DNA from: Micromonospora sp. LH3U1
Lineage (GTDB): Bacteria > Actinomycetota > Actinomycetes > Mycobacteriales > Micromonosporaceae
Reading direction: 5' to 3'
Assembly (NCBI RefSeq): GCF_028475105.1
Contig: NZ_CP116936.1
Span: 3,037,501 to 3,101,500 of the forward strand
Length of the DNA: 64,000 nt
The notes under the pieces are model-generated. The model ran no database searches and was not told the origin of the DNA. It saw nothing but the letters and a program-made list of their open reading frames with translations. Positions 1-64,000 of the stretch are shown here, piece by piece (position 1 is the first letter of the stretch; each line of letters starts with the position of its first letter). The position numbers and the translations under genes are program-made.

Positions 1-123
1 GTGCAACGGCCCCTTCTGCCGTCGAGAGGGCAGGGCTAGATTGAACCGTCTTTGTGCCGGGAGGACATCGGTTGGCCGCGCCCGGCAGCGGCCGGGCAGC
101 GTCGATTCGGTTCAGTGGGATCA

Positions 124-1626
124 GTGGAACAACACACGCAGCAGGTGGTCGATGCGGGACGGTCGGGGTACACGAGGCCGCCGGGCGACGGGACTCCGCC
201 CGTGAGCAGGGGGCTCGACACGCCTCGCCTCCTCACCGGCGGTGCGGCGCTGGCCGCCGCGGTCGTGGCGGTGGTCGCGGGAGTCTCGATGGCGGCCGGT
301 GACCGTAGGGGCATGGTGCTGCCGCTCGCCGCGGTCGCGGGCCTCGCGGTGGCCGTCCTCGCGCTGACCCGGTTCGCCGGGTACGTGTTGCTGATGCTCG
401 CGGTCCGCTCCTGCGTCGACCTGTTCAAGCTCACCGGACCGAGTGCGGGCCAGGCCGACTCCGCCGGAACGGCGCGGGCGGTGGACCCCTCCACCCTGCT
501 CGCGGTGCTGTTCCTCCTCGCCGCCGGGCTCTGGTTGGCCGCACAGCTCAGCCGGCACGGGCGGCTGCGCGGCTCCCCGCTGAGTTGGGCCATGCTGCTC
601 GTCGGCGCCAGCAGCGTGGTCAGCGCCCTCGGTGCGACCCGGCCGGCGAACAGCCTGTTGGAGGCGTTGCGGATCCTCACCGTGGTGGTGATGTTCGTGG
701 TGCTGGAACAGCTCATGCCCGACACTGCGGCGATCCGTCGGGTCCTGCTCGCCTGCTACGTCTCGTTGGTGCTGGCACTCGGCTACACCGTGGTCCTGTC
801 ACTGCTCGGCAACCCGCCGGCCGAGGTGAAGGGCGACTTCACCCGGATCAGCGGAACGTTCAGCCAGTCGACCACATTCGGCCGCTACCTGATGTTCATG
901 GTGATCTTCGGGTTCGCGATGTACCGCTTCCTGGGTCGCCGGCTGCGGGTGTCACTCGGCGTGCTGCTCGCGCTCTCGCTGCTGTTCCTGCTGCTCACCA
1001 ACACCCGTAGTGCCCTGCTCGGCGCGGCGATCGGCCTGGTCGTGGTCTCGGTGCTGCACCGCAGCAAGCGGATGCTGGTCACCCTCTGCGTGGTGGCGGT
1101 CGCCGGGGTGGCCCTGGTGCCCGCCGTCGGCGAGCGGTTCGCCCAACTCGGCACCTCGCGCGAGGTCGGCGGAGACCCGACCGGAAACACCCTGGCATGG
1201 CGGATCGGTTACTGGACCGAGATCGTCACGCTGGCCGACCGTAACCCGGTGACCGGTATCGGGCCGAACATGACCCAGCGCGAGACCGACGAGGCGAAGA
1301 AGCCGCACAACGACTTCCTGCGGGCGTACGTCGAGACCGGGCTGCTCGGTCTCGGGGCGTACCTCATGATGCTGTTCGCCTTTCTCTACACCGCGCGGAC
1401 CGCGCTGCGGCGGGCGCCTCCGGGCAGCTTCGAGCGCGGCGTCGCGGTCGGCTTCACCGGCTGCGCCACCGCGTTCGTGGCGGTCAGCGCCGCGTCCAAC
1501 GTCATATCCAACGTGGTTACGCTCTGGTATTTCGTCGCGTTCGCCGCGGCGGCCAGTGCGATCGCCCGCCGCCCGGCCCCGAACCTGGCCGGCGAGCAGC
1601 CGCGAAGCACGTCTGTCCCGGTCTGA
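124..1626 (+). CDS. O-antigen ligase / Wzy-like polysaccharide polymerase
   Basis: This is a polytopic membrane protein of about 500 residues with some ten or more hydrophobic helices, a long periplasmic-type loop after the middle of the protein and the NTRSALLG motif seen in the O-antigen ligase (Wzy_C, PF04932) family. The family polymerises or ligates lipid-linked oligosaccharide units at the outer face of the membrane. It heads a run of polysaccharide genes, with the Wzz-like gene starting right after its stop, so co-transcription is likely. The start is uncertain: GTG codons at 115, 124 and 202 and a TTG at 52 are all in frame and none has a strong ribosome binding site. Family assignment is firm; the polymerase rather than ligase role is inferred from context. 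Confidence 0.8.
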   Translation: MEQHTQQVVDAGRSGYTRPPGDGTPPVSRGLDTPRLLTGGAALAAAVVAVVAGVSMAAGDRRGMVLPLAAVAGLAVAVLALTRFAGYVLLMLAVRSCVDLFKLTGPSAGQADSAGTARAVDPSTLLAVLFLLAAGLWLAAQLSRHGRLRGSPLSWAMLLVGASSVVSALGATRPANSLLEALRILTVVVMFVVLEQLMPDTAAIRRVLLACYVSLVLALGYTVVLSLLGNPPAEVKGDFTRISGTFSQSTTFGRYLMFMVIFGFAMYRFLGRRLRVSLGVLLALSLLFLLLTNTRSALLGAAIGLVVVSVLHRSKRMLVTLCVVAVAGVALVPAVGERFAQLGTSREVGGDPTGNTLAWRIGYWTEIVTLADRNPVTGIGPNMTQRETDEAKKPHNDFLRAYVETGLLGLGAYLMMLFAFLYTARTALRRAPPGSFERGVAVGFTGCATAFVAVSAASNVISNVVTLWYFVAFAAAASAIARRPAPNLAGEQPRSTSVPV

Positions 1627-2685
1627 ATGAACGACAGCATTGGGGAAAAAGTGGAGATCGTCGACTACCTGCGGGTCGCCCGGCGGCGCCTCTGGGTACT
1701 CGTGGGGGTGCCGCTGCTCGCCACCGGAGCCGCAGCCGGCATCGTCCTGTTCGCACCACAGCAGTACAGCGGCGCCGCGTACGTCGCGGCGCCGGCGCTG
1801 GTGGGCGGTGCGGCCGGGACGCAGTACACCGGTACGCAGGCGGCGAACCAGTTCGTCGCGGCATTCGGTGCGGCGGTCACCTCGCCCCGGGTCCTCGCCG
1901 ACGTGGCCGGTGACACCGGGGTGACGCCGGAGCGGTTGCGCGACGGGCTCGCCGTCACCCAGGTCGGCGCGAGCAGCCAACTGGAGGTGACGTACACGGC
2001 CCGCGACCAGGCGAAGGTCGCGCCGGTGCTGACCGCGACGACCACCCGCGCCCTCGCCTTCCTCTTCACCTCCCAGGTCGGGATCGCCACCGGTGAGGTC
2101 GAGGCGGCCAACGCCGACGTCACCGCGGCCACCAAGGCGATCGGAGAGTGGGAGAAGGCCAACAAGGTCTCCCAGCCGGACCGGATCTACCAGGCGACGT
2201 TGGGCGAGCTGACCAGCCTGCGGCAGCAACAGCTCTCCATGCAGGCGGTCGGCAACGGCCGGGGCGCCGACGCGGCTGCCGCCGCGATCACCGCCGCCCA
2301 GAAGAAGCTCGACGACCTGGGGCCGAAGCTTCCCGACTACCAGGCCCTGCTCGCCCAGCGGGACGCGGCGACAAGTGCGCTGTCCCAGGCGCGGGAGGGG
2401 TTGCAGGCGGCTCGGGCGCAGGCCCAGGCCGCCGATCCGAAGCAGGTGACCAGCATCGGCGAGACGCACGAGGTGAGCCGGATGGCGGAGCTGCTGCGTA
2501 CCGCCCTGCCGGTGGGTGGTGCCGGCCTGCTGCTGGGGGTGCTGCTGGTGGGCGTACTCGAACTGCTCTCGCGGGCTCGTGCCGCCGCTCGCCGGACGAC
2601 CACGCCAGCCACCGCGGCGCCGGCCGCTTCCGCGTCGGGTGGGCCGTTGGTGCCGGCGGAGACCGTGACCGCGGCGAGGCCGTGA
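1627..2685 (+). CDS. Wzz/YveK-like polysaccharide chain-length protein
   Basis: A 352-residue protein with one membrane helix near residues 20-40, an extracytoplasmic Ala/Gln-rich region (about 130-285) that looks coiled-coil, and a second helix near 290-315. A Pro/Thr/Ala-rich tail follows. This is the layout of polysaccharide co-polymerases of the Wzz/YveK type, which set polymer length by contacting the polymerase. There is no Walker motif, so a fused BY-kinase is absent and no kinase gene is seen nearby. The ATG start lies immediately after the stop of the polymerase gene. The function rests on topology and neighbours, since primary sequence conservation in the family is weak. Confidence 0.7.
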   Translation: MNDSIGEKVEIVDYLRVARRRLWVLVGVPLLATGAAAGIVLFAPQQYSGAAYVAAPALVGGAAGTQYTGTQAANQFVAAFGAAVTSPRVLADVAGDTGVTPERLRDGLAVTQVGASSQLEVTYTARDQAKVAPVLTATTTRALAFLFTSQVGIATGEVEAANADVTAATKAIGEWEKANKVSQPDRIYQATLGELTSLRQQQLSMQAVGNGRGADAAAAAITAAQKKLDDLGPKLPDYQALLAQRDAATSALSQAREGLQAARAQAQAADPKQVTSIGETHEVSRMAELLRTALPVGGAGLLLGVLLVGVLELLSRARAAARRTTTPATAAPAASASGGPLVPAETVTAARP

Positions 2686-2707
2686 CCGTCCGGGAACGAG
2701 CTGTCGG

Positions 2708-4279
2708 TTGCGCGGCGAGGTGACCGGCCGGTCGCCGGCCGCGCCGGAGGCCGGCGACCAGCAGGTACGCGGCATGGCGCGCGGGGGAGTGCTGAACCTG
2801 GCGAGCGCGGTGCTCAGCCAGGTGGCGCTCTTCCTGGTCATGTTGCTGCTGGCCCGGGTGCTGGGGGTACGGGAGCTCGGCCGGTACGCCCAGGTCTACG
2901 CCGTGCTGTCGTTGCTCGGGCTGCTGTCGCTCTCCGGTTTCCGGGCCGGGCTGACCCGGTTCGTGGCGGTGCATCTCGCCGATGACGACCCGGCCGCGCT
3001 CCGGGGCGCGATCCGCCTCGGGATCGGCATCTCGGCCCTGGCATCCGCCGTGATCGCGGTCGGTCTGGCGGTCGGCGCACCGTGGCTCGCCGAGGCCCTG
3101 CACGACCCGCACCTCACCACCGGTCTGCGGTTGGTCGCGCTGTGCCTGCCCGCCGCGACCGTCTGCGAGGCCGCGCTCGCGGCCACCCGAGGTTGGCGCA
3201 CGCAACGGGCCTACGCGCTCATCGGCCAGGTCTACGAGCCGGCCGCCCGGTTGGTGCTCACCGCGCTGGCGCTCGCCGTCGGCGCGGGTCTGACCGGCGC
3301 GTTCTGGGCCCTGGTGGTGGCGAGTTGGAGCGCCGCCGGGTTCGCGCTCGTGGCGCTCGCCCGGATGGTGCGCCGGGTGCCCGCCGCCCGGCCCGCGTAC
3401 CGCCCGGGCGAGCTGTTCCGCTTCTCCACGGTCAGTTGGGTCTCCTCGCTCTCCTCCACCGGGCTGATCTGGGTGGACGCGTTGCTGCTCGGGTTCTTCG
3501 ACTACGGCGCCGACGCGATCGGCGTCTACCACGTGGCGACCCGGCTGGTCACGATCGCGGTGTTCGTGCTCGCGCCGGTCAACGCCTCGTTCGGCCCGCA
3601 CCTGGCGCATCTCTACCACCAGGGCCGGCTGGACGAGGTACGCCGGATCTACAAGGTCGCGACCGGCTGGGTGGTACGACTGTCGCTCCCGGCCTTCGTG
3701 GCGTTGCTGGTCTTCCCGGAGCAGCTGCTGCGCCTGATCGGCGGGCCCGGGCTGGCCGCCGGTGCGGTGGTGACGGTCGTGCTGGCGCTCGGCCAGCTCG
3801 TCAACGCCGCGACCGGGCCGTGCGGGACGCTGCTGAACATGTCGGGCCGGGTCTCGGTCAACATGGTCGACAACCTCGCCGCCCTGGTGCTCAACGTCCT
3901 GCTCAACCTCTGGCTCATCCCGGCGTACGGGATCCTCGGCGCGGCGGTGGCCTGGGCGGTCTCGCTGGCGGCGGTGAACATCGCCCGCGTCTGGCAGGTG
4001 CGCGCGCAGGTGCACACCGTGCCGGTGACGGCCGGCATGGTCAAGGGGCTTGTCGCGGCGCTGTTCGCGCTTGCCGTCGGGTTCGGTGTGCGGTGGCTGT
4101 TCGAGGGCTGGATCGCGCAGCTCACGGTCGGTCTGACCGCGATCGGGGTGGCGTACGTTGCCGCGGTGCTCGCCCTCGGGCTCAGTCGGGAGGACGTCAT
4201 GGTGTTGCGATCGGTGACCCGCCGGGGCGGTCGACGCGCCGCCGCCGTCCCCGGCCCCGCCGCCAGGGTCGGCTCGTGA
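2708..4279 (+). CDS. Wzx-like polysaccharide flippase (MOP superfamily)
   Basis: A protein of about 520 residues with twelve to fourteen predicted membrane helices, starting with an amphipathic segment (MARGGVLNLASAVL), which is the arrangement of the polysaccharide-transporter branch of the MOP/MATE superfamily. Such proteins flip undecaprenyl-linked repeat units across the membrane before polymerisation. With the polymerase and chain-length genes upstream it completes a Wzx/Wzy-type set. TTG at 2708, GTG at 2720 and ATG at 2774 are candidate starts; 2708 is the longest. The stop overlaps a GTG at 4276 (GTGA), suggesting translational coupling to the downstream sulfotransferase. Confidence 0.82.
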   Translation: MRGEVTGRSPAAPEAGDQQVRGMARGGVLNLASAVLSQVALFLVMLLLARVLGVRELGRYAQVYAVLSLLGLLSLSGFRAGLTRFVAVHLADDDPAALRGAIRLGIGISALASAVIAVGLAVGAPWLAEALHDPHLTTGLRLVALCLPAATVCEAALAATRGWRTQRAYALIGQVYEPAARLVLTALALAVGAGLTGAFWALVVASWSAAGFALVALARMVRRVPAARPAYRPGELFRFSTVSWVSSLSSTGLIWVDALLLGFFDYGADAIGVYHVATRLVTIAVFVLAPVNASFGPHLAHLYHQGRLDEVRRIYKVATGWVVRLSLPAFVALLVFPEQLLRLIGGPGLAAGAVVTVVLALGQLVNAATGPCGTLLNMSGRVSVNMVDNLAALVLNVLLNLWLIPAYGILGAAVAWAVSLAAVNIARVWQVRAQVHTVPVTAGMVKGLVAALFALAVGFGVRWLFEGWIAQLTVGLTAIGVAYVAAVLALGLSREDVMVLRSVTRRGGRRAAAVPGPAARVGS

Positions 4280-5139
4280 CCGGCGTCGCCCGGCGTCAGG
4301 TCACCGACCGGCTGCGCCGGGGGTACGCGCCGCGCGGGCGTGGGGACGCGCGGCGAGGCCGGGTGAGCCCGGCCCGCTGCCCGACTTCCTGGTCATCGGC
4401 GGGCAGCGCTGCGGCACCACATCGCTGTACCACCACCTCGCCGCGCATCCCCTGGTACGGGTGGCCAGCGGCAAGGAGTTGCAGTACTTCAGCGTCCACC
4501 ACGGTCGGGGTGTGCGCTGGTACCGGGGGCACTTTTCACGCCTCGCCCCGGACGAGCGCACCTTCGAGGCGAGCCCCTACTACCTGTTCCATCCGAGCGT
4601 GCCGTCCCGGGTCGCGGCGACCCTGCCGGAGGCCCGCTTCGTCGCCCTGTTGCGTGACCCGGTGCAGCGGGCGTACTCGCACTACCTGCACACCCGCTCG
4701 TACGGCGCCGAGCCGCTCTCCTTCGCCGACGCGCTCGACGCGGAGGAGGAGCGGCTGGCGCGGGCGGTGCGCGGCGGCCCGGACACCCGTGCGGCCCACC
4801 GGGCGTTACGCAACCACTCGTACGCCGCCCGGGGCCGCTATGCCGAGCAGGTGGAGCGGTGGTTCGCGCAGGTCCCACGAGAGCGGATCCACGTCACGCG
4901 TACCGAAGACCTGCATGCCGATCCGGTGGGCACGTACGGCGAGATCCTGGGCTTTCTCGGCCTACCGGCCTTCATCCCCGACACGTTCACCCGGCACACC
5001 CGTCGCGTCGACCACGGCCCCTCCCAGCTCACCCCGGGGCTGCGGGACCGCCTGGGCGACTACTTCGCGCCGCACAACGCCCGCCTGGCCACACTGCTCG
5101 ACTGGCCCGACCCCTGGCCCGCCCCCCACGACGAGTTAG
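4276..5139 (+). pseudogene. Sulfotransferase family gene, reading frame broken near its start
   Basis: The protein-like reading between about 4375 and 5130 contains both PAPS-binding signatures: FLVIGGQRCGTTS (5'-phosphosulfate loop) and RDPVQRAYSHY (3'-phosphate site). That frame has no ATG, GTG or TTG before the first signature; its first start, at 4461, would remove it. A GTG at 4276 overlapping the flippase stop lies in another frame, and that frame ends with TAG at 5139. One base missing near 4365-4376 (run gcccg) would join the 4276 start to the sulfotransferase frame; one extra base in the C run at 5123-5128 would return it to the 5139 stop. Without the second change the frame runs to 5231, overlapping the convergent gene. 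This is either decay or assembly error. If intact, the product would sulfate a sugar of the exopolysaccharide. Confidence 0.7.
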
Positions 5140-6617
5140 CGCACGGCGGCGAGGATCCGGTCCACCGGCTGGTCGGCGCTGAGCAGGAGGGGAACGTCGG
5201 TCACGGTGGTGCCGCCACCGGCCACCCGTAACGGGGCACCCACCGCCCCGGTACGTCCACCCGATGCCGCCGGCACGGTCACCGGCGTGTTCGACGCCGA
5301 CCAGAGCACCAGCGTGCTCGACCCTCCACGGGCGAACGCGACCCCGTTCAGCTTGCCGGCCACCGAGGCCGGCAACGGGGTGACGGTGGCGTCCCGGGCC
5401 GCGTCGGCGAGGCCCGCCAACATCCGGCCGGCCTCGCGTTCGGTGCCGTCCGGGTCGAGCAGGCCGTAGCGGACCTCACTGCCGGCCGCGTTGTTCGGGT
5501 TGTACGCCAACGGCAACCAGCTGATCTCGCCGATCCCGCCGGCAGCCAGCAGGGTGACCGTCTTGACCATCTCGGCTGCCCGGCTGGCCGGGTCACCGTC
5601 ACCGTCGCGCCAGAACTGCCCGACCTCCCACGCCTGAACCGGAGTGCCGGCCGGTGTCGTCGCGCCGAGGTAGTCCAGCAGTGGCGCCACGCCGCTGAAG
5701 TGCTCGTAGAAGTGCACCTGCCGGACGTCGACCGTGCGGTCGGCCAACAGGGACTCGGTCGCGGCCAGGAAACGCAGGCTGCGGCCGTTGGTCTCGGTGC
5801 CGAGCGCCCTGCGGAGCTGCGCCTCCCCGGTCACCACCGGGATCTGCTGCCCCCTGGTGCCGACCCGGCGCTGGAAGTACGCCTGGTAGGCGGCGACCGC
5901 CTCGGGCATCCGACCGGCGCGCACCAGCCGGTCGGCGACACCCATGCCGTACGCGACGCTGCTGATGCCGGAGTCGACCACCCGCGCCTGCGGGTCGGTC
6001 GCACGGATCGTCTCGGCCGCGGCCTTGACCAGCCGCACGTAGTCCTCGGGACTGCCAGCCCAGTAACTCGGCGCGTTGACCTCGTTCTCGATGGCGTACT
6101 CCCGCACCCCGTACGGGCCGTAGCGCTGAACCACCGAGCGGACGAACCGTTGGTACGCGGCGAGGTCGGTGGGCATCGCCGACTCGGTCTTGTTCGCCGT
6201 GCCTCGGGTGAAGCGCGCGGTGCCGCCGGTCGCCCAACACACCCCGGTACGGATCTTCAGATGCAGGGTGATGCCCAACTCCCGGCTGCGGGAGGCGATC
6301 TCGTCCAACCCGGCCCAGTCCACCTGCCCCGAGGTCCGTTCGATCTCGCACCAGGAGATCTCCTCGTACGTCGCCGAACCGGTGATCCGACGCAGGTACG
6401 GCGCGAACTGCTGGTACCGCGACCAGTCCCAGTGCGCGCCGAACGGGTTGCTGGTGCGCCCGGGTGCGGCGTCACCGGGTGCCGGCGTACCGGACGGAGG
6501 GCTGGCGACCGACGGTGCCTTCGACGGTTCGTCACCGCGGGCGGTGCAGCCGGCGGTGACCAGGAGCGTGGCGGCGAAGGCGGCGGCGAACGCGCGCAGC
6601 CGGCGGGGGCGCTTCAC
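5136..6617 (-). CDS. Secreted lipoprotein with glycoside-hydrolase-like TIM barrel
   Basis: A 493-residue product with an N-terminal lipoprotein signal (basic start, hydrophobic stretch, LLVTAGC lipobox) and a Pro/Ser linker. The barrel-like domain carries AIENEVN (typical of the acid/base NE motif of clan GH-A enzymes) and QAWEVGQFW, which could hold the nucleophile Glu. A beta-rich C-terminal part follows. It resembles GH39/GH5-type enzymes acting on polysaccharides, but I cannot name a family with certainty. The GTG start at 6617 overlaps the stop of the upstream sulfotransferase by four bases (GTGA). Cell-surface trimming of the polymer made by this locus is a reasonable inference. Confidence 0.75.
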   Translation of the reverse strand: MKRPRRLRAFAAAFAATLLVTAGCTARGDEPSKAPSVASPPSGTPAPGDAAPGRTSNPFGAHWDWSRYQQFAPYLRRITGSATYEEISWCEIERTSGQVDWAGLDEIASRSRELGITLHLKIRTGVCWATGGTARFTRGTANKTESAMPTDLAAYQRFVRSVVQRYGPYGVREYAIENEVNAPSYWAGSPEDYVRLVKAAAETIRATDPQARVVDSGISSVAYGMGVADRLVRAGRMPEAVAAYQAYFQRRVGTRGQQIPVVTGEAQLRRALGTETNGRSLRFLAATESLLADRTVDVRQVHFYEHFSGVAPLLDYLGATTPAGTPVQAWEVGQFWRDGDGDPASRAAEMVKTVTLLAAGGIGEISWLPLAYNPNNAAGSEVRYGLLDPDGTEREAGRMLAGLADAARDATVTPLPASVAGKLNGVAFARGGSSTLVLWSASNTPVTVPAASGGRTGAVGAPLRVAGGGTTVTDVPLLLSADQPVDRILAAVR

Positions 6618-7393
6618 CGGTACCCGAGAGCGCGCAGGGTCGGTCCGGAGAAGACCCAGACCAACAGGCGGAGGAACGGGTCGAGTTCGCGGCGGTAGGT
6701 ACCCACCCGGGAACCGTAGATCGGCGCGGCGACGCTCGCCGCCGCACGCCGCTTCTCCGCCTCGGTGGTGTACTTCTGCGCCACGTCGTGCTGCTTGCTG
6801 TCGTAGTCGAGGATGCCGTCCTCCCACGGCTCGCCGAGGAACTCGAACAGGCCGCGCATCGCCTTCTCCGGCTCGGTGACCGCGTGCTCGTACCGCAACT
6901 CGTAGTAGCGGTCCGCCGGCAGGGTGGCGCCGACCGCCCGGGCGGTGCGGATGTAGCGCGGCCACTTCACCACGCACTTCACGGCGGACCAGTAGCCGAA
7001 CCGTTTGCGGTGCGACACCACCACGTCGCGCCCGTCGCGGATGAGGTGCACGATCTGGGCGTCCGGGAAGACCTCGGTGACGAAGTCGAGCGACATCGCG
7101 TACAGCGGGGTCTTGTCGGCCCACCGGGTCTTGCCCCGCGCGGCGGCGTAGTCGGCGTGGACACCGCCGAAGAAGTCCCGGATGCGGCGCAGCCAGTCCT
7201 CGCGCGGAAAACCGAAGCGGGCCAGCCGTTCCCAGTCGCGCCCGACGATCCGTTGCAGGTCGGGCAGGAACCTGGTCTCCGGGCCACAGCTGATGTTCGA
7301 GTGCGAGTCCAGGACGAGGCGCACCATGGTGGTGCCCGATCGCTGACATCCGACCAGGAAGATCGGCGCGGTACGGGGTCCGGGTTCAGCCAC
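6614..7393 (-). CDS. Sulfotransferase family protein
   Basis: A 259-residue protein with the 5'-phosphosulfate-binding loop FLVGCQRSGTTM at residues 12-23 and the 3'-phosphate-binding segment HLIRDGRDVVVSHRKR in the middle, the two hallmarks of PAPS-dependent sulfotransferases (PF00685/PF13469). Length fits a single-domain cytoplasmic enzyme. It overlaps the preceding sulfotransferase gene by 8 bases and the following hydrolase gene by 4, so the three minus-strand genes form a tight operon. The acceptor is not evident from sequence; the exopolysaccharide or its lipid-linked precursor is the likely substrate. Confidence 0.88.
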   Translation of the reverse strand: MAEPGPRTAPIFLVGCQRSGTTMVRLVLDSHSNISCGPETRFLPDLQRIVGRDWERLARFGFPREDWLRRIRDFFGGVHADYAAARGKTRWADKTPLYAMSLDFVTEVFPDAQIVHLIRDGRDVVVSHRKRFGYWSAVKCVVKWPRYIRTARAVGATLPADRYYELRYEHAVTEPEKAMRGLFEFLGEPWEDGILDYDSKQHDVAQKYTTEAEKRRAAASVAAPIYGSRVGTYRRELDPFLRLLVWVFSGPTLRALGYR

Positions 7394-8351
7394 GGTCGGC
7401 CGCCTTCTGGTCGGATCGGGCGTCGACGGCGCTGCGGGCGAGCCGGTCGGTCAGCTCGTCGCAGAGGGCCCGGACGCGCCTGTCGATCGGCAGCGGCCGG
7501 TGGTTCGCTGCGCCGGCGCCGTGGGAGTCGCGCGGGGCGATGTGCGCGTGTAGTCGTGGGTGGTAGGGGAAATCGAGGAAGGCGCAGAGCCGCCGGACCT
7601 GCGCCGCGGGCTCCGCGACCAGGGTGTCGTAGTGGCAGAGCAGCACGTCGGCACGCTGGTCCAGGCCGAGCTGGAAGAAGAGCGAGTTGCGGACGTACCA
7701 GAAGAGCACCGCCCCGCCATGCGGGTCCAGCCGGTGCGGGTCGTGGGCCCGGATCAGCTCGACGGCGTCGGCGTCGAGCCGCTGCCCCTGCCACCGCCGG
7801 CCGATGCTGCCGTCGGCGATCGCGCGCAGCGCCCGCAGGTTGGCGTCACCGAACTTGGCGACCTCGGAGCGGGCCCGGTCGTCGACATCGCGGTAGACCC
7901 AGAGGGCACGCCCGGGAGCAAGCCCCGGCAGAGCCAGCAACTCGTCCACGCGGTGGCTCTCGCAGAGCGGCTTGACGAGGACGTACGCGTGCCGGCTGCG
8001 CTGGACCGTCGCGGTGAGCACCGCGTCCGGGCGGAGTTGGAAGCGGTGGAAGAGGGTGCGGTCGTTCTCGTTGCGGACCTCGACCTCGGGTGCCGCGTCC
8101 AACCCCCGGACCAGCATGTTCGTGCCTGATCGCTGGAGACCGACCAGGTAGACCGGCACCGCCGAGCCCGGTGCCCGTCCGGCCCGCCGTCGCCAGCGTC
8201 GCTTGGCCAGGGCGGTGCCGATCCGGTCGACCGGGTTGAGGCGGTCCTCCTCGATCAGCCGTCCGATCCCCTCGGTGCGCGCCCAGCGCAGGTGCCGCCT
8301 GACTCTCCGGGCGGTGTACGCGAGCGTGGAGACCTCGTCGTCGGCTGCCAC
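7386..8351 (-). CDS. Sulfotransferase family protein
   Basis: A 321-residue protein whose PAPS loop (VYLVGLQRSGTNML) sits about 70 residues in, after a basic helical N-terminal extension. A candidate 3'-phosphate region, VYRDVDDRARSEVAKFGD, is more diverged than in its neighbours. I chose the GTG at 8351 because GAGGAGG lies four bases upstream; an in-frame start at 8378 has no comparable site. It is the first gene of the three-gene minus-strand operon and is divergent from the glycosyltransferase gene. It is a sulfotransferase by motif, with lower certainty about activity because of the divergent second site. Confidence 0.8.
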   Translation of the reverse strand: MAADDEVSTLAYTARRVRRHLRWARTEGIGRLIEEDRLNPVDRIGTALAKRRWRRRAGRAPGSAVPVYLVGLQRSGTNMLVRGLDAAPEVEVRNENDRTLFHRFQLRPDAVLTATVQRSRHAYVLVKPLCESHRVDELLALPGLAPGRALWVYRDVDDRARSEVAKFGDANLRALRAIADGSIGRRWQGQRLDADAVELIRAHDPHRLDPHGGAVLFWYVRNSLFFQLGLDQRADVLLCHYDTLVAEPAAQVRRLCAFLDFPYHPRLHAHIAPRDSHGAGAANHRPLPIDRRVRALCDELTDRLARSAVDARSDQKAADRG

Positions 8352-8612
8352 GGGTCCTCCTCGTTCGGGCACCGGCACTGCCCGGTGGAGAGCGGGTACG
8401 ACCGGTGGCGGAGCCAGGTTAGCGGGAGATCATGGCGGGAGGCCAGGCTGCGGGCCGCACGGGCATACGAAGATCAACCGTTCAGGCACATGCCATAGGT
8501 GAACTGGACTCGCAGACCCGCCCTGCATACCGTGAGCCGTGGCCGGGGCGGGCAGACCCCGGTCATCACCTCCGGGCCGGGTTCGCCCGATCGACGTGAG
8601 CAGGCCGAGTCG
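8352..8612. promoter_or_regulatory. Divergent intergenic region of the exopolysaccharide locus
   Basis: This 261-base gap separates the minus-strand sulfotransferase operon from the plus-strand glycosyltransferase operon and should hold both promoters. I see the GAGGAGG ribosome binding site of the left gene at its left edge and a weakly AT-richer stretch near 8460-8500. I could not assign -35/-10 boxes, and no RNA gene or strong repeat is visible. Confidence 0.4.
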
Positions 8613-9896
8613 ATGCGCGTGCTGCATGTGAACAAGTTCCTCTACCGCCGTGGCGGCGCCGAGGGTTACCTGCTCGACCTCGCGGACCTGCAACGGGCGG
8701 CGGGCGACACGGTCGCCTACTTCGGCATGAGCCATCCGGAGAACGAGTCGCCGTTGCCGTACGCGGCGCGGTTCCCGACCGAAGTGGAGTTGGAGCCGGC
8801 GCCGACCGGGGTGCGGCCACGCGCGGTGGCCGCCGGCCGGATGCTGTGGTCACCGACGAGCCGTCGCGGGCTGGCCCGGGTGATCGACGAGTTCAGGCCG
8901 GACGTGCTGCACCTGCACAACATCTACCACCAGCTCTCCCCGTCGGTGCTCGCCGCGGCCCGGTCGGCCGGCGTCCCGTGCCTGCTGACCATGCACGACT
9001 ACAAGCTCGCCTGCCCGAGCTACCAACTGCTGGACCGGGGCCGCCCCTGCCAGGCGTGCGTCACCGGCGGCCCGCTACAGGCGGCCCGTCGTCGTTGCAA
9101 GGACGGTTCGCTGTCCCGCAGCGCGCTGCTCGCGGTCGAGTCCTGGTTGCATCGGGAGTTGAACGCGTACGACCCGGTGCAGGTATTCGTCAGCCCGAGC
9201 GAGTTTCTGGCCGACGTGATGCGCCGCGCGGGCGTCTACCCGGACCGGTTGCGGGTGGTGAACCACTTCGTCGACCTGACCGGCATCGCCGCCAAGGAGG
9301 CACCCGGAGGCGGTGTCGTCTTCGCCGGCCGGCTGGCTCCGGAGAAGGGTGTCGACGTGCTGGTCGAGGCGGTCGCCGCGCTGCCCGACGGGGTCGCCGT
9401 GGACATCGCCGGGGACGGTCCGGCACGCCCCGGGTTGGAGGCGCTCGCCGCGCGGCGGGTGCCGGGGCGGATCCGGTTCCACGGTCGCCTCGACAAGCCG
9501 CGTCTGCACGAGCTGATCCGGTCGGCGGCGGTGGTCGCCGTCCCCTCACGGTGGCACGAGAACCAGCCGATGGCCGTGTTGGAGGCATTCGCCTGCGGTG
9601 TTCCGGTGGTCGCCACCGACCTGGGCGGTCTCCCCGAGCTGGTCGACTCCGATGTGGACGGCAGCATCGTCGCCGCCGACCGACCCACGGAGCTCGGCGC
9701 GGCGCTGAACGCCATCCTGGCCGACCCCCAGCGGGCGCGCCGGATGGGTCGGGCCGGCCGAGCGAAGGTCGCCCGGCAGTTCGCGCCCGACCTGCACCTG
9801 GCCCGGATCCGTGCGCTGTACGCCGAGGCCGCCGAGGCGCTGCCGACCGGGCGGCGTGCCGCCGGGGCATCGGCCGGTGGGGGAGCGGCCCGGTGA
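8613..9896 (+). CDS. GT4-type glycosyltransferase
   Basis: A 427-residue GT-B fold glycosyltransferase. The N-terminal acceptor domain begins MRVLHVNKFLYRRGGAE and carries MHDYKLACPSY followed by a Cys-bearing insertion (PCQACVTG, then RRC). The C-terminal donor domain has VVFAGRLAPEKGVDVL and the EAFACGVPVVATDLGGLPELV segment with the EX7E-type signature of retaining GT4 enzymes. It probably adds a sugar from a nucleotide donor to the lipid-linked repeat unit. I prefer the ATG at 8613 because the preceding in-frame extension to 8499 is low complexity and the conserved fold starts right at this Met. Its stop overlaps the next gene by four bases. Confidence 0.88.
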   Translation: MRVLHVNKFLYRRGGAEGYLLDLADLQRAAGDTVAYFGMSHPENESPLPYAARFPTEVELEPAPTGVRPRAVAAGRMLWSPTSRRGLARVIDEFRPDVLHLHNIYHQLSPSVLAAARSAGVPCLLTMHDYKLACPSYQLLDRGRPCQACVTGGPLQAARRRCKDGSLSRSALLAVESWLHRELNAYDPVQVFVSPSEFLADVMRRAGVYPDRLRVVNHFVDLTGIAAKEAPGGGVVFAGRLAPEKGVDVLVEAVAALPDGVAVDIAGDGPARPGLEALAARRVPGRIRFHGRLDKPRLHELIRSAAVVAVPSRWHENQPMAVLEAFACGVPVVATDLGGLPELVDSDVDGSIVAADRPTELGAALNAILADPQRARRMGRAGRAKVARQFAPDLHLARIRALYAEAAEALPTGRRAAGASAGGGAAR

Positions 9897-10885
9897 GCGG
9901 GGTCCGGGTGCTCTACCTCGCCGGAAGTGGTCGCAGCGGCAGCACGCTGGTCACCACGGTCCTGGGGCAGTTGCCGGGCTTCTTCGCCGCGGGTGAACTG
10001 CGCTATCTGTGGCGGCGCGGCGTCCTGGAGAACCGGCCCTGCGGCTGCGGTGCGCCGCTGGCCGACTGCCCACTCTGGACCCGCGTGCGCGCCGACCTGA
10101 CCGAGGCCGACCCGGCCGGCATCGCCGGCAGGCTCGCCGAGCGGTTGCGACTGCGCGGGCTGCCCGCACTGCTGCGCCGCCAGCGTCGGGGACAGCCGCC
10201 GGTCGCAGGGCACCCGGACGACACGCACCTGGCCCAGCTCTACGCCTCGATCGCCGAACACGCCCTGCCCGACCAGGCCGGTGGGGTCATCGTCGACTCC
10301 TCCAAGTTGCCGCCGTACGGCGCCCTGCTCGGCAGCCTGCCCGGCATCGACCTGTACGTGCTGCACGTGGTCCGCGACCCGCGGGCGACCGCGTACTCCT
10401 GGCGTCGCCGACGCCCACTGGACGGGCGCGTGGACGACCGGTTGATGACCCGGCCACCGGTCTGGAAGGCCGCCCTGCTCTGGCTGGTGTGGAACACCGC
10501 GACCGTACGGCTCTGGGGTGGCCACCGTGCCGCCGACGACCGTGCGGTGGGCCGCTACCTGCGGGTGCGGTACGAGGACTTCGTCGCCGACCCGGCCGGC
10601 ACCACGGCCCGGATCGTCCGGTTCGTCGGCGCGACCCCCGACGATCTGCCCTTCCCGACACCGGACACGGTGCGGCTGGCACCCACCCACTCGGTGGCCG
10701 GCAATCCCTCGCGGCACCGCACCGGTGTGGTCGGTGTGGTCGCTGACACCGAATGGCTGTCCGGTCTCTCCACCCGCGCCTACGCCGTGGTGACCGGGCT
10801 GACCGGACCGGCGCTGTCCCGGTTCGGCTACCCGTTGCGCCGCCCCGTTGTCCCCTCGTCACCCGCCACCCGGCAGGAAGGCTGA
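9893..10885 (+). CDS. Sulfotransferase family protein with Cys motif
   Basis: A 330-residue protein beginning at a GTG that overlaps the glycosyltransferase stop (GTGA), so the two are translationally coupled. It has the PAPS loop VLYLAGSGRSGSTLV at the very N terminus, the 3'-phosphate segment VVRDPRATAYSW in the middle and, between them, a CGCGAPLADCPLW cluster common in actinobacterial members of this family. That cluster may bind metal or form a disulfide, but this is unproven. The close pairing with a glycosyltransferase supports a sugar acceptor. Confidence 0.87.
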   Translation: MSGVRVLYLAGSGRSGSTLVTTVLGQLPGFFAAGELRYLWRRGVLENRPCGCGAPLADCPLWTRVRADLTEADPAGIAGRLAERLRLRGLPALLRRQRRGQPPVAGHPDDTHLAQLYASIAEHALPDQAGGVIVDSSKLPPYGALLGSLPGIDLYVLHVVRDPRATAYSWRRRRPLDGRVDDRLMTRPPVWKAALLWLVWNTATVRLWGGHRAADDRAVGRYLRVRYEDFVADPAGTTARIVRFVGATPDDLPFPTPDTVRLAPTHSVAGNPSRHRTGVVGVVADTEWLSGLSTRAYAVVTGLTGPALSRFGYPLRRPVVPSSPATRQEG

Positions 10886-10888
10886 ACG

Positions 10889-11800
10889 ATGCTGTCACTG
10901 GTGGTGGGCACCGGTCGCTGCGGTTCGACCCTGGTCCAGGAGTTGCTCTCCCGGCATCCCGCGGTCGGCTTCGTCTCCGGCCTGGACGACAAACTCTCCC
11001 GACTCAACCCCAGGGGCAGGTTCAACGGGGCGCTCTACCGGCGCTCCGCGCCGCGCCCGACGGGGATGACCTCGCTGCGGCACAGTCGACGGCTGCTGGA
11101 ACGGGGACGCCTGCGGGTGGCGCCGTCGGAGGCGTACCACCTGCTCGACCGGCAGGTGCTGGCCGGCTTCTCCCGACCGTGCCGGGACCTGGTGGCCGAG
11201 GACCTGACGCCGTTCGTGGCCCGGCGACTACGGGCCTTCTTCGACGAGCGGATCGCCCGGCAGGGCTGTCAGCAACTGGTGCAGCACGTCACCGGGTGGC
11301 CGCGTACCGGCCTGCTGCACGCCGCGTACCCGGACCTGCGGGTGGTCAACGTGGTGCGGGACGGCCGCGCGGTGGCCAACTCCTGGCTACAGATGGGCTG
11401 GTGGGACGGGTGGCGCGGGCCGGACAACTGGATCTACGGGCCGCTCCCGTCCGATCTGCTGGAGGAGTGGCTCGAGTCCGGCCGCTCCTTCCAGGTGCTC
11501 GCCGCGCTGGGTTGGAAGATGCTGATGGAGTCCTTCGCGGTGGCCCGGCTGCGCCACCCGGCCGACCAGTGGCTCGACGTGCGCTACGAGGACCTGGTCG
11601 AGCAACCCCGGGAGCAGGTGGGGCGGATGCTCGACTTCCTCGGGCTGAGCTGGTCACCCGCCTTCGAGAAGGGCTTCGCCCGGTACGACTTCTCGATGGG
11701 CCGGGCGGCAGCGTACCGGGACGAACTCAGCCCGGCGCAGCTCGCCGCGATCGAACGGGCGTTGGAGAAGCCGCTGGCCGAGTGGGGCTACCCGGTCTAG
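10889..11800 (+). CDS. Sulfotransferase family protein
   Basis: A 303-residue sulfotransferase-like protein. MLSLVVGTGRCGSTLV at the N terminus is the PAPS loop and VVRDGRAVANSW the 3'-phosphate site. The Trp-rich segment after the second motif (QMGWWDGWRGPDNW) may line the acceptor pocket. The ATG lies three bases after the stop of the previous sulfotransferase gene, so glycosyltransferase and both sulfotransferases form one operon that ends here. It is the fifth sulfotransferase-family gene in under 8 kb. Confidence 0.87.
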   Translation: MLSLVVGTGRCGSTLVQELLSRHPAVGFVSGLDDKLSRLNPRGRFNGALYRRSAPRPTGMTSLRHSRRLLERGRLRVAPSEAYHLLDRQVLAGFSRPCRDLVAEDLTPFVARRLRAFFDERIARQGCQQLVQHVTGWPRTGLLHAAYPDLRVVNVVRDGRAVANSWLQMGWWDGWRGPDNWIYGPLPSDLLEEWLESGRSFQVLAALGWKMLMESFAVARLRHPADQWLDVRYEDLVEQPREQVGRMLDFLGLSWSPAFEKGFARYDFSMGRAAAYRDELSPAQLAAIERALEKPLAEWGYPV

Positions 11801-11992
11801 GAAAATCCTGCCACCATCGCCTGGTTGATGGCTCAGTGTCGGACTTTCCCGCCGGGTGCTGCTGCCACAGCCGCCCAGCAACCCGGCGTGATCTGGGAGT
11901 GGCTCGCCGGATCGGGTACGGTCGCTTAGCACAAAGTCTATGAACCAGATTGGCTTCCTATGAAATGGAAGCCGAACCGGAGGGACACAGCC

Positions 11993-12811
11993 GTGAGGTT
12001 CCAAAGCGCCGTCCGTCAGGCCGGCCTCGTCGTGGCGATTGCCGCCCTCGCGGTGACCGCGGGATGCGCGAAGAAGGACGACAGCGAGGTCCAGGCGAAC
12101 GGGGTCAAGCTCGTCGAGGCGGGCAAGCTCACCGTCTGCACCCACCTGCCGTACCCGCCGTTCCAGTCCAAGGACTCCAGCGGCAAGGTGACCGGCTTCG
12201 ACGTCGAGGTCCTGGACCTGGTGGCCAAGGACCTGGGCGTCGAGCAGACGATCATCGACACCCCGTTCGAGGGGATCAAGTCCGGCCAGGACCTGAACAC
12301 CGGCAAGTGCGACGCGGCCGCCGCCGGCATGACGATCACCGAGGAACGGCAGAAGGTGATGAACTTCTCCGACCCGTACTTCGACGCCACCCAGGCGATG
12401 CTGGTGAAGACCGGCAAGGCGTACAAGTCGCTCGACGACCTCAAGGGCAAGAAGGTGGGCGTCCAGGCCGCCACCACGGGCCGTGACTACGCCAAGGGGC
12501 TCGAGAAGGAGAAGGGCCTGCAGCTCGTCGAGTTCGAGGACCTCGCCGCCGAGCAGCAGGCCCTCGCCAACGGCCAGGTCGAGGCCGCCATCAACGACCT
12601 GCCGGTCTGGACCGAATACCTCAAGGACAACCCGGGTGGGTTCCAGGTGGCCGCCGAGTTCAACACCGGCGAGCAGTACGGCTTCTCGGTGAAGAAGGAC
12701 GGCAACCCGGAGCTGCTCAAGAAGATCAACGAGGCGCTGGCGAAGGCCAAGCAGGACGGCACGTACAACACGATCTACGAGAAGTGGATCGGCAAGCGGC
12801 CGAGCGCCTGA
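11993..12811 (+). CDS. Polar amino-acid ABC transporter substrate-binding lipoprotein
   Basis: A family 3 solute-binding protein of about 272 residues. A signal of some 20 residues ends in the lipobox VTAGC, so it is anchored outside the membrane. The binding domain begins LTVCTHLPYPPFQ and contains GFDVEVLDLVA and NFSDPYF, both typical of glutamine/glutamate/histidine-type binding proteins. I place the start at the GTG at 11993 because GGAGGG lies eight bases upstream and the lipoprotein signal begins there; an ATG at 11960 would add 11 polar residues. The permease and ATPase follow in order. The exact amino acid cannot be read from sequence. Confidence 0.87.
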   Translation: MRFQSAVRQAGLVVAIAALAVTAGCAKKDDSEVQANGVKLVEAGKLTVCTHLPYPPFQSKDSSGKVTGFDVEVLDLVAKDLGVEQTIIDTPFEGIKSGQDLNTGKCDAAAAGMTITEERQKVMNFSDPYFDATQAMLVKTGKAYKSLDDLKGKKVGVQAATTGRDYAKGLEKEKGLQLVEFEDLAAEQQALANGQVEAAINDLPVWTEYLKDNPGGFQVAAEFNTGEQYGFSVKKDGNPELLKKINEALAKAKQDGTYNTIYEKWIGKRPSA

Positions 12812-12825
12812 TCGAAGCTCAGTGC

Positions 12826-12854
12826 AGGAGGGCGCGCGCCCCGCGCGCCCTCCT
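12826..12854 (+). terminator. Hairpin between binding-protein and permease genes
   Basis: A perfect 13-bp inverted repeat (AGGAGGGCGCGCG and its complement) with a three-base loop lies 14 bases after the stop of the binding-protein gene and upstream of the permease. There is no U-tract. Such hairpins usually act as partial terminators or mRNA 3' stabilisers, giving more binding protein than membrane components; this role is inferred. Confidence 0.7.
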
Positions 12855-12887
12855 CGTCGGTAACCTTTCGGAAGGCAACGAGCGAAC

Positions 12888-13682
12888 GTGAAGCTGCGAC
12901 GCCGCCAGCGGGAGCGGCTGTCCCTCGGGCTCCAGTACCTGGTCTTCATCGCCATCATCGCCACGGTGATCTTCGCGGCGGACTGGGACAGGTTGAAGGA
13001 CGCCTTCTTCCGCGTCGACATCATCAAGTCGATGTTCCCGACGATCATCACGGTCGCGCTGCGCAACACCATCCTCTACACGCTGGGCGCGTTCGCCTTC
13101 GGCCTGGTGTTCGGCACCATCCTCGCGCTGATGCGGCTGTCCCGGGTGGCGCCGTACCGCTGGGTGGCGACGGCGTACATCGAGCTGTTCCGAGGTCTGC
13201 CCGCGCTGCTGGTGCTCTTCCTCGTCGGGTACGGCGTTCCGATCGCCTTCCCGGAGCGTGAGATTCCGGGCGGTGTGTTCGGCTCGATCGCGATCGGGCT
13301 CGGGCTGACCGCCGCGGCGTACATGGCGGAGACCATCCGGGCCGGCATCCAGGCTGTCCCCAAGGGACAGATGGAGGCGGCGCGTACCCTCGGCATGTCG
13401 CACTTCACCGCCATGCGCACGATCGTCATCCCGCAGGCGTTCCGGATCGTGATCCCGCCGCTGACGAACGAACTCATCCTGCTCACCAAGGACTCGTCGC
13501 TGGCCTACGTGTTGGGCGTGACGGCACAGACCATCGAGGTCACCAAGTTCGGTCGGGACATGCTGAACGACCGGGTGAACGCCACTCCGCTGCTGGTGGC
13601 CGGCCTCGCCTACCTGGTGATCACTCTGCCCCTGTCCCAGGTGGTACGACGCCTCGAACTCCGATACGCCAAGGCTCGGTGA
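12888..13682 (+). CDS. Amino-acid ABC transporter permease
   Basis: A 264-residue inner-membrane permease of the His/Glu/Gln (HisMQ-type) family. It has about five helices and a clear EAA loop ([30 protein letters not shown]) that docks the ATPase. Starts at GTG 12888, preceded by GGAAGG. The last codons overlap the ATPase gene start by four bases. Only one permease gene is present, so a homodimer is expected. It partners the binding protein upstream and the ATPase downstream. Confidence 0.9.
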
Positions 13683-14527
13683 CTAGCATGACGATCACCC
13701 CATCCCGCCCGGCCGTCGAGATCCGCGACCTGCACAAGTCCTTCGGGCCGCTCGAGGTGCTCAAGGGCATCGACTTCGAGGTCGGCCAGGGCGAGGTGGT
13801 CTGCGTCATCGGGCCGTCCGGGTCAGGCAAGTCGACCCTGCTGCGCTGCGTCGACCTGCTGGAAGAGCCGACGGCCGGCAAGATCTGGGTGAACGGGGTC
13901 GAGATGACCGATCCGGATGTCGAGATCGACGCGGTGCGCCGTGGCATCGGCATGGTCTTCCAGTCGTTCAACCTGTTTCCGCACCTGACCGTGCTGAACA
14001 ACCTCACCATCGCCCAGCGCCGGGTGCTCCGGCGCGGCCGTGCCGAGGCCGAGCGCATCGCGCGGGTCAACCTGGAGCGTGTCGGGCTGATCGACAAGGC
14101 TGATGCGTTCCCGGCGCAGCTCTCCGGTGGTCAGCAGCAGCGGGCGGCGATCGCCCGGTCGCTGTCGATGGAGCCGAAGCTGATGCTCTTCGACGAGCCG
14201 ACCTCCGCGCTCGACCCGGAGTTGGTCGGTGACGTGCTCACCGTCATGCGCAAGCTGGCGGAGGACGGCATGACGATGATGGTGGTGACCCACGAGATGG
14301 CGTTCGCCCGGGACGTCGCCGACCGGGTCGTGTTCATGGATGGTGGCGTGGTGGTCGAGCAGGGGCCGCCGCAGGAGGTGCTCGGCTCCCCGAAGCACGA
14401 ACGGACCCGCGCGTTCCTCGCCCGGGTCCTCGACCCGACCCGTGTCGCGCAGCTCGGTCAGCCCGAGCAGTCGCCCGAGCCGACTGAGGCTCCCAGCCTG
14501 CCGGCCGACGACCGCCACAACCTCTGA
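13679..14527 (+). CDS. Amino-acid ABC transporter ATP-binding protein
   Basis: A 282-residue ATPase with Walker [10 protein letters not shown], signature LSGGQQQR, Walker [13 protein letters not shown] and the switch His in VVTHEM, all canonical for GlnQ/HisP-type subunits. It powers the importer formed with the two upstream genes. The GTG at 13679 overlaps the permease stop (GTGA); an ATG at 13688 is the alternative. About 25 Pro/Glu-rich residues at the C terminus exceed the usual family length and look unstructured. The operon ends at a strong hairpin 25 bases downstream. Confidence 0.92.
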
Positions 14528-14551
14528 CGACCCCTTCCCGTACGTCTGTCC

Positions 14552-14581
14552 GCCGGGCTGCCTGATCGATGGCAGCCCGGC
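14552..14581 (+). terminator. Rho-independent-like terminator of the amino-acid importer
   Basis: An 11-bp perfect inverted repeat (GCCGGGCTGCC and complement) with an 8-base loop lies just after the ATPase stop. No T-tract follows, as is usual in actinomycetes. Confidence 0.75.
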
Positions 14582-14671
14582 GTCGACTATGTGTCCGTCC
14601 GTGCGTGACAGGTTCATGTCAATCGACGGTCGTCGTGATGTCAACGTAATCTTTTTGCAATCAGACCTGTA

Positions 14672-14714
14672 CTTTCGTCGATGGATTACATAAGTTGCTG
14701 TCATCCATCGAAAG
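14672..14714. promoter_or_regulatory. Inverted repeat in AT-rich leader of the multicopper oxidase gene
   Basis: TCGATGGAT (14678-14686) and its complement ATCCATCGA (14703-14711) flank 16 bases. The symmetry extends outward as CTTTC and GAAAG with a three-base slip. The surrounding 14600-14720 is clearly more AT-rich than the genes, fitting a promoter/operator for the downstream oxidase operon. The rest of 14582-14836 shows no gene. Which regulator binds is unknown. Confidence 0.45.
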
Positions 14715-14836
14715 TTCTGAGTCTTCCGAGCAAAGTCCGCGACGAGCCTCACCCTCAGTCGTGCTACCGCCCCCGTGCTCGGCGGTCGATGCACCCTGCC
14801 CTCGTCGCGTCTTCGCCCGGTCGGGAACGGAGACCC

Positions 14837-15841
14837 ATGGACGATCACGCCGGTGGCCCTCACCGCCACCTGTCCCGCAGATCCCTCATCGCCACCGGAG
14901 CGCTCGCCGCCGGGGCGCTGGGCGCGTCCGCACCAACGATCGGCACCGCGTTCGGAGGCAGCCCCGCACAGGCCGCCGCAGGCGTCACGAAGAAGGTCAC
15001 CATCTACGCCGAGCAGCTGCCCGGCGGGCTGTTCGGCTACGGTCTGGCACCCGGCCAGGCCACCGTGCCCGGGCCGCTCCTGGAGATGTACGAGGGTGAC
15101 ACCCTGGAGATCACCCTGGTCAACACCACCAGCCAGCGGCTGTCCATCCATCCACACGGTGTGGACTACAGCACCGACTCGGACGGCAGCCCGTTCAACG
15201 CCTCGTTCAACAACCCCGGCGAGACGCGGACGTACGTCTGGCGCTCGCGGGAGATGTTCGCCGCAGCGGGTCGGCGGTTCATGCCCGGCAGCGCCGGCTA
15301 CTGGCATTACCACGATCACGCCATGGGCACCGACCACGGCACCGCCGGGGTGGCCAAAGGGCTGTACGGCGCGCTGATCGTCCGTCGCCGCGGCGACATC
15401 CTGCCGGAGAAGCAGTTCACGGTCGTGTTCCACGACATGACGATCAACAACCGGATGGCGCCGAACACGCCGATGTTCGAGGCGAACCTGGGCCAGCGGG
15501 TGGAGTGGATCGCCATTGGGCACGGCAACCTGTTCCACACCTTCCACCTGCACGCACACCGCTGGGCGGACAACCGCACCGGCATGCTCGAAGGCCCGAG
15601 CGACCCGAGCCACGTGATCGACAACAAGGACCTCAATCCGGGCAGCTCGTTCGGTTTTCAGGTGCTCGCCGGGGAGGGCGTCGGACCCGGGGCGTGGATG
15701 TACCACTGCCACGTGCAGACCCACTCCGACGGCGGCATGGCCGGGATCTTCCTGGTGCGCAACGCCGACGGCAGCATGCCGCCGGGCGCCGAGGAAGCGA
15801 TCCACCGGTTCCAGGGCCACACCCACACGCACGGAAGCTGA
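14837..15841 (+). CDS. Tat-exported two-domain multicopper oxidase
   Basis: A 334-residue protein with a twin-arginine signal (SRRSLIATGALAAG, residues 13-26) and two cupredoxin domains. Copper ligands are readable: HPHG at 105-108, HYHDH at 157-161, HTFHLHAH at 234-241 and HCHVQTHSDGGM at 290-301, together giving the type 1, 2 and 3 sites. The size suits the small, trimeric two-domain laccase/nitrite-reductase-like group, which oxidises phenols, amines or metals with O2. The ATG at 14837 begins the Tat signal and has GGAG upstream; the frame is open further upstream but that part is not signal-like. A cupredoxin gene lies two genes downstream and could serve as electron partner. Confidence 0.88.
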   Translation: MDDHAGGPHRHLSRRSLIATGALAAGALGASAPTIGTAFGGSPAQAAAGVTKKVTIYAEQLPGGLFGYGLAPGQATVPGPLLEMYEGDTLEITLVNTTSQRLSIHPHGVDYSTDSDGSPFNASFNNPGETRTYVWRSREMFAAAGRRFMPGSAGYWHYHDHAMGTDHGTAGVAKGLYGALIVRRRGDILPEKQFTVVFHDMTINNRMAPNTPMFEANLGQRVEWIAIGHGNLFHTFHLHAHRWADNRTGMLEGPSDPSHVIDNKDLNPGSSFGFQVLAGEGVGPGAWMYHCHVQTHSDGGMAGIFLVRNADGSMPPGAEEAIHRFQGHTHTHGS

Positions 15842-15864
15842 CCGAACCGAAAGTGGGGACGGGG

Positions 15865-18800
15865 ATGACCAGAACTATTCGACGAGCCCTCGCCGCGGTA
15901 GCGGCCTTCGCGACACTGATTCCAGCAACGACGGCGGCAGCCGCACCGCGAACGGCAGCGGCCCCGCAGGCGGCGCAGCCGCCGAAGACAGCGGTCCTCG
16001 TGTTTCACGGGCCGGTGGCCGAGCAACAGGACCCGGTCTCTCGCGCGGTGGACACCATCACGCAGCTTGGTGCCACCAATGACATCGATGTCAGGACCAC
16101 CACGGACCCGGGTGTGTTCACCACGGCCGGACTGTCGACGTACCGCAGCGTGGTCTTTCTCTCCGCGACGGGCGCCGCGCTCAACCGCGACCAGGAGTCG
16201 GCGCTGCAGAGCTACATGAAGGCCGGCGGCGGTTTCGTCGGCATCGCCGACGCCGCCCGCGCCCAGGTCGATTCGGCCTGGTTCACCGGCCTGATCGGCA
16301 CCCGCCCGGCGGGCGCCATCCCGGTGGCCGAGCCGGTGGCCCGGGTGACCGCCAGCGGCGAGAACGCGCCGAACGAGACCAAGGAGAAGCTGACCGACGG
16401 CGACGGCAACACCAAGTGGCTCGTCCGCACCCCGACGGCCTGGGTGGCATACGAGTTGAGCGCACCCAAGCGGATCACCGGGTACGCGCTGACGTCGGCC
16501 AACGACTCCTCCGGCCGGGACCCCAAGGACTGGACCCTGCAGGGCTCCACGGACGGCCAGACCTGGTCCGATCTGGACCGACGCACCAACCAGACCTTCC
16601 CCGACCGGTTCCAGACCCGCCGGTTCGACATCGCCACGCCGCAGGAGTTCACCCGCTACCGGTTGAACATCACCGCGAACAGCGGGGAGCCACTGACCCA
16701 GCTCGCCGACCTGCGCCTGTTCACCGGCAGCACCACCGCCCCGGAGCCGCCTGCGGTGAACCGCGCGGTGGTCGACATCCTGGACCGGAAACACCCGGCC
16801 ACGGCGTCGCTGCCGATGACCATCACCCGGTCGGACCGCTGGGAGAACTGGGACCCGAACCCCATCGGCACCGTGCACACGCTCGCGCAGGTGGAGGAGC
16901 GGCACTACAACCCGGGGCCGGGTGCCAACGGCGCCTTCCACCCCGTGTCCTGGTGCCGGGACTACGACGGCGGCCGGTCGTTCTACACCGGCATGGGCCA
17001 CACCGAGGGCAGCTACGGTGAGGAGGCGTTCCGTACGCACCTCGCCGGAGCCCTCAACTGGACCACCGGTCGCGTACGCGGCGACTGCCAGGCCACGATC
17101 GCCGCGAACTACAAGGTGGAACGGCTCACCGCGGCGAACCAGACCGGGCAACTGGACCAGATCGGCGAGCCGCACGGGCTCACCATCGCGCCGGACGGCA
17201 CGGTCTTCTACGTCGGCAAGGCGGCCTGCCCGAGCGGCCCGATCGCGGACTGGAACAACCCGAAGGTCGGCCTGGGCTGCGGCACCATCCACTCGTGGGA
17301 CCCGCGTACCAAGCAGGCCAAGCTGCTCACCACCCTCGAGGTGATGGGCAACCGGGGCAGCGGCTCCGAGTTGGTGAAGAACGAGGAGGGCCTGCTCGGC
17401 ATCGTGCCCGACCCCGCGTTCGCGGAGAACGGGTGGCTCTACGTCTACTGGATGCCACACGACTCCGTCGACCGGGTCAAGCGGGTCGGGCAGCGCACCG
17501 TCTCCCGGTTCACCTACGACCGCGAGGCGCAGACCATCGAGCACGCCACCCGCAAGGATCTGCTGCAGTTCCCGGTGCAGATCCACAGCTGCTGCCACGC
17601 CGGCGGCGGCATGGCGTTCGACGCCAAGGGCAACCTCTACGTCGGCTCCGGCGACAACAACTCCTCCGAGGGATCGCAGGGCTACTCCGGCAACAACTGG
17701 ACCCAGGAGTACCAGGGGATCTCGTTCCAGGACGCCCGCCGCACGTCGGGCAACACCAACGACCTCGCCGGCAAGATCATCCGGATTCACCCGGAGTCGG
17801 ACGGCACGTACACCATCCCGGAGGGCAACCTGTTCCCACCGGGCACCGAGAAGACCCGGCCGGAGATCTACGTGATGGGCGTCCGCAACATCGCCCGCCT
17901 GCAGATCGACCCGGTGCACCAGTGGCTGACCGCTGGCTGGGTCGGCCCGGACGCCGGATCGCCCAGCCCCACCCTGGGCCCGGCCAAGTACGAGACCGCC
18001 ACCATCATCACCTCGGCCGGTAACCAGGGCTGGCCCTACTGCATGGGCAACCGGCAGCCGTACCGGGATCGCAGCAGCACCGACGCGACCGTCCTCACCG
18101 GCTGGTACGACTGCGACAACCTGAAGAACGAGTCGCCGCGCAACACCGGACTGGTGGACATCCCGGCAGCCCGGGACAACATGATCTGGTATTCGCCCGA
18201 TGGCGGCGGCCCGGTGTTCCCGCAGCGAGCCGACGGCAGCGGCCTCCCGACCTACGTCGCGGCCGACGCCACCTACACACAGCCGTACCTGCGTGGCGGC
18301 GGGCAGGCCATCATGTCCGGCCCGACGTACCACCGGAAGCTCGTCGACACCAACAGTGGCGTGGCGTGGCCGGAGCACTGGGACGGAAAGTGGTTCATCG
18401 GCGACCAGTCGAACGCGACCAACCGGGTCGCGGTCACCGTCGACCCGGCCGGCGTGCCGCAGGCCGCCCCGCCGGTGTACGCCGAGTCGCTGCGGACCAT
18501 CATTCCGGGCGGCAACGGAGACGCCCGGCTGCAGAGCTGGATGGACGCCAAGTTCGGCCCGGACGGCGCGCTCTACCTGCTGGACTACGGCGGCGGGTTC
18601 TTCAGCCTGCACCCCAACCAGAAGCTGATCCGGATCACCTACACCGGTGGCGCGCCCACCCCGGCACCGGCCGCGAACTCGGTCGCCGTACAGAACAAGC
18701 CCCTGACCATCGCCTTCAACGGTTCCCGCTCCGGCGGCGTCAGCCACCGGTGGGAGTTCGGCGACGGCGCCACGTCGACCGAGGCGAACCCTCGGCACAC

Positions 18801-19800
18801 GTACGCCCGGGTCGGCGTCTACACCGCGAAACTGACCGTCACGTACGCCGACGGTGCGACGGCGACGGTGCAGACCACGGTCACGGTGGGCTGCGCGGTG
18901 CCGGACGGCCGGCAACAGGTGTGGCTCGGCGACACGGACACCGGGGTGCCCAGTCGGACGGTCGGGCAGGGCTGCACGATCAACGACCTGATCGACGACG
19001 AGAGCACCTGGACCGACCACAACGGTTTCGTCCGGCACGTGAGCGCGGTGGCCCGCGCGCTGCAGGACGACGGGTTGCTCAACTCCCGCGAGTCCGGCAC
19101 CCTCACCCGCCTGGCCGCCGCGTCCGAGATCGGCCGGGACGGACACACCGGGTACGAGCCGCTCTTCGACGGGACCGCCGAGTCGCTCCTCGCCTGGCAG
19201 CAGGCGCCGTCGGGATCGTTCGCCATCCAGCCGGACGGTTCGCTGCGGTCCAGCGGTGGCCTGGGCATGCTCTGGCACACCAAGGAGTTCGGCGACTTCT
19301 CGCTGAAGGTGCAGTTCCGGGACATCGCGCCGGGCACCGGTCGGGCCAACACCGGCGTCTTCACCCGATTCCCGGACCCGCGGATCCCCCTCGACCAGCG
19401 GCCACCGGGCAGTTGCGGCACGGTCGGATCAGCCCGGACCTCGCAGGCCTGGGTGGCGATCTTCTGCGGACACGAGATCCAGATCTACGACGGCGAGACC
19501 GGCGAGCCACAGAAGACCGGCTCGGTCTACAACTTCGACCCGGTGCCGCTCGCCCAGGCCGGGGTGACTCCGAAGAACCAGTGGAACGACTACGAGATCC
19601 GCGTTGTCGGGCAGCACTACACCATGATCCGCAACGGTGTGGTGATCAACGAGTTCGACAACACGCCCGGCAAGCAGTCCTCCCGTGCCGGCGATCCGCC
19701 GACCGATCTGCGGCAGTTCCTCCGCGGCTTCATCGGCCTGCAGAACCACGGTGACAACGACCTGACCGAGTTCCGCAACATCCGCGCGCGGGAACTCTAG
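15865..19800 (+). CDS. Secreted ThuA / discoidin / sugar dehydrogenase / PKD / DUF1080 protein
   Basis: A 1311-residue exported protein. Order, with approximate residues: signal peptide 1-27; ThuA-like domain 45-155; discoidin (F5/8C-like) insert 160-290; remainder of the ThuA fold 300-398, including GMGHTEGSY; PQQ-type sugar (glucose/sorbosone) dehydrogenase beta-propeller 412-925 with IGEPHGLTIAPDG and HAGGGMAFD; PKD domain 929-1008; a short module with GCTINDLID 1009-1088; DUF1080/3-keto-disaccharide-hydrolase-like jelly roll 1094-1311. It should oxidise and process sugars or glycosides outside the cell. The start is the ATG at 15865, where a clear signal peptide begins. It sits between the oxidase and cupredoxin genes, suggesting a joint redox function, which is an inference. 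Confidence 0.85.
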   Translation: MTRTIRRALAAVAAFATLIPATTAAAAPRTAAAPQAAQPPKTAVLVFHGPVAEQQDPVSRAVDTITQLGATNDIDVRTTTDPGVFTTAGLSTYRSVVFLSATGAALNRDQESALQSYMKAGGGFVGIADAARAQVDSAWFTGLIGTRPAGAIPVAEPVARVTASGENAPNETKEKLTDGDGNTKWLVRTPTAWVAYELSAPKRITGYALTSANDSSGRDPKDWTLQGSTDGQTWSDLDRRTNQTFPDRFQTRRFDIATPQEFTRYRLNITANSGEPLTQLADLRLFTGSTTAPEPPAVNRAVVDILDRKHPATASLPMTITRSDRWENWDPNPIGTVHTLAQVEERHYNPGPGANGAFHPVSWCRDYDGGRSFYTGMGHTEGSYGEEAFRTHLAGALNWTTGRVRGDCQATIAANYKVERLTAANQTGQLDQIGEPHGLTIAPDGTVFYVGKAACPSGPIADWNNPKVGLGCGTIHSWDPRTKQAKLLTTLEVMGNRGSGSELVKNEEGLLGIVPDPAFAENGWLYVYWMPHDSVDRVKRVGQRTVSRFTYDREAQTIEHATRKDLLQFPVQIHSCCHAGGGMAFDAKGNLYVGSGDNNSSEGSQGYSGNNWTQEYQGISFQDARRTSGNTNDLAGKIIRIHPESDGTYTIPEGNLFPPGTEKTRPEIYVMGVRNIARLQIDPVHQWLTAGWVGPDAGSPSPTLGPAKYETATIITSAGNQGWPYCMGNRQPYRDRSSTDATVLTGWYDCDNLKNESPRNTGLVDIPAARDNMIWYSPDGGGPVFPQRADGSGLPTYVAADATYTQPYLRGGGQAIMSGPTYHRKLVDTNSGVAWPEHWDGKWFIGDQSNATNRVAVTVDPAGVPQAAPPVYAESLRTIIPGGNGDARLQSWMDAKFGPDGALYLLDYGGGFFSLHPNQKLIRITYTGGAPTPAPAANSVAVQNKPLTIAFNGSRSGGVSHRWEFGDGATSTEANPRHTYARVGVYTAKLTVTYADGATATVQTTVTVGCAVPDGRQQVWLGDTDTGVPSRTVGQGCTINDLIDDESTWTDHNGFVRHVSAVARALQDDGLLNSRESGTLTRLAAASEIGRDGHTGYEPLFDGTAESLLAWQQAPSGSFAIQPDGSLRSSGGLGMLWHTKEFGDFSLKVQFRDIAPGTGRANTGVFTRFPDPRIPLDQRPPGSCGTVGSARTSQAWVAIFCGHEIQIYDGETGEPQKTGSVYNFDPVPLAQAGVTPKNQWNDYEIRVVGQHYTMIRNGVVINEFDNTPGKQSSRAGDPPTDLRQFLRGFIGLQNHGDNDLTEFRNIRAREL

Positions 19801-19808
19801 GAGAGACG

Positions 19809-21335
19809 ATGCCCCGACGACTGACAGCCGCGCTGGCGGCGCTCCTGCTCACGGTGATCCCGTTGGCGCCAACGCCCGCCTCCGCCGCCCCTCGCGTCGC
19901 GGAACAGGTGCTGACCTGGACCGCTGACGACAGCATCACCCGCTACAAGTCCACGCCCACCTCAGCCGTGGCTGGCGAGACCACGATCATCTGGGAGAAC
20001 AGCGCGGCCACCGGCAACACCACCGGGATGCCGCACACGCTGACCTTCGACACCAGCACCGAGGGATACAACCACGACGTCACCCTCAACATCCTGGCCA
20101 GCCCGTTCGACGCCAACGACGGCCGCCACCAGGCGACCGTCACGCTGACCCCCGGCCGGTACCGCTACTTCTGCTCGATCCCCGGGCACAGCCAGATGGT
20201 CGGCGAGCTGGTGGTCACCGACGGCGGTGGTGGCGGCGACACCACTCCGCCGACGGTCACCGCCGCCGTGTCGGGCGACCGCGACCAGGACGGCAACTAC
20301 CTCGCTGCGGCCACGGTGACCGTGACGGCCACCGACGCCGACTCGGGTGTGGAGACCGTCGAATACCAGATCGACGACACCAGCTTCCAGCCGTACACGC
20401 AGCCGGTGCGTGTCACCGCGATCGGCGACCACTCGGTGCAGTTCCGCGCCACCGACCAGGCCGGCAACGTCAGCGCGGTCGGCTCGGTGTCGTTCCGGAT
20501 CGTCGAGCCGGGGGAGGACGACACCACCGCGCCGGTGGTGACGGCGACCCTGGCCGGCGACCGCGACGGCGACGGCAACTACATCGGTACGGCCACCGCC
20601 ACGCTGACCGCCACCGACACCGGATCCGGTGTCGCCACCATCGAGTACGCGCTGGACGGGGCTGCCTTCACCGCGTACGCGAACCCGATCGTCGTGAACG
20701 TGGCCGGAATGCACATGCTGCACTACCGGGCGACCGACGTCGCCGGGAACGTGTCGGCCGAGCAGATGGCCCACTTCACGGTCGTCGCACCGCAGGCCGA
20801 GGACACCACGCCACCCGTCGTCTCCGCCACGGTGACCGGCGAGCGGGACGACGATGGCGGGTACGTCGGCGGCGCGACCGTGACCGTCACGGCGACCGAC
20901 GACGAATCCGGTGTGGCAACGATCGAGTACGCGCTCGACACCGGCGCCTGGACCCCGTACGCCGGACCGGTCCCCGTCCGGACCGTCGGCGCCCACACCC
21001 TGCGGTACCGGGCGACCGACACCGCAGGGAACGCCTCCACCGGGCAGTCGACGACGTTCACCGTGGTGGCCGACGGCACCGACGGCTGCCCCGACTCGGA
21101 CACCCGGTCCACGGTGATCATTGACGGCGACGACACCGGCGTGGCCAACGTCGACACCGGCGACGGCTGCACCATCAACGATCTGATCGACGAACGTGCC
21201 GACTACCCCGGCCACGCCGAATTCGTCCGGCACGTCGAAGCGGTCACCGCCGCGCTCGTGACCGGCGGCACGCTCAACCGGCGGCAGCAGGGCGCCATCG
21301 TCCGGGCCGCGGCCCGATCGGACGTCGGCGCATGA
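19809..21335 (+). CDS. Secreted cupredoxin with OmpL47-like repeats
   Basis: A 508-residue exported protein. The signal peptide ends near residue 26 (PASAAP). A plastocyanin/azurin-like domain follows with type 1 copper ligands His76 (GMPHTL), Cys122, His127 and Met130 (YFCSIPGHSQM). Three tandem repeats of about 90 residues (roughly 144-232, 237-326, 330-420) start DTT(P/A)P and contain YRATDxAGN or FRATDQAGN, as in OmpL47/bacterial Ig-like repeats. The last 80 residues repeat the CTINDLID module of the upstream protein. It is preceded by GGAGAG and lies eight bases after that gene. A tethered extracellular electron carrier is a fair reading. Confidence 0.85.
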   Translation: MPRRLTAALAALLLTVIPLAPTPASAAPRVAEQVLTWTADDSITRYKSTPTSAVAGETTIIWENSAATGNTTGMPHTLTFDTSTEGYNHDVTLNILASPFDANDGRHQATVTLTPGRYRYFCSIPGHSQMVGELVVTDGGGGGDTTPPTVTAAVSGDRDQDGNYLAAATVTVTATDADSGVETVEYQIDDTSFQPYTQPVRVTAIGDHSVQFRATDQAGNVSAVGSVSFRIVEPGEDDTTAPVVTATLAGDRDGDGNYIGTATATLTATDTGSGVATIEYALDGAAFTAYANPIVVNVAGMHMLHYRATDVAGNVSAEQMAHFTVVAPQAEDTTPPVVSATVTGERDDDGGYVGGATVTVTATDDESGVATIEYALDTGAWTPYAGPVPVRTVGAHTLRYRATDTAGNASTGQSTTFTVVADGTDGCPDSDTRSTVIIDGDDTGVANVDTGDGCTINDLIDERADYPGHAEFVRHVEAVTAALVTGGTLNRRQQGAIVRAAARSDVGA

Positions 21336-21367
21336 GTCCTCGAACCTCACCGACAGGGAGTACAACG

Positions 21368-22504
21368 ATGCCTGGACGTACCGTCGTCAAGCTGGCCACC
21401 GTGAGCGCCGTCGTCGCCGCCTCGGTGCTGGCGGTGGCGCCCACCGCACACGCCGACCTGCTCACCCACTGCATCGGCACCGGCGGTGCGGTGACCGTGC
21501 CCAACGACCTGCTCGTGCCGGCCGGCGAGTCCTGCGCGCTGACCGGCACCACGATCACCGGCAACGTCACCGTCGCGGCCGGCGGCAACCTGGTGGTGGC
21601 CGGTGGCCGGGTCAGCGGCGAGGTGCGCGTCGCCGCGGACGGCTACCTCGACGCGACCGACACGACCATCGAGGGCCAGGTGGTGCTGGCCGCCGGCGGG
21701 TACGGCGTCTTCCTCAAGGACGCGCGCACCGGCACCGTGACGGTGCGGCCGAAGGGCTCCGCGACCGTCGACAGCTTCCTGTTCGCTGAGCAGTCGACGG
21801 TGACCGGGCACGTCAACGTCAGCGCCGGTGAGGTCCGGCTCGACCGCGGCACCCAGGTGGAGCGCAACGTCAGCAGCACCGGCACCTACTACACCGACGT
21901 GCACGACTCGTTCGTCGACGGCACCCTGTCGGTGCTGAACAGCGCCACCGGCAGTGTCGTGTGTGGCAGTGCGGTCCGCGGCCGGGCCACCTTCGCCGGG
22001 AACGTGGGCGGTGTGCAGCTCGGCCCGAACGGCGCCCTCGACAGTTGCGCGTCCGGCGGCTACTGGGGCGGGGACGTCAGCATCACCAGCACCACCGGTG
22101 GCGTCACGGTCGACGACAACATCATCAACGGCCAGTTGACGGTTACGTCCAACGACCCGGCCGCCCAGGTGGCCGCGAACAACCGGATCCGCGGTGGCGT
22201 GACCGGTGACCAGGCGGCGGCGACCACCAACCGGTCGGCACGGGTGGCCGGCCCGGACCGGGAGGACGCCGGCGACCAGCGGGCCGAGGTTCGTCGTACC
22301 TCGGCGGTGCAGGAGGCCACCGGCCGGCGACGCCCGGCTCTAGGCGCCCGCTGGTCACGCCGGGCCGGACGTCATCAGGCGTCCGGCCCGGCGCCCTGGT
22401 CTCACCGTGTGGCCGACCCCGGCAGGCGGGCACCCGGGCTCACCTCACCCGCTGCGCCCCGATCGCCGACGGAAGCCCGTTGCGGCCCCGGACGCCCAGC
22501 TTGA
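21368..22504 (+). CDS. Secreted beta-helix-like repeat protein, 3' end uncertain
   Basis: The product has a signal peptide (to about AHADL, residue 30) and about 260 residues of short imperfect repeats rich in G, V and T (TGNVTVAAGG, SGEVRVAADG, EGQVVLAAGG), suggesting a right-handed beta-helix as in bactofilin or polymer-binding proteins. I do not recognise an enzyme motif. The ATG at 21368 has AGGGAG upstream; a GTG/ATG at 21332 is less likely. The frame stays open to 22504 but passes a strong terminator-like hairpin (22358-22393) and overlaps the convergent regulator gene. The basic, low-complexity tail from about residue 290 may therefore not be real; a TAG at 22341 in another frame may be the true end. 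Confidence 0.65.
   Translation: MPGRTVVKLATVSAVVAASVLAVAPTAHADLLTHCIGTGGAVTVPNDLLVPAGESCALTGTTITGNVTVAAGGNLVVAGGRVSGEVRVAADGYLDATDTTIEGQVVLAAGGYGVFLKDARTGTVTVRPKGSATVDSFLFAEQSTVTGHVNVSAGEVRLDRGTQVERNVSSTGTYYTDVHDSFVDGTLSVLNSATGSVVCGSAVRGRATFAGNVGGVQLGPNGALDSCASGGYWGGDVSITSTTGGVTVDDNIINGQLTVTSNDPAAQVAANNRIRGGVTGDQAAATTNRSARVAGPDREDAGDQRAEVRRTSAVQEATGRRRPALGARWSRRAGRHQASGPAPWSHRVADPGRRAPGLTSPAAPRSPTEARCGPGRPA
22358..22393. terminator. Strong hairpin between convergent genes
   Basis: A perfect 14-bp inverted repeat (CGCCGGGCCGGACG and complement) with an 8-base loop sits between the oxidase operon and the convergent LuxR-type gene. It is probably a bidirectional terminator. It lies inside the open 3' extension of the beta-helix gene, which argues that the extension is not translated. 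Confidence 0.75.
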
Positions 22505-25126
22505 CGTACGCCCTCTGCAGGTGGTTCTCCACCGTCCGTACCGACAACACGAGCTGGGCCGCGATCGCCGCGTTGTCGTGCCCGGTCGACGCCAGCTCGC
22601 AGATCTGCCGCTCCCGAGGGGTGAGCCCCTCCCGGTCCGACGGACGAGGGATCAACGGCGGCCAGTATCCGCCGCAGCGCTCCCGCAGCACGTCGGCCTG
22701 GCGGGCCAGCAGATTCGCCCGGCGCTGGTCGCCGCGTCGGGCGTACGCCGCCTCGGCCACGACCACCGCCTCCAACCCGAGCGTCAGGTACCCGCTGCTC
22801 TCCAGTGCGCTGGCGACGCGTTCCAGCGCGGCCGGGTCGTCGGCGGCGAGCGCCTGGGCGTAGTCGGACCACAGCTCGAACAGCGGACTGTCACAGTCGG
22901 CGGTGGCCTTTGCCAGCCGCTCGGCGGTCTCGGCGCTGGGCTCCAACCGGGAGAGCAGGTGCAGACACTCGACCGTGACCGTCGTCGCCTGCTCGGCCCG
23001 TCCGTGCAGCTCGCGGAGCGTGGCGACGGCCATGGCCGGACGTCCCTCGGCCGCGGTCAGCCAGGCGGCGGTCAGCTCCGCGTCGATGCCCACCAGGCCG
23101 CTGCCGTGCGCGCCGTCACCGTCGACGAGCTGCCGCAGTAGCCGTCTACTCTCGGCCAGCTCACCCAACTGCGCCGCCACGTACGCGTTGGCGGACAGCA
23201 CGTAGTCCCGGATCGGGAACAGTGTGCGGTCGGCGGCGAGGGTACGGGCCTCGTGCAGCCACCGCATCGACCGGCGCATCTGCCCGGCGTGGTAGGCGCA
23301 CTTGCCCAGGGAGAAGGCGAGCAGACCGACCGCGTCGGCGGCGCCCCGCGCCACCGCGTCCCGGTAGTAGCACTGAGCCAGTCGCTCGGCCTCGCGCAGT
23401 CGTCCGGACAGGAGCAGGGACTGCACGTGACAGGCCTGCGTGGCGGCCCGCATCGTCGGCCAGCTCTCCGGGATGTCCACCTCGCCGGTGTCGAACATCC
23501 GTACCGCCCGATCCGGCTGCCCGTTGAACAGCAGCAGGTACGGCAGCAGCGCCGCGACGGCCGTCGCCAGCAGAGGGTCTCGGGGTCGGTCGGCGGCCAA
23601 CCGCGCCATGGACGCCCGCGCGCCGTCGGCGTCGCCGCCGAACGCCGCGACCCCCACCTCCGCGGCGAGCAGTCCGGCGAGCGCGTCGGCGGGCAGCTCG
23701 CGGCGGCCCGCCTCGATCACCGCACGGGCCCGGTCGGGCCGACGGTCTCCCAGTACATGTTGAGCGCCCGCAGCGCCGTCGCCTCCGCGCGGTCGCGCGC
23801 GTCGGTGAGGTCGGCCGCCGCCCGGGCCAGGTATCCGTCCGCCTCACCGCCGCGGCCCTGAGCGACCAGTGCCCGGCCCACCTGCCAGTGGCCACGCGCC
23901 GAGTCGACCCGCCGGCCCAGCCGTTCAGCCAGCACCGCGTCGTGCCGACGCAGGGCGTACTCCGATGCCGCGAGCAGGTCGTCCGCGTCGACCGGCAGAT
24001 CCGCCTCACAGCGCCAGGCCGCGATCCGTGCCCGGTCGTCGACGCCGCCGCCGTCCGCTGCGGCGAGTGCCTCGGCGAGGGTCCGGCGCAGGCGGCGGGC
24101 CCGCAGCGCACCGGTCCGGTTGCGGACCACCTCGGCGTACAGCGGGTGACCGGTCTGCACCAGCACGGACGCGTCGTGGCGAACCAGACGGATCAGGCCC
24201 CGTTCCTCGAGCCGTTCCGCGATGACCGGGTCCACCGTCCGCTCGATCAGCGTCAGCGGCGCCGGTTCGGCGTGCGCGACGTACTGCAGCGCCTCGACCT
24301 CCGGTGGGGTGAGCGTGCCGAGTGTCTGCTCGATGAGGTCGGCGAGATGGGTGGAGCACAGCGAGTCGGCGGGCCAGGTCCACATCCCGTCGCGTTGGAC
24401 CAGACCCCCGTCGCGCAGCCCGCACCGCAGCGCCTCGCGCAGGAAGAGCGGGTTGCCCTGACTGATCCGCCACAGCGCACCGACGGTCAGACCGTCGACC
24501 GGACCGCCGAGCCCTTCGCGGACCAGCAGCGCGGCCTCCTCCGGGTTCAGCGGCGGCACCTGGACCCGGTCGAGGTCGCCAGTGCGTCGGAGGGCCGCCA
24601 CCGGCGCGGCGTCCAGGGCGTCGCCGCGCACGCTCGCCGCCACCCGCACGGTGCCGCCCGCGACGAGCCGTTCGAGCAACGCACTGGACGCGTCGTCCAG
24701 CCAGTTGAGGTCGTCCACGCCGACCACCACACTCCGGCCCGCCGAGACCTCGCGCAGCCGGCGCTCCACGTCCCGGAAGACGTCGGCCACACTCGCGTCC
24801 GACGGCTGGGGGAGTCGGCTGGCGAGTACGCCGAACGGCACGCCACGCCATCCGGGGGTGGCGGTGACCCGCAGCACGACGTTCTGCCGCCTCAGCGCGT
24901 GATCCAGCACCTCCTCCAGCAGCCGGCTCTTTCCCACGCCCGGGTCACCGGTGAGCAGAACCCCTCTACCCGCCGCCGCGGTGAGCGCCTCGACCGCCCG
25001 GTCCCGCTCGCGCGTCCGGCCGACGAACGGCCACTCGGTGGCTGACGCGCGGAGTGAGCTTGCGAGCCCCGCTGTCGGCAGCCGAAAGGATGACACTCCG
25101 CCCACGAAACCCCCTGGTGCAGACAC
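22440..25126 (-). pseudogene. LAL-type LuxR family regulator, split into two frames
   Basis: Together the two halves make a typical LAL regulator of about 890 residues. The upstream half (25126 to 23717, 469 residues, GTG start with AAGGAG four bases before) has Walker A LLTGDPGVGKS and Walker B VVVGVDDLNW. The downstream half (23720 to 22440, 426 residues) has TPR-like helices and a C-terminal LuxR HTH (LTPRERQICELASTGHDNAAIA...). The halves meet at GTGA, but the second frame stays protein-like upstream of its GTG (reading RPDRARAVIEAG). An original single gene broken by an indel in a C/G-rich stretch is therefore more likely than two coupled genes. It is divergent from the lanthipeptide precursor and is its probable regulator. 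Confidence 0.75.
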
Positions 25127-25445
25127 GGAACTCCTTCAGCCCGGCCGGGTTCCCCTGGGCCCGGTCGCCATCTCCGTCCTCGATCCGCTCGTCGAGCCGG
25201 ATCGTGTGCACAGCGGTCTGGGTGGCGCGGGCCCACCCTCACACACCCCGACCGGCGGTGCCGTCGCCTTCCAGACATGCCTGCACACCTGACGCCCCGA
25301 CCCGGCGGTTCGGTTGTCACCGCCGCGACAGTGCCGGCCCGGGATGAGGTACCGGCTACTCATGTGCCGGCACCCCCCTGGCACGGACGCTGTTCCTGCC
25401 AGCGATCGCCGGGCAGGCCGGCGGTCGTCGTGAAAGGAGCTCCGA
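25127..25445. promoter_or_regulatory. Divergent region between LAL regulator and lanthipeptide precursor
   Basis: This 319-base gap should contain promoters for the regulator and the lanthipeptide operon. Visible elements are the AAGGAG site of the regulator at its left edge and the strong AAAGGAG site before the precursor ATG at its right edge. I could not identify confident -35/-10 boxes or a clear direct repeat for LuxR binding, and I see no further small gene. Confidence 0.45.
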
Positions 25446-25628
25446 ATGTCCATCACCGACATCGTCAGCAGCTGGAAGGACGAGTACCAGCGCGCAGCCT
25501 CGCCCGAGACCGTCGAGACCCACCCGGTCGGTCTGGTCGAGCTGGACCGTGACCAGCTGGAAACGGTGGCCGGCGGTGCCGCCGCGACCACGGGTCACAC
25601 CACGGCCTGCTGCCACTGCGTCTGCTGA
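25446..25628 (+). CDS. lanA: Class II lanthipeptide precursor (mersacidin/lichenicidin family)
   Basis: A 60-residue precursor. The leader begins MSITDIVSSWKDEYQR, carries HPVGLVELD and ends ETVAGG, matching the leader layout of the mersacidin/lichenicidin family (WKDEEYR, NPAG-IEL, VAGG). Cleavage after GG leaves the 16-residue core AAATTGHTTACCHCVC: four Thr, four Cys, no Ser, Cys at the end. LanM would dehydrate Thr and add Cys to form methyllanthionines. The C-terminal Cys and the LanD gene nearby predict an aminovinyl-methylcysteine. AAAGGAG precedes the ATG. A hairpin follows before LanM. The family call is strong; ring pattern and activity are inference. I do not recognise this core from any described lantibiotic. 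Confidence 0.9.
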   Translation: MSITDIVSSWKDEYQRAASPETVETHPVGLVELDRDQLETVAGGAAATTGHTTACCHCVC

Positions 25629-25651
25629 TCTCGTTCGACTCTCGGGTCCGC

Positions 25652-25680
25652 GCGGGGTCCGGGCCTGGCCCGGACCCCGC
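25652..25680 (+). terminator. Hairpin between lanthipeptide precursor and LanM
   Basis: A perfect 12-bp inverted repeat (GCGGGGTCCGGG and complement) with a five-base loop, 24 bases after the precursor stop. Partial termination or mRNA protection here would give excess precursor over its modifying enzyme, as commonly found in lanthipeptide operons. Confidence 0.75.
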
Positions 25681-25715
25681 CGTCCCACCCGAACCACACG
25701 CCAGGGGAGCCCTGA

Positions 25716-28700
25716 ATGTCCGTACATCCGTACCGTGCCGCCGACGACCCGACCGCCCGCGCGGAGGATCGCCTCCTGGCCGCGTTGACCATCACCGAAC
25801 GGCTGGCCGTACCCGTGTCGACGGTCCCGCAGCCCGGCGAGCGGGCGCGGTGGCGGCTGTCCCGGTGGCGCACCGGCGGCGCGTTCGCCGACGACGAGGA
25901 CTGGCGTCGGCGGCTGGCGGCGGAGGGCATCGACGAGCAGGTGCTCCTCGCCCTGCTGGACGAGACACCCGAGCGGCTCGCCGCCCGCCTCGGCCGAACC
26001 CCGGAGTGGATCAACCGCATGCTGGCCGGCTACCGCCAGTCGACGAGCCGCGCGATCGAACCCGAACTGCTGCCCGGCCGCCCGCTGGACGCCTGCCTCA
26101 CCCTGGTGGCGCCACTGGTCGCCGAGGCCCGTGCACGAGTGGCACGACGAGTTCGTCACCTCACCGACGACACCGGGCTGCTGCCCGCCGACGCCGACCG
26201 GATGGGGTTGACCGGCCTGCTCGACGAGTTGGTGGTGGTCCTCAGCCGAGCGGTCGTCCTGGAACTCAACATCGACCGGCTGCGCGGCACCTCGCCCGGG
26301 GAGACGCCGCAGCAGCGCTTCACCGCCTTCTTCGGCCGGTACCGTTCGCCCGAGGCCGCCCTGACCCTGTTGGCCGACTACCCGGTCCTGGCACGGCAGG
26401 CGTACGAGTTGACCCGCAACTGGGCGGATCGCACGATCGAGTTCCTGGAGCGTCTGCACGCCGACGCGTCGACGCTCGGCGCGACCTTCCACGCCGGTGT
26501 TCCGGTTGGCCGCCTGCTGGAGGTCCAGGAGACCGGCGACGCGCACCGTGACGGTCGCCGGGTGTTGGTGGCGACGTTCGACAGCGGGCTGCGACTGGTC
26601 TACAAGCCCCGCGCGGTCGCCGTCGAGGCCCGGTTCCAGCACCTGCTGGCCTGGCTCAACGAGCGTGGCGCCGACCTGCACACCTTCACCGTCGTTCCGC
26701 GCGGCGAACACGGCTGGGCCGAGTACGTCGACACGTACGCCCCCACCACGTCGGCCGGGCACCGCAGGCACGCCCGCCGGTTCGGCGCGTTGCTGGCCCT
26801 GTTGCAGGCTGTCGGCGCCACCGACTGCCACCAGGAGAACGTGATCGTCCACGGTGAGCATCCGGTCCTGGTCGACCTGGAGACGGTGTTCACCCCGTCG
26901 GTCGTCCGTGCCGCGAGCGCCCGTGGCGGCGACGCCATCGCCGACTCGGTGCTGGCGGTCGGCCTGTTGCCCCGCGCCGACGAGGCGGCGGGACCGGCCG
27001 GCGACGGCTGCAACTGCTCAGCCTGGGAGGCCGAGGGGACCGACGAGATGCGTCTGTGCGCGCCCGGGCACCACCACGACGAGCGCGACGCCCACGACCC
27101 GGCCGCCGAGTCCCCGGTGACCGACGTCGGCACGCACCTACCGCAGGTGGTGGACGGCTTCGCGGAGATGTATCGCCTCCTCGTCGATGTCCGTGCCGAC
27201 CTGCTGGCCCCGGACGGGCCGCTCGCCGCGTTCGCCGCCGACGAGATCCGTGTCGTGCTCCGTCCCACCCGCACCTACCTGCGGCTGCGCGACGCCGCCC
27301 TGCACACCGACGCGCTGCAGGACGGCCTCGACACCGAACGGCTGCACGACTGGCTCTGGTCGGGGGTTGCCGAACTGCCGTTGCTGGCGGCCACCGTCGA
27401 GGCGGAACGGGCCGACCTGGCCCGCCGTGACGTGCCGATCTTCACCACCACGGTGGACTCCCGCGACCTCTGGACCGGCCGGGGACGGCGGCTGCCGGGA
27501 CTCCTGGCCCGCTCCGGCCTCGCCGAGGCGCGCCGTCGGCTCGACCGGCTCGGCGAGCCCGACCTGGCCCGGCAGCGCTGGCTGATCGAGGCCGCCTTCG
27601 CCGCCCCGGTGGACGCCACCGACGCCCCCACGCGCGAGTGCGCTGGACGCTGGCCGACGTGTCGCCGACGCCGGTGCCTCCGCGCGCGGATTACCTGGCC
27701 GCCGCGGCCGAGGTGGCGGACGCGGTGGCCGCGCTCGCCTGCCCGGGTGCCGAGCCGACCTGGTTCGGCCTCACGCCCGGTGTCGCCGACCCGGGCCGCT
27801 GGGTGCCGGCACCACTCGGTCCGCATCTCTACGACGGGGTCGCGGGGGTGGCCCTGTTCCTGGCCCAGGCCGGCCGGCTCGCCGACGAGCAGCGATTCAC
27901 CGACCTCGCCGAGCGCGCAGCAGCCGGGCTCGCCGACCGCGTCCTCGAGCACCGCATACCCGGCGAGCGGATCGGCGCGTTCACCGGATGGGCTGGGCTG
28001 CTCTACACCTTCGGTCACCTCGGGGCGTTGTGGCAGACCCGCCGGTTCGCGCCGGTCGTCGACACGGCCCTGGCACGGATCGTCGCGCTGGCCGGCACCG
28101 ACCAGGCCGCCGATCTGGTCGACGGGTACGCCGGCGCCGTCCTCGCCGTTTCCCGCGCCGGCCTGGACCCCGAGCGGGTCGAGCCGGCCGTCCGCGCCGC
28201 CGCCCGACGGCTGCGCGTCGCCGCCGACCGCTACCCGCACCCGACCGGAGCGCCGACCGGTGCCCCGCTGGGCGGGCTGTCCCACGGGTCGGCCGGGATC
28301 GCCGCGGCGCTCGCTCAGGCCGGTCAGGCGACCGGTGACCCCGGGTACGCCGAGGCCGCCGCCCGCGCGCTCGCGTACGACCGCAGCCTGTTCCGGCCGG
28401 AGCAGGCGAACTGGGCCGACCTGCGGCGTCCTGGGCAGAGCACGGTGACCTGGTGCCACGGCGCACCGGGGATCGGCCTGTCGCGGCTGCTCGTCCGCGA
28501 CGCCCTCGGTGCCGACGAGACTCTGGACGCGGAGATCAGCACCGCGGTCGGCACCACCCTGGCCACCGGGTTCGGTCGCAACCACTCGCTGTGCCACGGG
28601 GACCTCGGCAACCTGGACCTGCTGCTGGCCGCCGCCCCGCAGCACGCGCCGGCGCCGGCGGCGGCGGTGCTGCGCGACGGCCTCGCCTCTGGTTGGCGCT

Positions 28701-28876
28701 GCGCGAACCCCACCGCGCTCGCCACGCCGGAGTTGATGACCGGCCTGTCGGGGATCGGCCTGGCCCTGCTGCGGCTCGCCGCGCCCGAACGGGTGCCGTC
28801 GGTCCTCCTGCTGGCCCCGCCGACGGACGCACGCACCAGCACGGCTGACATCCGGAGGCGGCAGTGGGCCGCCTGA
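25716..28876 (+). pseudogene. lanM: Class II lanthipeptide synthetase LanM, frame broken between domains
   Basis: The first frame (from ATG 25716, GGGGAG upstream) gives 641 residues of LanM dehydratase (DUF4135). It includes LVYKPRA near 295-300 and TDCHQENVIVHG...LVDLETVF at 369-392, used to phosphorylate Ser/Thr and eliminate phosphate. The second frame, continuous from about 27638 to 28876, gives the LanC-like cyclase with Zn ligands in WCHGAPGIG and LCHGDLGN. The sum, about 1050 residues, is a normal LanM. The frames differ by one base; adding one C to the run at 27625-27629 would read DAPHARVRWTLADV and rejoin them. Assembly error, real disruption, or a two-part enzyme using the GTG at 27638 are the options, in that order of likelihood. 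It overlaps lanT by 13 bases. Confidence 0.88.
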
Positions 28877-31080
28877 CCGCGTGGCCGCGCCGACGCCGGG
28901 TGCCGCTGGTCATGCAGATGACCGACGCCGACTGCGGGGCCGCCTGCCTGGCCATGGTCTCCCGGCGGCACGGCGTGCGCGCCTCGTTGGCGCAGGTCCG
29001 GGAGGGGCTGGACATCGGCCGGGACGGGGTCACCGCGCGGGCACTGCTGGCGGCGGCGCCACGGTTCGGGTTGAGCGGCCGAGCGTTCCGGGCCGACCCA
29101 GGCCAGCTGGGGACACTTCCCCTGCCGGCCATCGCGCACTGGGAGGGTGCCCACTTCGTCGTGGTGGAGGAGATCGGCCCACGGGGCGTACGGCTCGTCG
29201 ACCCGGCGCAGGGGCGTCGGCTGCTCACGGCGGCGGAGTTCGCCTCCGGCTTCAGCGGAACGGTGCTGACCTTCACCCCCGACCCGCGGTCCGCCTCCGA
29301 ACCGCCCGCGGCCCGGTCCGGCCCGGTGGCCAGGTGGCGGCGTGTCCGCCCGCTGCTGCGGCCCTTCCTGCCTCGGCTGGGCGTCGCGTTCAGCGTCTCC
29401 CTGGTGCTCCAGATGCTGGGACTGGCGCTGCCACTGGCCACCACGGTCGCCTTCGACCAGATCATGCCGGCCCGGGAGACCGCCCTCATGCCCTACCTGG
29501 CGCTGGGCATCGCGGCGCTGGTGCTCACCCAGTTCGGTGTGGCGTATCTGCGCTCCCGGCTCCTCGTCACACTGCAGGCGACGGTGGACGCCGCGTTGAT
29601 GACCCGGCTGTTCGGGCACCTGTTGCGACTGCCGTACGCGTTCTTCCAGCAGCGGGCCAGCGGGGACCTGATGCAACGCCTGTCCAGCAGCATCCTGCTG
29701 CGCGAACTCGTCACCACCCAGGTGCTGACCGCGGTGATCGACGGCGTGCTCGTGATCGCGTACTTCGGTGTGCTGTTCGCCAGGGACCTCGCTTTCGCCG
29801 GGCTCGCCGCCGCGATCGGCGTCACCCAGGTGGTGGCCGTCGCGGTGGTCAACGGCCGGCTGCTGCGGTTGAACCAGCGGCACCTCACCGTGCAGGCGGA
29901 CGCGGAGAGCGCACTGATGGAGGCGCTGTCGGGCATCGCGACGGTCAAGTCGATGGGCGCCGAGCGTCAGGTGTACGACGGCTGGCTGCGCCGCTACACC
30001 ACGGCGCTGGACGCCGACGTCGCCCAGAACCGTCTGTCCGCCACGGTCGCCAACATCACCGCGAGTGTCCAACTGGCGGGCCCGCTGGCGCTGCTGTGGC
30101 TCGGCACCGGTCGACTCTTCGACGGCGCCGGCCTCGGTCAGACCCTGGGCCTGCAGGCGCTGGCGCTGTCCGCGCTCATCCCGCTCGCCTCCCTGGTGGC
30201 CAGCGCCCAGGTCCTCCAGTCGGTCGTGTCGCACCTGCAACGCCTGCGTGACGTCTTCGCCGCCCAGCCCGAACCGGCCGGGGATCCCGACCTGCCCGCG
30301 CCCCGGCTCACCGGCGCGATCAGCGTCCGTGACCTCAGCTTCCGCTACGACGGCGGTGCCGCGCCGGTGCTGCGGGACGTCTCCTTCGACGTCGCGCCGG
30401 GGGAGAAGATCGCCCTGGTCGGCCCGTCGGGAAGCGGCAAGAGCACCCTGGCCATGGTGCTGACCGGCCTCTACCGGCCCACCAGCGGGGAGATCCTGTT
30501 CGACGGGGTGCCGTTGTCGCGCATCGACCCGACCGCGCTGCGCCGCCAGTTCGGTGTGGTGCTGCAGGAGAGCTACCTGTTCCGGGACTCCATCCGGCGC
30601 AACATCAGCCTGGTGCACCCCGACGTGGGCATGCCGGCGATCCGGGCGGCCGCCGAGGTCGCCGCGATCGACGAGGACATCGCGGCGATGCCGATGGGGT
30701 ACGACACCCAGGTTGCCGAGCGCGGGCAGGCCCTGTCCGGCGGGCAGCGGCAGCGGCTCTCCATCGCGCGGGCCGTGGCCGGGCAACCCGCTGTGCTCCT
30801 GCTCGACGAGGCGACCAGCCACCTCGACGTGGCCACCGAGCGGCGTGTCGACCAGGCCATCTCGGCGATGCGCTGCACCCGGATCGTGGTGGCCCACCGG
30901 CTGAGCACCGTCCGTAACGCCGACCAGATCCTCGTCGTCTCCGGTGGTCGCATCGTGGAACGCGGCCGGCACGACGACCTGCTGCGCGCCGGCGGCGTCT
31001 ACGCCGACCTGGTCCGGTGTCAGTTGACCGACGACGAACCCGCTCACTCAGGAGGCGACGCGTGGATACCCGTACCGTGA
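28864..31080 (+). CDS. lanT: Peptidase-containing ABC transporter LanT
   Basis: A 738-residue half-transporter. Residues 1-130 are a C39 peptidase with Cys24 (DADCGAACLAM), His97 (HWEGAHFVVV) and Asp113 (LVDPAQG), which cleaves after double-Gly leaders. Residues about 160-440 form the six-helix membrane domain. The ATPase follows with Walker A GPSGSGKS near 520, signature LSGGQRQR and Walker B VLLLDEATSHLD. It should cut the precursor after VAGG and export the modified peptide. GTG start with GGAGG five bases upstream, overlapping the LanM end. All key catalytic residues are present, so this gene looks functional. Confidence 0.93.
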   Translation: MGRLTAWPRRRRVPLVMQMTDADCGAACLAMVSRRHGVRASLAQVREGLDIGRDGVTARALLAAAPRFGLSGRAFRADPGQLGTLPLPAIAHWEGAHFVVVEEIGPRGVRLVDPAQGRRLLTAAEFASGFSGTVLTFTPDPRSASEPPAARSGPVARWRRVRPLLRPFLPRLGVAFSVSLVLQMLGLALPLATTVAFDQIMPARETALMPYLALGIAALVLTQFGVAYLRSRLLVTLQATVDAALMTRLFGHLLRLPYAFFQQRASGDLMQRLSSSILLRELVTTQVLTAVIDGVLVIAYFGVLFARDLAFAGLAAAIGVTQVVAVAVVNGRLLRLNQRHLTVQADAESALMEALSGIATVKSMGAERQVYDGWLRRYTTALDADVAQNRLSATVANITASVQLAGPLALLWLGTGRLFDGAGLGQTLGLQALALSALIPLASLVASAQVLQSVVSHLQRLRDVFAAQPEPAGDPDLPAPRLTGAISVRDLSFRYDGGAAPVLRDVSFDVAPGEKIALVGPSGSGKSTLAMVLTGLYRPTSGEILFDGVPLSRIDPTALRRQFGVVLQESYLFRDSIRRNISLVHPDVGMPAIRAAAEVAAIDEDIAAMPMGYDTQVAERGQALSGGQRQRLSIARAVAGQPAVLLLDEATSHLDVATERRVDQAISAMRCTRIVVAHRLSTVRNADQILVVSGGRIVERGRHDDLLRAGGVYADLVRCQLTDDEPAHSGGDAWIPVP

Positions 31081-31682
31081 CCGCCGGCGCGACGCCGGAC
31101 CGAACCGACACCGATCCCGCACGGTTCCCGGCGCGGCGGGTCCTCGTCGCCGCGTGCGGGTCCGCCGACGTCCTGACCCTGCCTCAGTCGATCATGGTGA
31201 TGCGACACGCGTTGGGGCTCGACGTCCGGGTCGTGCTCACTCCCGCCGCGGCCCGCTTCGTGCCGGCTCGCTCGTTCACCCTCCTGACCGGACAGCCGGC
31301 GCTGACCGACGAGGAGGCGACGACGGAGATCCCGCACCTGACCCTGACGGCGTGGGCGGATCTGGTGCTGGTCATGCCGGCGACCGCCAACACCCTGGCC
31401 AAGGTGGCCCTGGGGATCGCCGACAACCTGGTCGGCACCTGCGTACTGGCCGCCGCCGCTCCGGTCGTGCTGGTGCCGTCGATGAACGCCGCGATGTGGC
31501 AGCGCCCCGCCGTGCAGCGCAACGTGGCGCAGTTGCGCGCCGACGGGTACGGCGTGGTGCCGCCCGTGCCCGTGCTCGCCCTGAGTACCGGCACTCTCGC
31601 CGGCCGGGGGATGCCGGCGGTCGAGGTGGTGCTGGAGTGGGTCGCCGCTCATCTTCGGGGTGGGGGAGAGGGCCGTGGCTGA
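31062..31682 (+). CDS. lanD: LanD-type flavin-dependent peptidyl-cysteine decarboxylase
   Basis: A 206-residue member of the homo-oligomeric flavin-containing Cys decarboxylase (HFCD) family related to EpiD and MrsD. It has the catalytic His92 (EIPHLTLTAWADL), PATANT at 106-111 in place of the PASANT substrate loop, and PSMNAAMW at 139-146, the PxMNxxMW motif. It oxidatively decarboxylates a C-terminal Cys of the precursor to an enethiol, which then cyclises onto a dehydro residue to give AviCys or AviMeCys. I chose the GTG at 31062 because AGGAGG lies six bases upstream; it overlaps the lanT end by 19 bases. The precursor ends in Cys, as this enzyme requires. Confidence 0.9.
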   Translation: MDTRTVTAGATPDRTDTDPARFPARRVLVAACGSADVLTLPQSIMVMRHALGLDVRVVLTPAAARFVPARSFTLLTGQPALTDEEATTEIPHLTLTAWADLVLVMPATANTLAKVALGIADNLVGTCVLAAAAPVVLVPSMNAAMWQRPAVQRNVAQLRADGYGVVPPVPVLALSTGTLAGRGMPAVEVVLEWVAAHLRGGGEGRG

Positions 31683-32331
31683 GGCGCGTCTCGGGTACGG
31701 GCCGAGGATCGCCGCGGCAGCCACCGCGCTCGGCGCTGTCCTGCTCGTGGTGGCGGCAGTTCCGTTCCTGCGCGCGTACGCCGACCCGGCCGCCCGCCAG
31801 CCGGCCGCCGCGATCGGCGTCGGGGCCGACCGGGCCGGCTGCGATCCGGAGTTGACCGACCCGATCCGTGGCGCGGGCGTCCACGTCGGCCCGGGCACCG
31901 CCGAGCCGTACGCCACCCGGGTGCAGTATGACGTGGTCCCGCCGTCGTCCGGGCCGCACTTCGTGGTGCCGGCCCCGACTGTGCGCCGGTTCTACACCAT
32001 CCGTGACCGCCCGCCGATCGAGACGTTGGTTCACAACCTCGAACACGGGTACACGATCCTCTGGTACGTCGAGCCGCTCGCCCGCAACCAGATCGAGGCA
32101 CTGCGGGCGCTGGCGCGCACGCTCGGCGACGACCGGTACGGCGGCAGGTTCGTGGTCGCACCGTGGGATCCGGGGTACGGGGTGTTCCCCGAAGGCCGCC
32201 CGCTGGCCCTGTCGCACTGGGGAGCCACCGCCGGGTACCGGCAGTTCTGCGCCGAGGTCAGCGGCGCGGCCGTGGAGCGGTTCGTCCTGGCGCACCCGCG
32301 CAGCGACGCCCCCGAGCCGACCGGGATGTGA
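31675..32331 (+). CDS. DUF3105 membrane-anchored protein at the end of the lanthipeptide operon
   Basis: A 218-residue protein with one N-terminal membrane helix (residues about 13-35) and an extracytoplasmic domain matching DUF3105, seen in HNLEHGYTILWY and GPHFVVPAP. The family has no established function. The GTG at 31675 has GGGGGAGAGG upstream and overlaps the lanD stop by 8 bases, so it is translationally coupled to the lanthipeptide genes. A role in self-protection or in handling the product outside the membrane is possible but unsupported; the family also occurs outside such clusters. Confidence 0.75.
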   Translation: MAEARLGYGPRIAAAATALGAVLLVVAAVPFLRAYADPAARQPAAAIGVGADRAGCDPELTDPIRGAGVHVGPGTAEPYATRVQYDVVPPSSGPHFVVPAPTVRRFYTIRDRPPIETLVHNLEHGYTILWYVEPLARNQIEALRALARTLGDDRYGGRFVVAPWDPGYGVFPEGRPLALSHWGATAGYRQFCAEVSGAAVERFVLAHPRSDAPEPTGM

Positions 32332-32356
32332 CGCCGCCGCAGCGTGAACGGCGGCG
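32332..32356. terminator. Terminator at end of the lanthipeptide operon
   Basis: An 8-bp perfect inverted repeat (CGCCGCCG and complement) with a nine-base loop begins directly after the DUF3105 stop, in the 80-base gap to the convergent DUF1996 gene. Confidence 0.55.
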
Positions 32357-32411
32357 GACGGTCAGCCCCGGATGGGAGAAGAGCCGTGCCGCCGCCGTCG
32401 TGCCGCGTCGA

Positions 32412-33545
32412 CTAGAAGTTACCGGCCGAGTTGCACTTCACGCCCTGGTCGAGGCAGTTGCGCACCCGTGCGGCGAGCGCCTCGTCCTTCCACGCGTTGA
32501 AGAAGTCCGCGTGCATGGAGAACGAGGTGCCGGAGGCGAGGGTGATGCCGTCCGTGTTGGCGCTCAGCGGGTACGAGATCACGAACGACACCGAGGGGAC
32601 CGGCACCGGGTGACTCTTCGGGCACGCCCCGGTGTGGTCACCGTTCGCCATGTGCGCCTTGTGGTCGGGGCTGTCCAGGTGCTTGCCGTCCCAGCAGTCC
32701 GGGAAGGTGATCTGCCGGACGATGTTCGCGGTCTTGGCGCAGACCGGGAAGGTCTTGTCGGCGCTGCGGCCGATTTCGCCACCGATACCGGCGCACCAGA
32801 AGTGGTTGCCCTGCTTGTCCGGAGTGTCGACCTGGTTCTTGGCGTTACCGGTGATCATTCGCAGGCCGAACGGGAAAGGCTGGGTCCTGCTCGGGTCCTT
32901 GAGGCGGGAACCGTAGTAGACGGTCACCTCCGTGGGGTCGACGACCTTGCCGTTCTGGTACATCGTCGGAATCCAGTATGCGGACTGGTCATCCGGCGAG
33001 TTGCACGTGGTCGCCTTCGACGATCGCAGCGACTCGGCGGTCGAGTTCGCGTTGGTCGACTTGTTGCCCCAGAACGTGTGGTTGTGCGAGCCGCCGACCA
33101 GCTTGGGCAGCACGATCGGGTCGTCGCTGTTGTGGTGGCTGGTCTTACAGCCGACATTGAACTCGGGCACCTTCACCGGGTTGCCGGTCACGGGCTTGGG
33201 CTTGCGCGCGAAGAATGCCTTTGTCGCGGCGGCCTGCCCGGCAGGGTCGATCGTGATCCAGCCACCGGATGCGGTGGGTGGGGCACTGCCGGTCGACGGA
33301 GTCGCCGGCTTGCCCGAGGCGGACGGGGTCGCCGAGGCGCCCGGCGCACTCGGCGTGGCCGACGGGTCGCCCGGGACGGCGGACGTCGGTGCCTCCGGGC
33401 CGGACGAGCCGATGCCGGTGTCGCTGGACGGACCGGACGCACCGGGAGTGCCCGGAGCCTCCTTGCATCCGCCGGCGAGCGCCACGCTCAACAGCAGCAG
33501 GGCGGTGACGGAACGACGTTGTCCAGGGGTGGATCGTAGAATCAT
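32412..33545 (-). CDS. DUF1996 lipoprotein
   Basis: A 377-residue lipoprotein. The signal ends in LAGGC, then comes a long Ser/Thr/Pro/Ala/Gly linker (about 80 residues) and a DUF1996 domain with GGSHNHTFWGN, YWIPTMYQNG and the His-rich HKAHMANGDHTG near the end. DUF1996 proteins are secreted or surface-bound; their function is unknown, though the conserved His residues suggest metal binding or catalysis. I prefer the ATG at 33545 because it starts the lipoprotein signal; an upstream in-frame start at 33608 adds an unrelated basic stretch. Confidence 0.82.
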   Translation of the reverse strand: MILRSTPGQRRSVTALLLLSVALAGGCKEAPGTPGASGPSSDTGIGSSGPEAPTSAVPGDPSATPSAPGASATPSASGKPATPSTGSAPPTASGGWITIDPAGQAAATKAFFARKPKPVTGNPVKVPEFNVGCKTSHHNSDDPIVLPKLVGGSHNHTFWGNKSTNANSTAESLRSSKATTCNSPDDQSAYWIPTMYQNGKVVDPTEVTVYYGSRLKDPSRTQPFPFGLRMITGNAKNQVDTPDKQGNHFWCAGIGGEIGRSADKTFPVCAKTANIVRQITFPDCWDGKHLDSPDHKAHMANGDHTGACPKSHPVPVPSVSFVISYPLSANTDGITLASGTSFSMHADFFNAWKDEALAARVRNCLDQGVKCNSAGNF

Positions 33546-33866
33546 CAACGGGGGCGCACCTTTCTTCCGAGAACGAAGAATACGAGTCGACCCCCTGAGC
33601 GCTTCCAACTGAGACGATTAATTCTCCCTTAAATATCGCTCAGCGATTGACCGATCAGCTTTGCGCAGCGGCCCAGCTGTCGTATCAATCTCATTTCCCT
33701 GATTTTTCTCTAAAAACTGTAATCGGCGACTCCCGCGCTACTCCACTTTCTTGAGTGGTCGGCCAACGGCGGTATCCGCGACGCCCCCACGATGGGCAGG
33801 TCGACGTGGCGCGGGTCATCCACACGGCGGAGGCCCGCCCACCTCGGGCTGTGGCACGCTTGGGCG
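33546..33866. promoter_or_regulatory. AT-rich divergent intergenic region
   Basis: The 321 bases between the DUF1996 and thioredoxin genes are unusually AT-rich for this window around 33600-33725 and probably carry the DUF1996 promoter. A short inverted repeat, ATCGCT-C-AGCGAT (33635-33647), is the only symmetrical element I noted. No gene is supported here. Confidence 0.4.
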
Positions 33867-34331
33867 GTGCGGCACACCGACCTGACCGGCCTCCTGGTGG
33901 TCGTCGGCGTGCTCACCGCCGCGACTGTCCTGGGCTGGTGGTGGCGTCGCCGCGACGGTCGGATCCGTCCGGTCGTCGCCGACGACCGACCCGTGGACTC
34001 CAACTCCGAGCCTGCCTCGTCGGCGCTCGCCGCGCTCGGTGTGCGCCCCGGGGCGGTCACCCTCGTGCAGTTCTCGTCCGATTTCTGCGCTCCCTGCCGG
34101 GCCACCCGCCGCCTTCTGACCGACATCGAGGGCCGCGTCGACGGGATCCACGTCGTGGAGATCGACGCCGAGCGGCACCTCGACGAGGTCCGCGAACTCG
34201 CGATCTGGCGTACACCGACGGTCCTCGTGGTCGACACCGAGGCCCGGATCGTCCAGCGCGTGTCCGGCGTGCCGGACCGCGACGAGCTGATAACCGCGCT
34301 CCGGCCACTGCTCGCCGGAGCCGCACGATGA
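33867..34331 (+). CDS. Membrane-anchored thioredoxin-like protein
   Basis: A 154-residue protein with one N-terminal membrane helix (residues about 6-24) and a thioredoxin fold bearing the redox motif FCAPCRA and the cis-Pro segment WRTPTVLVVD. It probably acts as a thiol-disulfide oxidoreductase at the outer face of the membrane. The GTG at 33867 places the hydrophobic helix at the very N terminus; in-frame codons upstream to 33792 encode only basic, unlikely residues. It overlaps the next small ORF by four bases (ATGA), and a DUF4395 gene follows, a common actinobacterial pairing. Confidence 0.82.
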   Translation: MRHTDLTGLLVVVGVLTAATVLGWWWRRRDGRIRPVVADDRPVDSNSEPASSALAALGVRPGAVTLVQFSSDFCAPCRATRRLLTDIEGRVDGIHVVEIDAERHLDEVRELAIWRTPTVLVVDTEARIVQRVSGVPDRDELITALRPLLAGAAR

Positions 34332-34444
34332 CCGGCACCGCGTTGACCGACGTTGCGTTGACCGGCGCCGCGTTGACGCGCAGGCGGACCGTGGACCACG
34401 GCCGGCTGTCGGCGAGCCTCTGTCCGGCGTTCCCTTCCGCCTGA
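34328..34444 (+). CDS. Putative cysteine leader peptide (small ORF)
   Basis: A 38-codon ORF whose ATG overlaps the thioredoxin stop (ATGA). Its C-terminal part, LTRRRTVDHGRLSASLCP, resembles the short actinobacterial leader peptides with an RRRHVDL..SS.LC pattern that sit before sulfur-metabolism genes and act in cysteine-responsive attenuation. Here it precedes the DUF4395 gene by 64 bases. The N-terminal half has a TALTDVALTGAALT repeat. The match is by pattern only, and it has one Cys rather than several. Confidence 0.5.
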   Translation: MTGTALTDVALTGAALTRRRTVDHGRLSASLCPAFPSA

Positions 34445-34508
34445 GTCCTTCCTCGCCTCCGCCGGGCCCACCCTCGCGCGCCCGGCGTCCTCGCCGAACG
34501 GAACCCAC

Positions 34509-34949
34509 ATGCTGCTCGACCCTCGCGCGCCCCGGTTCGCCGCGGCCATCACCACCGTGGTCCTCGCCGTCGCCCTCGTCACCGGCTCGACCCTGTTGCT
34601 GATCGTCCAGGCGGTGATCTTCGCGGTGACCGCGGCCAACCCCCGCCTCGGCCCGTACGGTCTGCTCTACCGTTCCCTCGTCGCGCCCCGGGTCGCGCCG
34701 CCCTCCGTGCTCGAACCGGTGGCCCCGGTGCGGTTCGCGCAGCTCGTCGGGCTGGTGTTCGTGGTGGTCGCGGTGACCGGGCAGCTGGCCGGTGTGCCGG
34801 CGCTCGGCCTCGCCGCGACCGGCGCGGCACTGGCCGCCGCGTTCCTCAACGCGGCCTTCGACCTCTGCCTCGGCTGCGTCGGATACCTTGCCCTGCGTCG
34901 GCTGGCGGGTCGGCCGATGGCGGCCCGCGTGCCGGCTGGGCTGTCCTGA
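34509..34949 (+). CDS. DUF4395 membrane protein
   Basis: A 146-residue protein with about four membrane helices, the conserved DPRAPRFAAAI start and an FDLCLGCVGY motif with two Cys, as in DUF4395. The family has unknown function but is regularly linked to thioredoxin and sulfurtransferase genes in actinobacteria, so a thiol or sulfur-related membrane role is suggested. ATG at 34509. The two Cys near the end of a helix could be partners for the thioredoxin encoded upstream. Confidence 0.8.
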   Translation: MLLDPRAPRFAAAITTVVLAVALVTGSTLLLIVQAVIFAVTAANPRLGPYGLLYRSLVAPRVAPPSVLEPVAPVRFAQLVGLVFVVVAVTGQLAGVPALGLAATGAALAAAFLNAAFDLCLGCVGYLALRRLAGRPMAARVPAGLS

Positions 34950-34996
34950 CCGTCGAGCGCCATTCCGTCCGTGACCGTCGGGTCGACGGCGTCTCG

Positions 34997-35536
34997 TCAG
35001 CAGCTGTCGCGTGCCTTGCGCAGAAAGGCCTCCCGCGACACGACCTTCGTCGTGTCCCGTCCGCGCGGCACCAGCACCTCGTCCGGGCCGATCCGCGGGA
35101 AGTCCGCGAGAGTGAAATCGACCGAGATGGCTTTATGGCGGGCTCTTCCGCTGACGCTGTAGGTGACCCCGGGCCGGAGTTCGGTGAGCGGCTCGACGTC
35201 CACGGCCATGCCCGCCTCAGCCGCAGAGATGTCGACGATGTCGTTGACCTCCCAGCCATCGGGCGGCTGTCCGAACAGGGGAACCTCCACGACCTCGCTC
35301 GTGGGTCGGCCGCTGACGCTCCAGGTGAACAGTGGTCGCTCGCTCACGTCGCCCGGGTGGTCGTTCTCGAACACACCGACCCGCGCGGAACTGTCGTCGC
35401 ACGTGACCAACACGCCGACCGGCTGACCGTCCTGGACGGCGAGAGCGACAAGCGGCTCGTCAGGTGGGGAGCAGGCGGCCAGAAGGCTGAGCAGGGGAAG
35501 CGATAGCAGAATCCACGGAAATCGTTTTCTGCGCAT
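34997..35536 (-). CDS. Hypothetical lipoprotein
   Basis: A 179-residue product with a lipoprotein signal (MRRKRFPWILLSLPLLSLL, then AACS) and a predicted beta-rich extracytoplasmic domain. I recognise no family. The ATG at 35536 begins the signal; an in-frame ATG at 35563 is an alternative and neither has a well-spaced ribosome binding site. It is divergent from the L,D-transpeptidase gene, sharing a roughly 180-base intergenic region. Two Cys near residue 46 and at the C terminus could form a disulfide. Confidence 0.7.
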   Translation of the reverse strand: MRRKRFPWILLSLPLLSLLAACSPPDEPLVALAVQDGQPVGVLVTCDDSSARVGVFENDHPGDVSERPLFTWSVSGRPTSEVVEVPLFGQPPDGWEVNDIVDISAAEAGMAVDVEPLTELRPGVTYSVSGRARHKAISVDFTLADFPRIGPDEVLVPRGRDTTKVVSREAFLRKARDSC

Positions 35537-35720
35537 CTCCGCAGCATTCCAAGGCGACATCACACTTCGATGGCCCGAGGGTCACGAAAGGTAGACGGAG
35601 CGGGTGGCCAGTCTCCGACCGGGTGGTGTCTGGGACACCGCGAATTCCGTGAAACAGCGCGCGGCGCCTACCGGCGCGGAGAGAATTGCGGCCACGGAAC
35701 ACGAGAGCGGGGGACGGTTG

Positions 35721-36989
35721 ATGGGGTTGAGACGGCGATTGGCCCTGGTGGCGGTGACCGTAGCCGCGACACCTCTGGTCCTCGGCGGATGTACGGCCGA
35801 GCGGAAGTTCGCCGCGCGGCCCGCCGAGCGGGAGTTGCCATCGCCGGAACTGACCCTCACACCTGCCGACCTGTCCCGTGACGTGCCGGTCAGCGCCGAG
35901 GTCACGACGCTCGTCAAGGGCGGGACGATCACCGCTGTGCGTATCGCCGACGACAAGGGCACGCCGGTCAGGGCGGAGCCACGGGAGGACGGGTCGGCCT
36001 GGGTGCCGACTGCTCCGTTGCAGCCGCAGCGCACCTACACCGCCGAGGTGACCGCCACCGGCGACTCCGGGAGGACCACCACCCGCAGGACGACCTTCAC
36101 CACCATGGCGACATCGACGAAGCCGCAGGTGACCAGCACGTTGTATTTCGCTGGGAAACGGACGTACGGCACGGCCATGCCGGTGACCATCGCATTCGAT
36201 CCGCCCATTGCGAAAGCGGCTCGCGCTGGTGTGCAGCGTCGGTTGTTCGTGACAACAAACCCACCGCAGCCGGGGGTCTGGTCCTGGGTGGACGACGGCA
36301 GTCAGGTCTATTACCGGGCTCCCACCTTCTGGCGGCCGGGCACGACCATCAGCGTCCGGGCCGGACTGCAGGGCCTGCCGATCGGCAGGAACCACGTCGG
36401 TGACGCCGATCGTGCCGCCACGTCCAGGATCGGGCGGCAGGTGGCGCTCGAGGTCGACAACGCCACGAAGCAGATGCGCGTGCTGCGTGACGGCAAGCTG
36501 ATTCGCAGGATCCCGGTCAGCCTTGGCAAGCCGAGCACGCCGACCTCCAGCGGCAAGATGGTGATCATGGAGAAGCATCAGCGCACCACCTTCGACACGC
36601 GCGGCGAGCCGAACGGCGGCTACGTGGTGGATGTCGAGGACGCGCAACGGCTCACCTGGGGCGGCGAGTTCATCCACGGGGCGCCCTGGTCGGTGTCGGA
36701 ACAGGGACACCGCAACGTCTCGCACGGCTGCACGAACGTCTCAGCGGCCGCAGCCGATTGGCTGATGGGCGTCACCCAGGTCGGTGACCTGGTCACCTTC
36801 ACCGGCACCGAGGTCCGGCTGCAGCCGGGCAACGGTTGGACGGCCTGGAACACCAGTTGGAGCGAGTTCGTCAAGGGCAGCGCGCTGCCCGTACCCGCTG
36901 GTCTTCGATCGGCCCCGACCCCGGTGCCGCACGCGGGCGCCGTCGCCAGCCGCTCACCGTCGCCGGTCCCGCCCGCCCCCGGCGGCTGA
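35721..36989 (+). CDS. L,D-transpeptidase lipoprotein
   Basis: A 422-residue cell-wall enzyme. After the lipobox LVLGGC come two Ig-like domains (about residues 45-150 and 150-245) and a YkuD catalytic domain (about 250-375) with HGAPWSVSEQGHRNVSHGCTNVS; the nucleophile is Cys337. This is the architecture of mycobacterial LdtMt2-type enzymes that make 3-3 peptidoglycan cross-links and resist most beta-lactams. The ATG at 35721 follows GGGGGA and begins the signal; an earlier in-frame start at 35604 adds non-signal sequence. A Pro/Ser-rich tail ends the protein. Confidence 0.9.
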   Translation: MGLRRRLALVAVTVAATPLVLGGCTAERKFAARPAERELPSPELTLTPADLSRDVPVSAEVTTLVKGGTITAVRIADDKGTPVRAEPREDGSAWVPTAPLQPQRTYTAEVTATGDSGRTTTRRTTFTTMATSTKPQVTSTLYFAGKRTYGTAMPVTIAFDPPIAKAARAGVQRRLFVTTNPPQPGVWSWVDDGSQVYYRAPTFWRPGTTISVRAGLQGLPIGRNHVGDADRAATSRIGRQVALEVDNATKQMRVLRDGKLIRRIPVSLGKPSTPTSSGKMVIMEKHQRTTFDTRGEPNGGYVVDVEDAQRLTWGGEFIHGAPWSVSEQGHRNVSHGCTNVSAAAADWLMGVTQVGDLVTFTGTEVRLQPGNGWTAWNTSWSEFVKGSALPVPAGLRSAPTPVPHAGAVASRSPSPVPPAPGG

Positions 36990-37045
36990 CCGGCAGATGT
37001 GTGGCGCGCTCATGTCGCTTGCCGCACATCCCTACCCTCCGGGCT

Positions 37046-37498
37046 ATGACGTACGAGCCGATGATGGTGCCCAGCCCGAAAGCCAACCGGACAACTCGTA
37101 CGGTCCTGATCGTCGTCGGCGCGTTGCTCGCGCTGTGCTGCACGATCGCCGTCTGCGTCGGGTTCTGGCTCTACCGCACCGTCCAGGACAACGCCGAGCC
37201 GGCCCGGGCGGCCGCGGTGGCGTACGTGGACGACATGCGGGCCGGCAACTACCCGGCCGCGTACGGCCGCCTGTGCGGCGAGGTGCGCGAAACCATGACG
37301 CAGGAGGATTTCGCCCGGATCCAGGCTGCGCAGCTGAAGATCAGTAGCTACGAGATCACCGGTGTGAACGTCAGCAACTACAACGGCCGGATCACCGCGA
37401 GTGTCACCGTTGAGATGGTCCAGTCGGCCACGGGTGCGCGGTTGACGCAGCGGATGGCGTTGGTCAAGAGGGACGGTGAGTGGCTCGTCTGCCAGTGA
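37046..37498 (+). CDS. Small membrane-anchored protein, DUF4878/NTF2-like
   Basis: A 150-residue protein with a short cytoplasmic N terminus, one helix (about residues 18-42, Cys-containing) and an external domain of about 105 residues. The pattern AAVAYVDDMRAGNYPAAYGRLCGEVR resembles DUF4878/SnoaL-like lumazine-binding folds found in many actinobacterial anchored proteins. Function is unknown. ATG at 37046; the in-frame extension upstream reads through the L,D-transpeptidase gene and is not credible. It is convergent with, and almost touches, the SDR gene. Confidence 0.7.
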   Translation: MTYEPMMVPSPKANRTTRTVLIVVGALLALCCTIAVCVGFWLYRTVQDNAEPARAAAVAYVDDMRAGNYPAAYGRLCGEVRETMTQEDFARIQAAQLKISSYEITGVNVSNYNGRITASVTVEMVQSATGARLTQRMALVKRDGEWLVCQ

Positions 37499-37499
37499 C

Positions 37500-38210
37500 T
37501 CACCGCACCGGTGCGGTTGCGGTGTAGAAGGCGCTCGGGTCGTTGGCCAGGGACGCCTTGACGTAGGCGCTCCACTCGTCGGCGAGGACCTCGATCCGGC
37601 CGGCCTCGATGCCGTCCAGAGCGGCGCGTACGACGTCGGCGGGGTCGACCTTCTCGCCGTCGTAGCCGGCCGACATGTCGGTGTCGGCACTGCCCAGGTG
37701 CAGTCCGGTCACCAGAGTGCCCTGGCCGGCGAGTTCCAACCGGATCCCGTTGGTCAGGCTCCACTCGGCTGCCTTCGCCGCCCCGTAGGCGTTGGCCCCG
37801 TTGTAGGAGAACCACGACAACGCCGACAGGACGTTGAGGATTCCGCCTCCGCCGTTCGCGCCGAGCACCGGAGCGAACGCCCGCACCATGCTCAGGGTTC
37901 CGTAGAAGTGGGTGTCCAGCTCGGACCGGATCTTGCTCAGATCACCGGTGACCAGGTTGGTCCAGGTGGAGATTCCGGCGTTGTTGATCAGCAGGGTGAC
38001 GTCGGACGCGACGGCCGCCGCCTCTTCGACGGATCGCGGGTCGGTGATGTCCAACCGGAGCTTGTCGACGCCGGGGGTGTCGATCTGCTCCGGGTTGCGG
38101 GCCGTGGCGTACACCTTGGCCGCTCCGCGCTCCAACAGTTGCCGGGCGAAGTGTCGGCCGATGCCACGGTTGGCGCCGGTAACCAGAGCGATCGAACCGG
38201 AGATCCGCAT
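37500..38210 (-). CDS. Short-chain dehydrogenase/reductase
   Basis: A 236-residue classical SDR with the nucleotide site TGANRGIG near residue 11, the NNAG motif (LLINNAGIS), a catalytic Ser in VLSALSWF and YGAAK as YxxxK. It probably reduces a carbonyl using NADP(H), given the basic residues after the Gly motif. AGGAGG lies eight bases before the ATG at 38210; the longer frame to 38348 runs across the operator and is rejected. It is divergent from the MerR gene, which very likely controls it. Confidence 0.88.
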   Translation of the reverse strand: MRISGSIALVTGANRGIGRHFARQLLERGAAKVYATARNPEQIDTPGVDKLRLDITDPRSVEEAAAVASDVTLLINNAGISTWTNLVTGDLSKIRSELDTHFYGTLSMVRAFAPVLGANGGGGILNVLSALSWFSYNGANAYGAAKAAEWSLTNGIRLELAGQGTLVTGLHLGSADTDMSAGYDGEKVDPADVVRAALDGIEAGRIEVLADEWSAYVKASLANDPSAFYTATAPVR

Positions 38211-38265
38211 GATTGATTGCCTCCTTGCAGGTTCGGGGACGAGCCGTACGCGAGCTACGTTAAAA

Positions 38266-38283
38266 CCTGACGTATACGTGAGG
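38266..38283. promoter_or_regulatory. Candidate MerR operator between SDR and MerR genes
   Basis: CCTGACGTATACGTGAGG is an 18-bp near-perfect palindrome (one mismatched pair) centred in the 115-base divergent gap. MerR-family factors bind such dyads between promoter elements. The sequence supports the dyad; the binding is inferred. Confidence 0.55.
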
Positions 38284-38325
38284 GACAAGGTCGTGTGACT
38301 GGTGTCACCGGCCGGGGGAGGGTCC

Positions 38326-38709
38326 ATGCGGATCGGTGAACTCGCCACGAAGACCGGGGTGTCGGTGCGAGCCCTGCGCTACTACGAGGAGCAGGGCCTC
38401 CTGAGCGCCGCACGCAGCAGCGGCGGCCAGCGCCACTACCCCGACAGCGCGCTCGACCGGGTGCACCTCATCCAGATGCTGTACGCCGCCGGCCTGTCCA
38501 GCCGGACCATCCTGGACCTGCTGCCCTGCGTCGACGCGAAGGTCAACACACCGCAGTCGCGGGCCATGCTCCGCGCCGAACGCGACCGCATCGATCGGCA
38601 GATCACCCAACTCCTGGAGGCGCGAGACCGGCTCGACGCGGTCATCGCGTTCAGCGAAAGCGCGGCCAGCGGTTGCACCCGGACGGACACCGACGCCCTG
38701 GTGGCGTAG
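38326..38709 (+). CDS. MerR family transcriptional regulator
   Basis: A 127-residue regulator with the MerR winged helix at the N terminus (MRIGELATKTGVSVRALRYYEEQGLL), a dimerisation coiled coil (about 80-112) and a short tail with a single Cys. It lacks the multiple Cys of metal sensors, so a small-molecule ligand is more likely. The ATG at 38326 has GGGGGAGG upstream. It is divergent from the SDR gene and likely controls both through the dyad in between. Confidence 0.88.
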   Translation: MRIGELATKTGVSVRALRYYEEQGLLSAARSSGGQRHYPDSALDRVHLIQMLYAAGLSSRTILDLLPCVDAKVNTPQSRAMLRAERDRIDRQITQLLEARDRLDAVIAFSESAASGCTRTDTDALVA

Positions 38710-38738
38710 CAGGCGTGACGGCGCGTCAGCCCGAACGC

Positions 38739-39833
38739 TCAGATGGGGGCGAGCCCCGGGATGCCGTACTGCTGATCGAGGACCTGCATGGCGGCGCCCG
38801 CGGCGATGACGTCCGCGCCGAGGCTGGACAAGGCAACCGTCGTGGTGAGCCAGTCCGCGCGTCGCGCGTCCGCCCCGACGGCCTCGACAACTGCCGCGAG
38901 ATAGGTCTCCGGGTGCCGTAGGAGATCCGCGCCCGCCAGCACCACGTGGGCGAGGTCGAGTGTCTGGAGCAGGTTGACGACGCCCACTGCCACGACGCGG
39001 GCGGCGCGGGTGATGTCTCCGGCCTGGGCGGCCTGGTTGTGCACGATCTCCAGGCAGCCGTGGCGCCCGCAGACACAGAGGGGCCCGTCCAGGTCGACGA
39101 CCGTGTGCCCGAATTCTCCCGCGTTGGTGTGCGCGCCCCGGTGGGCTGTGCCGCCCAGCCAGAAGCCGCCGCCGATACCGGACTCGACCATGATGAGAGC
39201 CGCGTCGCCGAACGTCGCGCCGTGCCGCCAGGCCTCGGCCGTGATCCCCGCGGTGACGTCCTTGTCGAGGTGGACGGGCAGGTCCAGGTGTTTCTCGGCG
39301 ATCTCGCGCAGCGGTACGTCGTGCCAGTGCCGCAGACCGTGGGCGTCACGGACCAGGCCGTTGGCGTGGTCCAGCGGGCCGATCATCCCGATGCCGACGC
39401 CGGTGAGCCGGCCCCGGAGGTCGGTGATGCCGGGTATCGCGTCGATGCCGGACGCCAGGACGTCGAGGAGTTGCTGCGGGGTGAAGTCGCCGGGCAGTGG
39501 GTTGACCGTCGAGTGGTGCACGGTGCCGGCCAGGTCGACCAGGGTCAGCCGCAGCGTGCGCCGCGCGACGTGGGCGCCGATCGCGTACCGGCTGTCGGGG
39601 ACGAGTTCGTGGACGACTGCGGGCTTGCCGATGCCCGGGCGGCGAACGCCGGCGGGACGGATCAGGCCGTCGGCGGTCAGTCGGGCGATGACCTTGGAAA
39701 CCGCCTGCGGCGTCAGGCCGGTGGCCGCGACCACGGTCGACCGTTCGAACGTCCGGACGGTACGCCCCACCGCCATGACCAGTGCCTGGTTGTAGCCGCG
39801 CAGGAACGTGACGTCCGCAGTGATGCGAGTCAT
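38739..39833 (-). CDS. ROK family regulator with N-terminal HTH
   Basis: A 364-residue ROK protein. Residues 1-80 form a winged helix (TVVAATGLTPQAVSKVIARL); the rest is the sugar-kinase-like fold with VHLDKDVTAG, GIGGGFWLGG and the zinc motif CVCGRHGCLE. Such proteins (XylR/NagC type) usually repress sugar genes and sense sugars or sugar phosphates. The ATG at 39833 is divergent from the MFS gene, and a palindrome lies in the 41-base gap, so control of the transporter is likely. Confidence 0.87.
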   Translation of the reverse strand: MTRITADVTFLRGYNQALVMAVGRTVRTFERSTVVAATGLTPQAVSKVIARLTADGLIRPAGVRRPGIGKPAVVHELVPDSRYAIGAHVARRTLRLTLVDLAGTVHHSTVNPLPGDFTPQQLLDVLASGIDAIPGITDLRGRLTGVGIGMIGPLDHANGLVRDAHGLRHWHDVPLREIAEKHLDLPVHLDKDVTAGITAEAWRHGATFGDAALIMVESGIGGGFWLGGTAHRGAHTNAGEFGHTVVDLDGPLCVCGRHGCLEIVHNQAAQAGDITRAARVVAVGVVNLLQTLDLAHVVLAGADLLRHPETYLAAVVEAVGADARRADWLTTTVALSSLGADVIAAGAAMQVLDQQYGIPGLAPI

Positions 39834-39845
39834 CTCCCCACCCTA

Positions 39846-39866
39846 TTACGCAACGCTGTTGCTAAA
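39846..39866. promoter_or_regulatory. Candidate ROK operator upstream of MFS gene
   Basis: TTACGCAACGCTGTTGCTAAA contains GCAAC-GCT-GTTGC (39850-39862) with weaker outer symmetry (TT..AA). It fills most of the 41-base gap between the divergent ROK regulator and MFS transporter genes and resembles NagC/XylR-type half-site spacing. Confidence 0.5.
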
Positions 39867-39874
39867 TTTTCTCG

Positions 39875-41101
39875 GTGATCGAGATGAGCAGAGGCCGACG
39901 GGTAGCGGCGTTGGTCGCACTGGCGCTGGGTGGCGTCGCCATCGGCCTGACCGAGTTCGTGGCGATGGGCCTGCTGCCCGACATCGCGCGCGGTCTCCTC
40001 CCGCAGGAGTACGCCCAGTCGTCGTCGGGCGCGGTTGCTCGGGCCGGGTGGATGATCACCGCCTACGCGCTCGGCGTGGTCGTGGGCGCGCCCCTCATCG
40101 CCGCGCTGAGTGCGCGCCTGCCCCGTAAGAAGCTCGTGCTCGGGCTGCTCGCGCTCTTCGCCGTCGGCACGGTCGCGTCCGCGATCGCCCCCACCTTCGA
40201 CCTGGTTCTGGTGGCCCGGTTCGCGGCGGCGCTGCCGCACGGCGCGTACTTCGGAGCAGCCGGCCTGCTCGCGGCGACCCTGATGGGTCCCGGTAACGAG
40301 GCCCGCGGTTTCGCCACCGTGCTCAGCGGCCTGACCGTGAGCAACGTGGTCGGCGTACCCCTCATCACACGGCTCGGGCAGACGGCCGGCTGGCGCGTCG
40401 CGTACCTGGTGATCGCCGGCGTCTTCCTACTCACCCTGCTGGCGGTGCTCGCGGTCGTTCCGGAGGTCGCCGCGGCGGTCGACGGCTCGCCGGCCGCCGA
40501 GCTGAAGGCGCTGCGGACCCCGCAGGTCTGGCTTGTCGCCGCGACGGGCGCGGTCGGGTTTGCCGGGTTCTTCGCGGTCAACACCTATATCGCGCCGGTC
40601 ACCACCGACGTCGCCGGCCTCTCGGCCACGATGGTGCCGTGGGCACTGGTCGCGGTGGGCCTCGGCATGACGGTCGGAAATGCCCTGGGCGGTTGGTTCG
40701 CGGACCGCGACCTGCAGCGGAGCATGGTCATCGGCTTCGTCGCGATGACCGTGAGCATTGCCGTCTTCAGCCTCGTCGCGTCGACCAGCGTCGGCTTGTT
40801 CGTGGGCGCGTTCCTGGTCGGCGCGACAAGTCTCTATCTCGGCCCGGTCCTGCAGGCACGCCTGATCACGGTCGCCCCCGGAGCACAGATGATGGGCGCG
40901 GCGCTCAACCAGTCCGCGATGAACATCGCGAACAGCCTGGGCGCGGCCCTGGGCAGCGTCGCCATCGCCGCCGGGCTCGGTTACCTCGCACCGGCCCGGG
41001 TGGGTATCGCCCTGGCGATCGTCGGGCTGGCCCTGGGGATGGTCAGCTTCGCCGTCGGGCGACGCACGCGTGAGCGGGTCCCGGCCACCGTCACGAGCTG
41101 A
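39875..41101 (+). CDS. MFS transporter (AraJ/DHA1-type exporter)
   Basis: A 408-residue, twelve-helix major facilitator with LTEFVAMGLLPDIA in helix 1 and RLPRKKLVLGLL in the loop between helices 2 and 3, typical of DHA1 drug/sugar efflux proteins. It is divergent from the ROK regulator, which hints at a sugar-like inducer or substrate. Starts are GTG 39875 or ATG 39884. Direction and substrate cannot be told from sequence alone. Confidence 0.85.
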   Translation: MIEMSRGRRVAALVALALGGVAIGLTEFVAMGLLPDIARGLLPQEYAQSSSGAVARAGWMITAYALGVVVGAPLIAALSARLPRKKLVLGLLALFAVGTVASAIAPTFDLVLVARFAAALPHGAYFGAAGLLAATLMGPGNEARGFATVLSGLTVSNVVGVPLITRLGQTAGWRVAYLVIAGVFLLTLLAVLAVVPEVAAAVDGSPAAELKALRTPQVWLVAATGAVGFAGFFAVNTYIAPVTTDVAGLSATMVPWALVAVGLGMTVGNALGGWFADRDLQRSMVIGFVAMTVSIAVFSLVASTSVGLFVGAFLVGATSLYLGPVLQARLITVAPGAQMMGAALNQSAMNIANSLGAALGSVAIAAGLGYLAPARVGIALAIVGLALGMVSFAVGRRTRERVPATVTS

Positions 41102-41128
41102 GATGGCCGGGCCGCCCACGGCAGGTGC

Positions 41129-42457
41129 TCAGAAGTCGTCGACGCTGACCGTCACCCGATGGGCGCTCGATCTCCAGTTGGGCACGTTGACCACGTCGTA
41201 CCCGCCGCCGCGTTGACCCACGGTGATCCGCACGAGGCCGAGGTGCGCCGGTGTGGCCGGGATGAACAGGTCCATGCCGGTGATGAAGGTCTGGCTGAAG
41301 AACTCCGGCAACGGCGCGGTCAGATCAGTCACGCCGTCGCTTCCGTCGTCGAACGCGAAGATGGCGATCGTCCTCTTGACCCGGGGGGCGTTCGCCGCGT
41401 TCAGGACATCCCTGCCGTTGATCCAGAGGTTGTCGCCGGCGTCGCCCTGGTCGCCCCACCACTCCTTCTGGCGTTGGATCGTCAGCGCCGTGTGCCGGTC
41501 GCTGGTGTCGACCAGCGCGCCCAGACCCTCGCCCGGCACGCTGGTCGCCAGGCGTACGAACGAATCCGAGCGCAGGAACGGCTGGAAGTAGAAATGGTGC
41601 GTCGCGGCGCCGGAACGCACGATCGCGAACTCGTAGCGGGCCGTGGCGAGCACCGGAAAGGGCCCGAACGAGCCGTCGCCACTCAGGGGCACCCGATGCA
41701 CGGGCCGGTGTGACAACCGACCGCCGGTCAGGGAACTGACCGGGTAGACCTCAAGAGTCGCGTCGGTGACGCCGACGTTGCTCGGGAAGAGCACCGCGCG
41801 ACCGGAGACCCGGGCGGTGCCGAGGAGTTGAGGCACGATCCGCGTCGTGTGGGGCGCGCGACCCTGAAGAAAACGGAAGATCTCGCCGAACGACTCCGGC
41901 GACGACACGGTCTGGGTGTGGGACTGGTCGGTGAAGTGCACGTTGGTCGCGCCGACGATGGCGCGGGCCGGGTCGCCCTCACCCCAGATCGCGAGGGTGG
42001 GCACCCCGCCTGGCGGGGACGACGCGGTGCGTCCGTCCAGGTTGACGTAGTGCGCGACCCGGCCGGCGCGCGCCGGCGAGCTGGTGAGATAGCCCTGCAT
42101 GACGAAGGTGCCCAGGGAATGCGCGAGCAGGTCGACCTTGTCCGTGCCGGTCGCCGCCAGCAGGCGGGAGATCCGTGCGTCGAGCCCCGCGTACACCTGA
42201 GGCAGGATTGCCGCGATGTTCGGTGAGTCGTACTCGTGGGCTTCGATGATGTCGATGGGGTAGCCGTTGCTGGCGAGACGTCTGGCCTGCGACTGGAACT
42301 GCGAGGCTGATCCGGCACTGCCGTGCACGAAGATCACTGGACGGTACGTCGGTGTGGCGGCCGCTTCGGCGGCGCGCGGAACGGGTGCGATGGACAGGCT
42401 GGCCGCGAGGGCGCCCCCGGCCACCACGGAGAGCAGTCTCCGGCGGAACGTGTGCAT
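41129..42457 (-). CDS. Secreted lipase/esterase-like alpha/beta hydrolase
   Basis: A 442-residue exported hydrolase. Signal peptide of about 33 residues, then an alpha/beta-hydrolase domain with oxyanion segment IFVHGSAGS, nucleophile Ser114 in AHSLG, and likely Asp162 and His180. Residues beyond about 200 form a separate beta-rich C-terminal part, recalling the AFL-type lipases that carry a lipid-binding C-domain. Acts outside the cell, probably on esters or lipids. The ATG at 42457 has GGAGG seven bases upstream. Confidence 0.82.
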   Translation of the reverse strand: MHTFRRRLLSVVAGGALAASLSIAPVPRAAEAAATPTYRPVIFVHGSAGSASQFQSQARRLASNGYPIDIIEAHEYDSPNIAAILPQVYAGLDARISRLLAATGTDKVDLLAHSLGTFVMQGYLTSSPARAGRVAHYVNLDGRTASSPPGGVPTLAIWGEGDPARAIVGATNVHFTDQSHTQTVSSPESFGEIFRFLQGRAPHTTRIVPQLLGTARVSGRAVLFPSNVGVTDATLEVYPVSSLTGGRLSHRPVHRVPLSGDGSFGPFPVLATARYEFAIVRSGAATHHFYFQPFLRSDSFVRLATSVPGEGLGALVDTSDRHTALTIQRQKEWWGDQGDAGDNLWINGRDVLNAANAPRVKRTIAIFAFDDGSDGVTDLTAPLPEFFSQTFITGMDLFIPATPAHLGLVRITVGQRGGGYDVVNVPNWRSSAHRVTVSVDDF

Positions 42458-42598
42458 CGGTCCTCCACCTTGATGGACGAAGTATCTGCACTGCTAGCGC
42501 AAGTATCGTGTCAGGGTGAGGCTCAGCGGTCCACACCTCCCTGGCGATCTCGACGAATTCGGGGACCGGCGAGGATCAATGGTGCAGTGGCGCTGCGG

Positions 42599-43984
42599 TC
42601 AGTTGACCTCTTTGGCCAGCAGGTCGCCGACGGCGGCACGGACCGGGTCGGGGTTCGCCCAACTCCAGTTGGGGTGCGCGCGGTTGGTGAGCAGGGCGAG
42701 CACGAGTTTGCGGTTGGGGTCGACCAGGAGCGAGGGGCCGGCGAAGCCGGTGTGGCCGAAGGTCCGGGTGGAGGCCAGCCTGCCCATGAACCAGCTCTGG
42801 TTGAGGACGACCCCGAGGCCGTGGGCCGAGGTCCGGTTGGGCCGCTCGGGGTCGACGGCGGGCTTCCCGGCGTTGTGGTTGGTGAGCATCCGGCGCACGG
42901 TCGCCTCGGCGAGGATCCGCTTGCCCTTGTGGGTGCCCCCGTCGAGGAGCATCTGACCGATCGCCGCGAGCTCGCTGGCGGTCGCGAAGATGCCGGCGTG
43001 ACCGGCGATGCCGCCGAGGTGGTTGGCGACGTCGTCGTGGACGGTGCCACGGAGCAGGCCCCGGGACGAGCGGGCGTCGGTGGCGACGAGGCGGCTGGAC
43101 CTCGCGCCGGTGGACATCCAGGTCCTGGGGTTGAAGCCAGTGTCGCGCAGGCCGAGCGGGCCGGTGAGGTTGCTCCTGAGCGCCTGGTCGAGCCCCTGAC
43201 CGGTGACCTTCTCGACGATCTTGCCGGCGACCATGAGCCCGACGCTGGAATAGCGGAACGTGTTCCCGGGAACGGCGCCGGAGACCAGCCCGGTGGTGAG
43301 TACGGCGTTCCAGCGGGCCGCGTTGTCGGGAAGGCCGGTGACCTTGGCGCCCACAGGAAGACCGCTGGTGTGGGTGAGCAGCATCTCGACGGTGATCCGC
43401 TCCTTGCCCGCTCCGGTGAAGGCCGGCAGGTAGTCGCGGACCGGCGCACCCAGGTCGACGTGCCCCTTGTCGACCTGCTGCAGCAGCAGGATGGCCGTGT
43501 ACACCTTCGTGACCGAGGCGAGGTCGAAGATGGAGTCGGGGCGCATCGCGACACGCTGGCTCGCCGTGAGGAGCTTCGGGCCCGCGCCGTAGCGCAGCGC
43601 CTCCCCGACAGCGATGTGCACCGTCGTCTTCCCATCGACCAGGACGACAGCGACCGCGCCGGGGAAACCCTTGTGCTGAACGGTCTGCGGTGTCGCGGGC
43701 AGATGTCGCCGCAGCAGCGCGGTCACGTCCTGCGCGTAGGGGGCCTGACCGGCTGGCACGGCACCGCCGTTCCCGGGCGCAGTGGCGGTCGGTGCGCCGG
43801 ACGGCGTCCTGATGTTTCCGGCCGAGCCGAATCCCACCCTGTTTCCGGCGGCGTCGGTCGCGGTCACCGCGTCGCCGGGACCGGCCAGACCGGAATCCGC
43901 CGCGCCGTTGTGACCGCATCCGGCGAGCGCGGAGGTGGCGGCGGCCAGGCCGACCCCGAGCAGAGTGCGACGCGCGACGGGCAT
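42599..43984 (-). CDS. Beta-lactamase family serine hydrolase (lipoprotein)
   Basis: A 461-residue lipoprotein (signal with lipobox SALAGC) with a class C beta-lactamase/DD-peptidase-like domain. The SxxK motif is in FDLASVTKVYT, the Tyr motif is YSSVG and the HTG triad-like motif is FGHTGFAG. The N-terminal 80 residues after the lipobox are a Gly/Ala linker. Likely an esterase or D-aminopeptidase at the surface rather than an antibiotic-degrading enzyme. The ATG at 43984 starts the signal; a frame extending to 44074 is less likely. Confidence 0.84.
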   Translation of the reverse strand: MPVARRTLLGVGLAAATSALAGCGHNGAADSGLAGPGDAVTATDAAGNRVGFGSAGNIRTPSGAPTATAPGNGGAVPAGQAPYAQDVTALLRRHLPATPQTVQHKGFPGAVAVVLVDGKTTVHIAVGEALRYGAGPKLLTASQRVAMRPDSIFDLASVTKVYTAILLLQQVDKGHVDLGAPVRDYLPAFTGAGKERITVEMLLTHTSGLPVGAKVTGLPDNAARWNAVLTTGLVSGAVPGNTFRYSSVGLMVAGKIVEKVTGQGLDQALRSNLTGPLGLRDTGFNPRTWMSTGARSSRLVATDARSSRGLLRGTVHDDVANHLGGIAGHAGIFATASELAAIGQMLLDGGTHKGKRILAEATVRRMLTNHNAGKPAVDPERPNRTSAHGLGVVLNQSWFMGRLASTRTFGHTGFAGPSLLVDPNRKLVLALLTNRAHPNWSWANPDPVRAAVGDLLAKEVN

Positions 43985-44221
43985 GCCGGAGATCGTGACA
44001 GGCGGCATCGACGCGCGCCAACCGACCCACCCGCACGCCGGTCGTGTCCACCGCACCGTCCGGCAGGTGGTCACCTAGCGGACACGGTCGGTTGACGTTC
44101 GACGGGTTTGTGCGACGATCGGCGTGCGTCACTCCGAACGACCGCCCACCGGTCTGTCCGCGCCCCGTTCGCTGGCAGACCCGGGGAGGGCACCACCCCT
44201 CGCATCCCTTTGGAGAGCACG

Positions 44222-45598
44222 ATGTCCCCCTCCCCGTCTCGGGTCTTCGCAGAGCTGAACGCGGTGCGACCCCCCGACGAGCACTCCCCGATGATGGGTA
44301 CGGCCGTCGTGGTCGGCGGCAGTGTCGCCGGCCTGCTGGCGGCCCGGGTGCTGTCCGATTACGCCGACACCGTCGTCATCATCGACCGGGACGACCCGCA
44401 GCTGCCGGGCGCGCGGGCCGGCGTACCCCAGGGGACGCAGCTGCACGCGCTGCTGCCCGGCGGTCTCCTCCAGCTGGAGCGGCTGTTTCCGGAGTTCCGC
44501 GACCAGGCACTGGCTCACGGGGCGGTCGAGGCACCGCCCGCGTCCAGGCGCAACTACCTCGACGGCCGTCTGAAGGTCGTCGTCCCCGACGACGCCAACA
44601 GCCTGGCGGGCAGCCGGCCCCTCCTGGAGGGACTGATCCGCCAGCAGGTGCTCCGACTGCCCAACGTCAAGACGGTCACCGCCCGTGCCACCGGTCTCGT
44701 GTTCGACGGCACCGCGGTCACCGGGGTCCGCTGCGACGTCGGCGGGGTGCCCGGCGTCGAGAGCGCAGACCTCGTGGTGGACGCCATGGGGCGTTCGAGC
44801 AAACTGTCGGACTGGCTGGAACGGGCCGGCTGGGAGCGGCCGGTCACGCGGCGGATGACCGTGCACCTGAACTACGCGACCGCCCTGTTCCGACGCCCGG
44901 CGGTGACCCCGGCCCCGACGGTCGTCCTGGCCCTGCACACTCCGAAGATGGCGTCTGACGTGGCCGGCGCCGCATTCTTCGCCATCGAGGACGGTCGGTG
45001 GATGGCCATGATGGCCGGTTACGGCGACAACCGTCCGGGCCGCACCGGGGAGGACTTCGTCCGCCGCCTGCGGGAGCAGTTCCCACCGGAGTTCGGCGAC
45101 GTCGCCGGCCAGGAGATGCTCGGCGACGTCCAGACCTACCACCATGCCGACAGCCGGCGGCGCGACTTCCACGCGCTTCGCCGGTTTCCGGCCGGGCTGG
45201 TCAGCGTCGGCGACGCCGTCGCGTCGTTCAACCCGGTGTATGGGCAGGGGATGACGGCGGCGGCCCTGCACGCGGCCTGCCTGTCGACGTACCTGCGGTC
45301 CGGCCCGGACCTGACCGTCCCCGCGCACCAGTACCTCGCACTGCAGAAGGTCGTGGTCGACGCCGCGTGGTCGATATCAACCTCTGCCGACCTGGCGCTG
45401 CCGCACGTCGACGGGCCCTACCCGCGCGGCCACCGGATCACCAGCTGGGCCAGTAGGCAGATCATCGCCGCGACCGTCACGGACGTGGCGACCGCGCGAC
45501 GGTTCAACGAGGTCGTCTCCATGCAGGAGCATCCGCTCTCGCTGACCCGCCCCGGCGTGCTCCTCGGTGCCATGCGCGCCAACCGGCGCGCACGCTGA
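44222..45598 (+). CDS. FAD-dependent oxidoreductase (monooxygenase-like)
   Basis: A 458-residue flavoprotein with the Rossmann FAD site AVVVGGSVAGLLAARVL near residue 30 and the second FAD motif VSVGDAVASFNPVYGQGM, where the ribityl-binding Asp sits. This is the plan of aromatic hydroxylases and geranylgeranyl-reductase/halogenase-like enzymes. The halogenase motif WxWxIP is not visible. The ATG at 44222 has GGAGAG seven bases upstream. The substrate is unknown and no obvious pathway partners adjoin it. Confidence 0.83.
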   Translation: MSPSPSRVFAELNAVRPPDEHSPMMGTAVVVGGSVAGLLAARVLSDYADTVVIIDRDDPQLPGARAGVPQGTQLHALLPGGLLQLERLFPEFRDQALAHGAVEAPPASRRNYLDGRLKVVVPDDANSLAGSRPLLEGLIRQQVLRLPNVKTVTARATGLVFDGTAVTGVRCDVGGVPGVESADLVVDAMGRSSKLSDWLERAGWERPVTRRMTVHLNYATALFRRPAVTPAPTVVLALHTPKMASDVAGAAFFAIEDGRWMAMMAGYGDNRPGRTGEDFVRRLREQFPPEFGDVAGQEMLGDVQTYHHADSRRRDFHALRRFPAGLVSVGDAVASFNPVYGQGMTAAALHAACLSTYLRSGPDLTVPAHQYLALQKVVVDAAWSISTSADLALPHVDGPYPRGHRITSWASRQIIAATVTDVATARRFNEVVSMQEHPLSLTRPGVLLGAMRANRRAR

Positions 45599-45624
45599 CC
45601 GCCCTCGCGGCCCGCGCCGCGCGG

Positions 45625-46101
45625 CTAGCGGGGGAGCTTGCGCAGGATGTCGACGACGAAGCGGTGGTCGTCCAGCTGCGGTAGTCCGGAGACACCGACC
45701 CAGCCCACCACGCCGGTGCCGCGAACGCGCAGCGGCACCGCGCCACCGGCCGCCGCGTACCGCGAGGCCGGCAGACCGAACTTCTCCGTCAGCGTGACCT
45801 GCTTGTCCTGGCACAACCGGGCCATGTACAGCGACGAGTGCTCGAACCGCATCACCACCCGCCCCTTGCGGCGCAGCCAACCGTCGTTGTCCGCCGTCGA
45901 CCCCGGCAGGCCACAGTGGAACAGCTGGCGTCCGGCCCGCCACACCCCCACCGACACCGGCAGCCGCTGCTCACTCGCGGCGGCGACGGCGAGCATTCCC
46001 AGCTCGTACGCGTCCGTCTCGGACAGGCCCGCCAGCTCCAGCTCGCTCTCCTCGCGCAGCAGCTCGTCCAACGTCGGCCACGGGTCACGGTCAGCTGACA
46101 T
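45625..46101 (-). CDS. UPF0303 / heme-degrading-domain-like protein
   Basis: A 158-residue protein matching the UPF0303 (YBR137W-like) family: LGMLAVAAASEQRLPVSVGVW, LFHCGLPGSTADNDGWLRRKGRVV and the RFEHSS segment are its conserved parts. The fold is related to HbpS/GlcG. Function is not established. It lies 27 bases downstream of the zinc-ribbon SDR gene on the same strand and is likely co-transcribed. Confidence 0.78.
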   Translation of the reverse strand: MSADRDPWPTLDELLREESELELAGLSETDAYELGMLAVAAASEQRLPVSVGVWRAGRQLFHCGLPGSTADNDGWLRRKGRVVMRFEHSSLYMARLCQDKQVTLTEKFGLPASRYAAAGGAVPLRVRGTGVVGWVGVSGLPQLDDHRFVVDILRKLPR

Positions 46102-46128
46102 GTTCGCTCTCCTCGTCGTACGGGGTGA

Positions 46129-47589
46129 TCACCAGGCGCAGGGCGCGTAGTCCTTCAGGAAACAGCCGTACAGGTCCTCGCCCTGCTCGCCGCGGACGAT
46201 CGGGTCGTACACCCGGGCCGCGCCGTCGACCAGGTCCAGCGGGGCGTGGAAACCCTCGTCCGCCAGCCGCATCTTCGTCGGGTGGGGACGTTCGTCGGTG
46301 ATCCAGCCGGTGTCGACGCTGGTCATCAGGATGCCGTCGGTCAACATCTCCTCGGCGCTGGTGCGGGTCAGCATGTTCAGCGCGGCCTTGGCCATGTTGG
46401 TGTGCGGGTGCCCCGGCCCCTTGTAGCCGCGGCCGAACTGCCCCTCCATCGCCGACACGTTCACCACGTACTTGCGGCGGGCCCGCGCCGCGGCCATCGC
46501 CGGGCGCAGCCGGCTGACCAGAACGAACGGCGCGGTGACGTTGCACAGCTGCACTTCGAGCAGCTCGACCGGGTCGACCTCCTGCACCCGCTGGACCCAA
46601 CTGTTGACCGAGTCGAGGTCCGGCACGAGCCCCCCGGCGTCGATGGCCGTGGACGCCGCGATCCGTTCCGGTGAGGCGGAGCCGCTGGTGAGTGCCAGCG
46701 CGGTGAGCGCGTGCGGGGTGAGCGCGGTCGACTGCGGGCCGGCGGTCAGACTGCCCACCGGGCCGCTCTGGCCGTCCGGCTTCGCGAACGTGATCAGCTC
46801 CGGCAGTGGTCCGTCCGGCAGGGCCGCGGCCTCCGCGGCGATGAGCTGCGCGTACGCCCCGGGGGAGCGGCGAACGGTCTGCGCCGCGTTGTTGATCAGG
46901 ATGTCGAGGGGGCCCTGGCTGCTGACCGAGTCGGCGAGGGCGATCACCTGGGCGGGGTCGCGCAGGTCGATCCCGACGATGCGCAGGCGGTGCAGCCAGT
47001 CCCCGCTGTCGGGCATCGCGGCGAACCTGCGGACCGCGTCGTGCGGGAACCGCGTGGTCACCGTCGTGTGTGCGCCGTCGCGCAGCAGCCGCAGCGCGAT
47101 GTACATGCCGATCTTGGCCCGGCCGCCGGTGAGCAGCGCGCGCCGGCCGGTCAGGTCGGTACGGGCGTCGCGGCGTTCCCGGTTGAGCGCGGCGCAGGAC
47201 GGGCAGAGTTGGTGGTAGAAGGCGTCCACCTCGCGGTAGCGCTGCTTGCAGACGTAGCAGCCGCGCGGATTGTGCAGGAAGCCCGCCGTCTCACCGGCGG
47301 CGGAGGACGCGAGCGGGATGCCCTGGGTCTCGTCGTCGATCCGCCCGGGAGCGCCGGTGGCGGTGGCCTCCGTCACCGCGCGGTCGGCCGCGAGGAGAGC
47401 ATCTCGCCGTTCCTCACGTCGCCGCTGCTTGATCACCTTGTAGAGCCGGGCGGTGGCTCGCTGCACCCGCACCACGTCGGGGTGGTCGGGGGGCAGGGCC
47501 TCCAGCGCCTCGAAGACGCTGAGGCAGGCCTCCAGCCGGCTTCGGTCAATGCCATCTTGACCGTTTTCGGTAATGTTGTCCACCGTCAT
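46129..47589 (-). CDS. Zinc-ribbon SDR-fold oxidoreductase lacking the usual catalytic Tyr
   Basis: A 486-residue protein. Residues about 45-90 are helical and basic; a treble CxxC element follows (GCYVCKQR...LCPSCAALNRERR); then an SDR domain with LLTGGRAKIGMYIAL, INNAAQ and VNVSAMEG. Where SDRs have YxxxK it reads HPHTNMAKAAL, so Thr stands in for Tyr while Ser and Lys remain. This variant recurs in fungal and bacterial homologues, so it is a subfamily trait rather than a mutation. Activity and substrate are unknown. I choose the ATG at 47589, which follows a plausible gap; the open frame to 47712 runs into the region before the AfsR-like gene. Confidence 0.8.
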   Translation of the reverse strand: MTVDNITENGQDGIDRSRLEACLSVFEALEALPPDHPDVVRVQRATARLYKVIKQRRREERRDALLAADRAVTEATATGAPGRIDDETQGIPLASSAAGETAGFLHNPRGCYVCKQRYREVDAFYHQLCPSCAALNRERRDARTDLTGRRALLTGGRAKIGMYIALRLLRDGAHTTVTTRFPHDAVRRFAAMPDSGDWLHRLRIVGIDLRDPAQVIALADSVSSQGPLDILINNAAQTVRRSPGAYAQLIAAEAAALPDGPLPELITFAKPDGQSGPVGSLTAGPQSTALTPHALTALALTSGSASPERIAASTAIDAGGLVPDLDSVNSWVQRVQEVDPVELLEVQLCNVTAPFVLVSRLRPAMAAARARRKYVVNVSAMEGQFGRGYKGPGHPHTNMAKAALNMLTRTSAEEMLTDGILMTSVDTGWITDERPHPTKMRLADEGFHAPLDLVDGAARVYDPIVRGEQGEDLYGCFLKDYAPCAW

Positions 47590-47780
47590 GCGTCTCTGTC
47601 TCGTCCCGTATCCCGTGCCGGATCCAGCCGGCCCACCCCAAGTCCGACCCAAAACTGTACGCACCACGCGATCCGCCATGCACCCCGCGTGCTGCTCGGC
47701 TCCGTCAGCCATGGGCTACCGGCGGCCAGTCTGGGACCGGCGGTCGTCCGGGCCGTGCACGCGTGAGGGATGCTGGGTCC

Positions 47781-50700
47781 GTGCAGATCACCACCCTCGG
47801 TCCATTCGCCGTCGACGGCCAGCCCGTTCGGGGCGAACGGCTCGCGGCGGTGATCCGCGCGCTCGTCGACGCGCGTGGGCGGGCGGTCTCCACGAGCCTG
47901 CTCGTGGACGCCGTGTGGGACGGCGCGCCACCCGACGACGCGACTGGCGCCGTCCAGGCGCTCGTGTCCCGGGTGCGCCGTCTCGGGCTGCCCGTGGTCG
48001 CGGTGCCGGGCGGATACCGTCTGCCCGCCGAGGAGGTCACCGTCGACGCGGTCGAGGCGCGCGCGCTCATCGACCAGGCGCGGACCGTGCTCCGACGCGG
48101 TGACGTCCGTGCCGCCCGCAGCGTGGCCGATCAGGCGCGTGGGCTGTTCCCCGAGGTTCCGGAGCTGGTCACCGCCGAGGACACGCGCCTGTTCGCGGAC
48201 GTCGCCGCCCTGCGCGCGCAGGCGGCACTCGCTGGCGCGGGCCCGTTCGACGAGGCCGACCTGAGCCGGCTCGTCGCGCGTACGCCGCCCGACGAGCCGT
48301 CCGCCGCCCTGCTCGTCCGGGTGCTCGCCGCCCAGGGGCGGGAGGCGGAGGCACTGGAGGTGGTCGAGCGACTCCGGGCCGAACTGGCCGACCGGTACGG
48401 CACCGACCCGTCGCCCGTGATCACACAGGTCCACCTGGCGCTGCTGCGCGGCGAGCTGACCACCCCGGTCGCCCAGGCGCCGCCCCGGCAGCCGACGCGG
48501 ATCGCCCTGCCCACCGCCTGGCGCCGGCCGATGACCGCCCTCGTCGGCCGGGAGCGGGACGTCGAGACCGTGGGCGAGGCCCTCACCAGTGCGGCCCTGG
48601 TGACGATCGTGGCGACCGGTGGCGCGGGTAAGACCCGGCTCGCCGCCGAGGTGACGCGCCGCGCGGCGGCGTCCGGGCAGTCGGTACGCGTGATCGAACT
48701 CGCCGGCCTGCGCTCGCCCGACGAGGTGCTGCCCACGGTGCTCGCGGCGCTCGGGGGCGCGGACACCTCGGCAACCGGCGGCAACCTCGGCCTTGAGCGG
48801 CGGGTGCTCAGCCCCGAGGAGCGGCTACGCGCGGTCGCACCCGACCTCGACGGGTTGGTCGTGCTGGACAACTGCGAACACGTGCTCGACGCGGTAGCGA
48901 CCGTCGTGGCGGACCTGGTCGCGGTGACCTCGCCGGAGGTCACGGTGCTCGCGACGAGCCGCGCCCCGCTGGGCCTGGCCGGCGAGCTGGTCCATCGGCT
49001 GACCGCGTTGCCGGACACCGACGCGCTCGCCCTGGTCGAGTCCCGGGCGAGGGCCGGAGGTGCGGTGCCGACCTGGGACACCGAGCGGGTGCTGGCGCTG
49101 TGTCACCGCCTCGACAACCTGCCACTGGCACTCGAGCTGGCCGCCGCGCGACTGCGGCACATGCCGATCGACGATGTCCTCGCCGGGCTGAGTGACCGGT
49201 TCGCTCTGCTCGACGACGCCCTGCGTGGCCTGCCGGAGCGGCACGCGAGCCTGTGGGCGATGGTCGACTGGAGCAGGGAACTGCTCACCGCGGGCGACCG
49301 TGAGTTACTCCAACGGGTCGCGGCCATCCCCGCGCCGTTCACCGCCGACCTCGCCGCTGCGGTCGCGCAGACCCCGGACGTACGGCGCGGCCTGGCGACG
49401 CTCGTCGAACAGTCCCTGTTGACCCTGGTCGAGGGGGACGGTCCGCCCCGCTACCGGATGCTCGAGACGGTCCGTGAGTACGGCGAAGCCCGGCTCGACG
49501 CGGCGGACGCCCGAGGGCCAGCGATGGCCGGCCTGGTCGGGTGGGCCCGGGAGCAGGCCGTCGCGCTCGCCGGCCGTTTCGTCGGCCCTGGCCAGGTCGA
49601 GGCGCTCCGCCGCTGCACCGCCGAGCAGGACAACCTGGTCGCGGGCCTGCGGTGGGCGCTAAGGGAGGACGACGAGCCCGCCTCGGTCGACGTCGCCACC
49701 GCGCTGTTCCACCTCTGGTCGGTGCGTGGCCTGCACCTTGAGGTCCTCGCGTGGGCGCGCGGGCTGCTGAACGTCGACGACCCGGAGCGACGCCTGCGGT
49801 CGGCGATCCTGCGGGGCAGGGCCAGCGGCCGGCCGCTGCCCAACGCCGACCGTCTCGCCTGGACGTGCGTGGTGATCAGCGTGAACGCCGGCATCAGCGC
49901 CGATCTGCGGCCCGCCGTGCTCGCCCGGCGGGCCCTGCGGACGCTCCAGGCCGAACGGCCCGCCGAGGTGTCGCCCCGGCTGACCGCACTCGCGTCGGCG
50001 TTCCCCGGCTTCGACGCGTCCGATCTGGAGCAGAGCATGAAGAGCGCGACCGAGATGATCGCGCACCCGGACCCGTACGTGCAGGGCCTCGGGCTGTTCG
50101 CGCGCGCGGCGGTACGGGAGAACAGCGGCCTGCCGGAAGCGTCGATCAGTGACGCCGAGCAGGCGTACCACCGCTTCGAGGTTGCCGGTGACCACTGGGG
50201 CATGGCGATGGCGGCGGGTGCCGTCGGGCAGTTCCTGATCCCGGGCGGGGAAGCCCGGTCGGCCGAGTGGCTGAAGCGCAGCGTTCAGCACATGGAACTG
50301 GTCGGCGCCGCGCAGGACGCGCGGTCGATCCGGGTCCGGCTGGACGTGCAGCTCGCCCTCACCGGCGATGCCGATGCGGAGCGGCGACTGAGTGAGACGG
50401 CCACACTGGGCCAGGCCGAGCATACGGACGCCGCACAGGCGCTTCTCGGCCTGGCGCACCTCGCCTGGCAGCGCGAGCGCTACGACGAGGTGCTCGCCCA
50501 CGCCGACGAGGTGACTCGCATCCTCGCCGGGTGGGCCGGGCCGCCGCCGCAGCCGCGCGTGATGCTCAGGGCCGCGGTGGCGGTCCTCTACCTGCGGGTG
50601 GCCCAGGAGCGGCGGGTGTCGGGGAACGACGCCGCCGTCCAGGCGGCCACGATGCTGTCGCTCGCCCGCGACGATGCGCTGACCTCGAAGGACCTGCCGG

Positions 50701-50960
50701 TGATCGGGGCGTGGGCGTCGGGCGGCGCGGAACTCGCGGCGTACCGGGATGACGTCAGCACCGCCCGCGAACTGGCCGCACTCTCGAAGCGGATCGGCAC
50801 CCACATCGAGATGTTCTTCCCCACCGGGACCGGCGAACGGCTCAGCGCCGTCCTCGGGGACGAGGAGCAGCGTGAGCCGTTGCTGGCCGCGTGGCGCGAG
50901 CGGCCGCCCGCCGTGGCCGTCACCCGGATCCGCGAGCTGATGGACGACCTGCTCGCCTGA
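47781..50960 (+). CDS. AfsR/SARP-type transcriptional regulator
   Basis: A protein of about 1059 residues. An OmpR-like winged helix (residues 1-85) is followed by a BTAD domain (about 90-230), an NB-ARC ATPase with TGGAGKTRLA and LVVLDNCEHVLDAV, and C-terminal TPR-like helices. This is the AfsR layout; such proteins activate secondary metabolism or transport genes. The DNA-binding domain begins right at GTG 47781 (QITTLGPFAVDG); GTG 47763 is in frame but lacks a binding site. It is convergent with the DrrAB-like exporter genes. Confidence 0.86.
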   Translation: MQITTLGPFAVDGQPVRGERLAAVIRALVDARGRAVSTSLLVDAVWDGAPPDDATGAVQALVSRVRRLGLPVVAVPGGYRLPAEEVTVDAVEARALIDQARTVLRRGDVRAARSVADQARGLFPEVPELVTAEDTRLFADVAALRAQAALAGAGPFDEADLSRLVARTPPDEPSAALLVRVLAAQGREAEALEVVERLRAELADRYGTDPSPVITQVHLALLRGELTTPVAQAPPRQPTRIALPTAWRRPMTALVGRERDVETVGEALTSAALVTIVATGGAGKTRLAAEVTRRAAASGQSVRVIELAGLRSPDEVLPTVLAALGGADTSATGGNLGLERRVLSPEERLRAVAPDLDGLVVLDNCEHVLDAVATVVADLVAVTSPEVTVLATSRAPLGLAGELVHRLTALPDTDALALVESRARAGGAVPTWDTERVLALCHRLDNLPLALELAAARLRHMPIDDVLAGLSDRFALLDDALRGLPERHASLWAMVDWSRELLTAGDRELLQRVAAIPAPFTADLAAAVAQTPDVRRGLATLVEQSLLTLVEGDGPPRYRMLETVREYGEARLDAADARGPAMAGLVGWAREQAVALAGRFVGPGQVEALRRCTAEQDNLVAGLRWALREDDEPASVDVATALFHLWSVRGLHLEVLAWARGLLNVDDPERRLRSAILRGRASGRPLPNADRLAWTCVVISVNAGISADLRPAVLARRALRTLQAERPAEVSPRLTALASAFPGFDASDLEQSMKSATEMIAHPDPYVQGLGLFARAAVRENSGLPEASISDAEQAYHRFEVAGDHWGMAMAAGAVGQFLIPGGEARSAEWLKRSVQHMELVGAAQDARSIRVRLDVQLALTGDADAERRLSETATLGQAEHTDAAQALLGLAHLAWQRERYDEVLAHADEVTRILAGWAGPPPQPRVMLRAAVAVLYLRVAQERRVSGNDAAVQAATMLSLARDDALTSKDLPVIGAWASGGAELAAYRDDVSTARELAALSKRIGTHIEMFFPTGTGERLSAVLGDEEQREPLLAAWRERPPAVAVTRIRELMDDLLA

Positions 50961-50961
50961 C

Positions 50962-51789
50962 TCAGATCCTCTTGCGGTACGCGCGAAGCGCCAGCGGCAT
51001 GAACACCGCCACGAAACCGGCGCACCAGGCGAGCGTCCACCACACGTGTGAGCCGAGCGGTGTGCCGAGGAACAGTCCGCGCACCGACGCCACCAGGTGG
51101 GTCATCGGATTGACGTCGACGAAGGCCTGCATCCAACCCGGCAGGGTGTCGGCGCCGACGAACACGTTCGACGCGAAGCTCAGCGGCATGATCAGCGCGA
51201 ACATCAGGCCCTGCACCGCACCCGGGGTACGGACCTTCATCGATACGAGCACCGGCAGCCAGCTGAGGCACAGCGCGAACAGCACCGCGAGCAGACACCC
51301 GGCGATCGCCCGGAGTGGGTCGGTGTCGATCCGGAAGCCCATCAGGTAGCCGATCGCGAGGGTCGAGACCGTGACGATCACGTACCGGACGACGTCGCCG
51401 AGGACCGCGCCGACAAGTGGTGCGGAGCGGGGGATCGGCAGTGACCGGAACCGGTCGAAGATGCCCTTGGAGATGTCGGTGTTGAGGTTCACGCCGATCG
51501 CGATGGAGCCGGTGGCGATGGTCTGCGCCAGGATGCCGGGCAGCAGGAACTGCAGGTAGTCGTGGGTCGATCCGGCGACCGCGCCGCCGAAGATGTACAC
51601 GAAGATGATGAGGAACAGCACTGGTTGCAACGTGACGTCGATGAGCGCCTCGGGCGTACGCCAGGTCTTGATGAGGCTGCGCTTGGCGAGCGCCAACGAG
51701 TGCCGGACCAGCCGGAACGGCCGTGGGTTCGGGGCGGTTGTGGAGAGCACAGGGCTCGTCGTGGGGTCTGTGCGGACGAGGGTGCTCAT
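50962..51789 (-). CDS. DrrB-like ABC-2 transporter permease
   Basis: A 275-residue ABC-2 permease with six helices and FDRFRSLPIPRSAPLVG, the conserved loop of daunorubicin-resistance (DrrB) proteins. It overlaps the ATPase gene by four bases (ATGA). With it, it forms an exporter for a drug or lipid. The cargo is not evident. Confidence 0.88.
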   Translation of the reverse strand: MSTLVRTDPTTSPVLSTTAPNPRPFRLVRHSLALAKRSLIKTWRTPEALIDVTLQPVLFLIIFVYIFGGAVAGSTHDYLQFLLPGILAQTIATGSIAIGVNLNTDISKGIFDRFRSLPIPRSAPLVGAVLGDVVRYVIVTVSTLAIGYLMGFRIDTDPLRAIAGCLLAVLFALCLSWLPVLVSMKVRTPGAVQGLMFALIMPLSFASNVFVGADTLPGWMQAFVDVNPMTHLVASVRGLFLGTPLGSHVWWTLAWCAGFVAVFMPLALRAYRKRI

Positions 51790-52766
51790 GCGGCGACCTC
51801 CTTGAGGCTGGTGGTGTCGTCCTCAGATGCGGTCCGCCCGGTGAGGGTGAAGAACACCTCGTCGAGGCTCGGCAGGTGCAGGGAGAGTTCGGTGACCGCG
51901 ATGCCGGCGGTGGCGAACCGCGCGACGCTTTCGGTCAGGGCCGCGTCGTCGGTGACCGGGACCGCGAGCACGCCCTTGCGGATCTCGTCGGCCTGCGCGC
52001 CGGAGCCGACCTGGGTCAGGATCGCCGCGGTCCGGGGCAGCTGCGCCGGGTCGGACGGCCGGACCTCGAGGGTCTGCCCGCCGACCACCCGCTTGAGCCC
52101 TTCGGGTGTGTCGTGCGCGATGACCCGGCCGTGGTCGATCACCGTGATCGCGTCGGCGAGGGCGTCGGCCTCCTCCAGGTACTGCGTGGTGAGCAGCACC
52201 GTGGAGCCGTTGCTGACCAGCGAGCGGACCACGTCCCACATGTCCTCGCGTTTGGCCGGGTCGAGTCCGGTCGTCGGCTCGTCCAGGAAGATCACGTCGG
52301 GGGAGCCGACGAGGCTGGCGGCCAGGTCCAGTCGTCGCCGCATGCCGCCGGAGTAGGTCTTGGCCTGTCGGTTCGCGGCGTCGGTCAGGTCGAACCAGTC
52401 GAGTAGTTCGGCCGCGCGTCGCCGGGCGCCGGTGCGCCCCAGCTCCAGCAGGGTGCCGAACAGCTCCAGGTTCTGTCGCCCGGTCAGGTCCTCGTCGACC
52501 GAGGCGTACTGGCCGGTGAGCCCGATGCTCTGACGAACGCGCTCGGCGTCACGTACCACGTCGAAGCCGCTGATCCGGGCGGTGCCGCCGTCCGGGGTCA
52601 GGAGGGTGGAGAGGATGCGTACGGCGGTGGTCTTGCCGGCGCCATTGGGGCCGAGCACGCCGAGCACCGTCCCCCGGGGCACGGCGAGGTCCACGCCCTG
52701 CAGCGCCCTCGTCTTCCCGAAGTTCTTGACGAGGCCCGCGGCCTCGATCACCAGGTCAGCTGTCAT
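51786..52766 (-). CDS. DrrA-like ABC transporter ATP-binding protein
   Basis: A 326-residue ATPase with Walker A GPNGAGKTT, signature YSGGMRRRLDLA and Walker B VIFLDEPTTGLD, plus the C-terminal dimerisation part (after residue 215) characteristic of DrrA. It powers the exporter encoded with the downstream permease. The ATG at 52766 begins MTADLVIEAAGLVKNFG; an upstream in-frame start at 52796 is possible. Its start is about 215 bases from the divergent acylase gene. Confidence 0.9.
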   Translation of the reverse strand: MTADLVIEAAGLVKNFGKTRALQGVDLAVPRGTVLGVLGPNGAGKTTAVRILSTLLTPDGGTARISGFDVVRDAERVRQSIGLTGQYASVDEDLTGRQNLELFGTLLELGRTGARRRAAELLDWFDLTDAANRQAKTYSGGMRRRLDLAASLVGSPDVIFLDEPTTGLDPAKREDMWDVVRSLVSNGSTVLLTTQYLEEADALADAITVIDHGRVIAHDTPEGLKRVVGGQTLEVRPSDPAQLPRTAAILTQVGSGAQADEIRKGVLAVPVTDDAALTESVARFATAGIAVTELSLHLPSLDEVFFTLTGRTASEDDTTSLKEVAA

Positions 52767-52982
52767 GCCCAACAGCGTGCGCGGGCCGGCCGACACCGCT
52801 CCGACACGTCACCGACACGGGCACCGACACGCGGCCGAGCCCGTGCGACCTCGCGGTGGACGGCCGCTGGCCGCAGCTCGGCGCGCCGGGGGTGTACGAG
52901 GTGGCACGGCAGCGACGAGAATGCCGACCAACGTGAATGTCCCTCGGGCAGCGGCGCCCGGGGGCGACGGGGGGAGGACGCG

Positions 52983-55358
52983 GTGACAGTATCAACACGC
53001 CTCGGCGCGGCGGGGGTGGTCCTGGGCCTGATCCTGGCGGGCCTGAGCGGGCCCCCGGCCGGCGCGCACCAGCGCGACCGGGGCTACTCGGCCGAGATCC
53101 GACGCGCGTCGTACGGCGTCCCGCACATCACCGCCACGAGCTACGCCAACCTCGGCTTCGGGGTCGGGTACGTTCAGGCGGAGGACAACCTGTGCGTCAT
53201 CGCGGAGAAGGCGGTGACGGTCAGCGGCGAGCGCTCCCGCTACTTCGGCGCGACCGGCCCGACCGACGCGAACGTGCGCAGCGACCTGTTCTTCCGCAAG
53301 ATCATCGAGGATCGGACGGTGGAGCGGCTGCTCGACGGTCGCCGCGACGGCGTGCACTCCCCGTCCAACGACGTCCGTGACCAGATTCGCGGCTTCGTCG
53401 CCGGCTACAACTCCTACCTACGCCGCACCGGCGCGGCGAGGCTCACCGACCCGGCGTGCCGGGCCAAGCCGTGGGTACGCCCGCTGACCGAACTGGACGT
53501 CTGGCGTACCACCTGGGACAGCATGGTCCGGGCCGGCTCAGGGGCGCTGCTCGACGGGATCGTCGCCGCCGCCCCGCCCACCGCCACCGGCCCGGCGGCC
53601 GTCCAGGACGCGCCCGGTGCGGCCGCCGTGCTCGCGTCGGTCGACGGCGCACCCGCCGGGGTGGGCAGCAACGCGTACGGGCTGGGCGAGGCGGCGACCG
53701 CCAACCGGGGCGGCATGGTGCTGGCCAATCCGCACTTCCCGTGGGAGGGCGCGGAACGCTTCTATCGCATGCACCTCAAGGTGCCCGGCCGCTACGACGT
53801 CGAGGGCGCCGCGTTGATCGGCGACCCGATCATCGAGATCGGGCACAACCGCACCCTCGCCTGGAGCCACACCGTCTCCACCGCTCGCCGGTTCGTCTGG
53901 CACCGCCTCGCGCTGGTCCCCGGCGACCCCACCTCCTACTACCTGGACGGTCAACCACGGAAGATGACCATCCGCACCGTCACGGTGCAGGTGCCCGGCC
54001 CGAACGGCGGCACGGTGCCGGTCAGCCGGACCTTCCACGACACCCACTTCGGGCCGGTCGTGGTGGTGCCCGGCAGCTTCGACTGGACCGCCGCCACCGC
54101 GTACGCCATCACCGACATCAACGCGACCAACAACCGGGCCTTCGACGGCTGGCTGCAGATGGGCCGCGCCGAGACGGTCCGGGACCTCAAGCGCGTACTC
54201 GACCGTTACCAGTTCCTGCCCTGGGTCAACGTGATCGCCGCCGACGCCCGTGGCGAGGCGCTCTACGCCGACCATTCGGTCGTGCCCCGGGTGACCGACG
54301 CCCTCGCCGCCGCCTGCATTCCGGCACCGTTCCAGCCGCTCTACGCCAGCAGCGGCCAGGCCGTCCTGGACGGCTCCCGGTCGGCCTGCGCGCTCGGCGC
54401 CGACCCGGACGCCGCCGTGCCCGGCATCCTCGGCCCCGCGAACCTGCCCGTCCGCTTCCGCACCGACTACGTCACCAACTCCAACGACAGCTTCTGGCTC
54501 GCCAACCCCGAGGCCCCGTTGGAGGGCTACGCGCGGATCATCGGCGACGAACGCACCCCCCGCAGCCTGCGTACCCGTCTCGGCCTCGACCAGGTGCAGC
54601 AGCGCCTCGACGGCACCGACGGGCTGCCCGGCCGCGGGTTTACCACCGACCGTCTGTGGCGGACCGTCTTCGGCAACCGGGTGTACGGCGGCGAACTGGT
54701 CCGCGACGACCTGGTGGCGCTCTGCACCGCCCAGCCGACCGGCACCGCCTCGAACGGCGCGACGGTCGACCTGCGCGCCGCCTGCACGACACTGGCCCGC
54801 TGGGATCTGCACGCCGACCTGGACAGCCGCGGCGCACACCTGTTCACCGAGTTCGCCCTGGCCAACGGGCTGCGCTTCGCGGAGCCCTTCGCCGTCAGCG
54901 ACCCGGTGCACACGCCACACCGGCTCGACACCGCCAACCCGGGCGTACGTACCGCGCTCGCCGACGCCGTACAGCGGCTCGCTGGCATCCCGCTCGACGC
55001 GCGTCTCGGCGACGTCCAGACCGAGCAGCGCGGCGACCGGCGTATTCCGATCCACGGCGGGCGCGCCGAGGCCGGCATCTTCAACATGATCGTCAACAAC
55101 CGGGTGCCCGGCGTCGGCTACCCGAAGGTGGTGCACGGCTCGTCGTTCGTGATGGCCGTGGAGTTGGGCCCGCACGGGCCGTCCGGGCGCCAGATCCTCA
55201 CCTACTCTCAGTCGACCAACCCGAACTCACCCTGGTACGGCGACCAGACCGCGCTCTACTCGGGCAAGGGTTGGGACACGATCAAGTACACCGAGGCGCA
55301 GATCAAGGCGGACCCGAACCTGCGCACCTATCGGGTGGTGGAGGGCCGCCACCACTGA
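52983..55358 (+). CDS. Penicillin acylase family Ntn-hydrolase (acyl-homoserine-lactone acylase-like)
   Basis: A 791-residue exported Ntn-hydrolase. After the signal peptide comes the alpha chain (about 30-228), and self-cleavage at Gly228-Ser229 (GVGSNAYGLG) would free the nucleophilic Ser of the beta chain; NPHFPW follows at 250-255. Conserved GHNRTLAWSHT is present. The family cleaves amides: penicillins, acyl-homoserine lactones or cyclic lipopeptides such as echinocandins. The size and motifs suit the PvdQ/aculeacin-acylase group. The GTG start at 52983 follows GGGGGGAGGACGC. Confidence 0.87.
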   Translation: MTVSTRLGAAGVVLGLILAGLSGPPAGAHQRDRGYSAEIRRASYGVPHITATSYANLGFGVGYVQAEDNLCVIAEKAVTVSGERSRYFGATGPTDANVRSDLFFRKIIEDRTVERLLDGRRDGVHSPSNDVRDQIRGFVAGYNSYLRRTGAARLTDPACRAKPWVRPLTELDVWRTTWDSMVRAGSGALLDGIVAAAPPTATGPAAVQDAPGAAAVLASVDGAPAGVGSNAYGLGEAATANRGGMVLANPHFPWEGAERFYRMHLKVPGRYDVEGAALIGDPIIEIGHNRTLAWSHTVSTARRFVWHRLALVPGDPTSYYLDGQPRKMTIRTVTVQVPGPNGGTVPVSRTFHDTHFGPVVVVPGSFDWTAATAYAITDINATNNRAFDGWLQMGRAETVRDLKRVLDRYQFLPWVNVIAADARGEALYADHSVVPRVTDALAAACIPAPFQPLYASSGQAVLDGSRSACALGADPDAAVPGILGPANLPVRFRTDYVTNSNDSFWLANPEAPLEGYARIIGDERTPRSLRTRLGLDQVQQRLDGTDGLPGRGFTTDRLWRTVFGNRVYGGELVRDDLVALCTAQPTGTASNGATVDLRAACTTLARWDLHADLDSRGAHLFTEFALANGLRFAEPFAVSDPVHTPHRLDTANPGVRTALADAVQRLAGIPLDARLGDVQTEQRGDRRIPIHGGRAEAGIFNMIVNNRVPGVGYPKVVHGSSFVMAVELGPHGPSGRQILTYSQSTNPNSPWYGDQTALYSGKGWDTIKYTEAQIKADPNLRTYRVVEGRHH

Positions 55359-55372
55359 CCGCGAGCACGCGG

Positions 55373-55403
55373 CGGCCGGGCTTCCTGGCGGGGAGCCCGG
55401 CCG
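55373..55403 (+). terminator. Terminator after the acylase gene
   Basis: A 10-bp inverted repeat (CGGCCGGGCT and complement) with an 11-base loop lies 15 bases after the acylase stop, in the gap to the convergent methyltransferase gene. Confidence 0.6.
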
Positions 55404-55510
55404 GTGCGGTCCGCGCGTCCGTAGAGCTGTCCGGCTCAGCAGGGGTGCTGCGGCGGGAGAGGTACGGTACGGCGCGCGACCGCTCTCCGCGCGGTGGTCC
55501 ACCTGGCATT

Positions 55511-56314
55511 TCAGCCTGGTAGGCGGCCCCGCGTGGAGACGAAGTGGTACGACATGACGGCGAACCCGGGGTCGCGGAGCAGCCGCCGGAAGGCGTTCAG
55601 TTGGTTGGGCGACAGCCCCGCGGCGAGCAGGCCCGGCTCCAACTGGCGGGAGTTCGTCTCGTAGAGCGACGATCCGGTCGAACCACCGGCCCAACTCTGC
55701 GAGTGGGTGATGGTGTCCAGGTCGGTCAGGCCGGCGAGGGCCATCTCGGTGTGGACGTCCTGCGCCCACCCGAGGTCGGCTCCGTGGTCCTCCAGGACAC
55801 CCATCATGGCGTCCATGACCAGCGCGAAGAGCTTCGCGGCGTCGTCGGTTGGTGCGGTCAGTACGCGCGGTGTCGCGGTGCAGTCGAACTCCTCGACCAC
55901 CAGCCACCCGCCGGGAGCCAGCGCGCCGGTGAGCGTGCGGAGGACCCGTCGTCGATCGGGGAGGTGCAGCAACACGAGCCGGGCGTGGATCAGGTCGAAC
56001 GCGTCTCCGGGTGGCGGTTCGGTGCGGACGTCGTGCCGGCGTACGTGCAGGTTGCCCTCCGCCACGAGGTGCGTGGGGTCGATGTCCGTGGCCAGCACAT
56101 GACCGTCGTCGCCGATCGCGCGGGCGATCCGCCGGGCCATCGAGCCGCCACCCGCGCCGAGCTCCCAGCAGGTCGCCCCCGGTTGCAGCACCGGGCGGGC
56201 CAGGCGGCGCGTCGTGATCGGGTCCAGGAAGGACTCCAGCGCGTGCATCTGGGGAACGGCGTCGGGAGCACCATTGTCAAACGTGTACGCGTCATCGCTC
56301 ATAGCGGTATCCAT
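55511..56314 (-). CDS. SAM-dependent methyltransferase
   Basis: A 267-residue class I methyltransferase with SAM motif I WELGAGGGSMARRIA, acidic loop ATDIDPTHL and a post-motif III region LAPGGWLVVEEFD. The substrate is unknown. ATG at 56314 or the next Met at 56302. It lies downstream of the branched-chain-type importer genes on the same strand with a 32-base gap, so it could be the last gene of that operon. Confidence 0.82.
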   Translation of the reverse strand: MDTAMSDDAYTFDNGAPDAVPQMHALESFLDPITTRRLARPVLQPGATCWELGAGGGSMARRIARAIGDDGHVLATDIDPTHLVAEGNLHVRRHDVRTEPPPGDAFDLIHARLVLLHLPDRRRVLRTLTGALAPGGWLVVEEFDCTATPRVLTAPTDDAAKLFALVMDAMMGVLEDHGADLGWAQDVHTEMALAGLTDLDTITHSQSWAGGSTGSSLYETNSRQLEPGLLAAGLSPNQLNAFRRLLRDPGFAVMSYHFVSTRGRLPG

Positions 56315-56346
56315 CGATGTCGCACCTCTCCAGGTGGGTCGGGTGA

Positions 56347-57117
56347 CTACGGGGTGTCGGCCCAGAGCCGAGGCAGTGGTCGGCTGGCCGGGGGCGGCGG
56401 GACGGCGGCGACGCTCAACATCGCCGCCAGTGGGGCCGGATCGATGCGCGCCTCGGCCGTCGGTCGGTCGTAGACCACCCGGCCGTACTCCAGCACCGCC
56501 ACCCGGTCCGCGATCTCGATCGCATGTTGGAGCTGCTGCTCCACGAGGAGCACGGTCAAGCCGTCGGCGGCGAGGCCACTGACGATCTCGCGAACCCGCG
56601 CCGCCAGGTCGGGCGAGAGGCCCTCACATGGTTCGTCGAGCAGCAGCACCCGTGGTTGGCCGAGGAGCGCACGGGCTATCGCCAGCATCTGCTGCTCGCC
56701 GCCGGACAGCTCGCAACCGCGGTGTCGCAACCGCGCCGCCAACCTCGGCAGCAGTTCGAGGGTCCGAGCCACCGTCCAGCCCTCACCACCGGGGGTGGGA
56801 GCCCGCCACGGCGCGGCCGCCAGGACCAGATGCTCGGCCACGGTCAACCGGGAGAAGACCCGCCGGCCCTGCGGGACGAGACCGACACCGGACTGGGCGA
56901 TGCGATGTGGTTGCCGGCCGGCCACGTGCACGCCGCCAATCTCGATGCGGCCGCTGGAGGCTCGCACCAGCCCGGCGATCGTGTGCACCAGCGTGCTCTT
57001 GCCCGCCCCATTGCGACCCACGACGGCCTGGATGCTGCCGGGGCGCACCCGCAGGCTGACCTCGTGCAGCACGATCCCACCGGCGTAGCCGGCGCACAGG
57101 CGATCCACACACAGCAT
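56347..57117 (-). CDS. livF: Branched-chain amino-acid-type ABC transporter ATPase LivF
   Basis: A 256-residue ATPase with Walker A GRNGAGKST, signature LSGGEQQML, Walker B VLLLDEPCEGLSPDLA and the LVPQGRRVFSRLTV segment characteristic of LivF. It starts at ATG 57117, overlapping the LivG stop by one base (TGATG). It pairs with LivG in the hydrophobic amino acid/urea-type importer. A Pro-rich tail of about 15 residues is unusual but harmless. The frame is open further upstream, but that part overlaps LivG. Confidence 0.9.
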   Translation of the reverse strand: MLCVDRLCAGYAGGIVLHEVSLRVRPGSIQAVVGRNGAGKSTLVHTIAGLVRASSGRIEIGGVHVAGRQPHRIAQSGVGLVPQGRRVFSRLTVAEHLVLAAAPWRAPTPGGEGWTVARTLELLPRLAARLRHRGCELSGGEQQMLAIARALLGQPRVLLLDEPCEGLSPDLAARVREIVSGLAADGLTVLLVEQQLQHAIEIADRVAVLEYGRVVYDRPTAEARIDPAPLAAMLSVAAVPPPPASRPLPRLWADTP

Positions 57118-57860
57118 CAGGCCACCCCGTCGGCGTAGGCCTGCCGCACCAGCGGCGAGGTACGGATCTGGTCCGGCGTACCGGCGGCCAACGTCTGACC
57201 GTCGCGGAGCACGGTCACCGTGTCGGAGAGGGCGTACACCAGGTCCAGTCGATGTTCGACGAGTAACACGGCGACCGCCCTGGGCAGCGCCCGGAGCAAC
57301 TCGACCAGCCGGCCGACCTCGATGGCGGACAGCCCGGCCGCCGGTTCGTCGAGCAGCAGCAGGCGGGGGCGACCGGCAAGGGCCATCGCGATCTCCAGCT
57401 GGCGTCGTTGGCCGTGTGCGAGGTGCCCGGCGGGCACCGCCGCGACGTCGGCGAGGCCCATCTGGTCCAGCAGCGGACCGGCCCGGTGTTGCGCGGTGCG
57501 TCGGCGTCCGCCCGGCCACCACCGCCGACGTGGGATGACCCGGGGCAGCGCGGCCACCACGATGTTCTCGGTCGCGGTGAGCGTCGAAAAGACCGCGGGT
57601 CGTTGGTGTATGCGGTTGATGCCCCGTCGGGCCCGTGCCGCCGGAGCGAGCCGATCGATGTCCCGTCCTTCGAACCGCACCGTGCCGCGCTGCGGCTTCG
57701 TGGACCCGCCGATCACATTGAGCAGGGTCGTCTTGCCGGCCCCGTTGGGGCCGATCAGGGCGTGCCGCTGGCCGTCGTGGATGCAGAGGTCCACACCGGC
57801 GAGCGCGGCGAGCGAGCCGTACCGCACGCTGACATCCTGGGCGCTCAGCAGCGGGTTCAC
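57117..57860 (-). CDS. livG: Branched-chain amino-acid-type ABC transporter ATPase LivG
   Basis: A 247-residue ATPase with Walker A GPNGAGKTT and Walker B LLLLDEPAAGLSAIE. The signature reads LAHGQRRQLE, with His in place of the usual Ser, as many LivG proteins have LSYGxQR. GTG 57860 overlaps the permease stop by four bases. It is somewhat diverged from classical LivG, leaving the substrate open (branched-chain amino acids, urea or amides). Confidence 0.88.
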   Translation of the reverse strand: MNPLLSAQDVSVRYGSLAALAGVDLCIHDGQRHALIGPNGAGKTTLLNVIGGSTKPQRGTVRFEGRDIDRLAPAARARRGINRIHQRPAVFSTLTATENIVVAALPRVIPRRRWWPGGRRRTAQHRAGPLLDQMGLADVAAVPAGHLAHGQRRQLEIAMALAGRPRLLLLDEPAAGLSAIEVGRLVELLRALPRAVAVLLVEHRLDLVYALSDTVTVLRDGQTLAAGTPDQIRTSPLVRQAYADGVA

Positions 57861-58888
57861 GCGCGTAGCTCCGGAACCGTGGCGTGGTCACGGGCGGCTG
57901 GGGCGACCGGCTGGCCCGGCGGGGCGCTCGGCGGGGCGCTCGGACGGCGCAATCTGCCCCGTGCCCGGTTGACTCCGGTCGGCAGCAGATAGACCGTCGC
58001 CACGAACAGCGCGCCCAGCACCAGCGGCGCGTGGCCGGGCAGCACCCCGAACAGCCAGTCCCGGACGGCGATGACCAGCGCCGCGCCCACCAGGGCGCCG
58101 CCGACCGAGGCGGTGCCACCGATGACGACACCGAGCAGCAGCAGGGCGGACGTGTCGAAGCCGAAATCGGCGGGGGAGATGTACTGCTGGGCGACGACCA
58201 GTAGCGAGCCGGCGGCGCCGGCTATCGCCCCGGCGGCGATGTGCGCGCCGGACACGTGCAGCGGCACCCGGTGACCACTGGCGTGCAGCCGCGTCTCGTC
58301 GTCCCGGCCGGCACGCAGGAGCAGCCCGGCCCGGGTACGCAGCAGCAACAGCACCGCGCCGACCAGCGTGGCCACGACGACCAGGGTGTAGAGATAACGC
58401 GCCTGGTCGCTGGCCAGGACCGGCAGCCCCCAGAACGGGCGGACCGGGGCGATGCCGGCCAGCCCGTCCGTGCCACCGGTCACCGACCGCCAGCGGCCGA
58501 GAACGGTCACGACGAGTTCGCCGACGGCCAGGGTGATCATCAGAACGATCACCCCGCGGGCGTGGACGACGAGCGGCACGGTCAACGCGGCCAACACCGC
58601 CCCCGCGCCCGCCGCGACGGCGAGCTGCACGACGCCGACGTCGGAGATCCGGCTCCCCAGCACGGCACAGCCGTAGGCGCCGGCCGCGTACGGTGCGGTC
58701 TGGCCGAGGGTGGGCATGCCGGCGACGCCGGTGAGCAGCGCCACGCTCACCCCGACCAGGGCCAGCGCCAACGTCCGGGCGAGGATCGCCGTGGTGTAGT
58801 CGTCGACCACCCACGGCGCGACGACCAGGCCGGCCAGGACGAGTGCCGCGACCACGCCGCGACCCCGCCGGATCACCTCGTCCCTCAT
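57857..58888 (-). CDS. livM: Branched-chain amino-acid-type ABC permease LivM
   Basis: A 343-residue permease with eight to ten helices. GMPTLGQTAPYAAGAYG and GGTASVGGALVGAAL are the conserved LivM segments. The ATG at 58888 overlaps the LivH stop by four bases (ATGA). A Pro/Ala-rich cytoplasmic tail of about 35 residues precedes the LivG gene. Works with LivH as the membrane part of the importer. Confidence 0.9.
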   Translation of the reverse strand: MRDEVIRRGRGVVAALVLAGLVVAPWVVDDYTTAILARTLALALVGVSVALLTGVAGMPTLGQTAPYAAGAYGCAVLGSRISDVGVVQLAVAAGAGAVLAALTVPLVVHARGVIVLMITLAVGELVVTVLGRWRSVTGGTDGLAGIAPVRPFWGLPVLASDQARYLYTLVVVATLVGAVLLLLRTRAGLLLRAGRDDETRLHASGHRVPLHVSGAHIAAGAIAGAAGSLLVVAQQYISPADFGFDTSALLLLGVVIGGTASVGGALVGAALVIAVRDWLFGVLPGHAPLVLGALFVATVYLLPTGVNRARGRLRRPSAPPSAPPGQPVAPAARDHATVPELRA

Positions 58889-59781
58889 GTCGCACCCCAC
58901 CTGGTGGCCAGGCCACGGGCCCGCACGGCCAGCACGGCCGCCATGGCGGCGAACAGCAGGAACGGCGCGGCGGACGGCAGCAGCGCCACCCCCAGCGTCT
59001 GGATCTCGCCGATCGCGAGTGCGGCGAGCAGGGTGCCGGCCATGGACCCGAGGCCACCGAGGACGACGACCACCAGGGACAGCAACAGCACGGTGTCGGC
59101 GGTGTCCGTGCCGGGACCGATGATGGGCGCTCCCAGGACCCCGGCCGCGCCGGCCAGCGCACCGGCGGCGGCGAGCACACCGGCCCGGATCCGCGCGGGA
59201 CTCACGCCCAGACACGCGACCATCTCCGCGTCGTCCACGGCAGCCCGGACCAGCATCCCGGCCCTGGTGCGCCGCACCACGAGGTAGAGCGCGACGGCGA
59301 TCGCCGCCGCGACGACGATGAAGACCAGCCGGTACGCGGCATAGCGGTGGCCGGCGACCACCACCGAACCGTCCAGGGCGGCGGGCACCTGGACCCGAGG
59401 GTCGTCGGGCCCGAAACCGGCGACGAGCAGGCTGCCGCCGGCCAGTGCCACCCCGAACGTGAGCAGCGCCTGGGTCAGATGACTGCCGGTGGCGACCGGC
59501 GTGAGGAGGCCGGCCAGCAGCACACCCGCCGCGGCGGCGGCCAGCACACCCACCGCAAGCGCCAACGCCAGACTCGCCCAGCCGCCGTCGAGCAGCGCTG
59601 CGGCGGTGTACCCGCCGATCGCGTAGAGCAGGCCGTGCGCCAGGTTGAGGATGTTGGCGACGCCGAAACAGAAGACCAGGCCCGACGCGGCGACGAAGAC
59701 GAGCAGCCCGTAGGCGACGCCGTCCAACGCCGGGATCAGGTACGGGTCGATCCGGTTCGTGCCGGCCGCCACCGCGATCAT
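58885..59781 (-). CDS. livH: Branched-chain amino-acid-type ABC permease LivH
   Basis: A 298-residue permease with about eight helices, GVANILNLAHGLLYAIGGYTAA at the N-terminal side and GGLGSMAGTLLAAL near the end, both LivH hallmarks. It overlaps the substrate-binding gene by four bases and LivM by four. Very Ala/Leu/Val-rich throughout. Confidence 0.9.
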   Translation of the reverse strand: MIAVAAGTNRIDPYLIPALDGVAYGLLVFVAASGLVFCFGVANILNLAHGLLYAIGGYTAAALLDGGWASLALALAVGVLAAAAAGVLLAGLLTPVATGSHLTQALLTFGVALAGGSLLVAGFGPDDPRVQVPAALDGSVVVAGHRYAAYRLVFIVVAAAIAVALYLVVRRTRAGMLVRAAVDDAEMVACLGVSPARIRAGVLAAAGALAGAAGVLGAPIIGPGTDTADTVLLLSLVVVVLGGLGSMAGTLLAALAIGEIQTLGVALLPSAAPFLLFAAMAAVLAVRARGLATRWGAT

Positions 59782-60971
59782 CGGCCGACGGTCGCGAGGT
59801 CACCCACGACGGTGTTGGACAGCGCCCGGCCGTCCTGGCGGACCTGCCGCAGGTACCACTTCTGCACGGGGGAGTGCGTGGTGGTGGAGAACTGCCAGGT
59901 GCCGCGCGGGCTGGCGATCTGGCCGAGCTGACCGATGGCCGCGTTGATGGCCTCCGGGGTCGGGTCGCTCCCGGCGGCGCCGATCGCCCGGTCCAACACC
60001 GCCGCCGCGTCGTACGAGGCGAGCGCGTACGTGGTCGGGGAACCGTCGTGCTTGGCCTTCCACGCCGCCACGAAGGCGCGGTTCTCCGCGTTGTCGAGGT
60101 CGGGCGAGTAGTTGAGCACCGAGTAGATGTCCCGGGCGGCCTCGCCCTGGGCGTTGAGCACGCCGCCCTCGGTGAGGAACCCGGCCGCGTACAGCGGGAC
60201 GTCCTTGATCTCGGACTGCGCGTACTGCTTGACGAAGTCGACGGCAGCGCTGCCGGCGTAGAAGGTGTAGACGGCAGCCGCGCCCGACGCCTTGATCCGG
60301 GCGAAGTACGGGGTGAAGTTGGTGGTGGTCGGGAACGGCGTGAAGGTGGTCTTGCCGTCGCTGTTGGCGAGCTTCCCGCCGATCTTCCCGAACGCGTCGG
60401 TGAAGCCGCGCAGCTCGTCCCAACCGCCCTGGTAGTCCGGGCCGATCGCGTACACCGAGCCCTGCACGTTGTCGCGGACGTGCTGGGCGATCGCCTCCCC
60501 GGGCTCGTCCGAGAGGTACGAGGTGTGCCAGACCCGGGAGACGTCCTTGAGCTCGGGTCGGCCGTTGGAGCCGACGAGTGGCACCTTGGTCTCGTTGAGC
60601 AGGGGGGTGACCCCGGCGACCGACCCGCCACCGACGATGCCGGTGAGTGCGGACACCCGGTCCTGCTTGAGCAGTTTGGTCGCCGCCGGCACGGCGGTCT
60701 GGGCGCCGTTGCCCTCGTCCGCGACGACGAGGTCGACCTGTCGACCGCCGAGCTTGCCGTCGTGGGTGTCCAGGTAGAGCTGGAAGCCGTCGCGGATCTC
60801 CGTGCCGACGGCCTGGTACGTGCCGGACAGCGATGCGAGCAGGCCGATCTTTATCGAGCCGCCGGCGCTCGTGCCGGGCCCGTCGTCGCCGCAGGCAGTG
60901 CTGACGCCCAGCACGAGCGCGAGCAGTGTCGCGGTGAGGGCATGGCTGCGCCGAGGGGTGGTGAGAGGCAT
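59778..60971 (-). CDS. livK: Branched-chain amino-acid-type ABC substrate-binding lipoprotein
   Basis: A 397-residue periplasmic-binding-protein-like lipoprotein. The lipobox is GVSTAC, followed by IKIGLLASLSGTYQAVGTEIRDGFQLY, the type I fold start used by LivK, amide and urea receptors. Ligand is not deducible. It is the first transporter gene and follows the roadblock gene after a 52-base gap with a hairpin. Confidence 0.88.
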   Translation of the reverse strand: MPLTTPRRSHALTATLLALVLGVSTACGDDGPGTSAGGSIKIGLLASLSGTYQAVGTEIRDGFQLYLDTHDGKLGGRQVDLVVADEGNGAQTAVPAATKLLKQDRVSALTGIVGGGSVAGVTPLLNETKVPLVGSNGRPELKDVSRVWHTSYLSDEPGEAIAQHVRDNVQGSVYAIGPDYQGGWDELRGFTDAFGKIGGKLANSDGKTTFTPFPTTTNFTPYFARIKASGAAAVYTFYAGSAAVDFVKQYAQSEIKDVPLYAAGFLTEGGVLNAQGEAARDIYSVLNYSPDLDNAENRAFVAAWKAKHDGSPTTYALASYDAAAVLDRAIGAAGSDPTPEAINAAIGQLGQIASPRGTWQFSTTTHSPVQKWYLRQVRQDGRALSNTVVGDLATVGR

Positions 60972-60998
60972 GTGTTTCTCCAGAGGAAGGGTGGGGTT

Positions 60999-61018
60999 CC
61001 CGGCGTGGGGGCGCCGGG
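60999..61018 (-). terminator. Small hairpin between roadblock and binding-protein genes
   Basis: A 7-bp inverted repeat (CCCGGCG and complement, six-base loop) occupies the gap before the binding-protein gene. It may partially separate the signalling genes from the importer genes, or it may be incidental in such GC-rich DNA. Confidence 0.35.
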
Positions 61019-61023
61019 GTTTG

Positions 61024-61428
61024 TCAGCGGCTGCGGGCGAGTGCCGCTCGGGCCGCAGGGGTCAGGGCGTCCCCGATGCGGTTGGCCAGCTCGGTCATCT
61101 CGTAGGAGACCTTGCCCACGTCACACTCGGGTGCGGCGAGCACCAGCAGCGAGGCGCCGTCGTTGAAGGCCATCGAGAACATGAATCCGCCCTCGAGCTG
61201 CGTGACGTTGGAGATCACGGCGCCGGCGTCGAAGAAGGCCGCGGCGCCGCGCAGCAGGCTGACGAGCCCGCTGCCCGTCGCGGCCAACTGGTCGGCCCGG
61301 TCCGGCGGCAGGTCGCGGGTGGCGGCCACCATCAGGCCGTCGCTGGAGATGGCGATCGCATGGCTGACCTCGGTCGCGCGCGCGGCGAAGCTGTCCAGCA
61401 GCCAGCCGAGATCCTGTTGGTCACTCAC
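61024..61428 (-). CDS. Roadblock/LC7 domain protein (conservon CvnB-like)
   Basis: A 134-residue roadblock/LC7 protein (DLGWLLDSFAARATEVSHAIAISSDGLMVAATRDL...), the CvnB component of actinobacterial conservons. There it links a sensor kinase to a Ras-like GTPase. The GTG at 61428 has AGGAG five bases upstream, in the 16-base gap after the kinase gene. The usual partners DUF742 (CvnC) and GTPase (CvnD) are absent here; importer genes follow instead. Confidence 0.88.
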   Translation of the reverse strand: MSDQQDLGWLLDSFAARATEVSHAIAISSDGLMVAATRDLPPDRADQLAATGSGLVSLLRGAAAFFDAGAVISNVTQLEGGFMFSMAFNDGASLLVLAAPECDVGKVSYEMTELANRIGDALTPAARAALARSR

Positions 61429-61444
61429 GTGCTCTCCTGTCGCG

Positions 61445-63910
61445 TCATGTGTTGCTGAGGTTGATCGCGGGGCGCCGTCGGGTCGCCACACCGCGCGCGT
61501 ACGCGGCCATCGCCGTGGCCACCTGGGCCGGGTCGCGATACTCCGACCGTTGCTGCTGCTGGGGAACGGTCACGCCGCCGGGCACGAGATGCCGTTGCGG
61601 CTGCCGTTTGGGCAGGCCCGACGTCGTGGTCGTGGCGACCTCTGGGGTGGTGGCCTGGGCGGCGGTGCGCCAGGCGTCGTCAGCCGGGCTGGACCACTCC
61701 TGGCCGTCTTGGCCGTCGACGACATCGCTGTGGAACCAGTGGTTGACCTGTTCGAAGATGAGCAGCTCCTCGGTGGGCGCGTCACCGCGGTCCGGGGGTG
61801 GGGGAGCCGGTCGGAACACCGGCGCCGCCGGCAGTGTCCGTTCGGCCGGAGGGCGCCCGGCGGTGGGCTCAGGGCGCGGCTGGTACGGCGGTGGAGGGCT
61901 GGCCCTACGGGCCGCACGTCGCGACAGCCGGCCGGGTGCCAGCAGGTACTCCTCCGGTGGCAGCGACCGGATGATGGAGGCGGGCAGCGTCGCCTCGGCG
62001 AGGGTGCCGCGTCGGGGGCCGCGTCGCAGGTGGACGGTGGCCCCCAGCCGGGCCGCGAGCTGGCCCACGACGACGAGCCCCATCGCCCGTACGGCGGCAA
62101 CGTCGATCGCCGGTGGGCGGGCCAGCAGCTCGTTGAGCTGCTGCATCCGCTGCGGGGACAGCCCCACGCCCTCGTCGCTGACCTGGACGATGACGCGGTC
62201 ACCCAGGCTCCGGCCGCTCACCCACGTCTCGCTGCCCGGCGGCGAGTACGTCGTCGCGTTGTCCATGAGTTCGGCGAGCAGGTGCACGACCTCGTCGACG
62301 GTCTTGGCCGCCACGGCGACGTCCCCGTCGATCATGCCGAGCCGGATCCGCGCGTAGTGCTCGATCTGGGACAGCGCCGCCTGGAGCACCTGTTGCAGAG
62401 GGACGTCGTTCTGGCGTACGCGACCGACGCCGACGCCGCCGAGCACCAGCAGGCTGGCGTTGATCCGGCCCATCCGGGTCGCCAGGTTGTCCAGTGTGTA
62501 GAGCTGGTGCAGCCGGTCGGGATCGGTCTCATCCCGCTCGACCAGGTCGACCTGGGCCAGGACGGCATCGACGAGTCGCTGTTCGCGGCGGCTCAGGTGG
62601 ATGAAGATGTCGGCGGTGTTGGCGCGCATGACGGCCTGCTCGGCGGCGGTCCGCACAGCGGCCTGGTGCACGGCGCTGAACGCCTGGCCCAGCTCGCCGA
62701 TCTCGTCGTCACTGGACGCTTCGAGGGCGGCGGTGGAGTGCTGGCGGGCCAGCTTGTGCGGGTCGACGGCGGCGCTGCCCGGCTGTTGAAGTTGGGCCAC
62801 CACGGCGGGGAGCTGTTCGAACGCCACAGCGTTGGCCGCGTCCCGCAGGCGACGCAGCCGCCGGGTGATCTGCCGGGCGACGGCCCAGGTCACCAGCGCG
62901 GTCAGCACCAGTGCCAGGAGGACGCCGACCGCCTCGGCCACGGCCCTGCGTCGCTGGTCGGCGTGCGCGCTCCGGACGTCGTCGAGGACCGCGACGTCGA
63001 CCCGCCCTCGCAGCTCGGCCAGGCGGGCGGCGCGCGTCTGCGTGGTGGACACCCAGGCGGCGTTCTCCACCTGCAGTCGCGTTCCCGGCTGGGCTCGGAA
63101 CACCTCGTCCTGCATCCGTTGCAGGGCGAGCGCCTCCTTGCCGGTGCCGGCCTGTTCCCACCAGATGCTCCAGTCCGCAGGGGCCAGTGCCAGGAACGAC
63201 AGGCTCCCTTCGGTGTAGCTCGTCCGGGCCGCGGTGATGTCCTGCTGCATGGCGGGGGTCAGCTCGCCCGCCGCGACCGCGCGGAGCACGGCCACCTGCT
63301 GCTGACCGATCGCCTCCGCCGTCTTCGACAGCGCCGCCGAGGCCCGGATCCCGTCGGCGAGCCCAGCGTTGATCACGCCGTGCGAGACGTTCTCCCGGAA
63401 GTTGATCAGGTCGGCGATCGCGATGCGGTAGCTGAAGGTCATCGCCGACACCGAGGCGTGCGCCGCCGTGCGTACCTGGGTGCGCAGCGGGGCCAGGCCG
63501 TCCAGGGCCTCGTCGATGCGGCGCAGCAGGACGTGGTTGGCGTCGGCGTCGGAGGGCAGCAGGTCCCGTTGCCGGCGGTAGCGGGCGACCCCCTCGTCGG
63601 TGGCGGCGATCTCCGCGCCGAAGGCGTCCTGCTGCTCCGGTGCGGCATAGGTGAGCAGGTCGGCGGCGGCGATGCGTTCGCGTTGCAGCCGGTAGGCCAG
63701 GTCACCGGCCTCGGCGCCGACCTGTGCCAGGATCTGCAGGTCGCTGGCGCGGGCGGTCTGGCGTGCGCTCTCGGTCAGCGCGAGACCGGCGAAGCCGATC
63801 ACGGCGACGAGCGGTGCCGCGACGATGATGCGCATCCGGCCGGCGATCTTCCAACCGCGTCGACGGGTCGGGTAGGGTCGGGCCGCGTGGGACCGGGTGC
63901 TCGACGCCAA
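61445..63910 (-). CDS. NIT-domain sensor kinase (CvnA-like) with Asn at the His position
   Basis: An 821-residue membrane sensor. Helices at about 27-46 and 324-347 flank an external nitrate/nitrite-sensing (NIT)-type helical domain; HAMP follows (about 345-410), then dimerisation and HATPase regions. Where CvnA kinases usually have LDHLATRMRR this reads [10 protein letters not shown], with Asn475. The ATPase keeps [12 protein letters not shown] (Asn551) and DEGVGLS. A 170-residue Pro/Gln/Thr-rich tail ends the protein. The TTG at 63910 is chosen because GGGAG lies six bases upstream; an ATG at residue 26 is the alternative. The bases 63911-64000 hold only this leader. Confidence 0.86.
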
Positions 63911-64000
63911 GATTGACTCCCACGACTCGTCGATGACGGTCTATTCGCACGTTGCCGAATGCAAGTCCCATTCGGCCGGAAGCCGCGCTCGTAGACCAGA

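Follow-up and report, generated by a model that had tools for sequence, protein, structure and literature searches.

A class II lanthipeptide gene block of Micromonosporaceae whose precursor cores retain cysteine and histidine residues

The window analysed here is a stretch of 64,000 nucleotides from the genome of Micromonospora sp. LH3U1, a single contig of 7.09 Mb, in which it occupies positions 3037501-3101500. It contains a block of six genes in the order LuxR-type regulator (divergent and upstream), precursor, LanM, C39 peptidase-transporter, flavoprotein and DUF3105 protein. The regulator gene lies on the minus strand (22440..25126 of the window) and is split over two frames, with an AAA ATPase part at 23717-25126 and a LuxR helix-turn-helix part at 22440-23720. 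The remaining genes are all on the plus strand: the precursor gene lanA (25446..25628), lanM (likewise in two frames, 25716..28448 and 27638..28876), lanT (28864..31080), which encodes an ABC exporter with a C39 peptidase domain (Peptidase_C39 E 6e-34, with matches to ABC_membrane and ABC_tran), lanD (31062..31682), which encodes a flavoprotein similar to peptidyl-cysteine decarboxylases (PF02441, E 2.8e-28), and a gene for a DUF3105 protein (31675..32331; PF11303, E 1.5e-16) in which an N-terminal hydrophobic segment was read from the sequence.

Translation of lanA gave a 60-residue precursor comprising the leader MSITDIVSSWKDEYQRAASPETVETHPVGLVELDRDQLETVAGG, 44 residues with VAGG at its end (25446..25577), and the core AAATTGHTTACCHCVC (25578..25625). 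A likely ribosome-binding site, AAAGGAG, was read at 25433..25439 on the same strand. The NCBIfam model for the mersacidin/lichenicidin leader family, TIGR03898, matched residues 5-44 of the precursor with 25.9 bits (E 7.2e-6) against a curated cut-off of 23.5 bits, while a Pfam search of the precursor returned no match at E 0.01. The start of lanM is 87 bases downstream, and this spacing together with the presence of same-core homologues in other genomes indicated that the ORF is more than a chance reading frame. The original prediction of a class II lanthipeptide precursor with a leader of the mersacidin/lichenicidin type was thus confirmed, and the precursor has the features of that class, namely a Gly-Gly leader end, a core with Cys and Ser/Thr residues, and an adjacent LanM with a DUF4135 dehydratase and a LanC-like cyclase domain. 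The double-glycine cleavage site was placed on the basis of the C39 transporter. If cleavage occurs directly after the double glycine, the core would indeed have the predicted 16 residues with four Thr, four Cys and no Ser; it had also been called very short, which is fair for 16 residues only in a relative sense, as some class II cores (prochlorosins) are shorter. Cleavage of the mersacidin leader is reported to take place in two steps (PMC9486960) and, since the same may apply here, the N-terminus of the mature peptide is uncertain. No second copy of the precursor was found in the LH3U1 genome, where the other seven matches had E values of 0.0485 or worse.

The precursor sequence was used to query 160 genomes of the same genus, and a profile was run against 354 genomes of the family. 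The precursor was found in 12 genomes including that of LH3U1, ten from Micromonospora and two from another genus of Micromonosporaceae. Seven of the 159 genus genomes other than LH3U1 had homologues with the same core, 83-95% identical along the full 60 residues, and a scan of named genomes placed at least three of the relatives in Micromonospora sp. MH99, Micromonospora sp. HK10 and Micromonospora globbae. Weaker matches in the genus and family were left out of the precursor family, those that were read being other proteins or other lanthipeptide cores. Outside the family, profile searches covered 394 genomes from the class, 295 from the genus of genome G371 (taken as Streptomyces) and 250 from the family of genome G390, and 396 genomes from the phylum were scanned with a DNA pattern for GHTxxCCHC. 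These four sets were samples drawn from larger groups, whereas the genus and family sets were not marked as drawn, and no further precursor with this core was found in any of the four. Weaker matches across the class were other lanthipeptide cores or unrelated frames, and two matches in the genus of G371 (L099, L100) covered only model positions 5-46. As far as searched, the precursor family appears to be confined to Micromonosporaceae.

Three core types were seen among the 12 precursors: AAATTGHTTACCHCVC in eight genomes, M[PA]PIDGHTEKCCHCMSPC in two and AAIDGHTSMCCHCVC in two. The stretch GHTxxCCHC and the last Cys, that is four Cys, two His and one Thr, were invariant in all 12 precursors, an invariance that rests on few independent changes since the three core types are related. 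Thr4 and Thr5 were replaced (Ile, Asp) in four of the 12 and Thr9 by Glu in two and by Ser in two, and the Thr of GHT, Thr8 in the LH3U1 core, was the sole ring-forming residue common to all core types. The commonest type, in eight of 12 genomes, has four Thr and four Cys, equal in number, whereas both rarer types have two Ser/Thr to four Cys, so that Cys residues exceed Ser/Thr in four of the 12 precursors. The earlier proposal that every Thr pairs with one Cys is possible for the LH3U1 core type; as a rule for the family a four-ring design was ruled out by the other two types, which keep all their Cys with two Ser/Thr.

At the codon level, 3 of the 16 core codons varied among the eight genes with identical cores, all silently, while 24 of the 44 leader codons varied and produced 14 residue changes (Fisher p 0.013 for core versus leader residue changes; p 0.098 when only variable codons were counted). 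This pattern is suggestive of selection on the core. Such constancy does not prove that the product is something other than an antibiotic, because for roseocin, too, identical precursors have been reported in 10 of 12 Micromonospora species (PMC10027976). The roseocin-like cores of loci L018-L023 were likewise identical to each other. These loci, together with L028, L036, L055, L060, L062 and L063, encode a precursor with a related leader and a very Cys/Thr-rich core, in which 9 Cys and 13 Ser/Thr were counted by eye and which matches the supersized roseocin alpha peptide as described (PMC10027976). Roseocin resembles the present system in its occurrence in Micromonosporaceae and, by weak profile matches, in its leader; it differs in being reported as a two-peptide system with two LanM enzymes (PMC10027976) and in having a different core.

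In the 11 other Micromonosporaceae genomes with the precursor (11 loci examined) the same genes were found in the same order. At locus L047 the contig ends inside lanM, and the regulator, the precursor and part of lanM are visible. Both the flavoprotein gene and the DUF3105 gene were present in all ten relatives whose contig reaches that place. Within the stretches compared, L041, the nearest relative, was the only one to share genes outside the block, and a flanking ABC ATPase gene matched those of other relatives at just 31-40% identity. The limits of the block were accordingly set at 22440-32331, the genes outside it being common only to L041. Between the DUF3105 gene and a short-chain dehydrogenase gene the window has about 5 kb (32415-37489) encoding a DUF1996 protein, a thioredoxin-like protein, a DUF4395 protein and a YkuD L,D-transpeptidase, where L041 has about 0.8 kb between the same neighbours. 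The stretch 15505-21332 holds a large multidomain protein (ThuA, GSDH, PKD and 3-keto-disaccharide hydrolase) and, after it, a protein with repeats of the OmpL47 type whose plastocyanin match is weak and falls below the cut-off.

For the DUF3105 protein of the block the predicted structure had a mean pLDDT of 43.5, too low for a fold search, and no paper naming DUF3105 was found in the open literature searched. At locus L046 the DUF3105 gene is in two frames (15781-15797 of that locus). LH3U1 has a second DUF3105 protein elsewhere in its genome (L097, 5944538-5944909), which scored 160 bits with the Pfam model compared with 62 bits for the one in the block; the ORF that follows it is one we take to be DUF305-like.

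The first lanM frame (25716..28448) carries the dehydratase domain to about position 27637, the rest of this ORF being out of frame (DUF4135 E 2.9e-94; structurally solved LicM2 E 7.7e-53 and CylM E 7.2e-30), and scored 407 bits with TIGR03897 against a cut-off of 304. The second frame (27638..28876) carries a LanC-like cyclase domain with two CHG motifs (LANC_like E 4.8e-53; C-terminal part of LicM2 E 1.7e-37); the class III synthetase model scored far under its cut-off on this frame. The switch in lanM lies near 27630 (27627 by the codon model) and that in the regulator near 23750. Dehydratase and cyclase were in one frame in all 11 relatives, for instance in Micromonospora globbae, one of these genes being cut by a contig end, and the regulator was also in one frame in all 11. 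A cyclase-less LanM as a new type of enzyme was therefore ruled out, as the LanC domain exists here in another frame and shares the frame of the dehydratase in the relatives, and so were two separate regulator genes. In the relatives, LanM retained DxHxxN as well as DLET and RPTRTY in 11 of 11 cases and two CHG motifs in all ten complete ones; we take these to be the catalytic motifs of LanM and the mark of a working enzyme.

Two split genes in one cluster, both whole in 11 of 11 relatives, could mean that the cluster has decayed in strain LH3U1 and that no peptide is made. Against this, both breaks are single-base differences beside a run of C or G when compared with seven aligned relatives, and the core is intact. 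A scan for mid-gene frame switches with a tail of at least 60 bases found eight in 464 kb of the LH3U1 genome, lanM included, and none in 206 kb of the relatives; with a tail of at least 20 bases the counts were 12 and 3. The scan is a rough comparison, since the stretches from the relatives are different regions from the LH3U1 sample, and its thresholds had been lowered after two stricter versions (3, then 2 candidates in LH3U1) missed lanM; even at the lower thresholds neither the break in the regulator nor the L046 DUF3105 gene with its two frames was picked up. Of the seven switches besides lanM, three were compared with two or three relatives and were also single missing bases, although the same comparison showed other gaps, including one-base gaps in regions of lower similarity past the breaks under test. 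Given single-base breaks at C/G runs in both genes and similar ones elsewhere in the genome, the breaks in lanM and the regulator are probably assembly (sequencing) errors, and we regard true decay as improbable. With both genes broken in the assembly, care is needed in any search for the product mass in cultures of this strain. The calculated [M+H]+ of the core cut after Gly-Gly is 1549.60 without modification and 1531.59, 1513.58, 1495.57 and 1477.56 with one to four dehydrations, or 1485.59, 1467.57, 1449.56 and 1431.55 when the C-terminal Cys is decarboxylated as well; the two rarer cores could lose two waters at most.

The product of lanD, the third gene downstream of the precursor, matched PDB 7cfu (E 7.7e-33; no paper on this entry was found in the literature searched), MrsD (E 1.2e-24) and EpiD (E 2.6e-15). 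Stretches PATANT and PxMNxxMW, presumably the flavoprotein decarboxylase motifs, were kept in all 11 flavoproteins (LH3U1 and ten relatives). Among NCBIfam models the CoaBC model gave E 7.4e-37 and 127 bits (cut-off 220), and the only RiPP decarboxylase model matched, CypD, gave E 8.5e-4 and 19 bits (cut-off 215); by these models, though below both cut-offs, the flavoprotein lies closer to the coenzyme A decarboxylases than to CypD. Decarboxylation of the C-terminal Cys, as originally proposed, stands as a prediction on the strength of the MrsD-like and EpiD-like matches.

The combination of a PF02441 flavoprotein and a C-terminal Cys is shared with the Avi(Me)Cys peptides, the ring acceptor is not. 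S-x-x-C is one of the usual spacings of the C-terminal aminovinyl ring. The other is T-X4-C, described for the mat and sis families, of which sis belongs to class V and so differs from the LanM system here (PMC11162475). In the present cores, Ser/Thr residues stand 12, 11, 8 and 7, 10 and 2, or 8 and 7 residues before the C-terminal Cys depending on core type, and none of the three types has a Ser/Thr at -3 or -5. The survey that describes mat and sis counted 1172 flavoprotein/C-terminal-Cys pairs and 65 clusters besides these two families, and the LH3U1 precursor may be among those pairs, unnamed (PMC11162475). A decarboxylated Cys may enter a larger ring, meet a Cys-derived acceptor, share a Dhb or stay a free enethiol. 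Closure on an unusual acceptor, either a Dha formed from Cys as in cypemycin or a Cys-bearing Dhb (bithionin) as in kintamdin, would draw on chemistries that have both been described (PMC10880069), and Cys stands at -5 in core types one and three. In the MSPC core type, however, that position is His, and apart from LanM and the flavoprotein no modifying enzyme was recognised among the genes of the block, so that closure of this kind seems to us a doubtful and rather improbable outcome.

The gene block most resembles that of mersacidin (MrsM, MrsD, MrsT), with which it shares the TIGR03898 leader, LanM, the C39 transporter, an MrsD-like flavoprotein and a short core. The mersacidin core has 20 residues, compared with 16 here, and it ends in C-x-C as the LH3U1 core does. 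The differences are the two invariant His, the lack of a Ser/Thr five residues before the last Cys, a DUF3105 gene in place of an immunity gene, none being recognised in the conserved block as judged from gene content, and the absence from all three core types of TxTxEC, given as the lipid II motif of mersacidin (PMC7268733). Judged by its genes the product is a class II lanthipeptide; lacking the motif, it does not count among lipid II binders of the mersacidin type, and its core lies off the usual acceptor spacing for aminovinyl-cysteine. These observations bear on a structure in which all four Thr would be dehydrated and each joined to a Cys, giving an antibiotic whose four rings overlap and include an aminovinyl-methylcysteine. 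Equal numbers of Thr and Cys in eight of 12 precursors and the presence of both LanM and a decarboxylase-like flavoprotein speak for such a peptide; the two rarer core types, which keep every Cys with only two Ser/Thr, the empty -3 and -5 positions, the missing lipid II motif and the lack of a recognised immunity gene speak against it, and we give this structure little credence.

A different use of the same residues would be the binding of copper or zinc, in which a soft-metal site, held by the Thr8 ring, would be built from both His, Cys-Cys-His-Cys and the enethiol at the C-terminal Cys. HTxxCCHC and the last Cys are invariant in 12 of 12 precursors, with Cys in excess of Ser/Thr in four of them, and in LH3U1 the other DUF3105 gene adjoins the presumed DUF305-like ORF, DUF305 being linked with copper. 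However, none of the genes in the block was recognised as coding for a metal transporter, a metal-responsive regulator or an uptake system, and the DUF3105 structure model was unusable. The role would be like that of noursin, a precedent that also has a short His-containing lanthipeptide core (PMC10206099). The copper-binding noursin is described as a class III product of a LanKC forming labionin and histidinobutyrine, with one Cys (PMC10206099), whereas here the synthetase is a LanM and the core has four Cys. A metal-binding peptide in this specific sense we consider unlikely, though worth keeping in mind.

The explanation we favour, and hold to be reasonably probable as a whole, is a class II lanthipeptide with one family-wide ring site, a decarboxylated Cys and an invariant Cys/His face. 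LanM would recognise the mersacidin-type leader, dehydrate Thr/Ser residues and close thioether rings, Thr8 of GHT having Cys11 or Cys12 as its likeliest partner. The flavoprotein would convert the C-terminal Cys to an enethiol by oxidative decarboxylation, and the C39 transporter would cleave after Gly-Gly and export the peptide. Dehydration, thioether closure, decarboxylation, cleavage and export are all taken from established knowledge of these enzyme families. With four Cys to two Ser/Thr, at least two sulfurs in two of the core types would lie outside Ser/Thr-derived thioethers, and these sulfurs sit beside the two invariant His. We read the product as a secreted, partly thiol-bearing lanthipeptide. 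It might act through this Cys/His face, by metal or thiol chemistry and not by the lipid II mode of mersacidin, a function that we propose tentatively. A bolder form, which we think distinctly unlikely, would make it the first class II lanthipeptide to keep its thiols, with a single methyllanthionine ring at Thr8, a decarboxylated Cys without an ordinary acceptor, a soft-metal or thiol face of Cys-Cys-His-Cys plus His, and the DUF3105 protein as partner. The earlier statement that no described lantibiotic has this core is consistent with the open literature searched, in which neither CCHCVC nor a description of the core was found; MIBiG, BAGEL and article supplements lay outside that search.

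What sets the family apart is that it preserves Cys and His rather than the Ser/Thr that form rings, and that a cysteine-decarboxylase-like enzyme accompanies the precursor in the relatives seen, though its usual ring partner is missing. This could reflect unusual ring chemistry, a free-thiol or metal-binding lanthipeptide, or a four-ring form special to one branch of the family. Clusters with an intact lanM in relatives such as Micromonospora globbae make direct testing of these alternatives possible.
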